Shown: piece after piece, positions 1 through 64,000 of the stretch
How positions within the stretch are numbered: position 1 is the stretch's first letter
Layout: each line of letters begins with the position of its first letter
NCBI GenBank assembly: GCA_964036195.1
Contig: OZ038460.1
Coordinates: 13,457,504-13,521,503, forward strand
From: Sphaerolaimus hirsutus
Taxonomy: Eukaryota > Nematoda > Chromadorea > Monhysterida > Sphaerolaimidae
Length of the DNA stretch: 64,000 bases
Reading direction: 5' to 3'
Position numbers and translations under genes: made by a program
Notes under the pieces: generated by a model
What the model saw: only the letters and a program-made list of their open reading frames with translations
Databases searched by the model: none
What the model was told of the DNA's origin: nothing

Positions 1-1530
1 TTTTCGTCATCCCCACTCGTTCTGACACGAGTTGGCACGTTGCCCACTTGTTCGCGTAATTTCGACACAATCTTGGTCAGTTGAGCCACCGACGCGCGAC
101 AGTAGAACGTTACTAACAATAAGATGCGGCCACGGCGTTTATATGTTAAGTATTGGGAATTTCTGGTGTTCGGCGCCAAGATGATGAGCTTTATTTTGTT
201 GGATTTTGAGCACGAATACTGCTTACACCATTAAATCATCTCTCTTTTCCATAATTAATGTATTTTAACATGTTGCAATAAATATTAATGCCACACCGCC
301 ATTGCCACACTGCAATATTGTCACACTTCTGACTATGGCTGCGACGGTATTATTATTTTACCCTAATTGTTGACGTGCAGTTCAGTTGTAAAGTTTTGGA
401 CAAGATTCATTTCACATATTGACTAGAAATAATACAAAAACTACATTGAATTTTCTATAAATATAAAATCTGATGTTCATAATTTGTGTGAAATAAAGAC
501 AATTCAACATGTTTTAAACAACGTGTTCATGTTCAGCAAGTTGCGCAAAATTCTTTGCATCAGGATTATTTCGTTTGTTTTCACTGTGTGAGTTTCCCAC
601 TGAAATTAAAAGTGACAAACATTTTGCAACCAAACCATTAAAAATTATGTAAAAAAATTATGAAACGGTTTTCTATTGCCCGTATTGTGTATTCGGTTGA
701 ATTTTTTTGCCGTTGCAACCTACTTCTGATAATTTCACACAATGGTGTAAGCAGTTAAGCTATAAGTGATTAAATTTGATGCGTTAACGTAAAAATACAA
801 ACGGCTGACTGTCGGGAGTGATTTATGTATTGAACATGTTTAGTTTTGAAAATGTCCAGATTATCATATGTTTTGGATTGTGCCTCTTATTATTTTTTAT
901 AGTAATTCTACCTACGCTCTTTCATGTTTCATAATGACATCACAAAAAGGTAAAAGTCCAAAATATACGTATATCTGGGCCAAAAAAAAAATCTATTTTT
1001 TATCGTATCGTTCAAAAAAACTCAAATGTGTAATAATGCCAGGTGATTTTTGGCGCTAGTAAGGTGATTTTGTAAGGATTAGTAAAATCATAAAAAAATA
1101 CCTATGTAAATATTTCTAGGGTGGTTCAAAACGGGACATCGTCATTTGGCCCTTTCACTAACATTATAAAGTCGACTGACTTTTCTCTATACAATTTTGT
1201 TTTGACTGTTTCATTACAAGTGGCGATTACAGGTCGACGTAAAAGTCTACCCAGCGTAAAATTTGCACTAAGATTCATCACTCCTAGCAGTACAATTAAA
1301 TTAAACTCATGAGCTTTGGACACAAAAAACATCTGCATTTACGCTTTCTTTGATTGCCGTATCATTGTCGTATGTTTGTATAGTGTTTATCCATTCACCT
1401 GTAATTAATTTTACGACCAAAAATCAAATTTACGCTGGGTCGAATTTTACGTCGAGATGTACCTAATCGACCCTACATATGATAATGTGTGGTGAAAATT
1501 CCGTCGACTTTACCAAAACATTGCACAACA
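1..1530. other. AT-rich intergenic DNA, no gene seen
   Basis: No open frame longer than about 70 codons, no recognisable protein motif, and no clear repeat boundary on either strand. The composition is AT-rich with short homopolymers, like unconstrained intergenic or decayed transposon DNA. Confidence 0.5.
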
Positions 1531-1668
1531 GGTGGCAGTCCCGCATCCTGTGAAGTGTAAAGTCAAATTTCAAGCAAAATATAAAAATTTCAGTGATAAA
1601 TATTTTCTTATTTTTTATTGCCATTTTACATGACATTTGACACTTTTCATGGTGCGGGACTGCCCCCA
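1531..1668. mobile_element. Small inverted-repeat MITE, GGGGCAGTCCC family (copy 1)
   Basis: The left end reads GGTGGCAGTCCCGCATCC and the right end is its imperfect reverse complement (GGTGCGGGACTGCCCCC). Inside are the words TGTAAAGTCAAAT and TTTTACATGACATTTGACAC. The same layout recurs at about 16897-17063, 33169-33352 and 62071-62258, so this is a dispersed non-autonomous family. No coding capacity. The superfamily is not assigned because I could not define a TSD. Confidence 0.65.
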
Positions 1669-3110
1669 CGGCTTGAAGCTGAAGGTATTTGTATAATTAT
1701 GGTAAGCGGGATAATATTAGACAGACGGATTATTTAAAAATGCTATCTACTGCCAACAAGCTTGCATGGCTTTGCCAAAAGCTTTGGGTGAAACTTTGAT
1801 CATGTCTGAAAACGACATTTCACTTCGGTTTTTTGAAAACTTCTGGTTTTGAAAACGTGCAAAAAATAGGATGTCCCGCATCTGAAACGTGACAAAGGGA
1901 TCTTATGGCGTTGTTCTGTTGGGTGGATGTTACGGTAAGCGGTTACACAGGTGTTATTGTTAGGGGTTTGTTTGAGATTGACGGTGGCTTACTTGCAATT
2001 CATGTCTATTGTTATAAATATTCCTATAAATTTGCGGTATTTTCGTAGTTTAGAATGCGGTAATGTGCCATAATGCTTGCTGGATATTGTTTCTCTCGAC
2101 GGAATGAAAAACTTTAAAACAGTCGTTGACAATGTGTTATTTACACAAATAATTTTCCTCGAAGTTGTCACCCCCCCCCCTGTGAACTTGGCTTCTTCGT
2201 TGATCAAGCTAACCTCGTAAAATACACAGCGTTTGTTGTCACCTAGCACTGTGGACAACATAAAACGCTTATTTAAATTGTTCGGTTAATTCCGGCTGTC
2301 GTGCAAAGCAATAAAATGGCACGGCACTGGCACCGCGTTGGAGGGGTGGCTTATACGCACGGGATTGTGATCATTCTAACATACGGTCAAGTGAATCTGA
2401 CATGCTCAAACTTCAGACCGACCTGCGCTGCGTGTGACCGAAATGCTCATTACATGCTGTAAAAATTTATGTGAGAAATTTCACAAATTATTTTCCCTAT
2501 TACATTGGGGATGTAAGATGATAGGGGATGCAGACCTGGGGATTATTCAAGGGTCTTAATTTGAGGATATATGTAGTATGGAATATAAGCATCAAAAAGT
2601 TGTATCGCTATTGCATTCTTATATTATGCTTATTGTCATTTCTATTGAATGCTTGCCTCCATTCACTTCAGAACATTTATCTTATTCCATACTTGGAAAC
2701 ATTTTCACACCACAAATCAATTTTTACAATATTCCAAAATTCTATACAAATTTTTTATGAAGGACATGAAAACTATGAAAACAACTATTTTCCTGCAATT
2801 ATGTACGGATAACTTACATTAAAATTTGCATTCCACTTTGTTATGTTGAATGTTTGTTGCACTTAAACCGCAATACCCCGCGATATCAATAAAAAGACAT
2901 CCTGCCCAAATCACTGACACCTTTACCACATGCGCTCAAACACGATGCCGGAGTAGTCGCACATATCCATGTTGTACTCGAACATGCGTGTACAAAAGAA
3001 GGTTATCTACAATAAAAAAGTATTACATTGAATTTTGTCATATTAAAGGTTAAAAAGACAGTGTAATGCACACGCCTCACTCACCCCCCCCACCCCTCAC
3101 AATAGTATGT
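1669..3110. other. Intergenic DNA, no gene seen
   Basis: Only short chance frames. A C-run near 2170 and an AT-rich stretch at 2500-3050 are the only visible features. Nothing supports a coding or RNA gene. Confidence 0.45.
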
Positions 3111-3118
3111 GTCGTGGC

Positions 3119-3343
3119 TAGTGATGGAAAAGCGCCATGGCGCTGGCGCCTGGCGCTAGCGCCAAAGCAAAAAGCGCCATGGCGCTTTTGGCGCTTGGCG
3201 CTAAAACGCTCTGGCGCCATTGGCGCTTGGCGCTGGGGTCTGCGAAAGCGCCATGGCGCTTTTGACGCTTGGCGCCATTTTCCGGTGGCGCTATTGGCGC
3301 CTGGCGCCGGCATTTTAAATGGCGCCAAAAAAGCGCCAACCAT
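3119..3343. repeat. GGCGCC/GGCGCTTGGCGC subterminal array (left arm)
   Basis: About 200 bp of alternating GGCGCC, GGCGCTTGGCGC and AGCGCCATGGCGC words that are strongly self-complementary. Long frames on both strands are artefacts of the repeat. Related blocks occur at 14006-14213, 29149-29250 and 35690-35765, with a fragment near 7025. Confidence 0.8.
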
Positions 3344-3862
3344 GATAATATGAAATTGTTATAATACAGTAAAATCGCCACTCCAGTTGATCAATTTTGA
3401 GGACAAATGAATAAATAAGTTAATTTTAGGGCAGCCTTTATATAGGTACCTACATCCAATAAAACCAAAGGTGTTAAAATGTGCTGGCGATAAATCCCCT
3501 TTTATGCTTTGCTCCCAATTCTTTCTTGCTGTCTAAATAAGGGGTTCAGTCTGGCAGGGGTTGGAGGGGGGACGGTGGAGTTACCTTAAATGCTGCAGTT
3601 ATCTATACACCCCCAGGGTGGAATCTATCTATCTAACCTGAAACATAATTTTAGGCTACTATCCCTCAAGCCCCCCAATCAACCTGCAACCAGATACGGA
3701 CCGATTATTAGAGAAATTGTGCCCCAATTGTCACAAAAAATGCTGATTTTCATACTTTTAATAGTATTCACCTTAAAAATCACTATCGCGATTTTTCAGA
3801 CTTCAAAATCGTCATCTTTAACGTGTATTATCACCTATTTTCAACTGTTTATGGCTATATAC

Positions 3863-4282
3863 TGTTGTGCACACGGGTAACGGGGATGACTGCGTACTGA
3901 GTCCGTGGCGCACAGATGAGAAACGTGCAGTGAGTTTCAGCTGGATTGGCATGTGGACCTTGGGCAAGAGGCGAAGCCAAGTCCACAAAGCCAACAACGG
4001 GAGGATATTTGTGTTTGAGATGTTGTGTGGTTGCGTTTTGGTGGAACGTCGCTCGGCAACACGGATCTCAAAGTTTTAGCATCTCATATTCATAGATGGT
4101 CAACCCCCGAAGGGGACATGAATGATGAGGGAAAAGTGAGTTAATGAACATCAACTGACCTAAACACCCAAGTGGTCACTACTCAAGATTGGTTGAAACA
4201 TAAAAGTTAACGGTTCAGACCAATCACCCCAAACCTATCCAACCATAGGAATGCAAGTGTATATAATGTAGTGGACTCTAAC
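3863..4282 (-). repeat. Outer left LTR (3' LTR of the composite)
   Basis: Starts TGTTGTGCACACGGG and runs to GACTCTAAC. It is nearly identical to 13349-13775 but lacks the final TACAACA present there. In the orientation set by PBS-B the LTR begins TGTTGTAGTTAGAGTCC and ends GTGTGCACAACA, so this is the 3' LTR of a - strand element. It contains GTGGACCTTGG...CCAAGTCCAC, a potential stem-loop, and a TATATAA word near its inner edge. The 70-codon frame inside is not regarded as a gene. Confidence 0.85.
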
Positions 4283-4290
4283 CCAAAGTG

Positions 4291-4308
4291 TGGTGATCGT
4301 ACGGGTTT
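4291..4308 (+). promoter_or_regulatory. Primer-binding-site-like sequence for gag A
   Basis: TGGTGATCGTACGGGTTT lies upstream of gag A and nearly matches the sequence adjoining the right LTR (TGGTGATCGTACTGGCTT on the - strand, 13331-13348). It begins with TGG, as a site paired to a tRNA CCA end should. Eight bases (CCAAAGTG) separate it from the truncated LTR, so the proper 5' LTR of unit A is missing. The tRNA was not identified. Confidence 0.6.
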
Positions 4309-4461
4309 AATTGTGAGCCCAAAGCGAACCCACTACCGATTGTCCCCCAGCGACATCGGCAGCTCCTTCCGAGCCCGTGGCAGCGCCGCCAGCAAAAGCG
4401 GTCTCCATACTTCTTGGCTGTCCAGAGCAAGTGACGCCAATCGAGCAAGAGCAGCGGCACA

Positions 4462-6597
4462 ATGATGTCCGACACTGCAAATGGCGACCTGACAGCGGTC
4501 GCACAGCCCGGCGATCCAGCAGTGGTCGCACAGCCCAGCGATGACGCGCAGGGCCAAACCACCTACACTGAACGGGAGTTCAGTGAGCAGGTCAATGAGT
4601 GGTGTGACTCCCGCAATCGACCAGCGTTGATTGATGCTATAACCACACTAAATGAGTGGCGCAAAGCAGACTGGCCGTCAGGCAAAATTGCCGCAAAGGA
4701 CAGCACATACACTTTGGGCCGCAAGCTGCTGCGACTGGCAGATGCCCACTTCAAAGCAGTTTCTGATGACCAAATCACGCTCAAAAATCCAGTGCAAGAT
4801 CTGGGCGGTGACAGTGACGATGACAATGCACCAGTAATCCAACCCACACTCCAGCCACATGGCTCGCTGTCACCACCACCTGCCCCAGACACAAAGCTGA
4901 GTGCGGGAGATGTAACAACTGTGATAACAATGCTGCAGCAGCAACAGCAGCAGATCCAGCAGCAGAACACTCGCATCGAGCAACTGTCACGACAAATGGC
5001 CCAAAGTGCAAAAGCCAGCATACCTCACCCCCAACCTCAACCAAGACACAATGACGATCCATGGAAATGGACAACCGAGGATCGGCTGGCAATGATCCAG
5101 GAAGGGCCACTTCTGCGCAGGCTGATTGAGTACATTGAGAACTTTGTCATACACCCCGATGATGGACTGCAACCGCTGGGTGAAATCACATTGCCAAAGG
5201 ACAAAATGGGGGTCGGGCATGTGCCAGCAGCGGCCAGCAAGCAGATGAAATTTGATGGCGACAAGACAAGTGAAACAGGCCCATTCAAATGCTGGCTACA
5301 CATGGTGGCACAACATGCAATAAGCATCCCCGACTGCCAGCAGCAGTTTTTTTGGAACAAAGTCTTCATGCAGTGCCTGATCGGAGAAGCTAAAGAACGG
5401 TATCGAGCGATTCGCACCAACCGGCCCCACGACATCCTCTACGTAGTAGACAAGCTGACAGGCATTTACTGGCTAGAGCACCAGCTGCACTCAGCTACAG
5501 ACTGGTACAATCTGAAGGCTGTGTCCGGGGAGTCAGTATCGGCTCTGCACACGCGTTTGGCAGCCAATTTTTATCATGTCAGTGAAACAATGTCAGACTA
5601 TGATCGAGAACGCATGATTGGCAAGAAGCTTTTTTCGGAAATCCCAAAGATGGCAGTCCCAGTGTCATGTTGGTACATGTGGAGACAACGCTGGCGAGAA
5701 GAAAACTGCACACTCGACATGGCCATCACTATGATGGATGCTGCACGACTAGAAGTTGAGCAGGTCAAAACACAGCGCAAAGAAGACCAGCAAGATCGAC
5801 CAGATCGCCCGCGCTATGGAAACAACTGGCGCACTGAGCCCAAGTCGTACAGCACATATGGTGACAAGGCGGGAGTCAGAGCACCATTCGACCCAAAAAA
5901 CTACAAAGGGCCATGGTGCACCTTCTACATGCACCGCAAACCAATGCCACATGATCCCAGTGAGTGCTACATTGACAGCAAATCGCCGGTGTTCAAACCC
6001 GACAGACTGGAGAACATCAGGCAGGCGCTGGCCAGACAGGGAAAATCTGATGAGGATGCCAGAAGACACATGCGCAAGAAGTGTGAGGAGCTCTCCATCC
6101 CATACCAAGATGACAACCCATCAAGCCGTTGCACAAAACAAGACTATGAAGAAGACAACGAGGGATGGGATGGCGACACAGATGATGAAGACGAGAAGTG
6201 GGGAGACCTGGAGGGCTGGATACCAACTGTAGCCAGCACGAAAGAGGACATGGCCCTACAGACAGAAAATGGCTCACCCGACCCAATGGCCACAATTATG
6301 TTCATGGGAATCCCCATCACCGGTCACATCGACACCGGGTGCAACATAGGACTGTTCATTGAGGATTCAGCATTGGAAGAAGTTTGGGCAAAGGCCAAGG
6401 CTGACCCACAGAAAGAACGGGCAAAATTCCAACCATACCCAAGGGGCCACATCCAAACGGCAGGGCACAACATCACAGAGGAATGCCTGCGGATATATGA
6501 CATGAAAGTGAAACACCAGACCCCAGATGGGAAATGGTGTACTGACACCCTGCCAGCAGTCGTGAAACTAATAAAGTCCTTGCCAGGCGCAGACTAG
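4462..6597 (+). CDS. LTR-retroelement Gag with retropepsin motif (gag A), cut short by insertion
   Basis: A 711-codon frame starting at a double ATG. The N-terminal part resembles the gag B product at 12689-9495 at roughly half of positions. A glutamine-rich coiled-coil segment lies near residues 150-175. A histidine/cysteine cluster C486-x4-H491-x5-H497-x4-C502 could be a divergent zinc knuckle. An acidic stretch precedes the aspartic-protease signature D624-T-G in a GHIDTGCN context. The stop codon TAG is the first three bases of the inserted element at 6595. The rest of the frame resumes at 7498, so the protein is truncated relative to gag B. No pol domain follows. Role, from family knowledge: capsid formation and proteolytic maturation of retroelement particles. 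Confidence 0.85.
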   Translation: MMSDTANGDLTAVAQPGDPAVVAQPSDDAQGQTTYTEREFSEQVNEWCDSRNRPALIDAITTLNEWRKADWPSGKIAAKDSTYTLGRKLLRLADAHFKAVSDDQITLKNPVQDLGGDSDDDNAPVIQPTLQPHGSLSPPPAPDTKLSAGDVTTVITMLQQQQQQIQQQNTRIEQLSRQMAQSAKASIPHPQPQPRHNDDPWKWTTEDRLAMIQEGPLLRRLIEYIENFVIHPDDGLQPLGEITLPKDKMGVGHVPAAASKQMKFDGDKTSETGPFKCWLHMVAQHAISIPDCQQQFFWNKVFMQCLIGEAKERYRAIRTNRPHDILYVVDKLTGIYWLEHQLHSATDWYNLKAVSGESVSALHTRLAANFYHVSETMSDYDRERMIGKKLFSEIPKMAVPVSCWYMWRQRWREENCTLDMAITMMDAARLEVEQVKTQRKEDQQDRPDRPRYGNNWRTEPKSYSTYGDKAGVRAPFDPKNYKGPWCTFYMHRKPMPHDPSECYIDSKSPVFKPDRLENIRQALARQGKSDEDARRHMRKKCEELSIPYQDDNPSSRCTKQDYEEDNEGWDGDTDDEDEKWGDLEGWIPTVASTKEDMALQTENGSPDPMATIMFMGIPITGHIDTGCNIGLFIEDSALEEVWAKAKADPQKERAKFQPYPRGHIQTAGHNITEECLRIYDMKVKHQTPDGKWCTDTLPAVVKLIKSLPGAD

Positions 6598-7497
6598 GGT
6601 TCAAACGGGACCAGTTTTTCGGACCGGGACCGGGACCGGGACCAGAAATTTTCTAATGTCGGGACCGGGACCGGGACCGGGACTGGGGGGTCGGGACCGG
6701 GTCCGGGACCGGGACTGGCTTTTTTCAATTGTCGGGACCGGGACCGGGACCGGGACTGGGGGGTCGAGACCGGGACTGGGATTTGCCGAACCATGTACCG
6801 GCACCGCGGTCTTGTTTGAACCTTAGTGGTACGTAATATTCAGCCAATGTTGTTCCACACACCTCCACTGTGTGAAAAACCACGCTCAATGTATAAGCCT
6901 TTTCTTATAACATTATTCAAGCACTATTTCATTGCCATCTTCACTCAATTGTATATGGAGCCCGGCGAACGGGGGAGGGGGCGGCGCCCCCCCCCTAAAT
7001 TTTGGCTCTATAGTTAAGAAATAGAGCCATGGCGCTGGCGCCATTTGTAGGCACCAACGTCTACTATCTAGGTTTCTTTATATACCTATATTTCGTACTA
7101 GAATCATGCTGGGGACCTTTCTAACGCTACTGTTACATTACAAAAAAATACATCGTAATCGTTGGGTGGGTATTGGCGCGCTTGCGCGCAAAAAATTTTT
7201 ATATGTGCCCACATAGTCTTTAGAAAATTGCCATATCTGGCAAAAAAAATTGAAAAGATAATTGAAAATTACGTTTTTTCATCCCTTGTCGGGACCGCTC
7301 TAAAATTCCGGGACCGGGACCGGGACCGGGACTGGGTGGTCGGGACCGGGACCGGGACCGGGACTGGCTTTTTCAATTGTCGGGACCGGGACCGGGACCG
7401 GGACTGGGGTGTCGGGACCGGGACCGGGACCGGGACCGCCCCAGTCCCGACTTTTTGCCGAACCATGTACCGGGACCGCGGTCCCGTTTGAACCCTA
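6595..7497. mobile_element. hAT-like GGGACC element inside gag A
   Basis: Termini TAGGGTTCAAACGGGACC and its reverse complement, flanked by a perfect 8-bp duplication, GCGCAGAC (6587-6594 and 7498-7505). Both ends carry arrays of GGGACC words. A second internal right-end copy is visible near 6760-6826 (TTTGAACCTTA), so the insert may itself be composite. It contains the shared GCGCGCTTGCGCGC motif near 7176-7190. Related copy: 49706-50233. GGGATC-filled relatives: 47649-48231 and a fragment at 52245-52318. Confidence 0.88.
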
Positions 7498-8108
7498 GCG
7501 CAGACCCACTGCTGATTGGAAGAGCAGCCATATGGGGCCCCCTGCAAATAGTCAAAACGGCGCATCATGAATTGGAGCGACTGTCACAAAAATACAGGCA
7601 GGGCAATTTGCGCATTGCCACAGGGAACCGCATCCAGCACACCCAGGAACCAACCGACCCAGCTAATAGGTTGAGCCCCCTGGCACAGAACACAGTGTTC
7701 AAAGAGCAGGCTGAATGCTGCGTGAGAGCAGATGCCCAACCCAAACACAAGCGACGCACTGTGAACAGCATTCCAATGCCCCAGCTGGCACTACTGCCAT
7801 GCCCCAGGGATGCCAAGCACCACAGGAAACGCATGCAGCACAAGGGTGACAGCATCACTACCAAGAAAAAGGAACCAGACAGCAAGCGCCCTGCCTACAG
7901 CCATGCGACAACCATCAAGGAGCAGCCAAGCAGCCACACAAACAACATGGTGCTGCTGGAGCAAAACACACTGCTGGGCCACACCATCGATAAGCTCAAA
8001 ATGGTCCAGGCTGAACTGCATGCAACGATCCACCGCTTAGAAGCAAAGAAGATCAAGCTGCAAACCGCATGGGCTGGGACTGTGAAACCAACTGCCTGGC
8101 CGACCTGA
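7498..8108 (+). pseudogene. Detached C-terminal part of gag A
   Basis: After the 8-bp duplication the frame continues with residues matching the segment just after the protease region of gag B (both contain AAIWGPLQIV). It stays open to TGA at 8106-8108. It includes a basic, Lys/Arg-rich segment and a possible coiled coil near the end. It has no start of its own, and the upstream insertion supplies an early stop, so it is a displaced fragment. Confidence 0.75.
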
Positions 8109-8260
8109 CCCGGAAAATGGATTTGTGCAACTGTGATTTATTTATTGTGATTTGATTCTATTTTCAATTTTTATTTTTGATAGCTTTGACTTTTTTCCTA
8201 ATCAGGATGTGTTTTACTGTTTTACGTTTTCTGCTTTTTTGTCAGTTCCCCCCTGTAGGG

Positions 8261-8276
8261 TGAACTTAGGGGGGGC
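8261..8276 (+). promoter_or_regulatory. Polypurine tract of unit A
   Basis: TGAACTTAGGGGGGGC directly precedes an LTR start, TGTTGTAGT, at 8277. A purine run at this position is where plus-strand synthesis starts in LTR elements. It fits the + strand orientation of gag A. Confidence 0.7.
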
Positions 8277-8680
8277 TGTTGTAGTATTACTACAAAATTC
8301 TCTATTCTATTCTCTATATTTTACATTCTATTCTAAGTAGGATTTTGGGTATCACTTCTGAACCCCTAAACTTCATGTTTCAGCCAATCCTTTATAAGTG
8401 GCTACTTTTGTATGTCAATCAGTTCAGTTCTTTTGCCTGTTCTCTTTTGCACTTCAGTAAAATGAAGTTAAACTAACAACTGTGGAACGTGTCGCAAGGC
8501 GACGGTGCCAGAATAAATATTCTACAAGCACACTCCGAACACATTTCCTCTCCGGTTGCCGGCTTCGTGGACTTGGTTCTGCATCACTAAGGTCCACACC
8601 CCGGTCATCCAAGTGAAATCAACGATGTTCCCTTGCGGCCAGGTATAGACTGCCATTGCTCTGACCTGTGCCCGCAACCA
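8277..8680 (+). repeat. Internal LTR of unit A (3' LTR, + orientation)
   Basis: Begins TGTTGTAGTATTAC and ends CCCGCAACCA, directly against the next LTR. It contains a CCAAT box and TTTATAA near 8380-8398, the block GTGTCGCAAGGCGACGG, and AATAAA near 8512: the usual order of promoter, R region and polyadenylation signal. It is clearly related to the outer LTRs read in reverse (GATTGG, GTTCAG and GTCCAC blocks align) but strongly diverged. Confidence 0.75.
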
Positions 8681-9130
8681 TGTTGTGGGCACGGGTGCCT
8701 GAGCAGTGGCAAACTTACACCCATCCCACAGAAAATTTACTGAAGTGCCGATTTCACTGAAAAACAGCCACGGGTCTTTGACTGAGGTGATGTCAACCCT
8801 GGCGCTGTCAACCGAGGAGGAGTGAAACACATTTATATTGTGGAATTGATTATTTAGGGGCAAAACGTCGCCTCGCGACACTGGCTTCACAAGTTCAAAT
8901 GTGTATTCATTTCTTGAGCAGGTGGGGCGAGGGAAATGAGCTGCGAGGGAACACAACTGAAATGACTGCGAAACGTGGCCCTTATAAATGTTGGCTGGCG
9001 CATGCGCTGTGCGGGTGCCGCCGCGGCAACCCGCTGCACTGCGCGCCAGTGGCGCGCAGTGCCGCGGGCGACTGGGGCGACACTCGCGTGCACACGCGCC
9101 CGCCGTCAGTACTTGCCCATGCGGGCAACA
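8681..9130 (-). repeat. Internal LTR of unit B (3' LTR, - orientation)
   Basis: On the - strand it begins TGTTGCCCGCATGGGC and ends GTGCCCACAACA. Shared landmarks with 8277-8680 in the opposite direction: AGCCAAC followed by TTTATAAG, and GTGTCGCGAGGCGACG. It is GC-rich at its outer end. The two LTRs are joined tail to tail without spacer. The 225-codon - strand frame across this region is not believed to encode a protein. Confidence 0.75.
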
Positions 9131-9142
9131 CCCCCCCTCAAG
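9131..9142 (-). promoter_or_regulatory. Polypurine tract of unit B
   Basis: On the - strand the sequence is CTTGAGGGGGGG directly followed by the LTR start TGTTGC. It lies downstream of gag B in the correct orientation. Confidence 0.65.
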
Positions 9143-9494
9143 CCCGGGGCAGGGGTTCTGAAAAAAAAAAAAAAAATAAAATAAAATACAAAGTACCATC
9201 CAGATGCCATAAAATAAAACCTGTTAGTGATGCCAAACTTTTCACAAATGGGTGGGAATTAGTTAATTGTAAAAATATAAAACCCAAGGGCAAACAAAAA
9301 CCCATTTACAAATAAATAATTTGACCTGTTTCACATAAATAAATAAATGTTAAAATTGCAAGAGAAATGATACCCGTATTCATGGAAAAATGTAAAAACA
9401 CTGCACGCGATAGAAATGTACCCAAAATGCACCAATCTGACAAAACAAAAACTTTTTCAACAAAATTTCCATTCCTACAAAATTGCCATGTCGC

Positions 9495-12400
9495 TTACTC
9501 CTTTGTCAGTTTCTTCAGGCTGGTCATCATGATTGGTTGCCGCTTTCCATGCCAGTACTTTGGCCCAAAGGCATCAGCAAGCAGGCACACGAGATGCGGC
9601 TGTGATGCGGCGGTGACAGCGGGTGGGGGGTTATGTGGTAAATAGGGCATAAATATGCTTGGGTTTGTGTTACACATTGGGTGGACTGTGTGGCAACAAT
9701 TTGTGGGTTTCGTTGAAGGCGCTTTCACTGAATTCGTGCAGGGAGGGACTGAATTTGAGTGATGGGCTTCTGGGTGCAGTGACAATCGCTCAATGGCCGA
9801 TGATAACCGGTTGACGGAGCCACGCAGCGTTGTGAGCTCGTTGCTGTCCCCGCATGGGTCCGGGGCCATGTGTGTGGGTGTGGGCAGAAGGGGTAGTCGT
9901 ACTGGAATTCTTCTAGGGATGTCTGTGCATGTGGCCACGAAATTTTGATTCCAAAAGATCATTTCTGTGAGCTTATTCAACGTGTTTGTATGGTGGGTGG
10001 CTGCCACTGTGTGGTTGGCGTTTATGGAGTCGCAGCGTATGCCGCGCTTGTTCACATCTGCATGAGCTCGCTTGTGAACGGTTGGATTTTGCTCTGGTGA
10101 GGACAAAACTGGGGAAACGTAATGCACACCTGGGTCATGTTTCGGCTGCATGGCATTCAAAGGCACTGGTGCCTGAATGTTCACCCGGGCAACTATGCTT
10201 TCAAGCCTAGGGTGGTTCTGAGTAGTGGGGGAGGTGCAGTGTGCAGTTGCATTTTGAGCCTGGCTGTGGCAAACTGAGCTGACCCATTCCATGTTTGCAC
10301 CCTTGGTGCTGGGCTCACAGGATGGGGGGTTGATTGGTTGGCAGAACTTGCGGTCCCTGTCCCAAAGAGGATGCTCTTTCAATCCTTGAGCTGTGGGGGT
10401 TTCTTGCTCTTCGAATGCTAGTGTGTGGGTCACAGCGCCCAGTTTCGCTACTTTTGTCTGCGTGGGAATGTGGCAGTCTGTGCCTGTCTTGTCGCGTGTT
10501 CTCAGCACTTCCGCTTCTTGTTCATACTCTTTTGACAACCGTTTTAGTTCCTGGTGTGCTGTTTGGACTATTTGGAGGGGGCCCCATATCGCTGCCCACC
10601 CAATTAGGAGTGGGTCTCCTGGGGGAAAGAACTCCATTAACTTTACGACGGCTGGCAGTGTGTCTGTTCGTTGTGCCCCATCTGGGGTTCTGTGCACCAC
10701 TTCCATGTCATATAGTCTTAGCCATTCTCCTTTGATGATATTTCCAGGCGTATGGATGTGGCTGCCCACATAGGGTCTGAACTTTTTTCTTTCCTTGTCG
10801 GGGTTCATGTTGGCTTTCGCCCATGCGTGCTCCAATGTGGAGTCCTCAATGAACAGTCCAATGTTACAACCAGTGTCTATGTGGCCCATGATGGGTACAC
10901 CACAGAAGGTGATGGTCGCCATTGGGTTGGGCGAATCCATTGTGCGTGCACATGTGTCGATTTTTGTGCTTGCAATTGTGCGAACCCAATCGTCTGGGTT
11001 ACCCTCGTCTTCTGGGTCTTCGCTGTTATCCCACAAGTCATTGTCCATTTCATACTGTTCTTGTGTGTACCTACTGGGTGGTGTTTCAGTGAAAGGGATG
11101 CCCATCTGGGCACACTTTTGCGTCATGCTGTTTTTGGCCTCTTGTTCTGATTTTCCCTGTCTAGTGAGGGATTGTTTGATGTTGTTTGCTCTGTCAGCTT
11201 GGTATGCTGTAGAGTCTGGGTTTATGTAACACTTGCTGGGGCTGTGGGGCATGGGTTTTGGATGCAGGTAGAAAGTGCACCATGGTCCTTTATGGTTGTC
11301 AGGGTCAAAGGCAGTGTCTTTTGGCATTTTTGGCTCGGATTGCCAGCTTGTCTTATACTGTGGGCATGTGCGTTGGCTTCTTTGTTCTTCTCGGCGCTGT
11401 GTTTTAGCGCGTTCGGCTTCTTTCCGGGCGGCATCAATTTTTGCGATGGCTCGGTTGATGGTGCAAGCGCCGTCTTGCCAGCGCTCCCGCCACATGTACC
11501 AGCAATTCACTGGGGCCAGTTTGGGGGCTTCGGTGAAAAATTTGTCTCCAATCATTCTCTGGCGTTCATGGTCTGACATGGTTTCACTGACGTGGAAAAA
11601 ATTTGTGCAAAGTCGCGTGTAAAATGAGGACGCGGACTCACTGGGGTCGGGTTTCAAATTGTACCAGTCTGCCACCGAGTGGACTGTGTGGTCAGCTTTG
11701 TATGCCTCTACTAGGCTGTCGAGTACGTAGAGGATGTCATGGCGTTTGTTTATGCGCACCGCCAGATACTTGTTCTGTGCGTCTCCCGTCAGACACTGCA
11801 TAAAAATGTTCATCCAAAACAGTTGCTGCTGGCTTTCTGGAATGCCCATGGCTTGCTGTGTTATCATATGGAGCCAGAAGCGGAATGGGCCAGTTTGGCT
11901 TTTTTCGTTTCCATCAAATTTGATCTGTTTATTTGCCGTGGATACGACGTGTCCAATGCCGATTTTGTCTTTTGGGGCCCGTATAGTGCCTAGGGGTTGC
12001 AGGCCATCTTCTGGCGCGATGACGTACCGCTCCATGTATTCTATGATTTGGTTTAGTAGGGGGCCCTGAGTTAATGTTGCGAGTCGGTCTTCTGTTGGCC
12101 ATCGCCAGGCGTCGTCAGATTGTGGCACTGTGTTTCGGGGTGAATTTCCGAGGGAGTTGTTGGCTATGAGCTGTGTTAGTTGCTCGATGCGCTTGTTTTG
12201 TTCATCAAATCGCTGGTTGAACATGGAGGCCATTGCGGCCAAGTCCAACGTTTGCGCTTCCATTTTTGCAAGCGGTGTCGGGGACGCGGAGTTGCGCGGT
12301 TGCGTGGTTGATCGCAGTAGGGGTTCGTTTGCTGCGGTGATGTTACCGCTATCACTTTCTTCCTCGCTGCTGCCACTGTCATGGCGCTCCGGGTTTTCAA

Positions 12401-12689
12401 TCGTGATTGTGGTTTTTTGTGTGCTTTTGAAATACGTGTCTGCCAGGTTTATCAACCGGCGGCCCAAAGTGGAGTTACTGTCTTTGCTGGCTATTGTGCT
12501 TTTTGGCCAATTTGATTTTCGCCAGTAATTCACGGATTTGATTGCATTAATTAACACTCCCCTTTTGCGGGATGCTGTCCATTCGGACACTTTTTGGGTG
12601 AGCTCTTGCTCTGAATATTCCACGGGTGCTTGTAGCACTGGGTGCGATGCTGTGGCCTCTAGTGGGCCTGTGGGGGGATTCGTTGTCAT
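9495..12689 (-). CDS. LTR-retroelement Gag-protease polyprotein (gag B), intact
   Basis: An uninterrupted 1064-codon frame. It is homologous to gag A throughout the N-terminal 700 residues, including C471-x4-H476-x5-H482-x4-C487 (possible divergent zinc knuckle) and the aspartic-protease signature D605-T-G in GHIDTGCN. About 350 residues follow the point where gag A is interrupted; this tail is rich in Thr, Pro, His and Asn and shows no YxDD, RNase H or integrase motif. The start is the first ATG after the leader, about 640 bp from PBS-B. An open frame this long implies recent selection or recent insertion. Expected role: particle assembly and maturation of a non-autonomous element. Confidence 0.88.
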   Translation of the reverse strand: MTTNPPTGPLEATASHPVLQAPVEYSEQELTQKVSEWTASRKRGVLINAIKSVNYWRKSNWPKSTIASKDSNSTLGRRLINLADTYFKSTQKTTITIENPERHDSGSSEEESDSGNITAANEPLLRSTTQPRNSASPTPLAKMEAQTLDLAAMASMFNQRFDEQNKRIEQLTQLIANNSLGNSPRNTVPQSDDAWRWPTEDRLATLTQGPLLNQIIEYMERYVIAPEDGLQPLGTIRAPKDKIGIGHVVSTANKQIKFDGNEKSQTGPFRFWLHMITQQAMGIPESQQQLFWMNIFMQCLTGDAQNKYLAVRINKRHDILYVLDSLVEAYKADHTVHSVADWYNLKPDPSESASSFYTRLCTNFFHVSETMSDHERQRMIGDKFFTEAPKLAPVNCWYMWRERWQDGACTINRAIAKIDAARKEAERAKTQRREEQRSQRTCPQYKTSWQSEPKMPKDTAFDPDNHKGPWCTFYLHPKPMPHSPSKCYINPDSTAYQADRANNIKQSLTRQGKSEQEAKNSMTQKCAQMGIPFTETPPSRYTQEQYEMDNDLWDNSEDPEDEGNPDDWVRTIASTKIDTCARTMDSPNPMATITFCGVPIMGHIDTGCNIGLFIEDSTLEHAWAKANMNPDKERKKFRPYVGSHIHTPGNIIKGEWLRLYDMEVVHRTPDGAQRTDTLPAVVKLMEFFPPGDPLLIGWAAIWGPLQIVQTAHQELKRLSKEYEQEAEVLRTRDKTGTDCHIPTQTKVAKLGAVTHTLAFEEQETPTAQGLKEHPLWDRDRKFCQPINPPSCEPSTKGANMEWVSSVCHSQAQNATAHCTSPTTQNHPRLESIVARVNIQAPVPLNAMQPKHDPGVHYVSPVLSSPEQNPTVHKRAHADVNKRGIRCDSINANHTVAATHHTNTLNKLTEMIFWNQNFVATCTDIPRRIPVRLPLLPTPTHMAPDPCGDSNELTTLRGSVNRLSSAIERLSLHPEAHHSNSVPPCTNSVKAPSTKPTNCCHTVHPMCNTNPSIFMPYLPHNPPPAVTAASQPHLVCLLADAFGPKYWHGKRQPIMMTSLKKLTKE

Positions 12690-12839
12690 TTTGACGTTTT
12701 CTCTGCGCTCGTATGGCGCCTAGTTGCCCTTCGTTCTGGGCGGAATTTACTTTGCGCGGGACTCCTGCGGTGCTGTATTGCTGCCGCAGGCTATGTTTTG
12801 CTCTCGGGTTCGCTTGGGCTTGAGGGGATTCAAGCCAGT

Positions 12840-13310
12840 GTGGTCACCAGTGGCCAGTGTGGTAGTTCTGCTGGTGTCACTGATTGACAGTCAGGGTATG
12901 TTTGGGTCCTGGCATTGCTGATTAATGGTCAAAGTGGTGTTTTTAATTTACCAGTGTCACTGATTGACATCTGGTATGCTGGTGAGGGTTCCCAGTGTCG
13001 CTGCTTGACAGCTGGGATGGTTAGGCTGTCGGTGTCATTGCTTGACAACCGACCTGTTTGCCTCAGTTCCTGGTGTCGCTGCTTAATGGCTGGGGTTAAG
13101 CTGTCAATGTCTCTGTTGGACTGCTGACCTGTTTGCCTCTGTACCCAGTTGCTGCTTTGATGGCCAGGGTTTTTGCATTTGACATCTTTTGTGTCATGCA
13201 TGCGCTCTTGTGGCGCGCGGCGGGGGGCTGCTCTTGCTGGCAGGTGCTGCCGCAGGTTCGATTGGGGTGCCACCAATGTCATTGTTGGACAGTCGGGGGC
13301 GGGCGGGTTC
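12840..13310 (-). repeat. Degenerate tandem repeats in the leader of unit B
   Basis: On the + strand the words GTGTCACTGATTGACA, GTGTCGCTGCTTGACAGC, GTGTCATTGCTTGACAAC, GTGTCGCTGCTTAATGGC and ATGTCTCTGTTGGACTGC recur every 40-60 bp. They fill the region between PBS-B and gag B. Packaging or leader function is possible but not shown. Confidence 0.6.
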
Positions 13311-13330
13311 ACATCGGCTTGAGAAGTTTC

Positions 13331-13348
13331 AAGCCAGTACGATCACCA
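13331..13348 (-). promoter_or_regulatory. Primer binding site of unit B
   Basis: On the - strand, TGGTGATCGTACTGGCTT immediately follows the LTR end CACAACA, the exact position expected for a tRNA primer site. It is almost the same as the site of unit A at 4291-4308. Confidence 0.75.
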
Positions 13349-13775
13349 TGTTGTGCACACGGGTAACGGGGCTGACTGCGTACCGAGTCCGTGGCGCACA
13401 GATGAGAAACGTGCAGTGAGTTTCAGCTGGATTGGCATGCGGACCTTGGGCAAGAGGCGAAGCCAAGTCCACGAAGCCAACAACGGGAGGATATTTGTGT
13501 TTGAGATGTTGTGTGGTTGCGTTTTGGTGGAACGTCGCTCGGCAACACGGATCTCAAAGTTTTAGCATCTCATATTCATAGATGGTCAACCCCCGAAGGG
13601 GACATGAATGATGAGAGAAAAGTGAGTTAATGAACATCAACTGACCTAAACACCCAAGTGGTCACTACTCAAGATTGGTTGAAACATAAAAGTTAACGGT
13701 TCAGACCAATCACCCCAAACCTATCCAACCATAGGAATGCAAGTGTATATAATGTAGTGGACTCTAACTACAACA
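13349..13775 (-). repeat. Outer right LTR (5' LTR of the composite)
   Basis: Complete LTR with terminal inverted repeats TGTTGT...ACAACA, bordered inside by PBS-B and outside by ATAC (13776-13779). It differs from the left LTR at about five sites. The TATATAA word lies about 25 bp from the start of the LTR in the - orientation. Confidence 0.85.
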
Positions 13776-14005
13776 ATACGCCCCTTAAATCACTCCAGCT
13801 TTTAGCTGTGAGAAACAAAGATCTCCCCATTGAAAGTTACCCAGTCATGATGTTTGACTGAAAAATATATCACTGGGCATTTAAACCATTTTTAACATTG
13901 TAGTGGTTGTTTGAATGGGCATAAGTTCAATGGACTACTAGGACTTCAGCGGTACGTCACACACAGTTATGCACTCAATTTTCTACCATCAAATTGCAGA
14001 ACAAA

Positions 14006-14213
14006 TTTTTTGGCGCTGGCGCTATTGGCGCTTGGCGCCATTACCCTCTGGCGCCATTGGCGCTTGGCGCTGAGCTTCAGAAAAGCGCCATGGCGCTTTT
14101 GGCGCTTGGCGTCATTTTGCTCTGGCGCCATTGGCGCTTGGCGCCGGGATCAGAAAAGCGCCATGGCGCTTTTGGCGCTTGGCGCTGAAAGCCTGGCGCT
14201 TTTTCCATCACTA
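14006..14213. repeat. GGCGCC/GGCGCTTGGCGC subterminal array (right arm)
   Basis: Inverted counterpart of 3119-3343, ending in the terminus CGCTTTTTCCATCACTA. It forms the right end of the element whose left end is at 3119. Confidence 0.8.
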
Positions 14214-14221
14214 GTCGTGGC

Positions 14222-14913
14222 ACATTCGAACTGCATGTACATGGGCATGTCGATTTCACGCTGCACATGTCAGTTTCACATTTGGGTATGTAGATTCACA
14301 ATGCGCATATCAGTTTCACGTTTGGGAATGTCACATTTATGCTCTCTCAGAGACCCAAGCGCCATATGTCAGTTTCACATTATGTCAGAGTAGGCACTTT
14401 TCAAGGCACGTGTCGATGCGTCGGCAGCTCGTTCGGCGATTAGCTGCGGTGCCCCGCGGTCCGCGCCGCCTCAGGGCTCGCACTGTTTTTTCATAAGATT
14501 AACTGCAGTGTGACCATTGACAGTCTGCTGTTTGCTATTAGCCAACTTTCTTATTCCGGCAGGGGTATTTTATTGAGTTTGTAATATATTTATGTGATTC
14601 CATGCCCACTGCTCCTACGAATGTTGGCTAGTGAAGCCTAGACCTAGAGTACGAAATATCATAAATTTTACGTGCGTTGCATTGGCTGGCATAGCTGGCT
14701 ATTGCCTTCGTAGCGCGCTGCGATTCTAATGGGCCGCAACCGCGGCCTTTTGATTCCCGCTGCCAGCGGTAGTTGTGCGGGCGTTGTGCGCTCAATGGAG
14801 TTAGCGGGCGGCGCGACTTCGCGTCAGCGCCCGCGCCACTGTCTTCGGCATTCACGCTGCCTGCGGTCCTGTGCCTCCTGGCATCTAACCCGTTCGGCAT
14901 GTAGACAGCGGAT
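14222..14913. other. Intergenic DNA with short degenerate repeats
   Basis: Between 14241 and 14385 a word like CATGTCAGTTTCACATTTGG recurs four or five times in degenerate form. From 14400 to 14900 the DNA is GC-rich with no convincing gene. Confidence 0.45.
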
Positions 14914-15384
14914 CAGGGGTTCCCAAGGTTTTGACCCTCACGGCGGCATCATAGATAGCAAATCTCTCCCCCGGAAGGATAGATAGCTGAAAATTATTCT
15001 GGGGGTTCGCTGGGGCAAAATATATATATGATATTTATATGGCAAAATTGACAAAATGGAACAAAATGTAGTGATTTTGGGTGAAGGTTGGGGAAAAATC
15101 GCTCAAAGTTTGCTCCACTTAGATAGCAGATAGTTGAGAAATTTGAGATAGCGCTCAGGGGATATTTGTTTCTGGATAGATAGGAAAGTTGGTAAAAGGT
15201 ACATACATTTACTCAGAAAATATGTGTGTGCGAGTACGCAGTAAATACATTTACATATACTTTTTTAAATATACCATATGCACTTGTATTTATGTGTACA
15301 AGCCTATGCATACAGAAATGTAGTCAATTCAGTATATGAAAATTCAGTATAGGAAAATGTATTCAGAAGCTTCAATCTGTGACA

Positions 15385-15777
15385 TATTTATAAAGTGACT
15401 TCACTATGTACTTACAGACGTGGTTCCATTGAAAATTAGAGATACAGGGGTGTAGTGCCTTAAAAATAATAAAAATCGCAACCAAATCAAAATGGCTATT
15501 TATAAAGTGACTTCACTATGTATTTACAGACGTGGTTCCATTGGGCCCCCACACGCTAGTTGACATCGACACCAAATGTCAACTGGTGCCGATCCCGATT
15601 CAAAGCTTACTGATGAGTGAACGAACGACGTCCAAACGCAATCTTTGAATTAGGAATGGAACCAGTTGACATTTGGGGTCGATGTCAACTAGCGTGTGTG
15701 GGGCCAATGAATATTAGAGATACAGGGGTGTAGTGCCTTAAAAATAAAAAAATCACAACCAAATCAAAATGGCTGCA
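15385..15777 (+). repeat. 112-bp tandem duplication, second copy split by a MITE
   Basis: A unit starting TATTTATAAAGTGACTTCAC and ending AAATCAAAATGGCT occurs at about 15385-15496 and again from 15497. The second copy is interrupted at 15541-15707 by an inverted-repeat element and then resumes to about 15777. Duplication therefore preceded the insertion. Confidence 0.8.
15541..15707. mobile_element. CTAGTTGACA MITE (copy 1)
   Basis: Ends TTGGGCCCCCACACGCTAG and its reverse complement CTAGCGTGTGTGGGGCCAA. Inside are repeated words GTCAACT/AGTTGAC. Other copies: 25027-25244, 27903-28127, 32441-32651. No coding capacity. Confidence 0.75.
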
Positions 15778-16205
15778 GAGACAACAGAAGTGGAAACGAG
15801 TCTGGGGCGACCATGGAATGGATTATTCATCCAGCACCACTGAAATCCCAGCTAAATTCAATTAAAGGAAGTGTGTCTAGTGATGTTACCAGATTTGGAT
15901 GAATTGGTTTCCTAGAATAAAGAGACCCTGAAAACTATGTTATCTATCATTTTCATATACAAAAACATATGTTGTGCTGTACACTATGAAAGGGTGCCCA
16001 TTTTTATGTATTCTATGATGCAAGTACTCTTTTCTATGCTCATAAGAAAAGACTCTACATTTACGTGTAAGTATGAGTAAAAAAAGTATCTGACGTTTTC
16101 TATACGTTACGAAAAATACTTTACGTTAACATATACTTTTTTAAAAGTTCAGTAATTCTAACAACTCTGATAGATAGCTAGCTGAGCAGCCAAATGGGAC
16201 CCCCG

Positions 16206-16896
16206 CAACGGGTGAACATGCCAAGCGAGTTACATGCCAAGCGAACCTACGCCGCTGCGGGCTACCATAGCGACTGCCCCGATTTTTTAATGCACTGCAC
16301 TCAGCGGGTCGCGCGCTTTCTTTGCCCATTGCGGTTCCGGTCGCCGGCCGCCGCCATTTGATTTCGCGCTGGCCGCGCCGCCGCCCGATCACCGTTGTCT
16401 AATGAAATTCGAGCCCGCAAATGGAAGTTTTTCATGCAGTATGTGCAGTCGCCGCGGCGCTTCTTATTTTCATGGCTGCGCCAGTGGTTTGTGTTGACTT
16501 TGAGATGGACTGTTTACTCGTCGCGGGCGAGTGAGTGCACCATTTGGCTCGTGTGTAATGAGCATTTATTGCCGCGTTTCAGCAGCGCATCACGCGGTTT
16601 GAAGGGCTCGAACGTGTTTGCCCAATGTTGCACATTATTTGATAGGATTTTGATTTGGTGCCGTTTAATTGTGTGAAATGAGCCCCACTTAATTGGCAAC
16701 GGACGCGTGCGAACTGTTCGTTTGCCTGTTTGTCGATGTTGTTTGTCCAGTGGGCAGTGGGGGGTAAACCGATCTGTTTTGGCGCTCGGCTGGAAGATGT
16801 TTCCTGTCGGATATCGGATTATGCACATGCGTTCGTTTCACCCGCTGGCCGTTTTGTTGCGATTCGTCAGGCTGGTTTGTCGACTGTCATTTCTAC
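16206..16896. other. GC-rich intergenic DNA, no gene seen
   Basis: CpG-rich blocks and frames below 105 codons without known motifs. Confidence 0.4.
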
Positions 16897-17063
16897 TGGT
16901 GCCAATCCCAGACCCTGGAAAATGTCAAATGTCATGCAAAGTGTCAGAAGTCATGTAAAATGTCCTGCAAAATGAAAACTCGGTTGCCATTTTGCAGGGC
17001 ATTTTACATGACTTTTGACACTGCATGACATTTGACATTTGACAGGGTTTGGAACTGCCCCCA
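16897..17063. mobile_element. GGGGCAGTCCC-family MITE (copy 2)
   Basis: Left end GTGCCAATCCCAGACCCTG, right end CAGGGTTTGGAACTGCCCCC. Inside, AAATGTCAAATGTCATGCAA and its reverse complement form a long hairpin. Confidence 0.7.
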
Positions 17064-18399
17064 CTGGGGCACTGTATCTGAATGTGTCCTCGATGCATCA
17101 CACCATCCCAGATCTACCGTAGCGCCGCAACATTCTCACCGTAAAAGTGAATGATGGTTTAGAATCGCGGTGTGAACTGCGGTCGACGAATGCCGTCCGC
17201 GCGACGGACACAAATCAAAAACAAGCGTGACTTAGCGATTTGCATGCGATGCGTCACACTCGAGCGCGCCGATGCCAGTTGACCCATGGTCGTTTATTGC
17301 GCCGTTCTGTTATTATTGTTATTGGTTATGAATGTGGCTTGGCGGCGGTGATCCGATTTCCATGCTTTACGGTGTTGCTGCAGCGCGGCCGGTGACGCGG
17401 AAGCGTGGTCTTTTGTCCGCGGCGCCGAGTAGAGCAACGTTCACCGTAGGCCTCTGTGCAGCCAGGCGGACCACCCGCCGCTGGTGGGCATACTTCCACG
17501 CGACGCTGATTTCACCCCCGTGTGCACTCTGCCTCGGCTCGTAGCCTATTTCTGTTAATTACGTCGACTAATTGCCAACTGCTGCCCACTGGTTTCGCTC
17601 ATTAGCTGCACTTGCTTCTAGCCGTTCAACCATTCTGTTCTTGAATGCATGTATTAAGCACTTATTTGTGAGGTCGATGAAAGTTGAAACCTCTTTCATT
17701 GTGTTCCCTCTAAATTCCATTTTGATTCCAATCTGCAGCGGCGGCGCCGCGGCGTTTTATGTTCCGTCCTGGCAATTTCCGCGGTCGGTGAAAATAGCAT
17801 GAAACGCGCGGGCGAAATGCATGCACTTGCTTCTTAATCTGTCAGTTCTAGTGTAAGCAATTTATGTGCTGCGGTGCGGTTGGATAGTAGAGTTGAGATG
17901 CGCGTAAATTGCAATTGATGACATTGAAACTACCGTAGTAAATGCTGAGCATTTCATTGTAAACGCCAACTCGAATGCGTGAGAATGTAATGCTGGTTTG
18001 GCGTGCCATAAATCCTTATCGAGGTGCATTAATATTTAGATGTTTGGCGCACTCGCATTGGAATTTTGCTCGAAGACCACATTAGACTCTTCAACTATCG
18101 ACTACCTATAATAATTCCTAATGTAAATAGAATGGTGTATTATTGGTAAGTCGCGAATGATAAGTGATACCTATGTGAATAAATGAAAAACAAATGAAGT
18201 GAAAAAAAACAAATTAGAATACCTTTTTTTAATTTTTAATCTCACTTTTTCCATATACTTTTTCGCTTTCACTCATTAACCACTTCTGACTTACCATCTA
18301 TGATTTGAATTATTTACTATTTACTAGTTGACTCACAAATTAACTTACCACTCAACTTACAACTGACCACTTGTGTTGTGAATAGAATGTTATCCCAGT
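17064..18399. other. Intergenic DNA, no gene seen
   Basis: GC-rich to about 17550, then AT-rich. No frame with recognisable protein features. Confidence 0.4.
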
Positions 18400-18990
18400 T
18401 TCATGGAGTCGCACGGATGCATGAGGCTACCTGCGTGCACGAGGCAACCATTTCTGTATGACGAGGCAACCACGGCATGTGTTGAGCCACAAAATGTCAT
18501 GTGTAATGTGTATATTGGCAACTCAGATGCACACATGAAACTCAAAGGCATCAAAAAGTAAATAATGCAAGGTCATGTAGGGTTAAAAATGTCCATTTTG
18601 TTGTGGGATGTATTTCATTTATTTTGGTGATTATTGTAGAATTGTAGACACCTCTTTTGTGAAAAATGTGCAATATTTACACTAATATGTGTGTAAATGA
18701 GTCAATCACATGGAAAGGCAGCCGTCTATTGCATAGAAAATATTTGCCATTTCAAATCAGCAATTATTTACTTAGTTTTCCCTGTATACAGGCTCACGTG
18801 TGGTATGCTCTAAAGTCCATGCAATATAAATACATCCAGATACCATCAATATTGATAGCTATTGATTTGGAATCTTGCAACATCAAGTAGAATAAGGCAA
18901 CTCTGGACTTTTTGTCATGTGACATGTGGCGTTGCGTCATGCGGCGGTTGCCTCTGTACACGGTTGCCTCATGACATGTAGACGAGTCAA
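18400..18990. repeat. Possible inverted-repeat element with GAGGCAACC/GGTTGCCTC ends
   Basis: Words CATGAGGCTACC and GAGGCAACCA at 18419-18475 are mirrored by GCGGTTGCCTC and GGTTGCCTCATGACATG near 18945-18980. The ends are imperfect and no TSD was found. Confidence 0.4.
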
Positions 18991-19965
18991 AAATGCGCAC
19001 TGCAGTGGACTGCAATATCGTGGAAACTGCCAAGTGGAAAGTAAGGCGTCGTCTCGGCAATACAAAGGTCATTGACAAGTTCGCGTGCACACCTCACTTC
19101 AGCTAATTGGCTAAGAACTTGGGAGTCGGATACACATCGCCTATATGTAGCACAATGCTGCAACTTCTCCACTCTTCCGCTGTTTCCAACTGCGGCATGG
19201 GGCTAACGTGTTCCTTAACGTTAATATTATGCTTGATGCCAATGTCAATTACATATTATCTCGCCTGCAAAAGGAAGTTAACACAACTGCGCGGAGGGGA
19301 ATGGAGACACTCGTCGCGTGCGGCGATGCGCAGCGCAGCGCTTATTTCATGACGCCCGACGGCGACAACCCGTCGCTTAGGTTCAGGTCCGTAAGGCGTG
19401 TTTAACTCGCAACTGGGGTGTTATTTATCTGAAGCGTGCTTTAAATACATGGTTACGTAAATATAAATCTAGTTGTCTAAAAAATAGTCTAAAAATTTCT
19501 GAAAAAAATCAGTTTTTCATACATTTTTTCAGTTACCCGTTTCCTTCGCTGAATAAAAAATCAGCTCTGCTTTTTTTCGAAACATTCTGCACTGCTGCAT
19601 GTGTATCCCCACGAGGACCTAAATCGAAGTCCAGAGAGAGAACAAAGTCTGTTCGGCGACGATATGACAAAAAGTTTTGCGCAATTTCATTTCAAGCATT
19701 GATTTGCAGCCTCAGGCGTGCCAGATGCAAGCGCCCTCCAGCATGCGATAGCCGCTTTTCTTCTCCCCAGCCCTTTATTTTCCAAGAGGTTCCCCTTTTT
19801 GCTCCAGTCTTAACAGTTCGTCGCGTGGGCGCGTCGCCCAAAAAGGAAATTGATTGATTTTGACACTGGCGCATTACTGCCGCCCAGCCGCACGCGCATC
19901 TTGTGCTTGAAACTTATTCGAATGCTAACATGAAATTGCCGTTGAAGCGCGCTCGTGCATAACTG
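18991..19965. other. Intergenic DNA, no gene seen
   Basis: Only short frames; no motif or repeat boundary could be supported. Confidence 0.4.
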
Positions 19966-20470
19966 CATAGTTGTTCAAACGTATTTACGTTTACTCCAAA
20001 TAAACGTATACTCGAGTACTGCGTAAATACGTTGACGTTTCCTCCGAAAAAATACCGGTACTCATTTACTCGCGTACTTTTTGAAAGTACGCGAGTACCG
20101 AAAACGTATTTAAAGGGGCATAGAAAGTGACATTTTGACAGACAGAAACTGACAAACATAGGATATTTTCCCAAAATATACTTATCAGGAGAAAAAACGC
20201 ATACCACTTTGATGTATTCCAGAGTAAAAATTGAAAACCTACCGACTGTTACAGTGTTACGTTCTCTGTGAGAGAAAATACGTAGTTTTACATTTTCTGT
20301 GAGGAAAAATACTCACTTTTACGTTTTCCCGTGAAAAAGTATTTTACTCATGTTTTACGCAGTGTAAAGGTATGCAAAAATTTACTTTACGTTTTCTGTA
20401 CTCAGCCGTGAGTAAAACAAAAATACTTTACGTTTACTTTGAAAAAAGTTCAGTACTTTCAACAACTCTG
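19966..20470. mobile_element. CAGAGTTG-type element with GTAAATAC/AAAGTAC arrays
   Basis: The right end AGTACTTTCAACAACTCTG matches the end of the element at 15184-16169. The left end near 19966 reads CATAGTTGTTCAAACG. The interior is full of CGTATTTACG, GAAAGTACGCG and similar self-complementary words. No clear TSD. Confidence 0.5.
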
Positions 20471-20812
20471 AACTGGTGCCCATTGGGAATGGGATGGAGT
20501 ATGTGCCGCCGGCTCACCAAGTGTTCCGTGCAATGCGGCGTATTATGGAATCATACAGTAAGCTTAACGTACGTTATGGTACCTACCTAATGTAATTTGC
20601 GCCATTGAGAGTCCATGTGCAGCTCATCTAAAGTGTTTATTTTTGTAAATAGGTACTGTATTTACGTCCTGGTGTAACTGCGACATCAGTGCGACATACG
20701 CATAATACACACATAAATATGTACGCACTTAAAGTACAATCATACTGGAAATTTGTATGAATACTTATTTGATAGAAATTTACTGTCCTAGTCCTTCCGC
20801 AAAAACACACGT
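20471..20812. other. Intergenic DNA, no gene seen
   Basis: Short AT-rich stretch with GTAGGTA-like words. It abuts the element that starts at 20821. Confidence 0.4.
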
Positions 20813-22293
20813 GCTGCTGCTAGTGATGTAAAGGCACCGGGGCACCGGTGCCCCGGTGCTGGGCACCGAAGGGCACCAGCACCGGTGCTGGTGCGGTGCC
20901 ATTGCGATCTTCAGGGGTGCCATGCCGGTGCCGGTGCCATTTTTTTCAGAATAGCACCGGTGCCGGTGCGGTGCGGTGCCATTTTTTTGCTGGTGCCAAA
21001 GGTGCTAGCACCAGGCCAAAGTAAAAGCACCGGGAAAGGCACCGGCCAAGGGTTCATGTACTGTGCAATTTTGTCCATTTTGTTTGTTCATATTTCAAAA
21101 AACAGCGATATATTTACCCAACCGTTTTTGCCTATTTTGTAAACCTCCCATCAAATAAATATACGTACTGAGAAATCAATTATACCCGAGATACGTGATC
21201 TGATGAGCGAATCTAAAAGTTTGTTGAATTTTAAATCATTTTTATATTTTATATTTATCTTACTTTTTTGTTCAAAATTTGTTGTCAGTTTATGACAGAG
21301 ATAGTTCCATTCTCTGTACAGCAACGACTCCGATCAGTAGACAATAGTGGCTATGGACATTGTAGTAAATTAAATATTTTGTCTTTCATTTGTAATCATT
21401 ATAATAGCTTCATAAAAGTGATTGCCACATCATTCTGATCATTTTAAGTGCTCAACCATCAAAATCGGTTGAAAATTCATGGAAATATGCACTTCCAAAG
21501 GTGAGACCACTGAGAACCTGCCCGATATTTACTTCAGAAATTTCAGCCCGGTGCGGTGCCTTTCGGTGCTAGCACCGGCAACCCGCCGGTGCCCTTCGGT
21601 GCCGGTGCCATTTTTTTCAAAAGGCACCGGTGCCGGTGCGGTGCGGTGCCATTTTCTGACCGGTGCTCCAGGGTGCCAGGTGCCCTTTTCATGCGTTGGC
21701 AAAGGTGCCGGTGCGGTGCGGTCATAGGGGATTTTGGGGTTAGCATTTTGGGGGGGGGGGTTCACCTGCCGGCGCGTGCTAATAACTCGGGAACCGCTTG
21801 GCGAAAAATGTTGAAATTTGGATATGATATAGTTAAATGTTGGGGCTACGCACAATTTTGACGATTTTTTTTTACGACCCCCCAGACCGGAGATAGGGGG
21901 GGGGGGCAAAAAAACACTGTCATTTGCGTTTTTTTTTGGGTGTCGCCGAGAACATTCAAACTTGAACATCAATAGCTCGGTCATTTGTGAACCGATTTTA
22001 GTCATTAAAATGTTAAAATGATCACAAATGTTCGGAGAGTTCATTTCCGAGGTCAAATCGGAGATACACATTTGTTTATATATCGTCTTAGCCTGATTTC
22101 GAAATGCAAAATTTCCGCAAAAGTTTGCTTTTTGAACATGCTATCCTATTCTCCTGATCGAGAGAAACTCATTAAAGCAAAAATGAGATCGATATCTCTT
22201 TCCAATCAAAAGTTACAGCTACTTTTATCTGCGCGCTACACACACACTCACCACTACCACGCAGTACGCGGTCATTTTCTTCCGCGCCATGAC

Positions 22294-23228
22294 TAGTGAT
22301 GTAAAGGCACCGGGGCACCGGTGCCCCGGTGCTGGGCACCGAAGGGCACCAGCACCGGTGCTGGTGCGGTGCCATTGCAATTTCAGGGGTGCCATGCCGG
22401 TGCCGGTGCCATTTTTTTCAGAATAGCACCGGTGCCGGTGCGGTGCGGTGCCATTTTTTTGCCGGTGCCAAAGGTGCTAGCACCAGACCAAAGTAAAAGG
22501 CACCAGGAAAGGCACCGACCAAGGCTTCATATGCAGTGCAATTTTGTCCATAGTATGTGCTTATTCATATTTCAAAATACAGCGATATATTTACCCAACC
22601 GTTTTTGCCTATTTTGTAAACCTCCCATCAAATAAATATACCTACTGTGAAATCCATTATACCCGATACGTGATCTGATGAGCAAATCTAAAATTTTGTT
22701 GAATTTTGAATCATGTTTATATTTTATGTTTATCTTACTTGTTTGTTCAAAATTTGTTGGCAGTTTACAACAGAGATAGTTACATTCTCTGTACAGCAAC
22801 GACTCCGATCAGTAGACAATAGTGGCTATGGACATTGCAGTGAATTAAATATTTTATCTTTCATTTGTAGCCATTGTAATTGCTTCATAAAAGTGATTGC
22901 CACATCATTCTGATCATTTTCAGTGCTCAACCATCAAAATCAGTTGAAAGTTCATGGTAATATGCACTTCCAAAGGTGAGACCACTGAGAAACTGCCCGA
23001 TATTTACTTCAGAAATTCCAGCCCGGTGCGGTGCCTTTCGGTGGTAGCACCGGCAACCCGCCGGTGCCCTTTGGTGCCGGTGCCATTTTTTCCAAAAGGC
23101 ACCGGTGCCGGTGCGGTGCGGTGCCATTTTCTGGCCGGTGCCCCAGGGTGCCAGGTGCCCTTTTCATGCGTTGGCAAAGGTGCCGGTGCGGTGCGGTGCC
23201 ATTTTTCCCGGTGCCTTTAACATCACTA
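22294..23228. mobile_element. hAT-like GGCACC element nested in its own relative
   Basis: Same termini as the host (TAGTGATGTAAAGGCACC), with a perfect 8-bp duplication, GCCATGAC, at 22286-22293 and 23229-23236. The internal sequence is closely similar to 20821-21760. Confidence 0.88.
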
Positions 23229-23282
23229 GCCATGACCTCGCTGCATAGTGCCTTTTATTTAGCACTTTTCCGCTATTTTTGA

Positions 23283-23693
23283 ATACCGCGTTTCCTCGAA
23301 TTACCCCCTGGGGGTTTATTTTTTCAGAGTGGAAATTTTGAGGGGGTTAGATGAGGGGGGGTTTATTATTTCGCCAGAAATATTTTGAAATCCCAGTATG
23401 AAATTGTCGTTCCAAACGTACGCAGACGTTGTAAAATGCAACAAAAACCATTGAGTATAAGACTCCACGAACTTCTATAAGTATTTACGCAGTATAAACC
23501 TTGTTCTAACGTAACACAGTAATTGTTTTCAACGTGTGTTCTGCTCGGACCACAAACCGTAGCTGTCATTTACATTTAAATGTCATTTACACCCAATATG
23601 AAAGGGGGGGGGGTATTTCGAGGGGAGGTTTATAAATTCATATTGCCCATTTTGAGGGGGGTATTTCTAGGGGGTATTTCGAGGAAATACGAT
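23283..23693. mobile_element. TA-flanked CCGTATTTCCTCGAAATACC element (copy 1)
   Basis: Left TACCGCGTTTCCTCGAATTACC, right GGGGGTATTTCGAGGAAATACG. The interior is rich in GGGGGT/ACCCCC. Relatives: 44375-44819, 52434-52693, 53922-54100, and diverged intronic copies at 25857-26340, 29570-29690 and 30709-30840. Confidence 0.65.
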
Positions 23694-24493
23694 AGATAAA
23701 TGAAAATGAATCCACCGCTAAATCGGAGCAGAGTGTCAGCAGAAAAGTAAACATAAACGATTGTATAGACATAAGAAAAGAGCATGTTTGCGAAAAATGA
23801 ATGTATTAAGTGGTAATTATGGGAACAGTGTATTCAAAAATAGCGGAAAAGTGCTAAATAAAAGGCACTATGCAGCGAGGTCATGGCGCGGAAGAAAATG
23901 ACCGCGTACTGCGTGGTAGTGGTGAGTGTGTGTAGCGCGCAGATAAAAGTAGCTGTAACTTTTGATTGGAAAGAGATATCGATCTCATTTTTGTTTTAAT
24001 GAGTTTCTATCGATCAGGAAAATAGGATAGCATGTTCAAAAAGCAAACTTTTGCGGAAATTTTGCATTTCGAAATCAGGCTAAGACGATATATAAACCAA
24101 TGTGTATCTCCGATTTGACCTCAGAAATGAACTCTCCGAACATTTGTGATCATTTTAACATTTTAATGACTAAAATCGGTTCACAAATGACCGAGCTATT
24201 GATGTTCAAGTTTGAATGTTCTCGGCGACACCCAAAAAAAAACGCAAATGACAGTGTTTTTTTGCCCCCCCCCCCCTATCTCCGGTCTGGGGGGTCGTAG
24301 AAAAAAATCGTCAAAATTGTGCGTAGCCCCAACATTTAACTATATCATATCCAAATTTCAACATTTTTCGCCAAGCGGTTCCCGAGTTATTAGCACGCGC
24401 CGGCAGGTGAACCCCCCCCCCCCCCCCCAAATGCTAACCCCAAAATCCCCTATGGGTGCGGTGCCATTTTTCCCGGTGCCTTTAACATCACTA

Positions 24494-24682
24494 GCTGCTG
24501 CTAATAAATATTTAATTGATTCACTGTAGGCATTGTTTTTACGAGCTATCAAAAGTGAATGAGGACTTCCAAAAGCAACAATTCAACGGCGCCCTAGCAT
24601 TTAAATCTCGCGGCCGCGAGAACGCGGCAACAATGGCAGCGGCAGCGCCCAGTCGCCCAACCTAATCTCCCACCAACCCGAC
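24494..24682 (+). promoter_or_regulatory. Promoter and 5' leader of the olfactomedin gene, with a uORF
   Basis: Starts with the TSD of the upstream transposon. An upstream ATG at 24633 opens a ten-residue frame that stops at 24665, 17 bp before the main start. No TATA box is obvious. CTGTAG near 24530 could be a splice acceptor for a 5' non-coding exon, but this is unproven. Confidence 0.5.
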
Positions 24683-27600
24683 ATGGCCAAGGGCGAGAAC
24701 CTATCCAGCTGCGAGGCGCGCACCTCGCTGCTGCAGCACGGGCGCGCCGAGGCGGGCGCGCACGAATCAACGGACCACAGTCGCTGCGCCACCCACCTGA
24801 AGATTCTCTACCTGCTGCAGGCGATCACGCTCTGCCTGCTGGGGGTGGGCTTCTTCTACATGCAGCAGCACGCGCGCGGCCTCGGCCACGGCGGCGCCAT
24901 GCCCGCCACCAGGACCTACTCTATTGGGAAACAGACTGTGGTGTTGGAGCCCATGGTGCAGCAGCAGCCCATGGCGGAGAAGGAGTCTGAGCAGCAGCAT
25001 GTGAAGAGACACGGTTGGCTCACGACGGCGGTCCATACACTAGTTGACATATGTGTGTCAACTGGTCTCTGTCAACTAAGATTTCGGTTTCACGTGTCGC
25101 ACAGCGATCCTGTAATGCAGCTGCCCTAATTTTTTTCAACATTTCCGCATGTGCATTTGGACATCGCTCCGCGACACGTGAAGACGAAATCTGAGTTGAC
25201 ACATGTCATTTGACACACATGTGTCAACTAGTATGCGGGTCGGCAACATGAAAAATCCAATAAAATAAAAATCAACGATGGCATTTTTTGAGAAAAACTT
25301 TCAAAACTTGAAATTTTTTATGTTTATTTTTATCTGGGACAAAAATTCACCACAACAATTTTCATAAAATGTGTATTCACCGCCTGCATCTTCTATACAA
25401 TTTCTCTCGTCAAGTGATAACAACCAGGTGCTATCAAAAACCTTTCCCCACCAGTCGGCTCGGCCGAACCTGACGCCCAATCAGTGGCCGGTCGCCGTCC
25501 ACGAACTCAAAGGAAACAGTCGGTCAGCCCGATCCCCACCATGCCGCTGCCGGCCGTGTGGCCCAGCTTCGACACCGTCTACGGCAGGAAGCACGCCGAC
25601 GGTGGTGCCACCAATTTGGATAGGGAAGCGCTGCTAGCGCCCAATGAACAGTGGATCATGCTGCCCAGCTTTGCAAGGGTAAATCGAGCGCACTCAAACT
25701 CAATTCTGCCGGATGACGGAAAATTGTCATTCCGTTCACATCCACGTTCACATCCGATTGAGCAATTAAACGAGTAATTATGTAAATAGGTAGATTTTTG
25801 CTCCACGTCATATGTGTTTGACGAAAACCTACCCCTTGGTTACTTACTCAACAATATACCGTATTTCTAAAAAAAATCATCAATTGTTTTAGCGTGAATA
25901 ACTTACTACAAAATATATTTATAAATGCTGTATATCCTTGAATAAGACCCCCCTTGAATAACATCCCCCTTGAATAACTCCACTCTGTTCGACAGGTGAA
26001 GAAAAATAACTCCTTTCGTTGAATCACTGCACCCTGTTGGCCAGGTGACGAAAAAAAAACTCCTCCTCTTGAATAACCCCCCCCCCTCTGGGTTTTGATA
26101 TGTGTAGGTATACACAATGTGTATTTGAATTATTTGACTGCCGACGGACACAAATTTAGCATGGGTACATTGTTTTTGTTTTTGTTAAACTAGGAAATCC
26201 CTGTTTTACATGAGTTGACGGAATGCATTGATACAATGAAGATCTGAGGAAACCCCCCCCCTTTGAATAACACCCCCCTTTAATAAGCTCCCCCTTGAAA
26301 AGTTCTGACGGAATAATAACTCCCCGGGGGATAAACGGTAATTCAATCAACTCGATAGTATACTCTGAGGACATGATACTCTGCACTCGAACTGATTTGC
26401 GTCTCACGTTGGAAGCGTGCCAATAATAATTAAAGCATGTGATTTTTCTGAAACAATTAAAAAATTCATGGTCGTGATAACGTTAACGTTTAACGTTATA
26501 ACAGCAACGAATTATATTGTCTTAGTATGAAAATCGCATCTGTTTAATATCGTTGGCACGCTTCCAACGTGAACCACTCGTGCAAGGTGTAATGTCACTC
26601 AAGTATACACATTCAAACACATCTTTCCCCCCAAATTCCACCCTTCACACGACTACAGAAAGAGGCACTGCGAGACATCTGCGTTCAAGTGCACAAGATT
26701 TGCGTGAGCGACACGAACGCGGGATCGGCGCCTTACACGTACAGCGTAAACTCGCAGCCGAGTGCGCGCGGCCCCCCTGGACCCCCAGGTTCTGCAGCAC
26801 AAAACATTGTAAAATAAATAGCTATTTTATCAATCACCTATCTCGTTTTGCAGGACCCCCTGGGCCGCCGGGACCGGCCGGACCCCCTGGTTCGTTGTAA
26901 ATAGTATTTGCCATTCTAATAGTGAATGTATAGTGCAGCATGGACTTTGGAATCTCGAAAAAATTACGCCGACGGCCATATCAATTCAAGTTTCCCTTTT
27001 CCGATAGTCTGTTTTTAGCGCATGCGCTGTCGATGTGCGTGTGCATGCATCCATGCCTGGTCTTCGAGTACCGATGCACGAGCGCCGCGGCTATCGATTC
27101 GATCACTTTTAACAGCTTATCAATGGAGTGCCATTAACGGTGTGCATCGCAAAAAGGCCGCTTTTGAATCACCTCGCACGCACCGGTTCGTAGGTGATTG
27201 CCGCGGCTGCACGCTCAAGCCTCCAATGGCAGCCAAACAGCCGGCGCCGGCGCCGCTGCAGAGGTCGGACAGCATCACCACCGGCGCCATGGAGCAGCAC
27301 GCGACCGACACGGTGGACTTCCTCTCGTCGGAGGAGACGCCAGCAGTGACCGAGTCCCGGGATGATGAGGGCCTGCCATATTACGAGATGGCCGGTGATG
27401 ACCTCACTTTTGTCGCTTTGGATGGCATGCAGGGTGGCAATGTGTCTGGGCTTTTGGTGGCCAATGAAACCGCCTCCGGTGCAGCCGCAGCCAAGACGTA
27501 TTCACATGGTGAGCTACCGGCGTCGGTGTTTTGGTAATTAGCGGTAATGATGACACATTTTACATTACAGATTACCTAATGCTTTGTGCATGCTTCAGAT

Positions 27601-30600
27601 ACTTTGTGTAAATTATCTACCAATATATGTAAATCATAAATATTAACCGCTTTTTTAACCAACCCCAAATTTGTGACATAATCCATGCAGCAGTTGTGTT
27701 GGTTGCGTCACTATTGGCCATCATGTTCACACCGTGTGAGTCTGTACACAGAGTGTTTCTGTTCACCCAGCGTATACTTGAAGTCTTCTCGTCCCCTCTT
27801 TCGGCCATCGATGCGAAAAAGCTAATTCTTCCTACAAAAATAGCTTAAATACCTACCTATGTATATAGGTATTTTGGCTTCTAAATGATCAGCGATGACT
27901 TTGGCGGCCCGCACACAACCTAGTTGACACATGTGTCAACTAATGTGTGTCAACTCAGATTTCGGCTTCACGTGTTGCAGAGCGATCTTCTAATACACTT
28001 GCCGCAACGTTGAAAAATAAATATTACAGCAGGTGCATTGAAGATGGCTCTGCAACATGTGAAGCAGCAATCTGTGTTGACACACACACAAGTTGACATA
28101 GATGTGTCAACTAGTGTGTGGGCCGCCTTTAAGGTGCGATTATAGCTAAATTGTGTTAGCTGTATCACAATGACGATAAGCTTAGTTTTATTTTGTCAAA
28201 ATCGTCCATTTTTGAAACGTGAATAACAATTTATAATTATGTAATCGCACCTTTACTGAGAAGAGCTTTCTTTCCAAGAGCTTTCATTTCTGTGGGCTTT
28301 CTGACAAACATGAGAAACGTTTCGCTGCGAATAGGTACAGGTATTTTTCACTGACTGAAGTTTTCAGTTTTCAATTGACTGTGTGTTACTACCCTTACAA
28401 TTTTGATTTAAGTAAAACTTAAGTTGGAAACTTGGTCAGAAATTTTTTGCAAGTTTTTCAAAGCAATATTTACTTTAATGAATTCATGATATTGGATTGA
28501 GTATAGCTAAATCCACTTAAAATCTTACCATAGCCGTTTTACCGCGTATAATACCTCATCTTTAAAACACAATCAATGCGGAGAACTCACCAAGTTTTTC
28601 AAAAAAATGTTTTCAAAGCTACGATTTTTTTGATTTTTCTGGATAGTAATTCGATAATTTCCTGCCATTCAGCAACGGATAAGAAATTCTAAAAAGTACG
28701 AATTTTCATGAAAAATCAGAAATTCTAAAATTACTTATCGTTGTTTTATGACGAATCCAGTCAGTGAGCGACCTTCTGCTTGCCGTGATGGTGCCGCGCA
28801 TGTGCCCCGTGTTCGTATCCTGCCCGCCGCACAAATTTCCATCTACCTGAGTGCCGAGCATTTTCTGTTGCTTTCGTTGTTGAATCTAAAGTTGCCGTCA
28901 AATAAAATCGCTAGTATGACATCTTATTTTCACACTACAATTTCGCAGGGTCGGCAATGTCCTCCGAACAAGCAGATGGAAACAACGTGGGGAGGCCGCA
29001 AAAAGGGCAGGCCAGTGGGCGACGAAAAACCACCAAAACAAAGCACAGGGGTAGAGAAAAAGCCAGGCGACCTCCATCGACTCCGCTGCCGGCCAGTTTC
29101 AAACGAAACAAAAGTGTGTGCTTCTGTGCACTGCGCGGCGCACAGGATTAGTGATGTGAAAAGCGCCAGAACTTTGGCGCCAAGCGCCAATGGCGCCAGA
29201 GCAAAATGGCGCCAAGCGCCAAAATGCGCCATGGCGCTTTTACATAACTACACAGAATCAATCAAAACCAACACCTTTCAACCCTACCAGAATGCTACAT
29301 CACGTCGGTGGGCGTGCCGCAGCAGCACGGTCACCTGCTGAACGCCTACGGGGCGTGGATGGCCGACGCGGCGCCGCCAGACTTGGGCCACCGGCGCTGG
29401 GTTACCGAGCACATTTACGGTGCGCTTCTGGTCGAGTACAAGTCCGAGCCGGCGCTGGAGGCCAAGCGGGTGGCCAACACGTACACCCTGGAGCACATGT
29501 ACGACGGCACAAACCATGTCGTATATAACGGTGAGTCGACTATGTCGTGTGTACATATAAACCGTATATCCTTCAATAAGACCTCTCCCTTGAATAACAC
29601 CCCCTGGTGCACAGGTAAGGAAAAACCAACTCCCTCCTTGAATAACTCCCCTCGCTTGAATAACTCCCCAACTGGTTATTTGATATGTTTATCCACACTG
29701 TGTATTCGAATGATTTGGATGTTCATGAACACAAATTTTAGTACGCATAAAAGATACCTACCATGTTTTTGTTGTTGTTGAACTGTTAAATACCAGTGGC
29801 TGGCAATGGATGTAAAACTGCAGCTGAAACAAACGCATGTCACCATGTCACATATGCATTACAGTCTGCTCTGTTCATGCTAAAACATTCCTTGTCATCC
29901 ACACAGTGTACTGATGCAGGCAGGCAGTCCAGTATATTGAAAATTTTCATTAAAAATAAATGTCTGAAGTGGATACACACCATTAAATATGATATGGAGC
30001 AGATACTGTCCAAAATATAAAAAGTCCCAACTATTCTGAAACATGGACAAATTGGACAAAAATGTTACTGCTCACACAATGTAAGCAGATAACAACTCAA
30101 GGGACAGTCATCCCGGGCATATGAAACCAACCCCCCAGGATACCCACCTATGGTATCCAAATGTTTTGCACATTCATCATTTTGAAATTTTGGCAGTGTT
30201 AGTCATGCAGTGAAAAAGTCCCAATCCCAACTATTCTGCACGGTAGTCTAAAACCGTTTGAACCCAATAGGTAAAATTACCGAAATTCTGACACCAAAAC
30301 AATGATTTCAGACATCCATTATAAGCTCCCACCAAAAAAAAACAACAACAAAAAACCACCGACAGTTTTAAAGTAAACATTTCACACGTCTTTATGTAAA
30401 ATGAGAAGTTGGCAAATCATGGAGCTCTAGTTTGGACAGATACAAAATATGAGTGACATCATTCGTCCCAGGATCGCTGTACTACCAGGCGGCGGGGAAG
30501 AACAAAATACTGCGCGTGGACATCGCTTCGAACAAGGTGTTGGCGGAGGTGGCGCTGCCAAATGCCGTGTTCAGAGGCACTGTTAGTGTTTGCCCAAGAT

Positions 30601-32010
30601 TACCATTAACACCACTATGGTACATTCTGCTATAGATAAACTCCTACGGAGTGCCGAGCACTTTTCCTATCGAATATCAACATTGAAAGCCGTTGGGAAA
30701 AAACAATTTACTGTAAATATTTCCTCGAATAAGTCCCCAGGGGAGATATTTTTTCGTCAGACTTTTAGACTGGGGCGGGCGGGATGTTGGAAGAGGGGTT
30801 GTTTTTCGAGGGGAATGGTTAACCTTCCGTCAGAACTTTGCAAACAGTACTCGATCAATTTACCTTAAAATGGTGTCAAGTAAATTAGTTTAATTAAGTT
30901 AGGTAATTAGGTATGTTTTAATCAAAATGAGGATAATTGGAAAAAATACAGATTTGATAATTGAAGCAACAGCGAGCACCAACTACAGAATATTTACACA
31001 ATGTCACAGAATACATATTTACATAAAACATCATTCACACATCCTCCCATCCACACAGACCTACCTGTACGGTCGCACGGGCGCCTGGGCAGCGCAGTCC
31101 TACTTCGACCTAGCCACCGACGAGCACGGCATCTGGGTGGTGTACCGTCGCGCCGGTCGCGGCTACTTGATGGTCAGCGCGCTGGACGTGACCACGCTGC
31201 GCATGTTGGCGTCGTGGCGCCTGACCACCATCAAAGCGAGGAAGGTGGGCCAGACGTTCGTCGCGTGCGGCGTGCTGTATACTATTGATAATGCGGCAGA
31301 TAGTCACGCCAAGGTGGGTATTTTAGTTGAAAGTTGCGTTTGATGGACCTACATTTTAGTGAAAGTGTCAACGAGAACGCCACCCCACACACATGCCATG
31401 CCGAAAAGCAGAGTCAGAAAACACCGGTGTGCCCAAAATAGACAATAATGTAGCTACCAATATAATCTACCAGACGGCAGACTTTACAATGAAATCTACC
31501 ATAGTCCATAACCCGCCCAAATAAACGAACAGACATAAAAAAATTCTCTCATCAGATCACATGGCTCCCACCTTTGGTGAATTTACTGCATGATTTTTCA
31601 CGTAATCTTATTCATCAAAATATGGTAGCATTCATTGTATCCGTCCAGTATACCCAAAAATGTACCCACGCCAAAAAACATGGTGAAAAGTGCGCCAGAC
31701 ATCTCTGCATTGTATTGACCACAATCGATAATCCCCGAATGTCTTTGTTAGCATATTTACGTTCAGTAAACCAGGTAATCTCCAAACAAGCAACCATAAA
31801 ACTGCCGACAACACGACCACATTCACCCAGCTCGCGACCGCCTTCGACCTGTTCACCGGCAAGTACACCGCGGTGAACCTGCCCTGGCGGAACAAGTACG
31901 GCCACACGACCATGGTCAACTACAACCCCGACGACAAGCGCATCTACTCGTACGACAACGGATACCTGCTGGCTACCAACGTGCAAGTGATCGAACCGCC
32001 CACTGTGTGA
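24683..32010 (+). CDS. Colmedin/gliomedin-like olfactomedin-domain membrane protein
   Basis: Exons (mine): 24683-25013, 25455-25678, 26659-26788, 26854-26889, 27194-27508, 28949-29050, 29291-29530, 30472-30581, 31059-31313, 31831-32010. All phases agree and total 641 codons with TGA. Residues 1-40 are cytosolic; 41-60 form one membrane anchor (hydrophobic, no cleavable signal), so type II. A minimal collagen run (GPPGPPG, then GPPGPPGPAGPPG, the latter on a 36-bp exon) spans about 223-241. An acidic/Ser-rich linker follows. The olfactomedin domain covers about 380-635: YGAWM, WVTEHIYG, GSLYYQ, DEHGIWVVY, NPDDKRIYSYDNG and the expected cysteine pair (ECYI and ACGVLY). Known relatives cluster receptors or matrix at the cell surface. 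Weak points: the exon 1 donor (ACG|GTTGGC) and exon 6, which could be skipped without a frame change. Confidence 0.85.
25027..25244. mobile_element. CTAGTTGACA MITE (copy 2) in intron 1
   Basis: Ends GGTCCATACACTAGTTGACA and GTCAACTAGTATGCGGGTCG. It begins within about 15 bp of the proposed exon 1 donor, which extends a chance open frame past the exon. Confidence 0.7.
25857..26340. mobile_element. TACCG-type element in intron 2
   Basis: TACCGTATTTC on the left and ATAAACGGTA on the right. The interior carries repeated TTGAATAACNCCCC words in both orientations. Internal boundaries suggest one insertion within another. Confidence 0.5.
27903..28127. mobile_element. CTAGTTGACA MITE (copy 3) in intron 5
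   Basis: Ends GGCGGCCCGCACACAACCTAG and ACTAGTGTGTGGGCCGCC. Internal GACACATGTGTCAACTA words. The central part resembles the copy in intron 1 (TTTCGGCTTCACGTG and its mirror). Confidence 0.72.
29149..29250. mobile_element. Short GGCGCC hAT-like element in intron 6
   Basis: TAGTGATGTGAAAAGCGCC on the left, GCGCTTTTACATAACTA on the right, flanked by CACAGGAT and CACAGAAT (7 of 8 match). At 102 bp it is almost only termini plus array. It lies 40 bp before exon 7. Confidence 0.75.
29570..29690. repeat. TTGAATAACTCCCC repeat block in intron 7
   Basis: Begins CCGTATATCCTTCAATAAG and has three or more TTGAATAAC(T)CCCC words. Half of a TACCG-type element; no right end seen. Confidence 0.45.
30709..30840. 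repeat. TACCG-type element in intron 8
   Basis: TACTGTAAATATTTCCTCGA and GAATAAGTCCCC on the left; GAGGGGAATGGTTAACC on the right, in partial inversion. Confidence 0.4.
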
Positions 32011-32440
32011 TTTGTTGACATGACTTAGACGCGGCTTGGGAAGGATGCAGGGTTTTGTTTCATCGTTATTATTACCTGATACCTATTTATTTGTGCCATA
32101 GATGATTAGTGGGAGAAGCTTAAAAGCAGTGAGCTTCTGTATATCGTGGATGAAAAATTGTGATATTATACACCGATTTATTCCTGTATAAATACGTGCA
32201 TGATGTATTTATTTGTGTCAATTCTATTTTTACTGGTTTTTATACACGTAAATATATAGGCAACTTTTATACGTTTCAATATGATTAGCATATGAATTCG
32301 AACAGCAGACAATATAGTGCATGTATTTTAATAAGCTTTATTGGTGGTCCCATATGATCGGTATCTGTTTTATGGTAAATTAAGTAAATTTATGTAGATT
32401 TTTATTGAATTCTTAGCCAATATTACACTTGTTAGGCTAG

Positions 32441-32651
32441 AATGGGCCCACACACGCTAGTTGACATACCTACATTCGTGTCAACTCAATGTCAACTAAA
32501 AACACAAAATAATTTTTAAAAGCAGCACACTTAATAGAAACAATGCAAATTGAGTGTCAATAGTGTAAAATCAAATATGCGCTGTGATAAAGGAAACTTG
32601 AAATCACATAATTCACTAAAATTTAGTTGACATCCAGTGTGTGGCGCCATT
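32441..32651. mobile_element. CTAGTTGACA MITE (copy 4) in the 3' UTR region
   Basis: AATGGGCCCACACACGCTAG on the left, CCAGTGTGTGGCGCCATT on the right. It lies between the stop codon at 32010 and the first good polyadenylation signal, so it may be part of the 3' UTR. Confidence 0.65.
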
Positions 32652-32795
32652 ACGGTGAAAAGAAGTCGCATCCAAGCTACTTATTTTGTTAATCAGTTCC
32701 CACGTTGTTCCCACTTCCATCGTGTACCAAACTAAGTTAACGGTTCCAATCGTAACATCGTATATAAAAAAGAATCTCGATATTTAGCCACACAA

Positions 32796-32824
32796 TTTAT
32801 TTCGTCACAATAAATTTCAATAAA
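32796..32824. terminator. Opposed polyadenylation signals of two convergent genes
   Basis: On the + strand AATAAA occurs at 32809-32814 and 32819-32824, downstream of the olfactomedin gene. On the - strand AATAAA occurs at 32801-32796, downstream of mRpS18C. The signals lie within 30 bp of each other, so the transcripts probably overlap at their 3' ends. Confidence 0.6.
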
Positions 32825-32933
32825 TTCAGCAAGCGATTCTAGTAAACAAAATAAAGTCCTCGTAGCGTGTACATTGAATACGTAGCAAAGCTGAGCAGCT
32901 AAAAAAGTAAACTAACTCGAAACAAACACAAAA

Positions 32934-33930
32934 TCAATGTGGATTAGGCCTCTGCGGCCGCATTGGATCGAACAATTTCGGGTCGCCCAAGTAGCTGGGA
33001 TTCTTGGACATGATGGGCATGTACCCCGCCCGTCTGGACATGTATATAGCGCGAATGAGTCGCCGCTGCTGTTCTGCACACAGACCGGTGATATGCCGCT
33101 CGTAAGTACGCCCAGTGAAGCTGCTGATAAATCTGTGTGCGGAATGGTTGTTTATGGAAAATGGACACCAGTTCCAAGGACTGTAAAGTGTAAAGACAGG
33201 TGTCAAATGTCATATAAATTTGTCAATTGTCATGCAAAGTGTCAATTGTCATGTCATACAAACTTCAGTAATAAAATCTTTTTTATTTTGGTTTTGACAT
33301 TTTACATGACACGCGACATTAGACTTTGAGTAGCCCGGGACTTCCCCCTGGGATCAATTCCGTAAGTCTTGAAAACAACCATCTTTGTAATGAGAAGACA
33401 AAAGTTAAAAGCAAAGTAAATTGAAAAGTGGGACATAAAATGAAAACTAAAACTTCAAAAGGAAATAAATTTTTAAAGTAAGAAGTGAAATGAAAAGTAA
33501 AACTTTAATATGGAAGTAAATTTAGAATTGAGAAGCGAAATGAGAAAGAAAAAGCTCAAAGCGAAGTAAACTTATCTACTTCTCTTTTCTCACTAAAGCG
33601 AATTTACTTCCCTTTAAACTTTTTATTCACTTCTAAAATAGTAAAATAGTCTCCACTTGCGGGAATTGAACACAGTTTAGCCGCAAGACGATTGAAAACT
33701 GACTGTGACAAGAGTCTGGGGTTCTTGTAATCTGGCGTGATATTCTCTCTACAAAATAGGCACTTTCTGGGCTTTGGCGCAAAAGGATTTTCCATTTGTA
33801 CAAGGCCATCCTTGTCCACAGGCAGCGAGCTGTACATAGCTGCCGCGCGCGTCACAACAGAACTGGATGGGTCACAGGTAGATGTGACCATTTTACGCAC
33901 TGCTAATCGTGCGGCTAGCATCGCACTCAT
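32934..33930 (-). CDS. mRpS18C: Mitochondrial small-subunit ribosomal protein S18C (bS18m)
   Basis: Two exons on the - strand: 33930-33704 and 33132-32934. The join completes a Gln codon and gives 141 residues ending at TGA. The junction creates NPRLLSQ followed by FISSFTGRTYERHITGLC, which matches the S18 family core (LLSQF.SPFTG..YGRHITGLC). Residues 1-18 are rich in Ala, Arg and Lys with no acidic residue, as in a mitochondrial targeting peptide. A CLFC pair and the later GLC cysteine fit the zinc-binding cysteines of this class. The C-terminus DPKLFDPMRPQRPNP is typical of insect members. The protein binds 12S rRNA in the small mitoribosomal subunit. The intron holds a MITE (33169-33352). 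Gene order is tail to tail with the olfactomedin gene. Confidence 0.9.
33169..33352. mobile_element. GGGGCAGTCCC-family MITE (copy 3) in the mRpS18C intron
   Basis: Left CAGTTCCAAGGACTGTAAAG, right CCCGGGACTTCCCCCTGGG, with internal TGTCAAATGTCAT and ATTTTACATGACA. More diverged than the copies at 16.9 and 62.1 kb. Confidence 0.6.
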
Positions 33931-34550
33931 TTTGGGTCGTGTGGAGTTATGCTCCTATAGATTGGGGCGTCTGTTTGTGCACTCGAGTCCAGTTATAGGT
34001 TTTTCGCCATATTGGATGTTTTAGGGGTCAAAGGCGTGTGTAAAAAATATCGCGTGCCTGTGTTATGAAACATTTTGCGTATGCGTGTAAAGTAGAACTG
34101 TTATGCTTGCATAATGCATATCAGCTGTTAAATCAGATCAGACTACTATATTTAGATATATTTTATGATTAATTTCTTGATAAGAATGCTCAATTTGTTT
34201 GTTCTATATTTGTATGTACATGTCAATTTTCCATGTTTTTCAAAATATGCTATCTCGGTTGTCGATTTTAGCCAACTTTGAATATGAATTTATCAAAATT
34301 TTAGATCCATTGACAGTGCGTATTCAAAAGTCTATTCACTACAAACTTTTACCACGCTTGTTATGCAACCGCAACGGTTCCATTTCACACGCATACACAG
34401 AATGTTGCATAACATGGGCAAAAGCCACATTTTTCTGCACGCACCGATGAGACGCGCGATTCTGTGATGCGCGCGGCGGTCATCACGCGAAAAAAGCCAA
34501 GCTGACATAGGAGCATAACTCCACAACGCCCTCATTTTGGACGTTTCAGA
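33925..34550. repeat. Inverted-repeat element over the 5' end of mRpS18C
   Basis: CATTTTGGGTCGTGTGGAG and TTATGCTCCTAT on the left are mirrored near 34505-34550 by ATAGGAGCATAACTCCACA and CCTCATTTTGG. The left end overlaps the first codons of mRpS18C, so the element may supply the promoter or first codons. The interior is AT-rich without a gene. Confidence 0.5.
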
Positions 34551-34787
34551 TTGGCAACGTGCCAATATTTTTTGTTTTTGAAATAATTATTTTTGAGGTG
34601 ATTACATGCTATTTGGATACGTTAGTATGATTCATGTGAAACTGTGAATGTTGGCAATACTGATCTCGAGACAACAAAAAAAGGATATCTAATTTCCTGT
34701 CATTTTTCGTGCAAGAAATCAATCGTTAAGAAAAATGAACGCATCGCGGCAAATGTTCACTTTTGCATGGGAATTGAACATTGTGCG

Positions 34788-35297
34788 ATCCCATTAAAAA
34801 TGGCTAAAGCCAACAAAAAGTGGACGCCATATCCAAACATGTATGCCTTTGAATGCAGAAAAGTAATATATATCATAAAAATCTTGCCATTTTAAGATTG
34901 AGCTATCAAAAGAACTATATCAAGGGTAATTTATACCTTTATTAATGATATAGGTAGGCTATCAACACAGCAAATTTTATCACAAGGATACAATTTCACC
35001 AAACTTTTGCATGGCAGCGTGAGCTTTTTGTATCTTTCAAATGTGCCACACATTGACCCAGCTCACGCTGCCATGCAAAAGTTTGGTGAAATTGTATCCT
35101 TGTGATAAAATTTGCTGTGTTGATAGCCTACCTATATCATTAATAAAGGTATAAATTACCCTTGATATAGTTCTTTTGATAGCTCAATCTTAAAATGGCA
35201 AGATTTTTATGATATATATTACTTTTCTGCATTCAAAGGCATACATGTTTGGATATGGCGTCCACTTTTTGTTGGCTTTAGCCATTTTTAATGGGAT
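34788..35297. repeat. Long inverted repeat: 238-bp arms, 34-bp spacer
   Basis: Arm 34788-35025 and arm 35060-35297 are reverse complements over all 238 positions that I compared by eye. The spacer is 35026-35059. Arms contain mixed AT-rich sequence, not simple repeat. If transcribed, it would fold into a long perfect hairpin RNA. No TSD was found. Identity this high implies very recent origin, gene conversion or an assembly artefact. Confidence 0.9.
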
Positions 35298-35440
35298 ATA
35301 CTTCTTTTTGGTGGCCACGGGCCCACTAGGATATCCATTATTAATATCAACAATGATGTCATGATTTAGAAAACCACAAATGTGTGGTGTGTGGTCCATA
35401 ATACCACAACTTTGAGTATGAATATGGAAAATGTTGAGTA

Positions 35441-35871
35441 CAGGGTCGTATCCAGGGGGGGGCGGGGGGGGCTGCAGCCCCCCCCCCTCCCGGGGCGAGA
35501 CCAGAAAGTGACCGGAAAATTCCGACTTTTTCAACGCCAGCGTAAAAAATTTTGCGCGCAAGCGCGCATTCTTCACCAGACATAAGGTATATTATCATTC
35601 GATTTGCTTCATGTGACCGCAAATCGTTGTAAATACACTCAATGTTGTGTTTTTGCTGTTTTGTATGTATATTTACATACATATACAGCGTTCCATGGCG
35701 CTGACACCAACGCCAATGGCGCCATGGCGTGGCGCCTACTAAAGGCGCCAGCGCCATGGCGCCATTTCGCCACTATGTAGGTATAATTTTAGGGGGGGGG
35801 CTGAGCCCCCCCCCTCGCCGGCCTCCGTAAACAAGCAGCCCCCCCGCTCAAAAATCCTGGATACGTCCCTG
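35441..35871. mobile_element. hAT-like CAGGGTCGTATCC element with G/C tracts
   Basis: Left CAGGGTCGTATCCAGGGGGG, right TCCTGGATACGTCCCTG, perfect 8-bp duplication GTTGAGTA (35433-35440 and 35872-35879). Subterminal runs of G and C of 7-10. It contains the shared GCGCGCAAGCGCGC motif (about 35553) and a GGCGCC block at 35690-35765. Confidence 0.88.
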
Positions 35872-35999
35872 GTTGAGTAAATACATGATGTGAAAGCTAT
35901 TGTAATTATCGGAAAATGTAAGTGGAAGATGAATACCATTTCCAAATTTTTTATTATACACTAGTGACTAGAGTATAAAGTAAAATTTAAACAAAAATG

Positions 36000-37170
36000 A
36001 TAAAAAATAATTTAAGTAAAATAAAATCAATGTGTAAAAAATTTTTGATTAGAAAAAAATTATAAAAATTGAATTTAAACTTAAATCAAAATAATAAAAA
36101 ATAACCAAAAAAAATATTACAAAAATTCAATTTAAATATAAAAATAATTCATTTATTTGGATTTTTATGTAAATTAAATTTTAAAAAAGTAGATAAGAAA
36201 AAAATTAAAAAGATAATTTAAAATGATAAAAGCTAAAATATAATTTTAAAAACTTATTTATTTATTCTAATTTTCAAACAAAAAAAATCAACAAATTGTT
36301 TTAAATTTTTTTAATACAATACAATTAAAATTAAACTAAAATCAAAACCAAAATAATAAAAATTTATAAAAGTTAAATGTAAATATAAAAATAATTCATT
36401 TTTTATTTTAATATAAATTGAATTGAAAAAATTAAGTAGATAAGAATAAAATTAAAAAGCAAATAATTCAAAATGATAACTTGAATATAATTTTGAAAAA
36501 TTATTAAAGTGTATTAATTTTCAACCAAAAAAATCAGCAAATTTGTTTCAATTTTCTTTAATATAATTCAATTTAAACTAAAATAAAAATAGTAGAAACT
36601 AACCAAAATAAAAGAAATGTTACAAAAATTTAATTTAAATATAAAAATAATTCATTTATTTTGATTTTAATATAAATTAAATTATAAGAATAAAGTAGAT
36701 AGGAATAAAATTAAAAAGCAAATAATTTAAAATGATAAAAAGCTCAAATATAATTTAAAAAATTATTTATTCATTTTAATTTTCAAACAAAAAATCAACA
36801 CATTTTTTTATTAAAAAAATTAAACACATTTTCAAAAAAAAATTTTTATTAAAAATATATAAATATTTTTTTTGTGTTTATTTTTTAATAAAAATATGTT
36901 AAAACAAAGAAACAAATATAAAAGCATGAGTATAACAAAAAATAATAATTTTAAAAAATATATATAAAAAGTAATAATAATGATTTTTAAATTTGAAAAT
37001 TTAAAACAAAATTTAAGATAAACAAGTTTAAAATTTTTTTGCGTTCATTAAATTAAAAAAACAAACAAAATAAATTATTTTCAAATTTAAAAATTCAATA
37101 ACTTTAAAAAATGAACATCTAAAATTAAAAAGTTTGAAAAATGAAATAATTTAAAAAAACTTTTTTATTT
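36000..37170. repeat. Extremely AT-rich low-complexity block
   Basis: About 1.2 kb almost entirely of A and T, with recurring words such as AATTTAAATATAAAAATAAT, AATAATTCATTTATTTTGAT and AGTAGATAAGAATAAAATT. Several near-copies of a 250-300 bp unit can be made out (starts near 36130, 36370 and 36610), so it is an old degenerate tandem array. No coding capacity. Confidence 0.75.
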
Positions 37171-37769
37171 ATTGGCATCTCCTTGTCACGCGAAATCCGT
37201 TTTTAACTAAACTGGACCCAGTATAATATCAAGCAGCACTTTCAGCACACATGCGCATTTTACACAAAACACGCAAACTCAAATAACTTTTCTAAATCTC
37301 AATCAAAATTAGCCAAAAAGAGCTCATTTGAAAGCTCTTGTCCCAGCGCACATCAACAAATTTTTTTTATTGCATACTTTGTATTCAAATTTTAAATTTA
37401 TTCATGTTTTAAGATTTCAAACCGCTACTGTCCTAAAGTGGGCGGAGCCTGTAACAAATTTTTTGTAAAATAATAAATTGCATCATAAGCTCTTTCATAT
37501 GAGCCATTATTCAATAAAATCGGTTGTGTTACAGGGAAGTTATTGCAGTTTGAAGTTTTTCATCCCAACAACAAGAACAAGAACAGCACCTCAGAACGAA
37601 ATTCTTGAAAAACTTTTTTCCAGTTCAACCAATCGGTTTGAGAATTGGAGTCAATATACTTTCCGACACGGGCTTTCCAACGGCGTAGACGGTTTCCTTG
37701 TATCTAATGGCGTTCTAAAGTTATTTGAGTTTTAATTTTCGATTTTCCGCATTTTGCTGTCTCTGACCA

Positions 37770-37883
37770 TATTATGGGTGGGTCGCTTGCGCCCTCCCTC
37801 GGCAGCGAGGGATGGCGCTGGCGCGCCCACCCGATATTGAACTGAGTTGCACACCAGAAGACTTTCGCTGAATTTGGAAAAGT
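37770..37883 (+). other. Possible 5' non-coding exon of PPP4R1
   Basis: A GC-rich patch followed by GGAAAAGT and a strong donor, GTAAGTATTT, at 37884. The first coding exon (39071) begins at a splice acceptor, so an upstream non-coding exon must exist; this is the best candidate. Not confirmed. Confidence 0.3.
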
Positions 37884-38838
37884 GTAAGTATTTCCGGGTC
37901 GATAACAGCTTGACTCCGCCTTATAAATCACTGTATACGTAACTTCTGGGATGTATTAGCTTTTAAATTATAAATTTCTGTGAATAAAACGTAAAACTTC
38001 CCACAAAATTCCACGCGCCGCTCGTTTTGGAAATATAAGACTCTACAAACTTATGCCAATATAGGTGTTACCTCCACGTTTGAACGTAGGGAAGCGTGTA
38101 AGAATCAAATTTCTCTCGAAGAAACAGCCTGAATTTTCTGTCAATGTTTCGTTAAAGTTCCGTCAAGCAACGACGTTTTCTGCAAACGTTTCCTACGTTG
38201 CAACGATTTGCTCAACGTACGACTGTCAGTGTCAATTTCTGCACGGATCATCTGTTATGGATGGTCACGTTCTGTTCGTTCACCCTGAAGATTCGGGTTA
38301 ATATCATCCTTCCGTTTTCAGAATGCCCCCATCGGATGCGGTGCGAACTTCAAATCTGGATACGATTTGGTGGGCCCGCTTTTGACGCCGTTTTCTCAGG
38401 CGCGTTTCTTGGTTCTACGTAAATTGTGGTCGGTTTGGCTTTCGTTCGTTACGAACCCCCACGGTTTTTTGGGTGGCTTTTTGTGTCATGTGACAGACGC
38501 GCAGTGGGTGGGCTTCTGTGGTAGTTGCTGGTGTTCTACGATATGGCGCACCACGCTGAACTTTTGAGTTACGCGTTCGAACGTTTTTTTTTGTAGTCGC
38601 AGCGGTATTTTCAAAAATTCTAATTTTTGGATGAAAAGCAGGTTCATCAAAAGGGTTTCAGCAATTTAGCATGTAGGCATGAATAGCTTTCTGTTCGGTA
38701 GATTTCTTTCCGAGTTTCGAATCAAAGCGAGAAGATCGAACGCGTGAGTCAATATTTCAGTGTGGTGCGCCTTTCTGTTTGAAAAATTCAATTGTGAAGA
38801 TGTGACATGATTTCCGATACGCGAAATACATTATCCTG

Positions 38839-38922
38839 ACGCAAAACGCTTGTAAAGCATTACGTGCGCAAAACGCTTGTAAAGCATTACGTGCGCAAAA
38901 CGCTTGTAAAGCATTACGTGCA
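38839..38922 (+). repeat. 27-bp tandem repeat, three copies
   Basis: The unit GCGCAAAACGCTTGTAAAGC plus ATTACGT is repeated three times almost without change. It may lie in the 5' intron of PPP4R1. Confidence 0.85.
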
Positions 38923-39077
38923 GTCTGGGGCCTGTGCCGCACCCTGTACAATTCATGATAAAATAAATACAAGGAAAACTTTTTTCAAGCGTTTACTCAA
39001 TGTGACACCCGACATGTTGCGGGACTGTCTTCAGTAGCACATGATAACATGACTATTTTTTTTCCTGCAGATGATTG

Positions 39078-42000
39078 ATGGCGTTGATTAAGTCTAGTAT
39101 GATTGCGAGCAGCTCATCTGACGCCAACAGTGAGTCAACGTTTTTTTGTTCCGTCATAGGCGCACCGCACACTCAAAATTTTCAAGGGTGGTTCGAACGT
39201 TTTTGAGTTCCGCCAAGGCAGAACTCCATGGGTGGTTCGAACATTTTTATTTAGGAAAAATGTGGCATTTTTAGGACATTCGGATGGAATTCACACGAAT
39301 CCGGATGAATTCACACAGTTTTTGTCCATTTGCATATCATAACAAAATGTTTCAAAAACATTGGGACACTTTCAATTCCGCCCTTGACTTAAGAGATACG
39401 CCCTTTAGAGAAGGTTGTTTTTTTAGTAATATCCACTTGTTTAAAAGTTATTGAAGTTTACTGTGTGGCATATTTGTGTAAACTGAAACTGAATTCCACC
39501 CTCTAGAAAGTGTCCGAATGTTTTCTTGCCTAGATGGCGCACTGCACTCAAAATTGTCAAGGGCGGTTCGGACGTTTTTGAGTTCCGCCAAGGTGGAATT
39601 CCAAGGGCAGTTCAGTCATTTTGCACTTTCCTACCTGTCTGAAATAATTCCGCCCATGCACAATCCGGGGCAATTCCGCCATCGTGCAAAGTGTTCGAAC
39701 GTTTCATGTGCGGAATTGAAATCGAGGGCAGTTCGAACGTTTTTGGATTCCGCCCCCGTTTTTAATTCCGCCCTTTTGAATTCCGCCCTTGAAAAAGTGT
39801 TCGAACTGCAACTGAAAATTTGAGTGTGCCGTGCAACATACTGGTATGACCACCTGGCAGCAAGCATTTATAAAAATTCCGGCTTGAAAATTATCCATGT
39901 AAACCAAAGTGAACTGTTGAACCAAAGGTCACGTTTCTACGTCAAGTCATTTGTACTGATTTCATTTCTCACATTTTACTTTGAGAAAAACCCACTGGTG
40001 TATGTTTCTATACGTCTGCAAAGCATTTTTTTGTTAAATTTTTAACATTTTTGGTCTGTGGATGTTGTTAACTGAATTGTCGATAATTGTAGTTGAGAAA
40101 TTGGGAGGTTGATAGCTGCAAAACTTTTTTTCTGTCAATCAGCCGATATTGTTTTCAATAATAAAGATATGTAGGTATCTGAGATGCTGGAGGATGTTAA
40201 AGTTTCTTCAACCCAACCCCACTAAACCCCTACAATTGTCACTCACTGCTAGGGATGGCAAGCGATTTTTTTTAAAGCGATTTTCAAAATTTTTTTTTCG
40301 ATAAAAAAAAAAAAATCGCAGCACCAGTACCGATTTAAAAAAAAAATCGCTGGCTAAAAATTTTGGTACTCGAGCACTAGGTAAAATGCAAAAATTTTGT
40401 GCGCAAGCGCGCACTTTCATGCAAACAATCCATCAGTTACTTTTTTCATTGCTTTTACAACCAATTTGGGGGTGTAGTACGCATTTATGTGTGCTTTTAA
40501 GCGTGTAAGGTAGGCTGTAAATCATTTTAGGAAGTATTCATAGTTATGCTTTGTGTGGTCACATCAAACATTTATGTGAATGCATCCATGTTCACTTCCA
40601 ATATGATTTATAGTTTGTTCTGAGCAAGAACATGCTATTTCTGCAAACAAAATTGCAAATGATCGATGAAATGTGATTCACGTCACAAATATAACAATTT
40701 AATTACTTTTACACTTAAAAATAACTGACTTTCAAGCTTTTCCGAAGCTCTACAGTACTTATATTAGCACAGAAAGCGTAAGTGTGCACTCTCTATCAAT
40801 TTATATTGCTTTTATTACCCCAGAGGCGATTTTAGACAGAAATGGGGCTAATTTTGACCCCAGCGATTTTTATTTAAAAAAATCGATAAAAAAGTCGATT
40901 TGAAAAAAAATCGGGGTCGTTAAAAAAAATCGATTTTTTTCCAACCCAAGTCGTTTACTCACTGCAACCCCCGCTAAGTTTAATTCCCCTCACAAATCTG
41001 CAGGCGGTGAAGCCAGCGGCGAGGAGTCCACGTCGCGCGCGGGCGCCAGCGGCGACGACGGCAGCGGCACCGGCGGCGGCGGCGGCGGCGGCGAGATGGA
41101 AGAGCGGCACGCGCAGGCGGACGAGGTGCGCGCCTGCCTGCACCGGTTCGCCGTGTCCGACAACGCCGGCGAGCGCCAGATGGGCGCCAGGCACGCGCTC
41201 AAGACGCTGCAGATGGTCGGCGACGACTTGCCCGCCGTGGACGATGTTTTTCACGTGATTTTGAGCAGATTTGCAGTTGATGAAGGTGAGTCTGATTTCG
41301 GAAGTCTGTGAACTGGGGTGTGTTTGTTCAGTAGGCATGGAAAAATGCTGTTTTTTTTTCAACGGTAAACTACCCAAATATAATTACGATTGAGTGAGCA
41401 TATCAGTTATCGCTTCTAGCTTTATCAGATGTTGTTTCACCCCTGAGAATATTTACTATTAGGGTGTAAACTAATTAGTGTATGTTTTTTTTTGTGATTT
41501 CATAGAAATGCACATTCCTGCGTCCCATTATATTGTACATTGGCCGATTTTGATGCCCTTCGAGTATGTTAGGGTTTGGGGTCTGGGCTATGACGAATTG
41601 TTTTGGTTTGCTCGAATAATCCACCAGTCCTGAGATAAGGGGGGTCTATAAAAAGGTGTTCATTTTGTGTGGTCGATCTGTACATTGACTTTTGTAGTAT
41701 TTGATTGAATTACTACAATATTGTAGTAATTCAATCAAATACTACACTTTGAAGCTTAATAACTTGGCCATTTCTGGGCCGATTTGGATAGTTCGACACT
41801 TAAAATGATCAGCACAACCTGCAGATTAGTGATGTCTAATTTCGGTATGCCGGTTTAACCCGGTTATTGAACGCGAAAAATAATCGTAAAAATAATTTTT
41901 TAACACAGGTTTTTTTGAACATGCTATCATATACTTTAGACAAAAAGAATTCATCTGTCCTCAAAATTATTTCTATATCTCTTTCCAGTTTAAAGTTACA

Positions 42001-45000
42001 GCACTTTAAACTTCCGCCTCCAAACCATAAACATAAACCACTGCTTTGTGAATAATTTATGAAATTTCAAAACTCCGTATCTCGGCCATTTCTCAGCCGA
42101 TTTTCACCAACGCACACTTAAAATTACCAGAATAACCTGGAGATTTCATTTTTATGCTCTGATTATCTGTATACGCTGTTCGTCATGTGGTTATTTTATG
42201 GTTGGGAGGCGAAAGTTCAAAGTGCTATAACTTTTGATTGGAAAGAGATATTGAAAAAAATTTTTAGGCCAGCTGAATTCTTCTTGTCTAAACAATACGA
42301 TTGCATGTTCAAAAAATTATTTTCAGTGTTAAAAAACCGGGTCAAATCGGCATACGGAGTTAAGACATCACTAATCCGACCCAGGTAGGGTTGGGACGAT
42401 ATGACTTTTCGATATCGATATTCCATATTTTTTTCTGAAACTCGATATTCGATATCGATACGATATGGACCCTCGATATCGATATTCGATATTCGATATT
42501 TAAAAATGCTCGATATTCGATATCGATATTTCGATATTTTCGATATTTCGATATTTTGCTTTTGGTATAGCAGGGCATATCTCATTTGGCATATTGCATT
42601 TCCATTTGATCACAAACCCAACTGATCATGTCTACTGAAAAGTAGATGACACAAATTTAAATGGCAGACAATGATAAAAATGAGAAAATGATTTAAAAAT
42701 GTGACAGATGTGGTAAGGAAAAGGTGCCAGCCCCATTTATAGGTGCCATGCCATGGTGCCATTGATGTTTCCATGGTGTAAGTAGTTATTAAACATACAT
42801 ATACTCACATACATACACATACTTATGTGAACATCTGAGAGAGTATTTGCACAAGATTTGATGCTGCCGCAAGTGCTGAAACAAAAATACCTGTCATGTG
42901 AGAACAAAGTGCGCGCTTGCGCGCAAAATTTGTTAAAATTGCTTATGAAATCGCCTTCTAATAGTGCCATTCCTGGCTTATTTGAAGTCAGGCCCAGGGA
43001 GTATAGAATATCGAAAATATCGAAAAAATGGTCAATATTCGATATTCGATATGAAAAAATAGTTGATATCCGATTCGATATTTGATACGATATATCGTCC
43101 CAACCGTAGACCCAGGGGTCTCTAAGATTTTGGCCCTCGCGGGGGCTGGATTGATAGCAAATCGCTCCTCCGGAGGGATAGATAGCTGAAAATTTTTCTG
43201 GAGGGGGGGCTGGCGGGGGCACAATATATAGGCTTTTTAAGGTAAAGAATCGCTAATAATCAGTGAAAAGTAGCCAAAAGTAGGTTTAAAATGGCTAAAA
43301 ATAGGTATATAACCATGTATATAGTCAGAAAGCACGATTTTGCAGGTGAAAAACTATAAAAAGGTGTGAAAATGAGTGATTTTGAGCGAAAATTGGGGCA
43401 ACATTTGTCAAAAACCACCCCAGATAGATAGATAGCTGAGCGATTGGGGGGGGGGGGGTCTTTGGGGGTAGTAGCCAAAAATTTTGCCTCGGGATAGATA
43501 GATAGCTGAGCGGCTTCCGGGATAGATAGATAGCTGGCCGATTTGGGGGGGGGGGCAGCCCCCCCCAGACCCCCCTAGGAGACCCCTGAGCCGACCACAA
43601 ACATTGAATTGAATCTGCAGGTCGTGCTGATCATTTTAAGTGTTGAACGATCCAAATCGGCCCAGAGATGGCCAAGTTATTAAGCTTCAATGTCAATGTG
43701 CAGATTGACCACACAAAATGACCACCTTTTTATAGACCCCCGTTATCTCGGGACTGGGAGATTATTCGAGCAAACCAAAACAATTCGTCATAGCCCAGAC
43801 CCCAAACCCTAACATACGCCAACGGCATCAAAATCGGCCAATGACAAACAGAATGGAATGCAGGAATGTGCATTTCTATGAAATCACAAAAAACACTAAT
43901 TAGTTTATACCATAATATCTGTAAAAATGGAACGAACACGATGCAAAGGTCCATATCCTTAGGGCAATTGAACTGCCCTTTCGAGTGACCTTTCTGTCAA
44001 CAAAGTTTAACGACAAAAACAGGTTTTTAAGAAGAAAACTCTGTTTGAACTTTTCAGCGTTTGCGTTACTGTTTGTCAATTAACTAGCTGATCTCGTTGC
44101 TCCCATTTTCAGATCCTATAGTACGAGCAGAATTGTTGGAGCAGTTGCCTTTGTTATGCGTCCATTGCTCACAATCGCCCGTCCTTCAAGACCGTATTGC
44201 ATCACAATTAACACCAGTTTTGGCAAGTTTTCTGAGAGACTCTAATGCACAAGTGAGTTAAAGTGTTTCTAGGTGTTTGTGTAAGTGACAATGGAAGGGA
44301 AAAGTGTTTTTTAACGACCCTGCTTTTTGCGTTAAAAACCGTGATCAAATTTTTGTTTTAGTTCTAAACTTAGTTACCGTATTTCCTCGAAATACCCCCC
44401 CCTCGAAATACCCCCCTCGTTCTACCCCCCCCCCTCTCGGGACCACTATGAAACAATCACCCCCCTCGAAATACCCCCCCCAAATTGAGTGTCAAGGGAA
44501 CGTACATGACAATAACTGTAGTTTGTGATCTGTGTACTGCAGAACACACGTTAAAACAATGTCGGTGTCACGTTAGAACAGTGTACATACCATCTACATA
44601 AATACTAATATTAGTCTACAGAACCTTATAAATGGTGGTTTTTGTTGCATTTTTCGACGTCTGCGTACGTTTCAGACGACAATTTCGTACTTGGTTTTCA
44701 AAAATTTTCTTGTGAAATAATAACCCCCCTCGAAATACCCCCCCTCGTTTAACCCCCCCCCCTCTCGGGACGACTATGAAACAATCACCCCCCGGGGGGT
44801 ATTTCGAGGAAATACGGTATAAAAATATAACCCCAAAAATGGGTAAAATGGTAAAAAAGGCCACAAATTTTTTCGCTTGTCTGTGCTGCTGTGAAGTACA
44901 GTGTGAAATTTTTGTGAAAAATGGGCAAACTGGGTAATATATGGACATAAAGTATGGAGTAAAAAAGCATAAAAGCGCTTTTAATTGTACAGGCGCATTT

Positions 45001-48000
45001 TTAGAATAGCGGGGCCATTGAAAAAAGCGCCTTTTCCATCCCCACGAAACCTAACCGACAACAAATTCGTTTTCAAATGCCTTCAAGTCTTGAAAGACAG
45101 GCTCAAATTATCTGGAAATCGGCATGTGCGTACGCTTAACTAGTGAGCACACTTCACTGCCTTTTCTTGCAAATATGGAACTTTATTCCGGAATTATGGA
45201 ACTTTTTCGCTTGATTTTTTTGTCGGCACACGAAACCGTGTAAACGCTGCTAAAAGAAAACACAGGCCATCCCAAGTGCCAACTAGGGTTGGAAAAAAAT
45301 CTATTTTTTAAACGCCTTGATTAAAAAAAAATCTATTTGTAAAAAAATTGATTAAAAAAAATTAAATTTAGATTTTTTAAACTCGCCCAAAATGGAGGTA
45401 AAGAGAAAAATATGTGTATGTTAAGTGTCAGATAATGTATTGTTATGTCTATTGTGGTCATATTATGACTGTGGAGTCATGGGATAGCGTTATAAGCAGT
45501 GATTTCTTTCAAAAATATCCATTTTATGTCGACTTATTACGTATATCGCCTTTTGTCGAACGTTCGTGACTTCAAGTGAAGTTCAGCATGGAATAGTGCC
45601 TAAATAAGGTTGTAAGAGAAGGCTAATACATTGCCAGAGATGCTACACACTGTAGAGGTATGTGAGAGCACATTGGCTGAATTATTTTATACCACCAATG
45701 GTAATGTGTATTGGAAATTGCGCGCTTGCGTGCAAAAAATTGCAAAATAGCTAGTGCAAGTCTACCAAAAATTTTTAATTTTAATTTTTTTAAATTAAAA
45801 TCAATTTCCACCCTGTGATTTAAAAAAAATTAGAAAAAATCAGTTTAAAAAAATCAAGTGCCAACACTCGGTTTAAATCTCAAATTGCTTCAAATTATGT
45901 TTTGATCATACGCAGGTACGGAAAACGTGCCAAGCTGCTGTACACATTTTGCTCGAACACGAATTGTTGGATCAAGGTTCGTTTTTTCCGCCAAGATTTT
46001 CATGTCCAATTTTTTCTTGGGTGTGTTCCGGGTGCATCTTATCAAATACCGCGAAGTTTTCCGTGTGGCCGAACTCTCTCGTTGACTACGTGCTCTGTGT
46101 TTACAAGTTTATGTGCAAATTTGAAGGTTTCAAGGTGCACGCAATGTTTCTTTTTTGTGAAATCTGCGTTGCTAGCCATTTTGGATTGAATGTAGCCTGA
46201 TGTAGTTTGGGATTGAATTTAATTGAACAAATGTAAGGCACCTGACAAAAATCAGAATGGTGGACAATTAATCTTATGTGGACGTCAATTCTGTGTGCAA
46301 CATTGTTTGCAGGGGTTTAGTTAATTTGGACCCCTCCGGGGGTTCATACAGATATAAAATTGCTCCTCTAGCTAGGGTAGAGGTTTTGGTAGATTTGGAC
46401 CCCCGCGGGGGTTCATATAAGTAGTAAATAGCTCCTCCGGAGCGGATAGATGGTTAAAAAATTTTGAGGGCGTGGTTACGGGGGTTCAATATACAGGCTT
46501 TTTCAAGTTGTAGAAGGAAGAAAAGGGAGAAAATTGCTAAAAGTACGTGAAAAATAGCTAAAAAATAGGTATATAGCTAAAATAGCTGAAAATAGGCCAT
46601 AAAACATGAAATAGTGATTATGACTGTGAAAAATCTATTAATAGTATGAAAATTAGCGATTTCGAGCGAAAATTGGGGCAAACTTTCGCAAAAATCGCTG
46701 CAGATAGGTAGATACTGAACGATTTGGGAGGAGGGATTCATGGCATAGTAGCCAAAAAAAATTGTGTCCGGGATAGATAGCTGGCGGATTCTGGGGGTAA
46801 CTGGGGAGTTTCATTCCAAAAACGCATATAGGTATCCACAATTTTAAATTTTTCAAAATCGCATTTTAAAGTTTGGCGATGGCCCGACGGCGCTATGTTT
46901 GGGCGACAAAGCTTGCCTTGAACTTTTCAGATGGATCCGACATTTCTCTACAATTTTTGTAACCTCAAATTTTGTTGGCCGATAAATATTTAGGGAGTTA
47001 TGTGAGATTTTGTAAATCACCCAAAATTGGGAATAAATCTGAACATTTGAAATAAAATGTTAAATAACTTCTTAACGTTGCATCGTATGCAAAAGCGAAT
47101 GACACGACTGCAAAGCCCGTGTCTAAAAGTTCCTCTACCTAAATTTTCAGATCAATATATACATGCATATTTGATTTATAGTGCAAAATATATTTGGAAA
47201 TTCACGTATGCATTTTTGGAAATGAAACTTTATTTTGTATGGGAATTCCGGCCAGCACTGCACGACCGCACCGAAGCACACGTGCATTTTTGGAAATGAA
47301 ACTATATTTTGGATATGTGCATTTTCGATATGAAACTCCGGCGGTCTGAGATGGATTTATGCATTTTCGATGTGAAAGTCTTGTTTTTCATAGTGGACTG
47401 GTCATGGATATGTGAACTTTCGATGTGAAAATTGCGATTTTTTTGAAAATCGGTACCACTGTATCTCGGGAACGAAATGGACTATAACGCTGATTTTTTT
47501 CTAAAATGTGAAAAACTATACGTGAAGGTCAAATCCACGCTTTACTCGATTTTTCTGGATTTGGCGCTTGTAAACTTTTGGAATGGAACTCCCCAACTGG
47601 GTTGTCAAGCGATGTTTTTAACCGATAAAAAAAAATCGCAACCCCCGGTAGGGTTCAAACGGGATTGACTTTTCGGGATCGGGATCGGGATTCACTTTTT
47701 GAGATTTCGGGATCGGGATTGGGGTTTCGGGATCGGGATCGGGATTGGTATTTTGAGATTTCGGGATCGGGATCGGGATCGGGATCGGGATTGGCCGGGA
47801 TTGGGGTCACGGGATCGGGATCGGGATTGGCATTTTTTCGGGATCGGGATTGGGGTCTAGGGATAGTGATTTTCGTCACTGTTCTGGCATTCACAGTTGT
47901 TCATAAAGGTCTCAAAACACTGTTGGATGCCAGAAAAGTGACATAAAATGGACGCTGGGGGTTTGGGTTCACATTTTTGCATGCAAAACTGTCATTGTCA

Positions 48001-51000
48001 TGTCATTTTTTCACTTTTTAAAATTTCCACTATTTTTCCCGGGATCGGGATCCCGGACTTTGGAGATTCTCGGGATCGGGATTTGAAAGTTTTCGGGATC
48101 GGGATCGGGATTGGTATTTTTGGATTTCGGGATCGGGATCGGGATTGGGGTTTCGGGGTCGGGATCGGGACTGCTAAATCCCGGAATTTCACGGGATCCG
48201 GGATCGGGATCGGGATCCCGTTTGAACCCTAACCCCCGGTCCGATTTTTAAAAGAAAAAGTGCTGGAGACAAATTTTGGTACTCATGCACTAGGTCAAAT
48301 GCAAAAAATTTTCACGCAGTTTCATGCAAGTAATATACCCATTGCTTTATTTATGAATTTTATGGCAAATTTGGTGGTGTAGCGTCCCTTTTCTGTGTGA
48401 TTTTAAGCATGTAAGGTAGCCTGTGCATTGTTGTGGGGAGTATACATAGTTATGATATGTATTTTCATATCAAACATTTATGCAAGTGCATCCATGTTCA
48501 CTTCGAAGGTGATTTATATTGTGTTCTCAGCAAGAACATAAAATTTCTGCAAACAGAATTGCTTATGGCCGATGAAAGGTGATTACTGCAAATATTCCAA
48601 ATTCATTACTTTTAAACTTCACAATAACCGACTTTCAAGCTATTCCAAAGCTATACAGTACTTACATTACCACACAAAGCATAAGTGTGCACTGCAGGGG
48701 TCTCCAAGATTTTGGCCCTCGCGGGGGCTGGATAGATAGCAAACGCTCCTCCGGAGAGATAGGTAGCTGAAAATTTTTCTGAGGGGGCTTGGGGGGGCTC
48801 GCGGGGGCAAAATATATAGACTTTTCAGTGCACAGAAGGCAGAAACGGGAAAAAAAATCGCTAAAAACGGGTTAAAAGTAGCTAAAATAGGTATATAAAC
48901 ATGTATAGGCGAAAGCCGCGATTTTGAAGGTGAAAAACTATAAAATGTATGAAAATTAACGATTGTAAGCGAAAATTGGGGCAAAATTTCTTGAAAATCG
49001 CTCCAGATAGGTCGATTTTGGGGATAGACAGGCAAAATTTTTGCCTCCGTGATAGATAAACCCATGTTCATATGGGTTTGGGCACTTGAAAATTTTTCAT
49101 TCAAAGATTTATTCCGCCAGAACGGGTGAACTCTGGAACTTTTGGCCGGTATCAAAAGAAAGCCAAAACATTTCTCTACAAATGCCCAGGGACACCCCCC
49201 AGCATAACGCCATGTGGGCCGCGCAACCAGCCCATACATTTTTTTATAAGAAAATGCGTTGCTCACTTGGGTTCGGGCACTGTCTTTTTATAGCGATAAA
49301 TCCGATTTTCAATGCTGGATTTCGGATTTGAAAACAGAACAAAGCTCTGGCTAGTTGCCAGTTACCCATTCCTTTATAAAATTCAGATGTGTAGGCTTTT
49401 TTCAACTCACGCTTCTTTAGGCTTCACAGATCAGTTGACAGTCATTTATCTCAGTTTTTTTGGTAAACTGAGTTGACAAAGCCACACACCACGTCTCATC
49501 CATCCACAATGCCCCCACCAAACAGAACGACCCTGAAAAAGTGCGATGAGGCACTGCACAGTGAACGATAATCACTGATTTGGATTGCTCAAGCACAGTT
49601 GGTGATTTTGGCAAGCAATTCTGGACATTCAGCAGTGTGTAGGCCACTGGAAACAACCAGGGCAGTTAGAGGAGGTTGTGGCAAATCTTTTATACACACC
49701 CACACTAGGGTTCAAACGGGACCAGTTTTCCGGTCCGGGACCGGGACCAAAAATTTTCTTATGTCGGGACCGGGACTGGGGTGTCGGGACCGGGACCGGG
49801 ACTGGCATTTTTCAATTGTCGGGACCGGGACTGGGGTGTCGGACCCGGGACTGGGATTTGTCGGGACCGGGACTGGGACTGGGTCATCAGAAACGGATTT
49901 TGCGGCAGAAATCAACACTTTTAATGCTATCCAAAATGTCAAAAAGTACTACGGCTTGCTTAATATACCTGTATTTGTTGCCTCGCGACTATATTTAGAA
50001 GCGTGGGAAAAAATATGTAGAATGGATGAAAAAAACGCATTTTTTCCATCCATTATCGGGACCACTACAAACTTCCGGGACCGGGACTGGGACCAGGACT
50101 GGGTGGTCGGGACCGGGACCGGGACTGGCGTCCCGGGACTAGCGTTCCGGGACTGGGGCGTTGGGACCGGGACCGCCCCAGCCCTACTATTTGCCGAACC
50201 ATGTACCGGGACCGCTGTCCTGTTTGAACCCTAACCCACACTTGAGGAAACCTCCCCAAATTCGTCACGTTTAAGTGCAAAATTTTGGGACTGAAAAAAA
50301 TGCAAAATTTAGTAGTAAAAGGTAAGAAAAATACTCATTTTTTTGCCGTTAAACGTGTTGAGTTTGGGGAGGTTTCCTTTAGTGGAGGTGTGTATAAAAT
50401 CTTCGCCACAACCTCCTCTAGCTGTCCTCATTGTTTACAGTGGCTGTGCAGGCTGCTGAATGCCCAGAATCACTTGCCAAGATCATGAACTGTGCCTGAG
50501 CGATCCAAATCAGTGATTATCCCTAGGGTGTCAACAAAAACTTTTTGGCGGAAAACGGAAACGGAAACGGAAAAAATTTTGCACTTGCTGGAAAACGGAA
50601 ACGGAAACGGAAAAATTTTTTTGCACTTGCCGGAAAACGGAAAATGGAAAAATGAAAGGCCGGAAAAAGGAAACGGAAAAATTTGCCAAATATATGCTGG
50701 AAATGGAAAAAAAATTGCTGAAATGTTGCCGGAAACGGAAAAAAATTTGCAGAAATTTATCCAGAAATAAAAAAATTTGCAGAAATTTTGCTAAAAATGG
50801 GAAAAATTCAGATAATTGAGAGCCTGCATGCATGTTTACCAGTTTGGCTGAAACAGAAAACAAAAAAATGAGCTGGAAAGTGAAAAAAGTTGGAAAAACA
50901 GATAATTGAACCGGAAAACGGAAAAAAGGCGGAAAAACCAAAAATTTAGCCGGAAAACGGAAAATGAGCCGGAAAAACGGAAACGGAAAAAAAATTTGGC

Positions 51001-54000
51001 GGCCGGAAAACGGAAACAGAAAAAAATTTGCCTGCGGAAACGGAAAACGGAAAACGGAAAGTTGACACCCTACTTATCCCTCACTGTGCAGTGCCTCATT
51101 GTGGTCGTTTGGTCGGTGGGGGCATTGTGGATCGATGAGTCGTGGACAACGATGGGTAAGTTCTCCAAAAAAAAACACTTTCTGTGTTTTGAGTTTTTCA
51201 AAAATGAATACCTGTGTTTTGAGTTTTTTTATTGAAAAAAACTTGAGTAACTCTGTTTTTATTTCTGTGTTTTTCTAAAAAACTCGAGTTTTTGTCTAAA
51301 AACTCAAGTTTTTGTCTAAAAAACTCGAGTTTTCCCCCCAAAAAATCTGATTTACAGCATTTTGATGTGGAAACAGCGGTTTTCTTATAAAATATTGGTT
51401 TTGCACATGTCTAAACACCACATAACATAAGTGTATTCATTCAAGTGTCAAAAACGTCCATAAAAATGTCCTCAATGAGGACATCCACCCACATCGCAAC
51501 ACCAGCATCAACAAAATGCTCACAAAGGACAATTTACGCAGTACTCCAAAATTCTTCAATGGATGTGCACTGTATGGAAGACTACAGAATTGATTTGAAC
51601 TACAACTGTATTTAAACATGTCCACCAGGAGATGTGCATGCCATCCTTAAATTATTTTTTGTTCCATCATAAAATTTGAATACATTATGTACATATTTAC
51701 ATGGTATACATGCATATCTTATCTTGTTTAGTTTAACTGAATTCATGTGCGTTTTGAAAATGTGTTCAACCACTTCGCTGAAAAAAACTCAAAAACTCAA
51801 AAAACTTTTCTGTGTTTCCGTGTTTCTGTGTTTCTGTGTTCTCCAAAAAAAAAAACTCATTTGAGTTTTGAGTTTTTCAAAATTTGTGAGTTTCCGTGTT
51901 TCTGTGTAAAACAAAAACACAGAAACTCAATGAGTTTCTGTGTTCAATTTCTGTGTTTTTTCCATCGTTGGTCGTGGAGCGTAGCTTTGTCAACTCAGTT
52001 TACCGAAAAAACTGAGACAAATAACTGTCAACTCACGCAACAATGATCAAGAAGCGTAATTGAAAAAAGTCTATCCAAATCTGATTTTTTAAGGAATCGG
52101 TTGCTGGCAACTACCCAAAGCTTTATTCTATCTTTAAGGCCAAAATCCGGCCTTGAAAGACAGATTTATCCCTTAAAAAAAACATGCCCGAACCCAAGTG
52201 AGTGTGATCCCCCCAAGTGAAAGGAGTGTGATCCCGAAATCTCAAAAAACTAATTCCGATCCCGAAATCTCAAAAAGCCAATCCCGATCCCGAAAAGTCA
52301 GTCCCGTGTGAATCCTAATGGTGGGTACAATGGTTGAAAAAAAACGTTTTTTTCAACTCCCATGTTTAAAAACAACAACAACGTTTTTCAAAATCAAAAA
52401 CGTTTGAAAAAAACATCGGCCAACCCTAGTGGGTACCGTATTTACTCGAATAATTCCCCCCTGTTAGACGAGTGAGGAAAAATGATTATCCCTCGAATAA
52501 TACCCCCCTTTTGTCATATGATAAATTTTTGTATCATATGAACAAAAATGGCATGTTATGTTGTTAATAAGGCATATTTCATGAAAATTTTAGCGAAAAA
52601 ATAATTCCTTGAATAATTCCCCTTTCGAATAGCTTCCCTCAAAAAAGTGTGATGAAGAATAATTCCCCGGGAAATATTCGACTAAATACTGTAATTTTTT
52701 CAGTGCGCGCCGCCGCATTGTTGCCGAAGTTACGCTAACTACATATAGATTTTTTGACTGATATGGCGCCTGGTATGCACATGTGTAATGAACCCTTAAT
52801 TGAGGGTGGTCATCTGCTGTCGGACAAAAATCAAACATTTCAGATGGGTTTCGGGGGAGGGGATTGAAAGCAGCTACTGTATTTCTTCTAATAGAACGGC
52901 CCTGTTCTATCTTTTTCGTCAACGTCTTTACCTGCCGCTCTATTGGAGGCTGCCGTTCTATTTTTTTGTCGAACCTTTTCACACGATTTTCATTTAAACG
53001 TAGTATTTTTACATTTTCAGTGAGCGACATTTTAATATCGGAGCATCAATGGAGCATCACAAAACCAAATCTGAAAACAACACCTGAATCATAATTCTGA
53101 ACGCACTGGATGTTCTCACCATCAATTTTTCAAATATATTTGTGTTTTGGCGCTCTTACAACGTAGTTTCTACCTGCCGTACTATTGGAGGTGCCGTTCT
53201 ATTGGAGGCTGCCGTTCTATTCTTTTGGTGGGTGTAAAAAAGTGCCAAAACCTGCCGTTCTACTGGAGGTGCCGTTCTATTGGAGGTTAGGATGGCCAAA
53301 AAATGTTTCTTAAACGACCCTTAAAAAATGTTTTTTATTATTTAAAACGATTTTCGTAATGCAATGTTATTTATAAAGCGAAACGGCTGGGAAAAAAATG
53401 CATCCACTGTGGCAAAATCACATTGCGACCGATCCTGGTTGTATTATAATGTAGGTATTTGTTATCGCTTGACGCGTCTTATTTTCAGCATTTGGCCATT
53501 CCACCCCGCCTGGGTTTCGCTGCGCTGAATGCATACCTCGCTCGATCATTTCCATATTCACCTGATGTATGGAATGTCATGTTTTTTTTGTTGAAATTAC
53601 GCGCTCATGACCTTGGGCTTTGTCCGTGATGGAAGCTCGTTTCCCACGGCGCTTCGGTCTTTTAACATTCCCTTGTTCCCATGGAGGCTCGTACTGAATA
53701 GCGAAATGATCAAAATTGTAGCTATTTTGGAACACGCAACAAAAAAATTTGAAAGGTTTTTTGTGCAACTATATTTTGAGCCTTTTCTTATCTGGATTCC
53801 TTCATTTTGACTGCTAGTGTCATTTACGCTGGTTAAAAACGCTGGTTAATGTGACGGGTTTATGAAAACGCTCAGGTTAAAGCCTTTTCAAAATCCGTTT
53901 GAAAAGTCAACCAAAATAATAACCGTATATCCTCGAATAATACCCCATGGGAGTTATTATTTCGCCAGGGGTTTACAAGTTTGCGATGGGGGGGGGGTAT

Positions 54001-57000
54001 TCGAGGGAGAGTTAATCCGTTGCTATACCTGACCGGGCTGGGTGGTGGGGGTTGTTGTTTAGTTATGTAGGTTGGGTACTGATATAGGAACAGGAAAAAC
54101 ACACATTTTGCAGGATTCTGGACTTGGAAAGTCTATTATCGTATAAAGTTCAATTACGGTTTGCGATAGGAACTGCTCGTTCACGGTTCCCAGTTATCCG
54201 GGTCGGAATTCAGTTTAAATCATTTGATATGGAACCTCGATATCGATATTCGATATTAAAAAATGGTCGATATTCGATATTTCGATATTTCGATATTTTC
54301 GATATTCGATATTGCGATTTGCTTTTGGTATAGCAAGGCATATTTCAAGTGACATATTGTATTTTCATGTGGTTGCACGCATGGTTAATCATCTCTTTAG
54401 TTAAATGTGAATGGTACAAGTGATTTTAACAAGGTTTACATCACTCAAAAGAAGAACATGTAGAGAAAAAAAACATGATGAATCAATGTGTATCAGACAA
54501 ATAACAATTGGTAGATATTACAGTTTATACTGATAACCTGATTGCTAAGGGCATGTTGCAAAAAATAGAATATCAGCATTTTCTGGCATCAAATTTAGCA
54601 CTCCTACAAAAATAACATTATAAGTACTGTACTTTTACTCATCTAATACAATTCTCAGATCAGATCAAGCACATCAGATCAATCATAAATATCTCAAAAT
54701 GAAAATGATAACTTTTTTTGGGACACAATATAGGTTCGATATATCGAAAAAATGGTCGATATTTGATATCGATATTCGATATTTTTTCAAAATTTTCGAT
54801 ATCGATATTCGATATTTTTTTAAAATTTTCGATATCGATATTTGATATTCGATATTAAAAAATGGTCGATATCCGATATTCGATATATCGTTTGAACCCT
54901 ATGTATGGCTGTTCCATCCACTCCATGTGATTACTAAAAAACGCAAAGATATCTTTTACAAGTATGTACAGGGGTGGGCATCTTCAGTTACCGCTGGGAA
55001 AATGTGATAGATTGAGCTACGGTTGAGCTATCAGAATGAAATTTTAACACAATGGAGTAGACTCCATAGGACACCTATTCTGAAGTTTGCAACCCAAACG
55101 GCCACATTTTGGGTGAGTTGTGGAACACACGGTTTTTAGTGTAATTTTGTGACTTGGCGTCACCCATAGGATAAATCGAGGGTGGCATTTGAGGGGGGGG
55201 GGCATCGGTCATTGGTGTCGTCCCATTCTGTCGTACATCGGCCGATTTTGATGCCCTTTGAGTATGTTGTGGTCGCGCTTACTACCAAATTCTTTTTTTA
55301 CTCGAATAGTCCCCCAGTCCCGAGATAAGGGGGGTGAAGTCACAAAATTACACTAAAAACTGTGTGTTCCACAACTCCTCCAAACTGTGGCCGTTTGGGT
55401 TGCAAACTTCAGCATAGGTGTCCTATGGAGTCTACTCTATTGTGTTAAAATTTCATTGTGATAGCTCAACTGTAGCTCAAGCTATCGCGTTTTTCCAGCG
55501 GTAACTGAAGATGCCCACCCCTGTATTTACTGTCTTTGAAGTTAGCGTTTTTCAGCCATATCTTATCCTTCTGACACTTGCCTCATATAAAAAGGCGGTT
55601 CAAAACAAATGTGGAGCCCTTTCGCCAAGCCAGATGTGAACGAAAACGTGAAAACACAAATAGTTTACCGATAAACATTTGTTTATACAATTCCCTTTTC
55701 AAAATGCTGAGAATGATTGCTTGGAAATTCTTATCCGCATTGCTTGCCATGTCGTTTCCAATAATTCCCGCTGTGTAACGATGGCAAATCCTCCGGAAAA
55801 CGTGTTTAATTTTTGTAGAATTATGGCTTTTCGTATTTCGCTTTTTGCACATAAATAGTTTTCAGTTTTAGAATTAAGTTTTCTAATTTTCGAGTTTCAG
55901 AATTTTTGGTATATTTACTTTTGATTTTGTTTCTGTTCAATTGCTACATTTTTCCTGTCAATTTTGAATAGATCTTTGTTTCACAGTTCTCCAAGCTGTT
56001 ACCATTGGAACATAAATTATGATAAGGCATATTTGCACAATTTTGTTTGCTACTGCAAAAAATAAATAGGCAAAAAATATTGGTATAAAATATATATATT
56101 AAATTCTTTCAACGTGTAGAAGGCAGAAAAGGGTAAAATATCTTTAAAAATGGGGCAAACATACCTAGCTAAAAATAGGTAAATATACAAGTACATATAC
56201 AGTATACAAGTATATAACTAAAATAGCTGAAAACAGGCAATAAGAGACATTCACTAGTAATTTTGAAGATGGAAATGGGCCAAAAATCATGAATGTTAGT
56301 GATTTTAAGGAAAAGTCAGGGCAATGTGAGGTGGTGGGGGGTTCAGGGGGTAGTAGGCAAAAATTTGCTCCCGGGAAAGATAGATAGCTGGTGGTTTGGT
56401 AACCACTCCCCCATTTGAGACTCCTTAAGTTTAGAATTATGTTTCCGCATTTTATTCATGGAACTTAAACCAAAGAATTCTATAATTTTTCTAGGACAAT
56501 TTTTTTTTCAGTTCCAGTTCAATAAAAACTAGACGCGGCCAAAAAAAATCGAAAACGTTTTTTTTTCCATTTTCGAATATCTGTTTGCCATCGTTCCCGC
56601 GGCGTCAGTTTGTTTCGCGCCAGATGTGCCCACGTTGCCGGCGCGCCGCTCTTTGTTTGGTACTCTTTGCAATGTGTGATTGAATCTTGATGAATTTCAC
56701 GCGGCACCATATCGCCGCGTTCGGTTGATTGACGTGTATAAAAAGGTTTTGTTTTCATTTCCGGCTTCATCGAGAGAAGTCTTTTGAATTCGGCTGTCTT
56801 TTGAACTTATTGAATCGTGTAGATCTTTACGTGAATCACGTGTTTGGCGCTGGTAAATGATATGGTGCCATGTGTGGAATGCTTTTGTCCAGCCGTGAAT
56901 CATCGTGAAATTTGCCGCGCTATTTTCGGACTATCTTGACCGCCAGAAGCGTTCACCAAAATTTGGTCCCTGTGGTGTGATATTTTACGGGGGATTTTTT

Positions 57001-57981
57001 TAGTATTAATATAGTCAAAATTGACAAAAAGGAACGGTTGAAAACTAGTGTGTGTGTGCACTAAATGCTACAGTAATTCGGCCACAGCAACAAATTACTC
57101 GAAAACATTTTTTGTCAGACAAATTTTTTTTTTTTGGTGGATTTTTGTGTATCAGAAATTTCTGTATATCACTGAATAACCATTTAGTATGTTATCTGAT
57201 ATAATTATTGTGCCATTAGCTCACTTATTATTGAAAAATAAGTGATTTTGAGAAAATATAATGAAATATAATATCAGAAAATCTCTCAAATAGAATATAA
57301 TCAAATCTCTCTGAAATACAAGAAAATATACAAAATATAAATAGATGTTTTTTTTCTCATAAACAAAATATAATTCAAAACCTCTGGAAAAACCTGGGGA
57401 CAATAAAAAATATTTTTTTTGATATTTTCTGATATTAGGTTTTTTCAATGCCAAACGCACCATGCGGCTACCTGAAGGGGGTGTAAAAGTCCCCCTTCCT
57501 TGTTCTGTTTGTCGGGTGGTGGCACATGTTCTGCCGCCCTTGGCGCCTACAAATAGACGCCGCGTAGCTAGATCGTTCCCAGTGTGTAAATGGTAGTTGG
57601 CTCCCAGCCAAATAGTCGTGGTAATGTGGCGCTTTGTCTCATTCGCCTGGTGTATACTGACTCCAGTTGCTTGTATTTACGTGTATTTGTTTTTGTTGTG
57701 CTGAGTTTTTTGGTCGAAGTGTGTTTGTTTTTGCTGCGTTCCGATTTTTTGGTATATATATTAGGTTGAGAGAGTTCGGCTACAGCGCTTTTTTCACTAA
57801 ATATATAAAATATTGCATTCGTTCTGTCCATTCACTGTGATGTATGCCTGCCTAATTAGTTTCACGCTTGCAACTTGTTGCAGCGGTGTTGCAAGAGCAC
57901 ATCTGCCCGGCGCTGTTCGCCCAGGCCGACCCGACGCCCGACACGGCCGTGTTCGACGAGCTAAGGCTCGAGGCCGTCACT
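39078..57981 (+). CDS. PPP4R1: Protein phosphatase 4 regulatory subunit 1, N-terminal 211 residues (gene continues past the window)
   Basis: Coding exons: 39078-39129, 41004-41285, 44113-44252, 45916-45976 and 57884-57981, with matching phases (1,1,0,1,0) and GT-AG sites, mostly GTGAGT donors. The start ATG follows an in-frame stop within an exon that opens at the acceptor TTTCCTGCAG (39070). The N-terminus is Ser/Gly-rich with a seven-glycine run. HEAT repeats follow: RFAVSDNAGERQMGARHALK, DPIVRAELLEQLP, QVRKTCQAAVHILLEHELLD and VLQEHICPALF, in the same order as in known PPP4R1. The protein is a scaffold that binds the PP4 catalytic subunit and directs its substrates. Exons 2 and 5 are very GC-rich, 3 and 4 are not. 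Introns are packed with transposons; intron 4 is 11.9 kb. The remaining exons lie beyond 64000 or were not recognised. Confidence 0.88.
39160..39838. mobile_element. Inverted-repeat element with GGCGGTTCGAACG words (PPP4R1 intron 1)
   Basis: Ends GCACCGCACACTCAAAATTT and AAATTTGAGTGTGCCGTGC. The interior repeats GGGCGGTTCGAACGTTTTTG and AATTCCGCC in both directions. A second left-end copy at 39537 suggests an internal duplication. It starts about 30 bp after the exon 1 donor. Confidence 0.7.
40250..40957. mobile_element. hAT-like AAATCGATTT element before PPP4R1 exon 2
   Basis: Left TAGGGATGGCAAGCGATTTT; the right side has AAATCGATTTTTTTCCAACCC and then nine extra bases. A perfect 8-bp duplication, CTCACTGC, lies at 40242-40249 and 40958-40965. 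Contains AAAATTTTGTGCGCAAGCGCGC near 40390. It ends 46 bp before exon 2. Confidence 0.82.
41826..42374. mobile_element. TAGTGATGTCTAA element inside the foldback
   Basis: TTAGTGATGTCTAATTTCGG and the mirrored TTAAGACATCACTAA at 42360-42374 are inverted ends. Long inner arms: AAAATAATTTTTTGAACATG against CATGTTCAAAAAATTATTTT. No TSD confirmed. Confidence 0.6.
42382..43588. mobile_element. CAGGGGTCTC / GATAGATAG element, split near its left end
   Basis: Its first four bases, CAGG (42382-42385), are followed by a nested insertion, and the element resumes with GGTCTCTAAG at 43117. The right end is CCTAGGAGACCCCTG (43588). Flanks ATCCGACC and AGCCGACC match at 7 of 8. The inside has GATAGATAGCTGA words and G/C runs. 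Confidence 0.75.
42386..43108. mobile_element. hAT-like TATCGATA element
   Basis: TAGGGTTGGGACGATAT on the left, ATATCGTCCCAACCGTA on the right, perfect 8-bp duplication GACCCAGG (42378-42385 and 43109-43116). Subterminal arrays of CGATATTCGATATCGATA. Contains GCGCGCTTGCGCGC near 42911. Relative: 54225-54901. Confidence 0.9.
44375..44819. mobile_element. TA-flanked CCGTATTTCCTCGAAATACC element (copy 2), PPP4R1 intron 3
   Basis: TACCGTATTTCCTCGAAATA on the left and TATTTCGAGGAAATACGGTA on the right are perfect inverted repeats. Next to them are C-runs and the repeated phrase CTCTCGGGACNACTATGAAA. The TA bordering each end would be a TA duplication as in Tc1/mariner-type elements. Confidence 0.75.
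45284..45857. mobile_element. hAT-like AAATCTATTT element before PPP4R1 exon 4
   Basis: Left TAGGGTTGGAAAAAAATC; the right side is a degenerate T/A-rich mirror. Perfect 8-bp duplication, GTGCCAAC (45276-45283 and 45858-45865). Contains GCGCGCTTGCGTGC near 45720. It ends 58 bp before exon 4. Confidence 0.8.
46310..46810. mobile_element. CAGGGG / GATAGATAG element (PPP4R1 intron 4)
   Basis: Begins CAGGGGTTTAGTTAATTTGG and contains GCTCCTCCGGAGCGGATAGAT and GGATAGATAGCTGGCGGATT. The right end is unclear. Confidence 0.55.
46811..47597. other. Intron DNA, nothing recognised
   Basis: AT-rich. Phrases like TGCATTTTTGGAAATGAAACT recur three times between 47205 and 47370, suggesting old tandem decay. 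Confidence 0.4.
47598..48694. mobile_element. AAATCG-type element, interrupted
   Basis: TGGGTTGTCAAGCGATG and AACCGATAAAAAAAAATCGC before the nested insert, then CGATTTTTAAAAG and a body similar to 40300-40800 (for example TTTTAAGCATGTAAGGTAG). The right end is cut by the element starting at 48695. Confidence 0.55.
47649..48231. mobile_element. hAT-like GGGATC element
   Basis: TAGGGTTCAAACGGGATTG and CGGGATCCCGTTTGAACCCTA termini, perfect 8-bp duplication ACCCCCGG (47641-47648 and 48232-48239). Arrays of CGGGATCGGGATTGG. The termini are shared with the GGGACC family but the filler word differs by one base. Confidence 0.9.
48695..49060. mobile_element. CAGGGGTCTC / GATAGATAG element fragment
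   Basis: CAGGGGTCTCCAAGATTTTG and GCTCCTCCGGAGAGATAGGTA are close to 43113-43200. No right terminus found, so it is probably truncated. Confidence 0.6.
49706..50233. mobile_element. hAT-like GGGACC element (copy 2)
   Basis: TAGGGTTCAAACGGGACC termini and a perfect 8-bp duplication ACCCACAC (49698-49705 and 50234-50241). Same subterminal phrases as the copy inside gag A, such as GCCGAACCATGTACCGGGAC. Confidence 0.9.
50524..51072. mobile_element. hAT-like GGAAACGG element
   Basis: TAGGGTGTCAAC and GTTGACACCCTA termini. Flanks ATTATCCC and CTTATCCC match at 7 of 8. The interior is nearly pure GGAAAACGGAAACGG words, so the long frames on both strands are meaningless. Confidence 0.82.
51147..51970. 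mobile_element. hAT-like AAAACTC/ACACAG element
   Basis: CAACGATGGGTAAG and TTTTTTCCATCGTTG termini (CAACG fits YARNG), perfect 8-bp duplication GTCGTGGA (51139-51146 and 51971-51978). Both ends have AACTCAAAAACACAGAAA-type words in inverted arrangement. Confidence 0.85.
52245..52318. repeat. Fragment of a GGGATC element
   Basis: CCGATCCCGAAATCTCAAAA repeated, ending GTCAGTCCCGTGTGAATCCTA: a right end of the 47649 family with no left end. Confidence 0.6.
52329..52428. mobile_element. 100-bp hAT-like AAACGTTTT element
   Basis: Right end GGCCAACCCTA, left end AATGGTTGAAAAAAAACG. Perfect 8-bp duplication GTGGGTAC (52321-52328 and 52429-52436). Interior AAACGTTTTTTTCAA words. Confidence 0.75.
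52434..52693. mobile_element. TA-flanked CCGTATTTACTCGAATAA element (copy 3)
   Basis: TACCGTATTTACTCGAATAA and ATATTCGACTAAATACTGTA ends; GAATAATTCCCC words inside. Confidence 0.65.
52871..53290. repeat. CCTGCCGTTCTATTGGAGG repeat block
   Basis: The phrase GCCGTTCTATTGGAGG and shortened forms occur at least seven times, opened by CTACTGTATTTCTTCTAATAG on the left. Likely another word-filled element, but no TSD was found. Confidence 0.6.
53922..54100. repeat. TACCG-type element (copy 4)
   Basis: AACCGTATATCCTCGAATAA, then GTTATTATTTCGCCAGGGG and GGGTATTCGAGGGAGAGTTAA. The right end is not clear. Confidence 0.5.
54225..54901. mobile_element. TATCGATA element (copy 2)
   Basis: Blocks of CGATATCGATATTCGATA at 54236-54310 and 54730-54895. 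The inner flank GCTTTTGGTATAGCA is shared with 42386-43108. The right end ATATCGTTTGAACCCTA at 54901 combines the TAGGGTTC terminus with the TATCGATA filler. Left end not found. Confidence 0.65.
54969..55523. mobile_element. CAGGGGTGGGCATC foldback element
   Basis: CAGGGGTGGGCATCTTCAGT and its mirror are 20-bp terminal repeats continuing into arms of about 190 bp each (CTATGGAGTCTACTC, GTTGCAAACTTCAG blocks). The centre resembles the arm sequence of the 41.5-kb foldback. No TSD seen. Confidence 0.75.
55524..57883. other. PPP4R1 intron 4, 3' part; one element fragment
   Basis: Contains a fragment of the CAGGGG/GATAGATAG family at about 56100-56425 (GGGAAAGATAGATAGCTGG, then GAGACTCCTTA). No gene seen; a short GC-rich patch at 56580-56720 has no coding signal. 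Confidence 0.45.
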
Positions 57982-60900
57982 GTGAGTCCATTATTTTCTG
58001 TCGGTAGCGGGATGGGAAGCACGCCGAGCGGATGTAGGTTGTGTCGTCGCCGCGGCACTGTTTTGACTCGATTGGCTGTTTTGTGACGTCATGGGAATAG
58101 CGGGTAAACGCGGGTGTGGAATAGGCGAAACGTTGTGGAAGCAAAGTTGTGTAAAGTCGCAAAGTCACTTGTCTCGAACTGGTATAATTCAGTTTTACAT
58201 GTAAATACGCATCCATTATTTGTATTAAAATTACGTGATACGATTGCATTTAATCTATCTCTTTTCGAAATATTCTCGACACATTTGTTTCGTTTACGTC
58301 GCGGCTTAACGATAATTTTCACTAAAGTGTCCCCGTAATAATTCCACGTAATTTACACAAACAAGTGTAATCGGGATACCATGGAAAAATTTCCAACTTT
58401 TTTCACTTTACTACCTTTCATTCCATGAACCATGCGCCAATGTTACACATTATATTTATGCTGCCCCCGCCGCATCGCTTTTACCGCGGCAACTGCAGCA
58501 GCGCCGCTGTGGCGCGTTTATCTGTCGCGCCGCCGTTGTGTGTGCGTATAGTATACCTTTTAGCGCGGCGGTTCGCCGGGCAGATAGGGCCTAATTTTTT
58601 TCAGTCGCCGCGTCACTTAACTCTGGCGGCAGTCGGTTCGGCCCAAACACTGTAGCGGCCCGGCCGCGCTGCAAACTTTTGCCTTTTCCCGGCCGCGCTG
58701 CTCCGTGTTCCCGGCTGGGGACCATACCGCGCGCGCGTATTTCGTAGCGCGTCGGCACTATGGCTGTGTAGGGTTTTTTCTTCCTCGCGTGCAGTGCGGC
58801 AGTTTCGTCGCTGAACCGTCTTCCGCTAATACAGTGCCGCCGACTGGCGTGTGTACCGGGGCGCCCTGTATGGCGGTGGGGCGCCGCTGCAGCGGCGGGG
58901 TGTTGTCGCTGCGAGTGCGGCCGCTTGTCTACATTTTATTTATTTATTTTTTTGTTTTTATTCATTGTTACTATTGCTTCACCCAACGTTACGTTGAATT
59001 CTCGATCGTGATCTTGTTCACTCGCATGATTAGACTTCACTATTTCTTTGCGCATGCTCTCCATCTTGCGTTTTTTTGCAACATTTTCTGGCAACTGCGC
59101 GCCGGGTGCACTTTACCAGTGCTAACGCACTGCCGAGTTGCCTCGTTTTGGCTCGGGCGGCGGGCGCACTCTGGCCCCGCTGCCGGTTTCAGGCAAGCCG
59201 CTTCTGTATGCAGCCGCGGCTGCGGCCGCGTCTACATTGGGGCTACCGTTCGGCCGCTCGCTGCCAGTGGCCAACTTAGAGCGTATATCCGTTTTGTGCG
59301 TTTCGCCGCCGCGCCGCCCCCATTTCCAAATACGCACTGCACCGATCCATTTGGTTGTGCAGTTGTGCTTGCTGATGCTATTTTTGTCCTTTTTGCGTGA
59401 GCTCGTCGTCGATTCTTTTAAGCTTTTCGTTAAGTATCTAGTATTAAAAACGATCGAAATGATTGAATTCTCTGGATGTCATCATTTGCTTTTCCCTCTA
59501 ATTATGCCCGTTCAAAGATCAAGAAATTTTTTTCGTATACATAAATAAATGCTTAAAAGATACGTGTACATACTCGCACTGTATTTTATCACTTACATCT
59601 ATTAAGCTCGGCGCGCCGGCCGCGGCCGCGCGCACCGCGGTTACCAGCTGAGCGATATTTCATTTTCCACCGTAGTTTCGATCTGTCTGTTCCATAACGA
59701 GGCGGGCGCGAGCATGCGCCAGTTTAACATGCACGGGCTTGCGCAGTTAAAGCATGGTCGCGTGGCAGGCAGCCAAGTTTTGCAGCTGCAGCGGCGCTAC
59801 AACTGATAGACCCCCCGGCGGGCGGGCGGCACACGCGCTGCGAGCGTAGCCCGCCCCCCCCCCCCCCGCTGCCATGTACGTTAGCATCGGATGGCCGTGT
59901 TTCGTTTTCTACTGCCGCTGCATAGTGCGGTCGCGGCGGCGCTGCTGAAGTCACCGCTTGCGCCCGGCGCCTCACTGCAGTCGGATGCTTTCTGTCGCAC
60001 TGTTCTCCTAGACGGCCGCCTGATTTGTGGCGACTCGTTATCTCGTGCCGCGCTAGGATGGACGGAAGGCTTTGGCAGTTCTCTGCTTGTGGTAAAGCGA
60101 GTTGATTTTGCAATTCTGTCAACTGCCGCGTTTTATGGTCCGGCCGTTTTATGTGCCCTAGCGCGCGCGTCGTGAGTTGCGTTTGTTCGCGGTGCGGCGC
60201 TCGTGCGCTTGGCACGTGGTTTTCCATGTTTCGATCACTGTCCGGCCGCCGTTACTCCCGACTATCCTGGCGATTACTAGCTTTTTTGCCGCTGTTTTAT
60301 TTATAGTCCAGTGGAAAGATTCTCAACCATTGCGCACAGCTCTGTACAAATATTAACAGTTTTGTGCTGCCTTGGTTCCTATAAATTTTCCCGCTGGTTT
60401 TTTTATCGTACACAGCGTCCGCAGCCTTGAATAAATGCGGGTTTCCCACAGTGAAATTGAGAGTTATTGTTTGGGGAGGACCGGGGGTAGAGTTGTATTT
60501 TTATGTTGTGACGGTTTTTAAGTTGGGTTTGTTTTTTAAAAGCACCTTTTTCAAGATCTACGCGTAGGTAGGGTTTGTAAGAGGAACATTTATTTTTGAC
60601 ATTTTTATACTTTATCGTGGAATACTTGGTTGAACTGCAAATACTTTTGAGCTGGTTTGCATCCAATTTGAATGAAAGTGTTCAATTTTTCCGCAACCAA
60701 ATTGCATTTGATTTATAGTTCTGCATTCACTGCTTAGAAGCTTAGAAAAGCTTAAAAAAACGTTAAATCATGTTTCTCTAAAACTTTTCAAAATATTTTT
60801 TTTCCTTCAAAGTGTTGAAAAACACGCTTACCAACCCTAATTACTACACCATTTTAATATACTTTTTCCACCCAACACATTTTTTTCAAAACTGCGCACC

Positions 60901-62070
60901 CATACCATGTGCGTTCGATTCTTAACGAGCGTCGGGGCCCCGGCAGCTTTGCGTTTCGCCCATGCGGCCGCGCTGCCGCGTCTCCCAGCGCGGTCGGCCG
61001 CTGTCGCCGTGCCGCACACTGTCGCACAAACTCGACTAGCACTTTTTCGGTGCCCTTCCCCACTGCCGCTGCAGCTGCCGCTGCTAGTGCAGTCGGGTGG
61101 CTGCAGCCCCCCCCCCCCCCCCCCAGCGGCCGCAGTGTGTTTATGTACACGCTTTTGTATGCGTGTACTGTCTTGATAACATTAACCGGTGATGTATATT
61201 TTTTCAAAGTCATGTGTTGTGTTTAAGGGTGATTTATATTTAGTGGTGAACGTGTACCAAAAAACTTTGCGAAAAGACTGGATGTTCACTGTTGTTAAAA
61301 GTAAGTATGTAATTTATGTTCAAGGTATGGCTCCGTGCCAGCTCCTATTTATGTGCCCCAGCAGCGCCGTCGAGCATACCATACCGTACCGTACGGAGAA
61401 CAGTGCTGGGCCCTGTCCCAATTGGTGGCGCTCAGTGCCTACTGCCCACTGCAGTCGGCTGTGTGCGCGCACCCCGGCGCAACACAATTTGTATAATTTC
61501 GGACGTACGGCCCAGCTGGAGCGACGGTGCAACTGTCGCGCTACGATCCATTACCGGAGGCTCGGCTGCGGCGGCCAGAGTGTCGTTTTTCTCTTGCCGG
61601 GCCGCATTGCCGCATGACCGAGTTTACTGCCGCCGCGCTTGGCTAGACAGCCGCCATATGTTTTCACTCACTTTGGCTCAACTTTGTCCGATTTTGGGCT
61701 ATTTCGAATGTTCCATCGTTCCACATTTCACCCCCATTTTTTCTCTCGACGTTTCGGTGTATTTACAACGATATGCCTCTATTTATTCACGGACGTATTT
61801 TGCTCGTGAATACATGAGAATACGTGTCGGTGGAAATCGAAATTGAAAAAGCCGCCGTCGCGTCCGGGATTATCTGCAGTTTCGAGCACCTTGCGCGCAC
61901 AGTTTCGTTTGCGACAGCCGAGCACCTGTCGAAATTTACGAGACTAGACTGGGCGGGCGGCGGCGGCGCCCCCAGGCAATTGGGCGGTTGTGCGGCCGCG
62001 CCGCTGACGGTGCGGCGGCACGCATGCGCTAGGTGGATACGCGAGTGCACATGCGCCGTTGTTATGTCGC
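57982..62070. other. PPP4R1 intron 5, start: alternating GC-rich blocks, no exon recognised
   Basis: Blocks near 58460-58920, 59100-59340, 59600-60180, 60910-61140, 61350-61660 and 61850-62050 are CpG-rich with recurring GCCGCCGCG, CTGCCGCTGCAG and CGGCCGC words, separated by AT-rich DNA. Frames up to 231 codons occur on both strands but are low-complexity (Ala/Arg/Pro). They may be GC-rich transposons or a regulatory region. No PPP4R1 exon was identified. Confidence 0.4.
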
Positions 62071-62258
62071 CCTGGGGGCAGTCCCAGACCTTGTAAAATG
62101 CCTGTCAAATGTCATGCAAAGTGTCAAAAGTCAAAAGTGTAAAATGCCTTGAAAAATGGCAAACGTACGTTTGCCATTTTGCAGAGCATTTTACATGACT
62201 TTTGACACGTTGCATGACATTTTACAGGACATTTTACACGGTCTGGGATTAGCACCTG
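62071..62258. mobile_element. GGGGCAGTCCC-family MITE (copy 4)
   Basis: GGGGGCAGTCCCAGACCTTG on the left, CACGGTCTGGGATTAGCACC on the right. AAATGTCATGCAAAGTGTCA and its mirror make a near-complete hairpin centred on AAACGTACGTTT. Confidence 0.75.
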
Positions 62259-62880
62259 GTAGTGCTGCACGCCGGCGACGGCGACTTTGGTGGGGCGCCG
62301 CGTGCCTCGTCAATTTTATCCATGCGCTCTTGTTCGTTGCTACCTGCCCGTGCCGCTGCGGCGCATGCATTGCCAATGGGGCCAGTTTCCGCTGGCGTGC
62401 CACTTGGGTTTACTGCGGATTTGGCTTTGTTTTTTTTTGAAATGTGCAATCTGGTCAGGTGCTCATGCGTCCGAGTGCACTCTCGCCTTAGGACTGTTAG
62501 GTGGACTAGGTTTTGGTGGAATTAAGAGGTTTTTCAAGTGTCAACAATAATAGCATCAGAAGATAGTCCCAAACTTAAATTTCTATAAGTTATGTCATGT
62601 TTAGTTTTAAAAAATGTGAAGTTGTCAAAAATCTTCAAAATGAAATCTTATAGAAGTCTGTAAAAAATTATATTTTCATTTAGTTTTAATGTTTTTTCCT
62701 TCAAAAAAGTCCATTTTAATAAGCTGTTAAATTTATGTATCAAATTTTTAACATTTTGCTGTGCTGATGCACAACTTCTGGATAACCACATGTTAAAATG
62801 AAAATTATCAAGTACAAACAGTTTTGTATTTGGTCTTTTGTTATCTGATATTTTCATTGCAAATCAGAGATAATGTGTGC
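62259..62880. other. Intron DNA, no gene seen
   Basis: GC-rich to about 62400, then AT-rich. Short frames only. Confidence 0.4.
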
Positions 62881-63122
62881 CAGGGGTCTTTTTATTTGGA
62901 CCCCTGTGGGAGTTTATTTAGATAGGTAGTAAATCACTCTAGGGGAGAGATAGATGAAATTTTTTTGTGAGTTTTGGGATGTTATATTGAGGCCTTTTAG
63001 GTATATAGCAGGGAGAAGTAGGATTAGTAGTCACAAATTTTGCACCAGCATAGATTGATAGCTGGTGCGTTGGGTTAACCCCCAACACCAACCCCCTCCC
63101 CCCCCCCCCTACCAGACCCCTT
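62881..63122. mobile_element. CAGGGGTCTT / GATAGATAG short element
   Basis: CAGGGGTCTTTTTATTTGG on the left, CCCCTACCAGACCCCTT on the right. Flanks ATGTGTGC and ATGTGAGC match at 7 of 8. About 240 bp, a deleted form of the family. Confidence 0.7.
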
Positions 63123-64000
63123 ATGTGAGCTGTAAGCAGCGCATGCAGCATGGTGGTCCACTGAGGAAGATCTAAATAAGTGAATGAAATAGTAAATGAG
63201 CCCACAAGTATCCAGGACGAGAGTGCACCGGGCCAGCGTTTTCTATACCACACTATATAAACCCCACTAGCGGCTCGCCCGGTTGGGGGCACACTGTCGT
63301 ACTGTGAAAAATGTGTAGATAAAATATAGTTGACCCGGTCCGTGCAGCGACTGCTGGCACCAACCCCGCTCTATGTCAAGTGACAAATTTTTTAAGTATT
63401 CTGAAGGGTATCAAATTCCCTGTGGATACTTTTCCGGGCGTTTGAAACCTGCCACTTGGCTGGGCGTGGTATTGGCCCTAGCTGTTGATTTTGCACTTCG
63501 GCCGGACCTAATCAGCTTTTGGAGCCTTAAATAAATACCACCACTGGCCCACCACTAGCATGTGTGGGTTTTTTGTTTAAACTTTCTTCCCATGTAGGTT
63601 GGCGGCTTATCGATTTTGTTGTCGTTTTTTTCGCGCAGTGCTGCAATGTTGTTACACTTGCCACTTATTCGGGCTGGCTGGATGTCATTTAAATGTATAT
63701 GTAAGTATCCATTTGCATGTATTTTGATCCTCTATGCATTCATATATTATCAGCTCGCAGCCATCATGTGAAAAAACCCGTCATCTACGACTTGTAAGCA
63801 ACGAATTTTTTTTTTGATAGTGGTTTTTCAAGTCTATTTCATATTGTGTTCATTTTGTTGCTTCTCTGTTTAGCTGTTTAATTTAAAATAAAATAAAATG
63901 AGATTTTATCAAATACCCAAAGTGGGTCTAGAGCAAGGAAAAATATATTTATATCAAGATACACATAATTAGCAATGACAAACAAAATTTAAAAATTCAG
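63123..64000. other. Intron DNA with an isolated TATA-like promoter motif
   Basis: CACACTATATAAACCCCAC near 63250 resembles a TATA-type core promoter and could be part of an old solo LTR; no matching LTR partner was found. No PPP4R1 exon recognised up to the end. Confidence 0.3.

Follow-up and report, generated by a model that had tools for sequence, protein, structure and literature searches.

Two gag-like genes lie convergently, tail to tail, inside one pair of LTRs (LTR_A) with a target-site duplication (TSD), in a repeat-rich window, the whole 64-kb stretch of DNA that was analyzed. The initial annotation had described two related gag-only elements inverted tail to tail in one LTR pair with a TSD, and this anatomy is confirmed by the features at the locus, listed here from left to right.

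3859–3862: TSD ATAC, left copy, adjoining the left LTR_A
3863–4282, minus: left outer LTR_A, the 3′ LTR of the minus-strand element, without the first 7 U3 bases at its inner end
4283–4290: eight bases, CCAAAGTG, between the truncated LTR_A and the plus PBS; the breakpoint, without a polypurine tract
4291–4305, plus: PBS-like site of the plus element, TGGTGATCGTACGGG, whose first 12 bases occur twice in the window
4335–4360, plus: single bulged hairpin in the gag2 leader, of the type found in the gag1 leader array
4462–6597, plus: first part of gag2 (ATG at 4462; 711 amino acids; the stop, 6595–6597, is the first triplet of the MITE-like insertion)
6595–7497: MITE-like insertion of 903 bp with 18-bp terminal inverted repeats (TAGGGTTCAAACGGGACC) and an 8-bp TSD (GCGCAGAC)
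7498–8108, plus: remainder of gag2, resuming after the 903-bp insertion
8268–8276, plus: polypurine tract AGGGGGGG plus one base, belonging to the plus element, directly before LTR_C
8277–8680, plus: LTR_C, the 3′ LTR of the plus element, ending in ...GCCCGCAACCA
8681–9130, minus: LTR_B, the 3′ LTR downstream of gag1, ending in ...GTGCCCACAACA
9131–9139, minus: polypurine tract GAGGGGGGG of the minus element, directly before LTR_B
9495–12689, minus: gag1, an uninterrupted gag-like ORF of 1064 amino acids; it includes a protease-like stretch whose DTG...LIG motifs were seen by eye
12805–12849, minus: second PBS-like site, a 45-mer of the gag1 leader with 80% identity to 13304–13348
12870–13297, minus: nine bulged hairpins in the gag1 leader, one of them poorly formed
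13334–13348, minus: PBS-like site, TGGTGATCGTACTGG, directly after the right LTR_A, as expected of a PBS after a 5′ LTR
13349–13775, minus: right outer LTR_A with both of its ends, the 5′ LTR of the minus-strand element
13776–13779: TSD ATAC, right copy, adjoining the right LTR_A

Outer and Inner LTRs

The two LTR_A copies differ at 5 of 420 aligned bases (98.8% identity) and are bracketed by ATAC, so that the near-identical outer LTRs and the duplication reported initially are both present. The right copy, with its TSD, has the TG...CA termini of an LTR retrotransposon (TGTTG...CAACA) and a full U3 end, TGTTGTAG, whose first 7 bases are missing from the left copy. A polypurine tract before the left LTR_A is absent, the 40 preceding bases holding purine runs of at most 3; the tract that stands before the 3′ LTR of an LTR retrotransposon is found at the inner LTR_B and LTR_C. 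The eight bases at the breakpoint begin with CCA, which are also the last three bases of LTR_C. Within the 64-kb window there is no second copy of the composite.

Homology places both outer LTRs on the minus strand, the left inner LTR_C on the plus strand and the right inner LTR_B on the minus strand. In these orientations the local alignment scores are 136 for A–C, 88 for B–C and 43 for A–B, the weakest, none of them reached in 200 dinucleotide shuffles per pair, whereas in the opposite orientations the score was reached in 64 (A–C), 185 (B–C) and 13 (A–B) of 200 shuffles. As the initial annotation had it, two diverged LTRs abut at 8680/8681 (8277–8680, plus; 9130–8681, minus), with a G7 run before each, from 8269 (plus) and 9137 (minus). 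The joint is U5 to U5, with neither target DNA nor a TSD in between. Because the LTRs that flank gag1, A at its 5′ side and B at its 3′ side, differ strongly, the gag1 half alone is not a plain product of reverse transcription.

We rejected an origin of LTR_B and LTR_C as old copies of LTR_A: their divergence is far greater than that of the outer pair, yet the gag1 frame is open and the insertion is the one interruption of gag2. Rather, judged from this one locus, they look like separate LTR lineages. The age argument drawn earlier, that divergence of the inner LTRs places the arrangement before the last integration, does not follow; since LTR_B and LTR_C look like different lineages, their divergence dates those lineages and is uninformative on the age of the arrangement.

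Coding Capacity

The two facing gag genes are indeed diverged, with 349 of 692 residues identical (50%) between their proteins. The remainder of gag2, compared alone and not joined to the first part, has 22 of 30 residues identical to gag1 near its start and shows no significant match to gag1 beyond that stretch. The earlier claim that pol is lacking holds by arithmetic on the ORF list, in that the longest stretch outside both gag ORFs is 1386 bp (8109–9494), made up of LTRs and UTRs, which leaves no room for pol in the composite. Each half has one gag ORF and no pol, and neither is flanked on both sides by LTRs of its own type.

In the description of these genes as gag-protease, the protease part depends on DTG and LIG motifs seen by eye, and a Pfam or PDB sequence match is absent. 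None of the 13 window ORFs scanned (7 of them inside the element) matched any Pfam family, no Pfam family, gag or other, was matched by the gag proteins at E ≤ 1, and four gag segments compared with Pfam at E ≤ 10 gave two weak, unrelated matches only; AraA_N (E 0.055) and an EF-hand model (E 0.037) fell under their cut-offs and were judged to be chance. Sequence comparison with the PDB gave no credible match for the encoded proteins, including the protease-like part. AlphaFold models had mean pLDDT values of 43.8 and 44.9, the latter being the protease-like model, too poor for a fold search.

Pattern scans of IMG/VR returned 4 matches for gag1, 0 for gag2, 155 for the capsid-like part and 52 for the protease-like part, and a scan of prokaryote genomes returned 255, with no confirmed relative in either; tblastn of the capsid-like part of gag1 against plasmids gave no match. 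The collections scanned are mainly prokaryotic or viral, improbable places for a eukaryotic element, and these nulls say little.

The MITE-like insertion that splits the plus-strand gag2 has a similar sequence at about 49701–50241 of the window. It also carries a G9 run on the minus strand (6987–6995), a candidate priming tract besides the one before LTR_B.

Leaders and Hairpin Array

Exactly two copies of the PBS-like 12-mer TGGTGATCGTAC lie in the 64 kb, at 4291 (plus) and 13348 (minus), placing one PBS-like site at each outer side as originally proposed; no tRNA genes were found within the window. For the leader that starts at 13348, next to LTR_A, the match to the gag2 leader extends through the first 116 bases and scores 74 (38 being the best of 200 shuffles). 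For a leader starting at 12849, the match covers the first 41 bases only, with a score of 27 that is within chance (best shuffle, 38). Because of this difference, a duplication of the leader inside one element would be the simpler explanation for the second PBS-like site, and we rejected gag1 as a separate element starting at 12849.

The hairpins have a 5-bp stem, a 1-nt bulge, a 4-bp stem and a 7-nt loop, and those of the gag1 leader are related copies with compensatory changes. Ten copies were chosen by eye and the counts use all ten (a first alignment had 7 of the 10, with three poor fits omitted). For one of the nine in the gag1 leader the E-value was 0.14, poorer than the 0.074 of the strongest match in the rest of the window, in a search that included the model's own training copies and whose E-values are hence not independent. 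Rfam at E ≤ 1 gave three matches, all far under their gathering scores and judged to be chance. The hairpins are possible RNA-packaging signals, and the array is a separate, testable candidate for amplified packaging signals in a non-autonomous element.

Origin of the Composite

With about even confidence, we read the locus as a rearranged gag-only LTR retrotransposon in which a break was patched with cDNA of related elements. We favor a patched element because the left LTR_A is without its U3 end and polypurine tract, both the TSD and the right copy being complete. A cDNA origin of the patch is favored because the plus piece begins 8 bases from the PBS and ends with the final base of LTR_C; the plus half thereby resembles, in its approximate limits, a minus-strand one-LTR intermediate running from the PBS to the end of the 3′ LTR.

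The events that we infer, including the break and a cDNA origin of the patch, would have followed in this order. Each element would have moved by the usual copy-out route, dependent on reverse transcriptase and integrase acting in trans, as the absence of pol suggests, and an LTR_A element would have integrated here on the minus strand, generating the ATAC duplication. It would then have been shortened at the 3′ end, with loss of the polypurine tract, of 7 bases from the start of the 3′ LTR and of some sequence upstream of these. The replacement would consist of the one-LTR cDNA of a second element (PBS-gag2-polypurine tract-LTR_C), inverted, and of the 3′ end (polypurine tract-LTR_B) of a third or recombinant relative, joined U5 to U5. 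Double-strand-break repair that captured reverse-transcription intermediates would be the simplest route, perhaps aided on the gag1 side by homologous copying, and a MITE-like element would have split gag2. The CCA at the central joint, whose reverse complement TGG is also found in the PBS, could stem from the primer, or it may be just the end of LTR_C; the HIV-1 report PMC5618025, in the portion available, describes end-joined LTR junctions that carry PBS or tRNA-primer bases.

Two considerations speak against a patch. A deletion that followed integration of the whole as a unit would give an identical left junction, and the CCA that precedes the plus PBS may be what is left of a deleted 5′ LTR_C, in which case nested insertion followed by deletion fits better than a one-LTR cDNA. 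In that unlikely history the terminus of LTR_B, within an LTR_A element, received a normally integrated LTR_C element, and a later deletion removed the 5′ LTR_C, the polypurine tract and 7 bases of the left LTR_A. Repeat-rich DNA such as this window commonly shows nested insertions and deletions. The scheme nevertheless requires that integration hit the very last base of LTR_B and that the deletion halted just outside the PBS, it leaves LTR_B facing LTR_A around gag1 unexplained, and a TSD beside LTR_C is uncheckable, its 5′ side being gone.

In reverse transcription of LTR elements, one polypurine primer sets the U3 start of both LTRs. The initial annotation had the inverted pair copied and integrated as a single unit, which is unsupported: the U3 of the right LTR_A is full, the left copy lacks 7 bases and its polypurine tract, and a U3 start shared by both copies and set by a tract beside the 3′ LTR was not found. 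As the LTR_A copies differ in their U3 start, the present form is not a direct product of integration. A unit transcribed from the right to the left LTR_A and integrated whole, with pol in trans, could have had its left inner junction trimmed later, and we regard this as rather improbable. ATAC and the 98.8% identical outer LTRs do bracket the whole, a PBS directly follows the right LTR_A, and both gag ORFs are open save for the MITE-like insertion; one ordinary LTR_A element, however, explains the TSD and the outer LTR identity equally well, a second event must be added for the left LTR_A, and LTR_B, lying inside in sense orientation, would be expected to end transcripts early. It seems less probable again that the locus is a two-gene ambisense retroelement, with gag genes of different lineages moving as one LTR_A unit, the multiplied packaging hairpins of the gag1 leader helping it to exploit a foreign polymerase and the missing polypurine tract reflecting decay after integration of this copy. 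We know of no earlier ambisense LTR element, a literature search for one having listed a single paper, about non-retroviral fossils in vertebrate genomes, and this one would be the first known to us if it proved to be multicopy.

Recombination of co-packaged RNA or cDNA in a particle, giving a composite that integrated in one step, would account for LTRs of differing types flanking one gag, and distant, largely pol-less Athila families are reported to recombine in the accessible part of PMC2410132; we consider it very unlikely, in that a single product would share its U3 start at both ends and the composite does not. Most doubtful of all is an assembly artefact in which the near-identical LTR_A copies (420 bp, 98.8% identical) or collapsed repeats joined unrelated pieces, given the matching 4-bp duplication at exactly both outer ends (about 1 in 256 by chance) and a joint between weakly similar LTRs, B and C, that is no obvious misjoin. 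A one-off rearrangement is more likely than a new ambisense transposing element, one end resembling a repair scar. If the element was patched, the locus would be a natural record of the genomic capture of retroelement cDNA, bounded close to the PBS and at U5, and also of LTR exchange among gag-only lineages.

Comparison with Known Systems

Work by Chaparro et al. from 2015 is reportedly the one cited for TR-GAG-type elements. Their content of LTRs, one long gag-like ORF and no pol resembles that of each half of the composite, and one of them has been seen to transpose in Arabidopsis, according to the available text of PMC8704663. The composite differs in that its gag matches no Pfam family and in that two elements lie inverted in one LTR pair.

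Among the Athila elements of Arabidopsis, the section available of PMC2410132 describes whole pol-less families, with gag under purifying selection, that are thought to be mobilized in trans, and recombination between distant lineages. The composite is alike in its gag without pol, presumed mobilization in trans and proposed exchange between lineages, but the exchanges in that section concern parts of gag, pol and env, and no head-on gag pair is described there.

For yeast Ty1 cDNA captured at double-strand breaks, the part available of a preprint (PMC10802722) describes inserts that are concentrated at the 3′ LTR and, when nuc1 is mutated, in the stretch running inward from the PBS. Compound insertions also occur at such breaks and are mostly mitochondrial. 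The pieces proposed here are similar, with a 3′ LTR, a PBS-inward extent and a compound makeup, although in yeast, as that part tells it, the break was induced, whereas here the proposed patch lies inside another retroelement and brings in two other LTR types.

Organization of the element

The positions that the argument needs are as follows.

3863-4282, minus strand: left outer LTR (LTR_A)
4335-4360, plus strand: single hairpin in the gag2 leader
4462-8108, plus strand: gag2, split by an insert
6595-7497: 903-bp MITE-like insert in gag2
8277-8680, plus strand: inner LTR (LTR_C)
9130-8681, minus strand: inner LTR (LTR_B)
12689-9495, minus strand: gag1
12870-13297, minus strand: nine hairpins between PBS and gag1
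13349-13775, minus strand: right outer LTR (LTR_A)

The initial annotation described two diverged gag-protease genes facing each other, with no pol. Two convergent gag-like ORFs are indeed present, 50% identical over 692 alignment columns, and the protease-like part is suggested by DTG and LIG motifs recognized by eye only. The gag1 ORF is intact (1064 aa), and gag2 is open for 711 codons until interrupted by the insert, whose 18-bp ends are inverted repeats and which is flanked by an 8-bp duplication, the length typical of hAT-type elements; past the insert, a clear match to gag1 is limited to the first 30 residues. Nei-Gojobori distances over 682 codon pairs (dN 0.37; dS about 3.1, which is saturated) fit prolonged selection at the protein level in both lineages. 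No relatives of the gag proteins were found in Pfam or PDB sequences. As the longest non-gag stretch is only 1386 bp, pol is absent, and we infer that enzymes were supplied in trans. MITE-like sequences containing arrays of GGGACC-type hexamers lie at 6595-7497, 47641-48231 and about 49701-50241.

The LTR anatomy also stands as described. Direct copies of LTR_A (5 mismatches in 420 bases) bound 3863-13775 with ATAC on either side, LTR_C meets the opposed LTR_B at 8680/8681, each gag-like ORF is followed on its inner side by a G7 purine tract and then a diverged LTR, and the two PBS-like sites agree at 12/12 bases, a 12-mer absent elsewhere in the window. Local alignment of the LTRs in homologous orientation gave scores of 136 (A-C), 88 (B-C) and 43 (A-B), each reached by 0/200 shuffles, the weakest being A-B at 43 versus a best shuffle of 35; scores of the reversed pairings were reached by 64/200 (A-C), 185/200 (B-C) and 13/200 (A-B) shuffles. 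This shows homology in one orientation. A GTGTYGC..GCGACG core is common to all four LTRs and absent elsewhere in the window. We read LTR_A as belonging to a minus-strand element, the right copy being the 5' LTR and the left copy the 3' LTR.

Other repeats are present in the window. Tandem blocks rich in GGCGCC flank the element on both sides (3128-3327 and 14010-14185, 85% identical over 134 bases), and such sequence recurs at about 29.2 kb (29175-29241). A large composite repeat at 20820-24454 combines a direct repeat (about 0.9 kb, 94%) with an inverted arm (0.57 kb, 97%). The palindrome at 34788-35297 (510 bp, 96%) and the shorter, mutually related ones at 62082-62248 (87%) and 16897-17063 (83%) are foldback-type elements.

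Leader hairpins

A bulged hairpin of roughly 26 nt occurs in nine copies in the gag1 leader and once in that of gag2. Across all ten copies 87.4% of cells are paired, 8/9 pairs are changed on both sides (15 cells), and the covariation score is 0.514. Among 500 shuffles, 0 reached this score, 0 the paired cells and 5 the number of two-sided pairs, counts that are not probabilities because the copies are related tandem repeats; selection of the copies by eye, with the structure derived from those same copies, also biases the result in its favour. With partners slid by 1-3 columns, at most two two-sided pairs and a score of ≤0.152 were obtained. A model built from the ten copies gave E ≤ 3e-4 for the gag2 copy and for eight of the nine in the gag1 leader, and 0.14 for the remaining one, the best match elsewhere in the window having E 0.074. 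The loop bases CA are invariant. Since the region between PBS and gag often holds the packaging signals of retroviruses, it is a reasonable guess that the array represents putative multiplied RNA-packaging or gag-binding sites. A 45-bp block of PBS plus hairpin is found twice in the gag1 leader (12805-12849 and 13304-13348; 80% identical, about 500 bp apart).

Origin of the inverted arrangement

When an LTR element is reverse transcribed, plus-strand synthesis is primed at the polypurine tract next to the 3' LTR, and this start point defines the outer end of U3 in both LTRs. The right LTR_A begins TGTTGTAGTTAGAG, adjoining ATAC. The left copy begins GTTAGAG; before it stand CACTTTGG and, in reverse complement, the PBS of the plus element, and no run of purines in the 40 bases before this copy exceeds 3. 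The proposal that the inverted pair was integrated as a single unit is therefore not supported. A template arranged as the element now is could be primed at the purine tract ahead of LTR_B, or perhaps at a G9 run within the MITE-like insert (6987-6995), but neither site would yield the terminus observed at the target; the left junction was thus either altered after integration or produced by repair. Unit integration may have been followed by trimming of that junction; the target-site duplication and the identity of the outer LTRs require only past integration of an LTR_A element at ATAC, and 3863-13775 probably does not transpose as a unit.

For the plus piece (PBS, gag2, polypurine tract and LTR_C) we favour capture of retroelement cDNA, as a fit and not a proof. 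Its limits, 8 bases ahead of the PBS and the final base of LTR_C, nearly match those of a minus-strand one-LTR reverse-transcription intermediate, which would be what was captured. Neither a target-site duplication nor target DNA is present at the U5-U5 joint of LTR_C and LTR_B; the CCA there (TGG on the other strand) could derive from primer or PBS and may equally be part of LTR_C. The arrangement may instead reflect nested insertion plus deletion: the 8 bases before the plus PBS have CCA at their start and could be what is left of a missing 5' LTR_C, which counts against capture. The LTRs on the two sides of gag1 differ strongly, so the minus half probably exchanged its 3' end.

Comparison with known systems

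Capture has parallels in yeast: Ty1 cDNA is inserted at breaks, the wild type having a hotspot at the 3' LTR and nuc1 mutants more inserts that run from the PBS inward. Compound inserts there consist of two to four pieces, most being mitochondrial and some from Ty or mixed sources (preprint PMC10802722). HIV-1 LTR end junctions can carry PBS or tRNA-primer bases (PMC5618025), and plant 2-LTR circles are described as end-joining products of full-length linear copies (PMC10959353). Among titles and abstract openings in a literature search there was no account of an ambisense LTR element, nor, among titles, of nested, inverted or chimeric elements of this kind. Gag-only LTR elements are already known: a plant TR-GAG was observed transposing (PMC8704663), and pol-less Athila families have gag under selection and recombine with distant relatives (PMC2410132).
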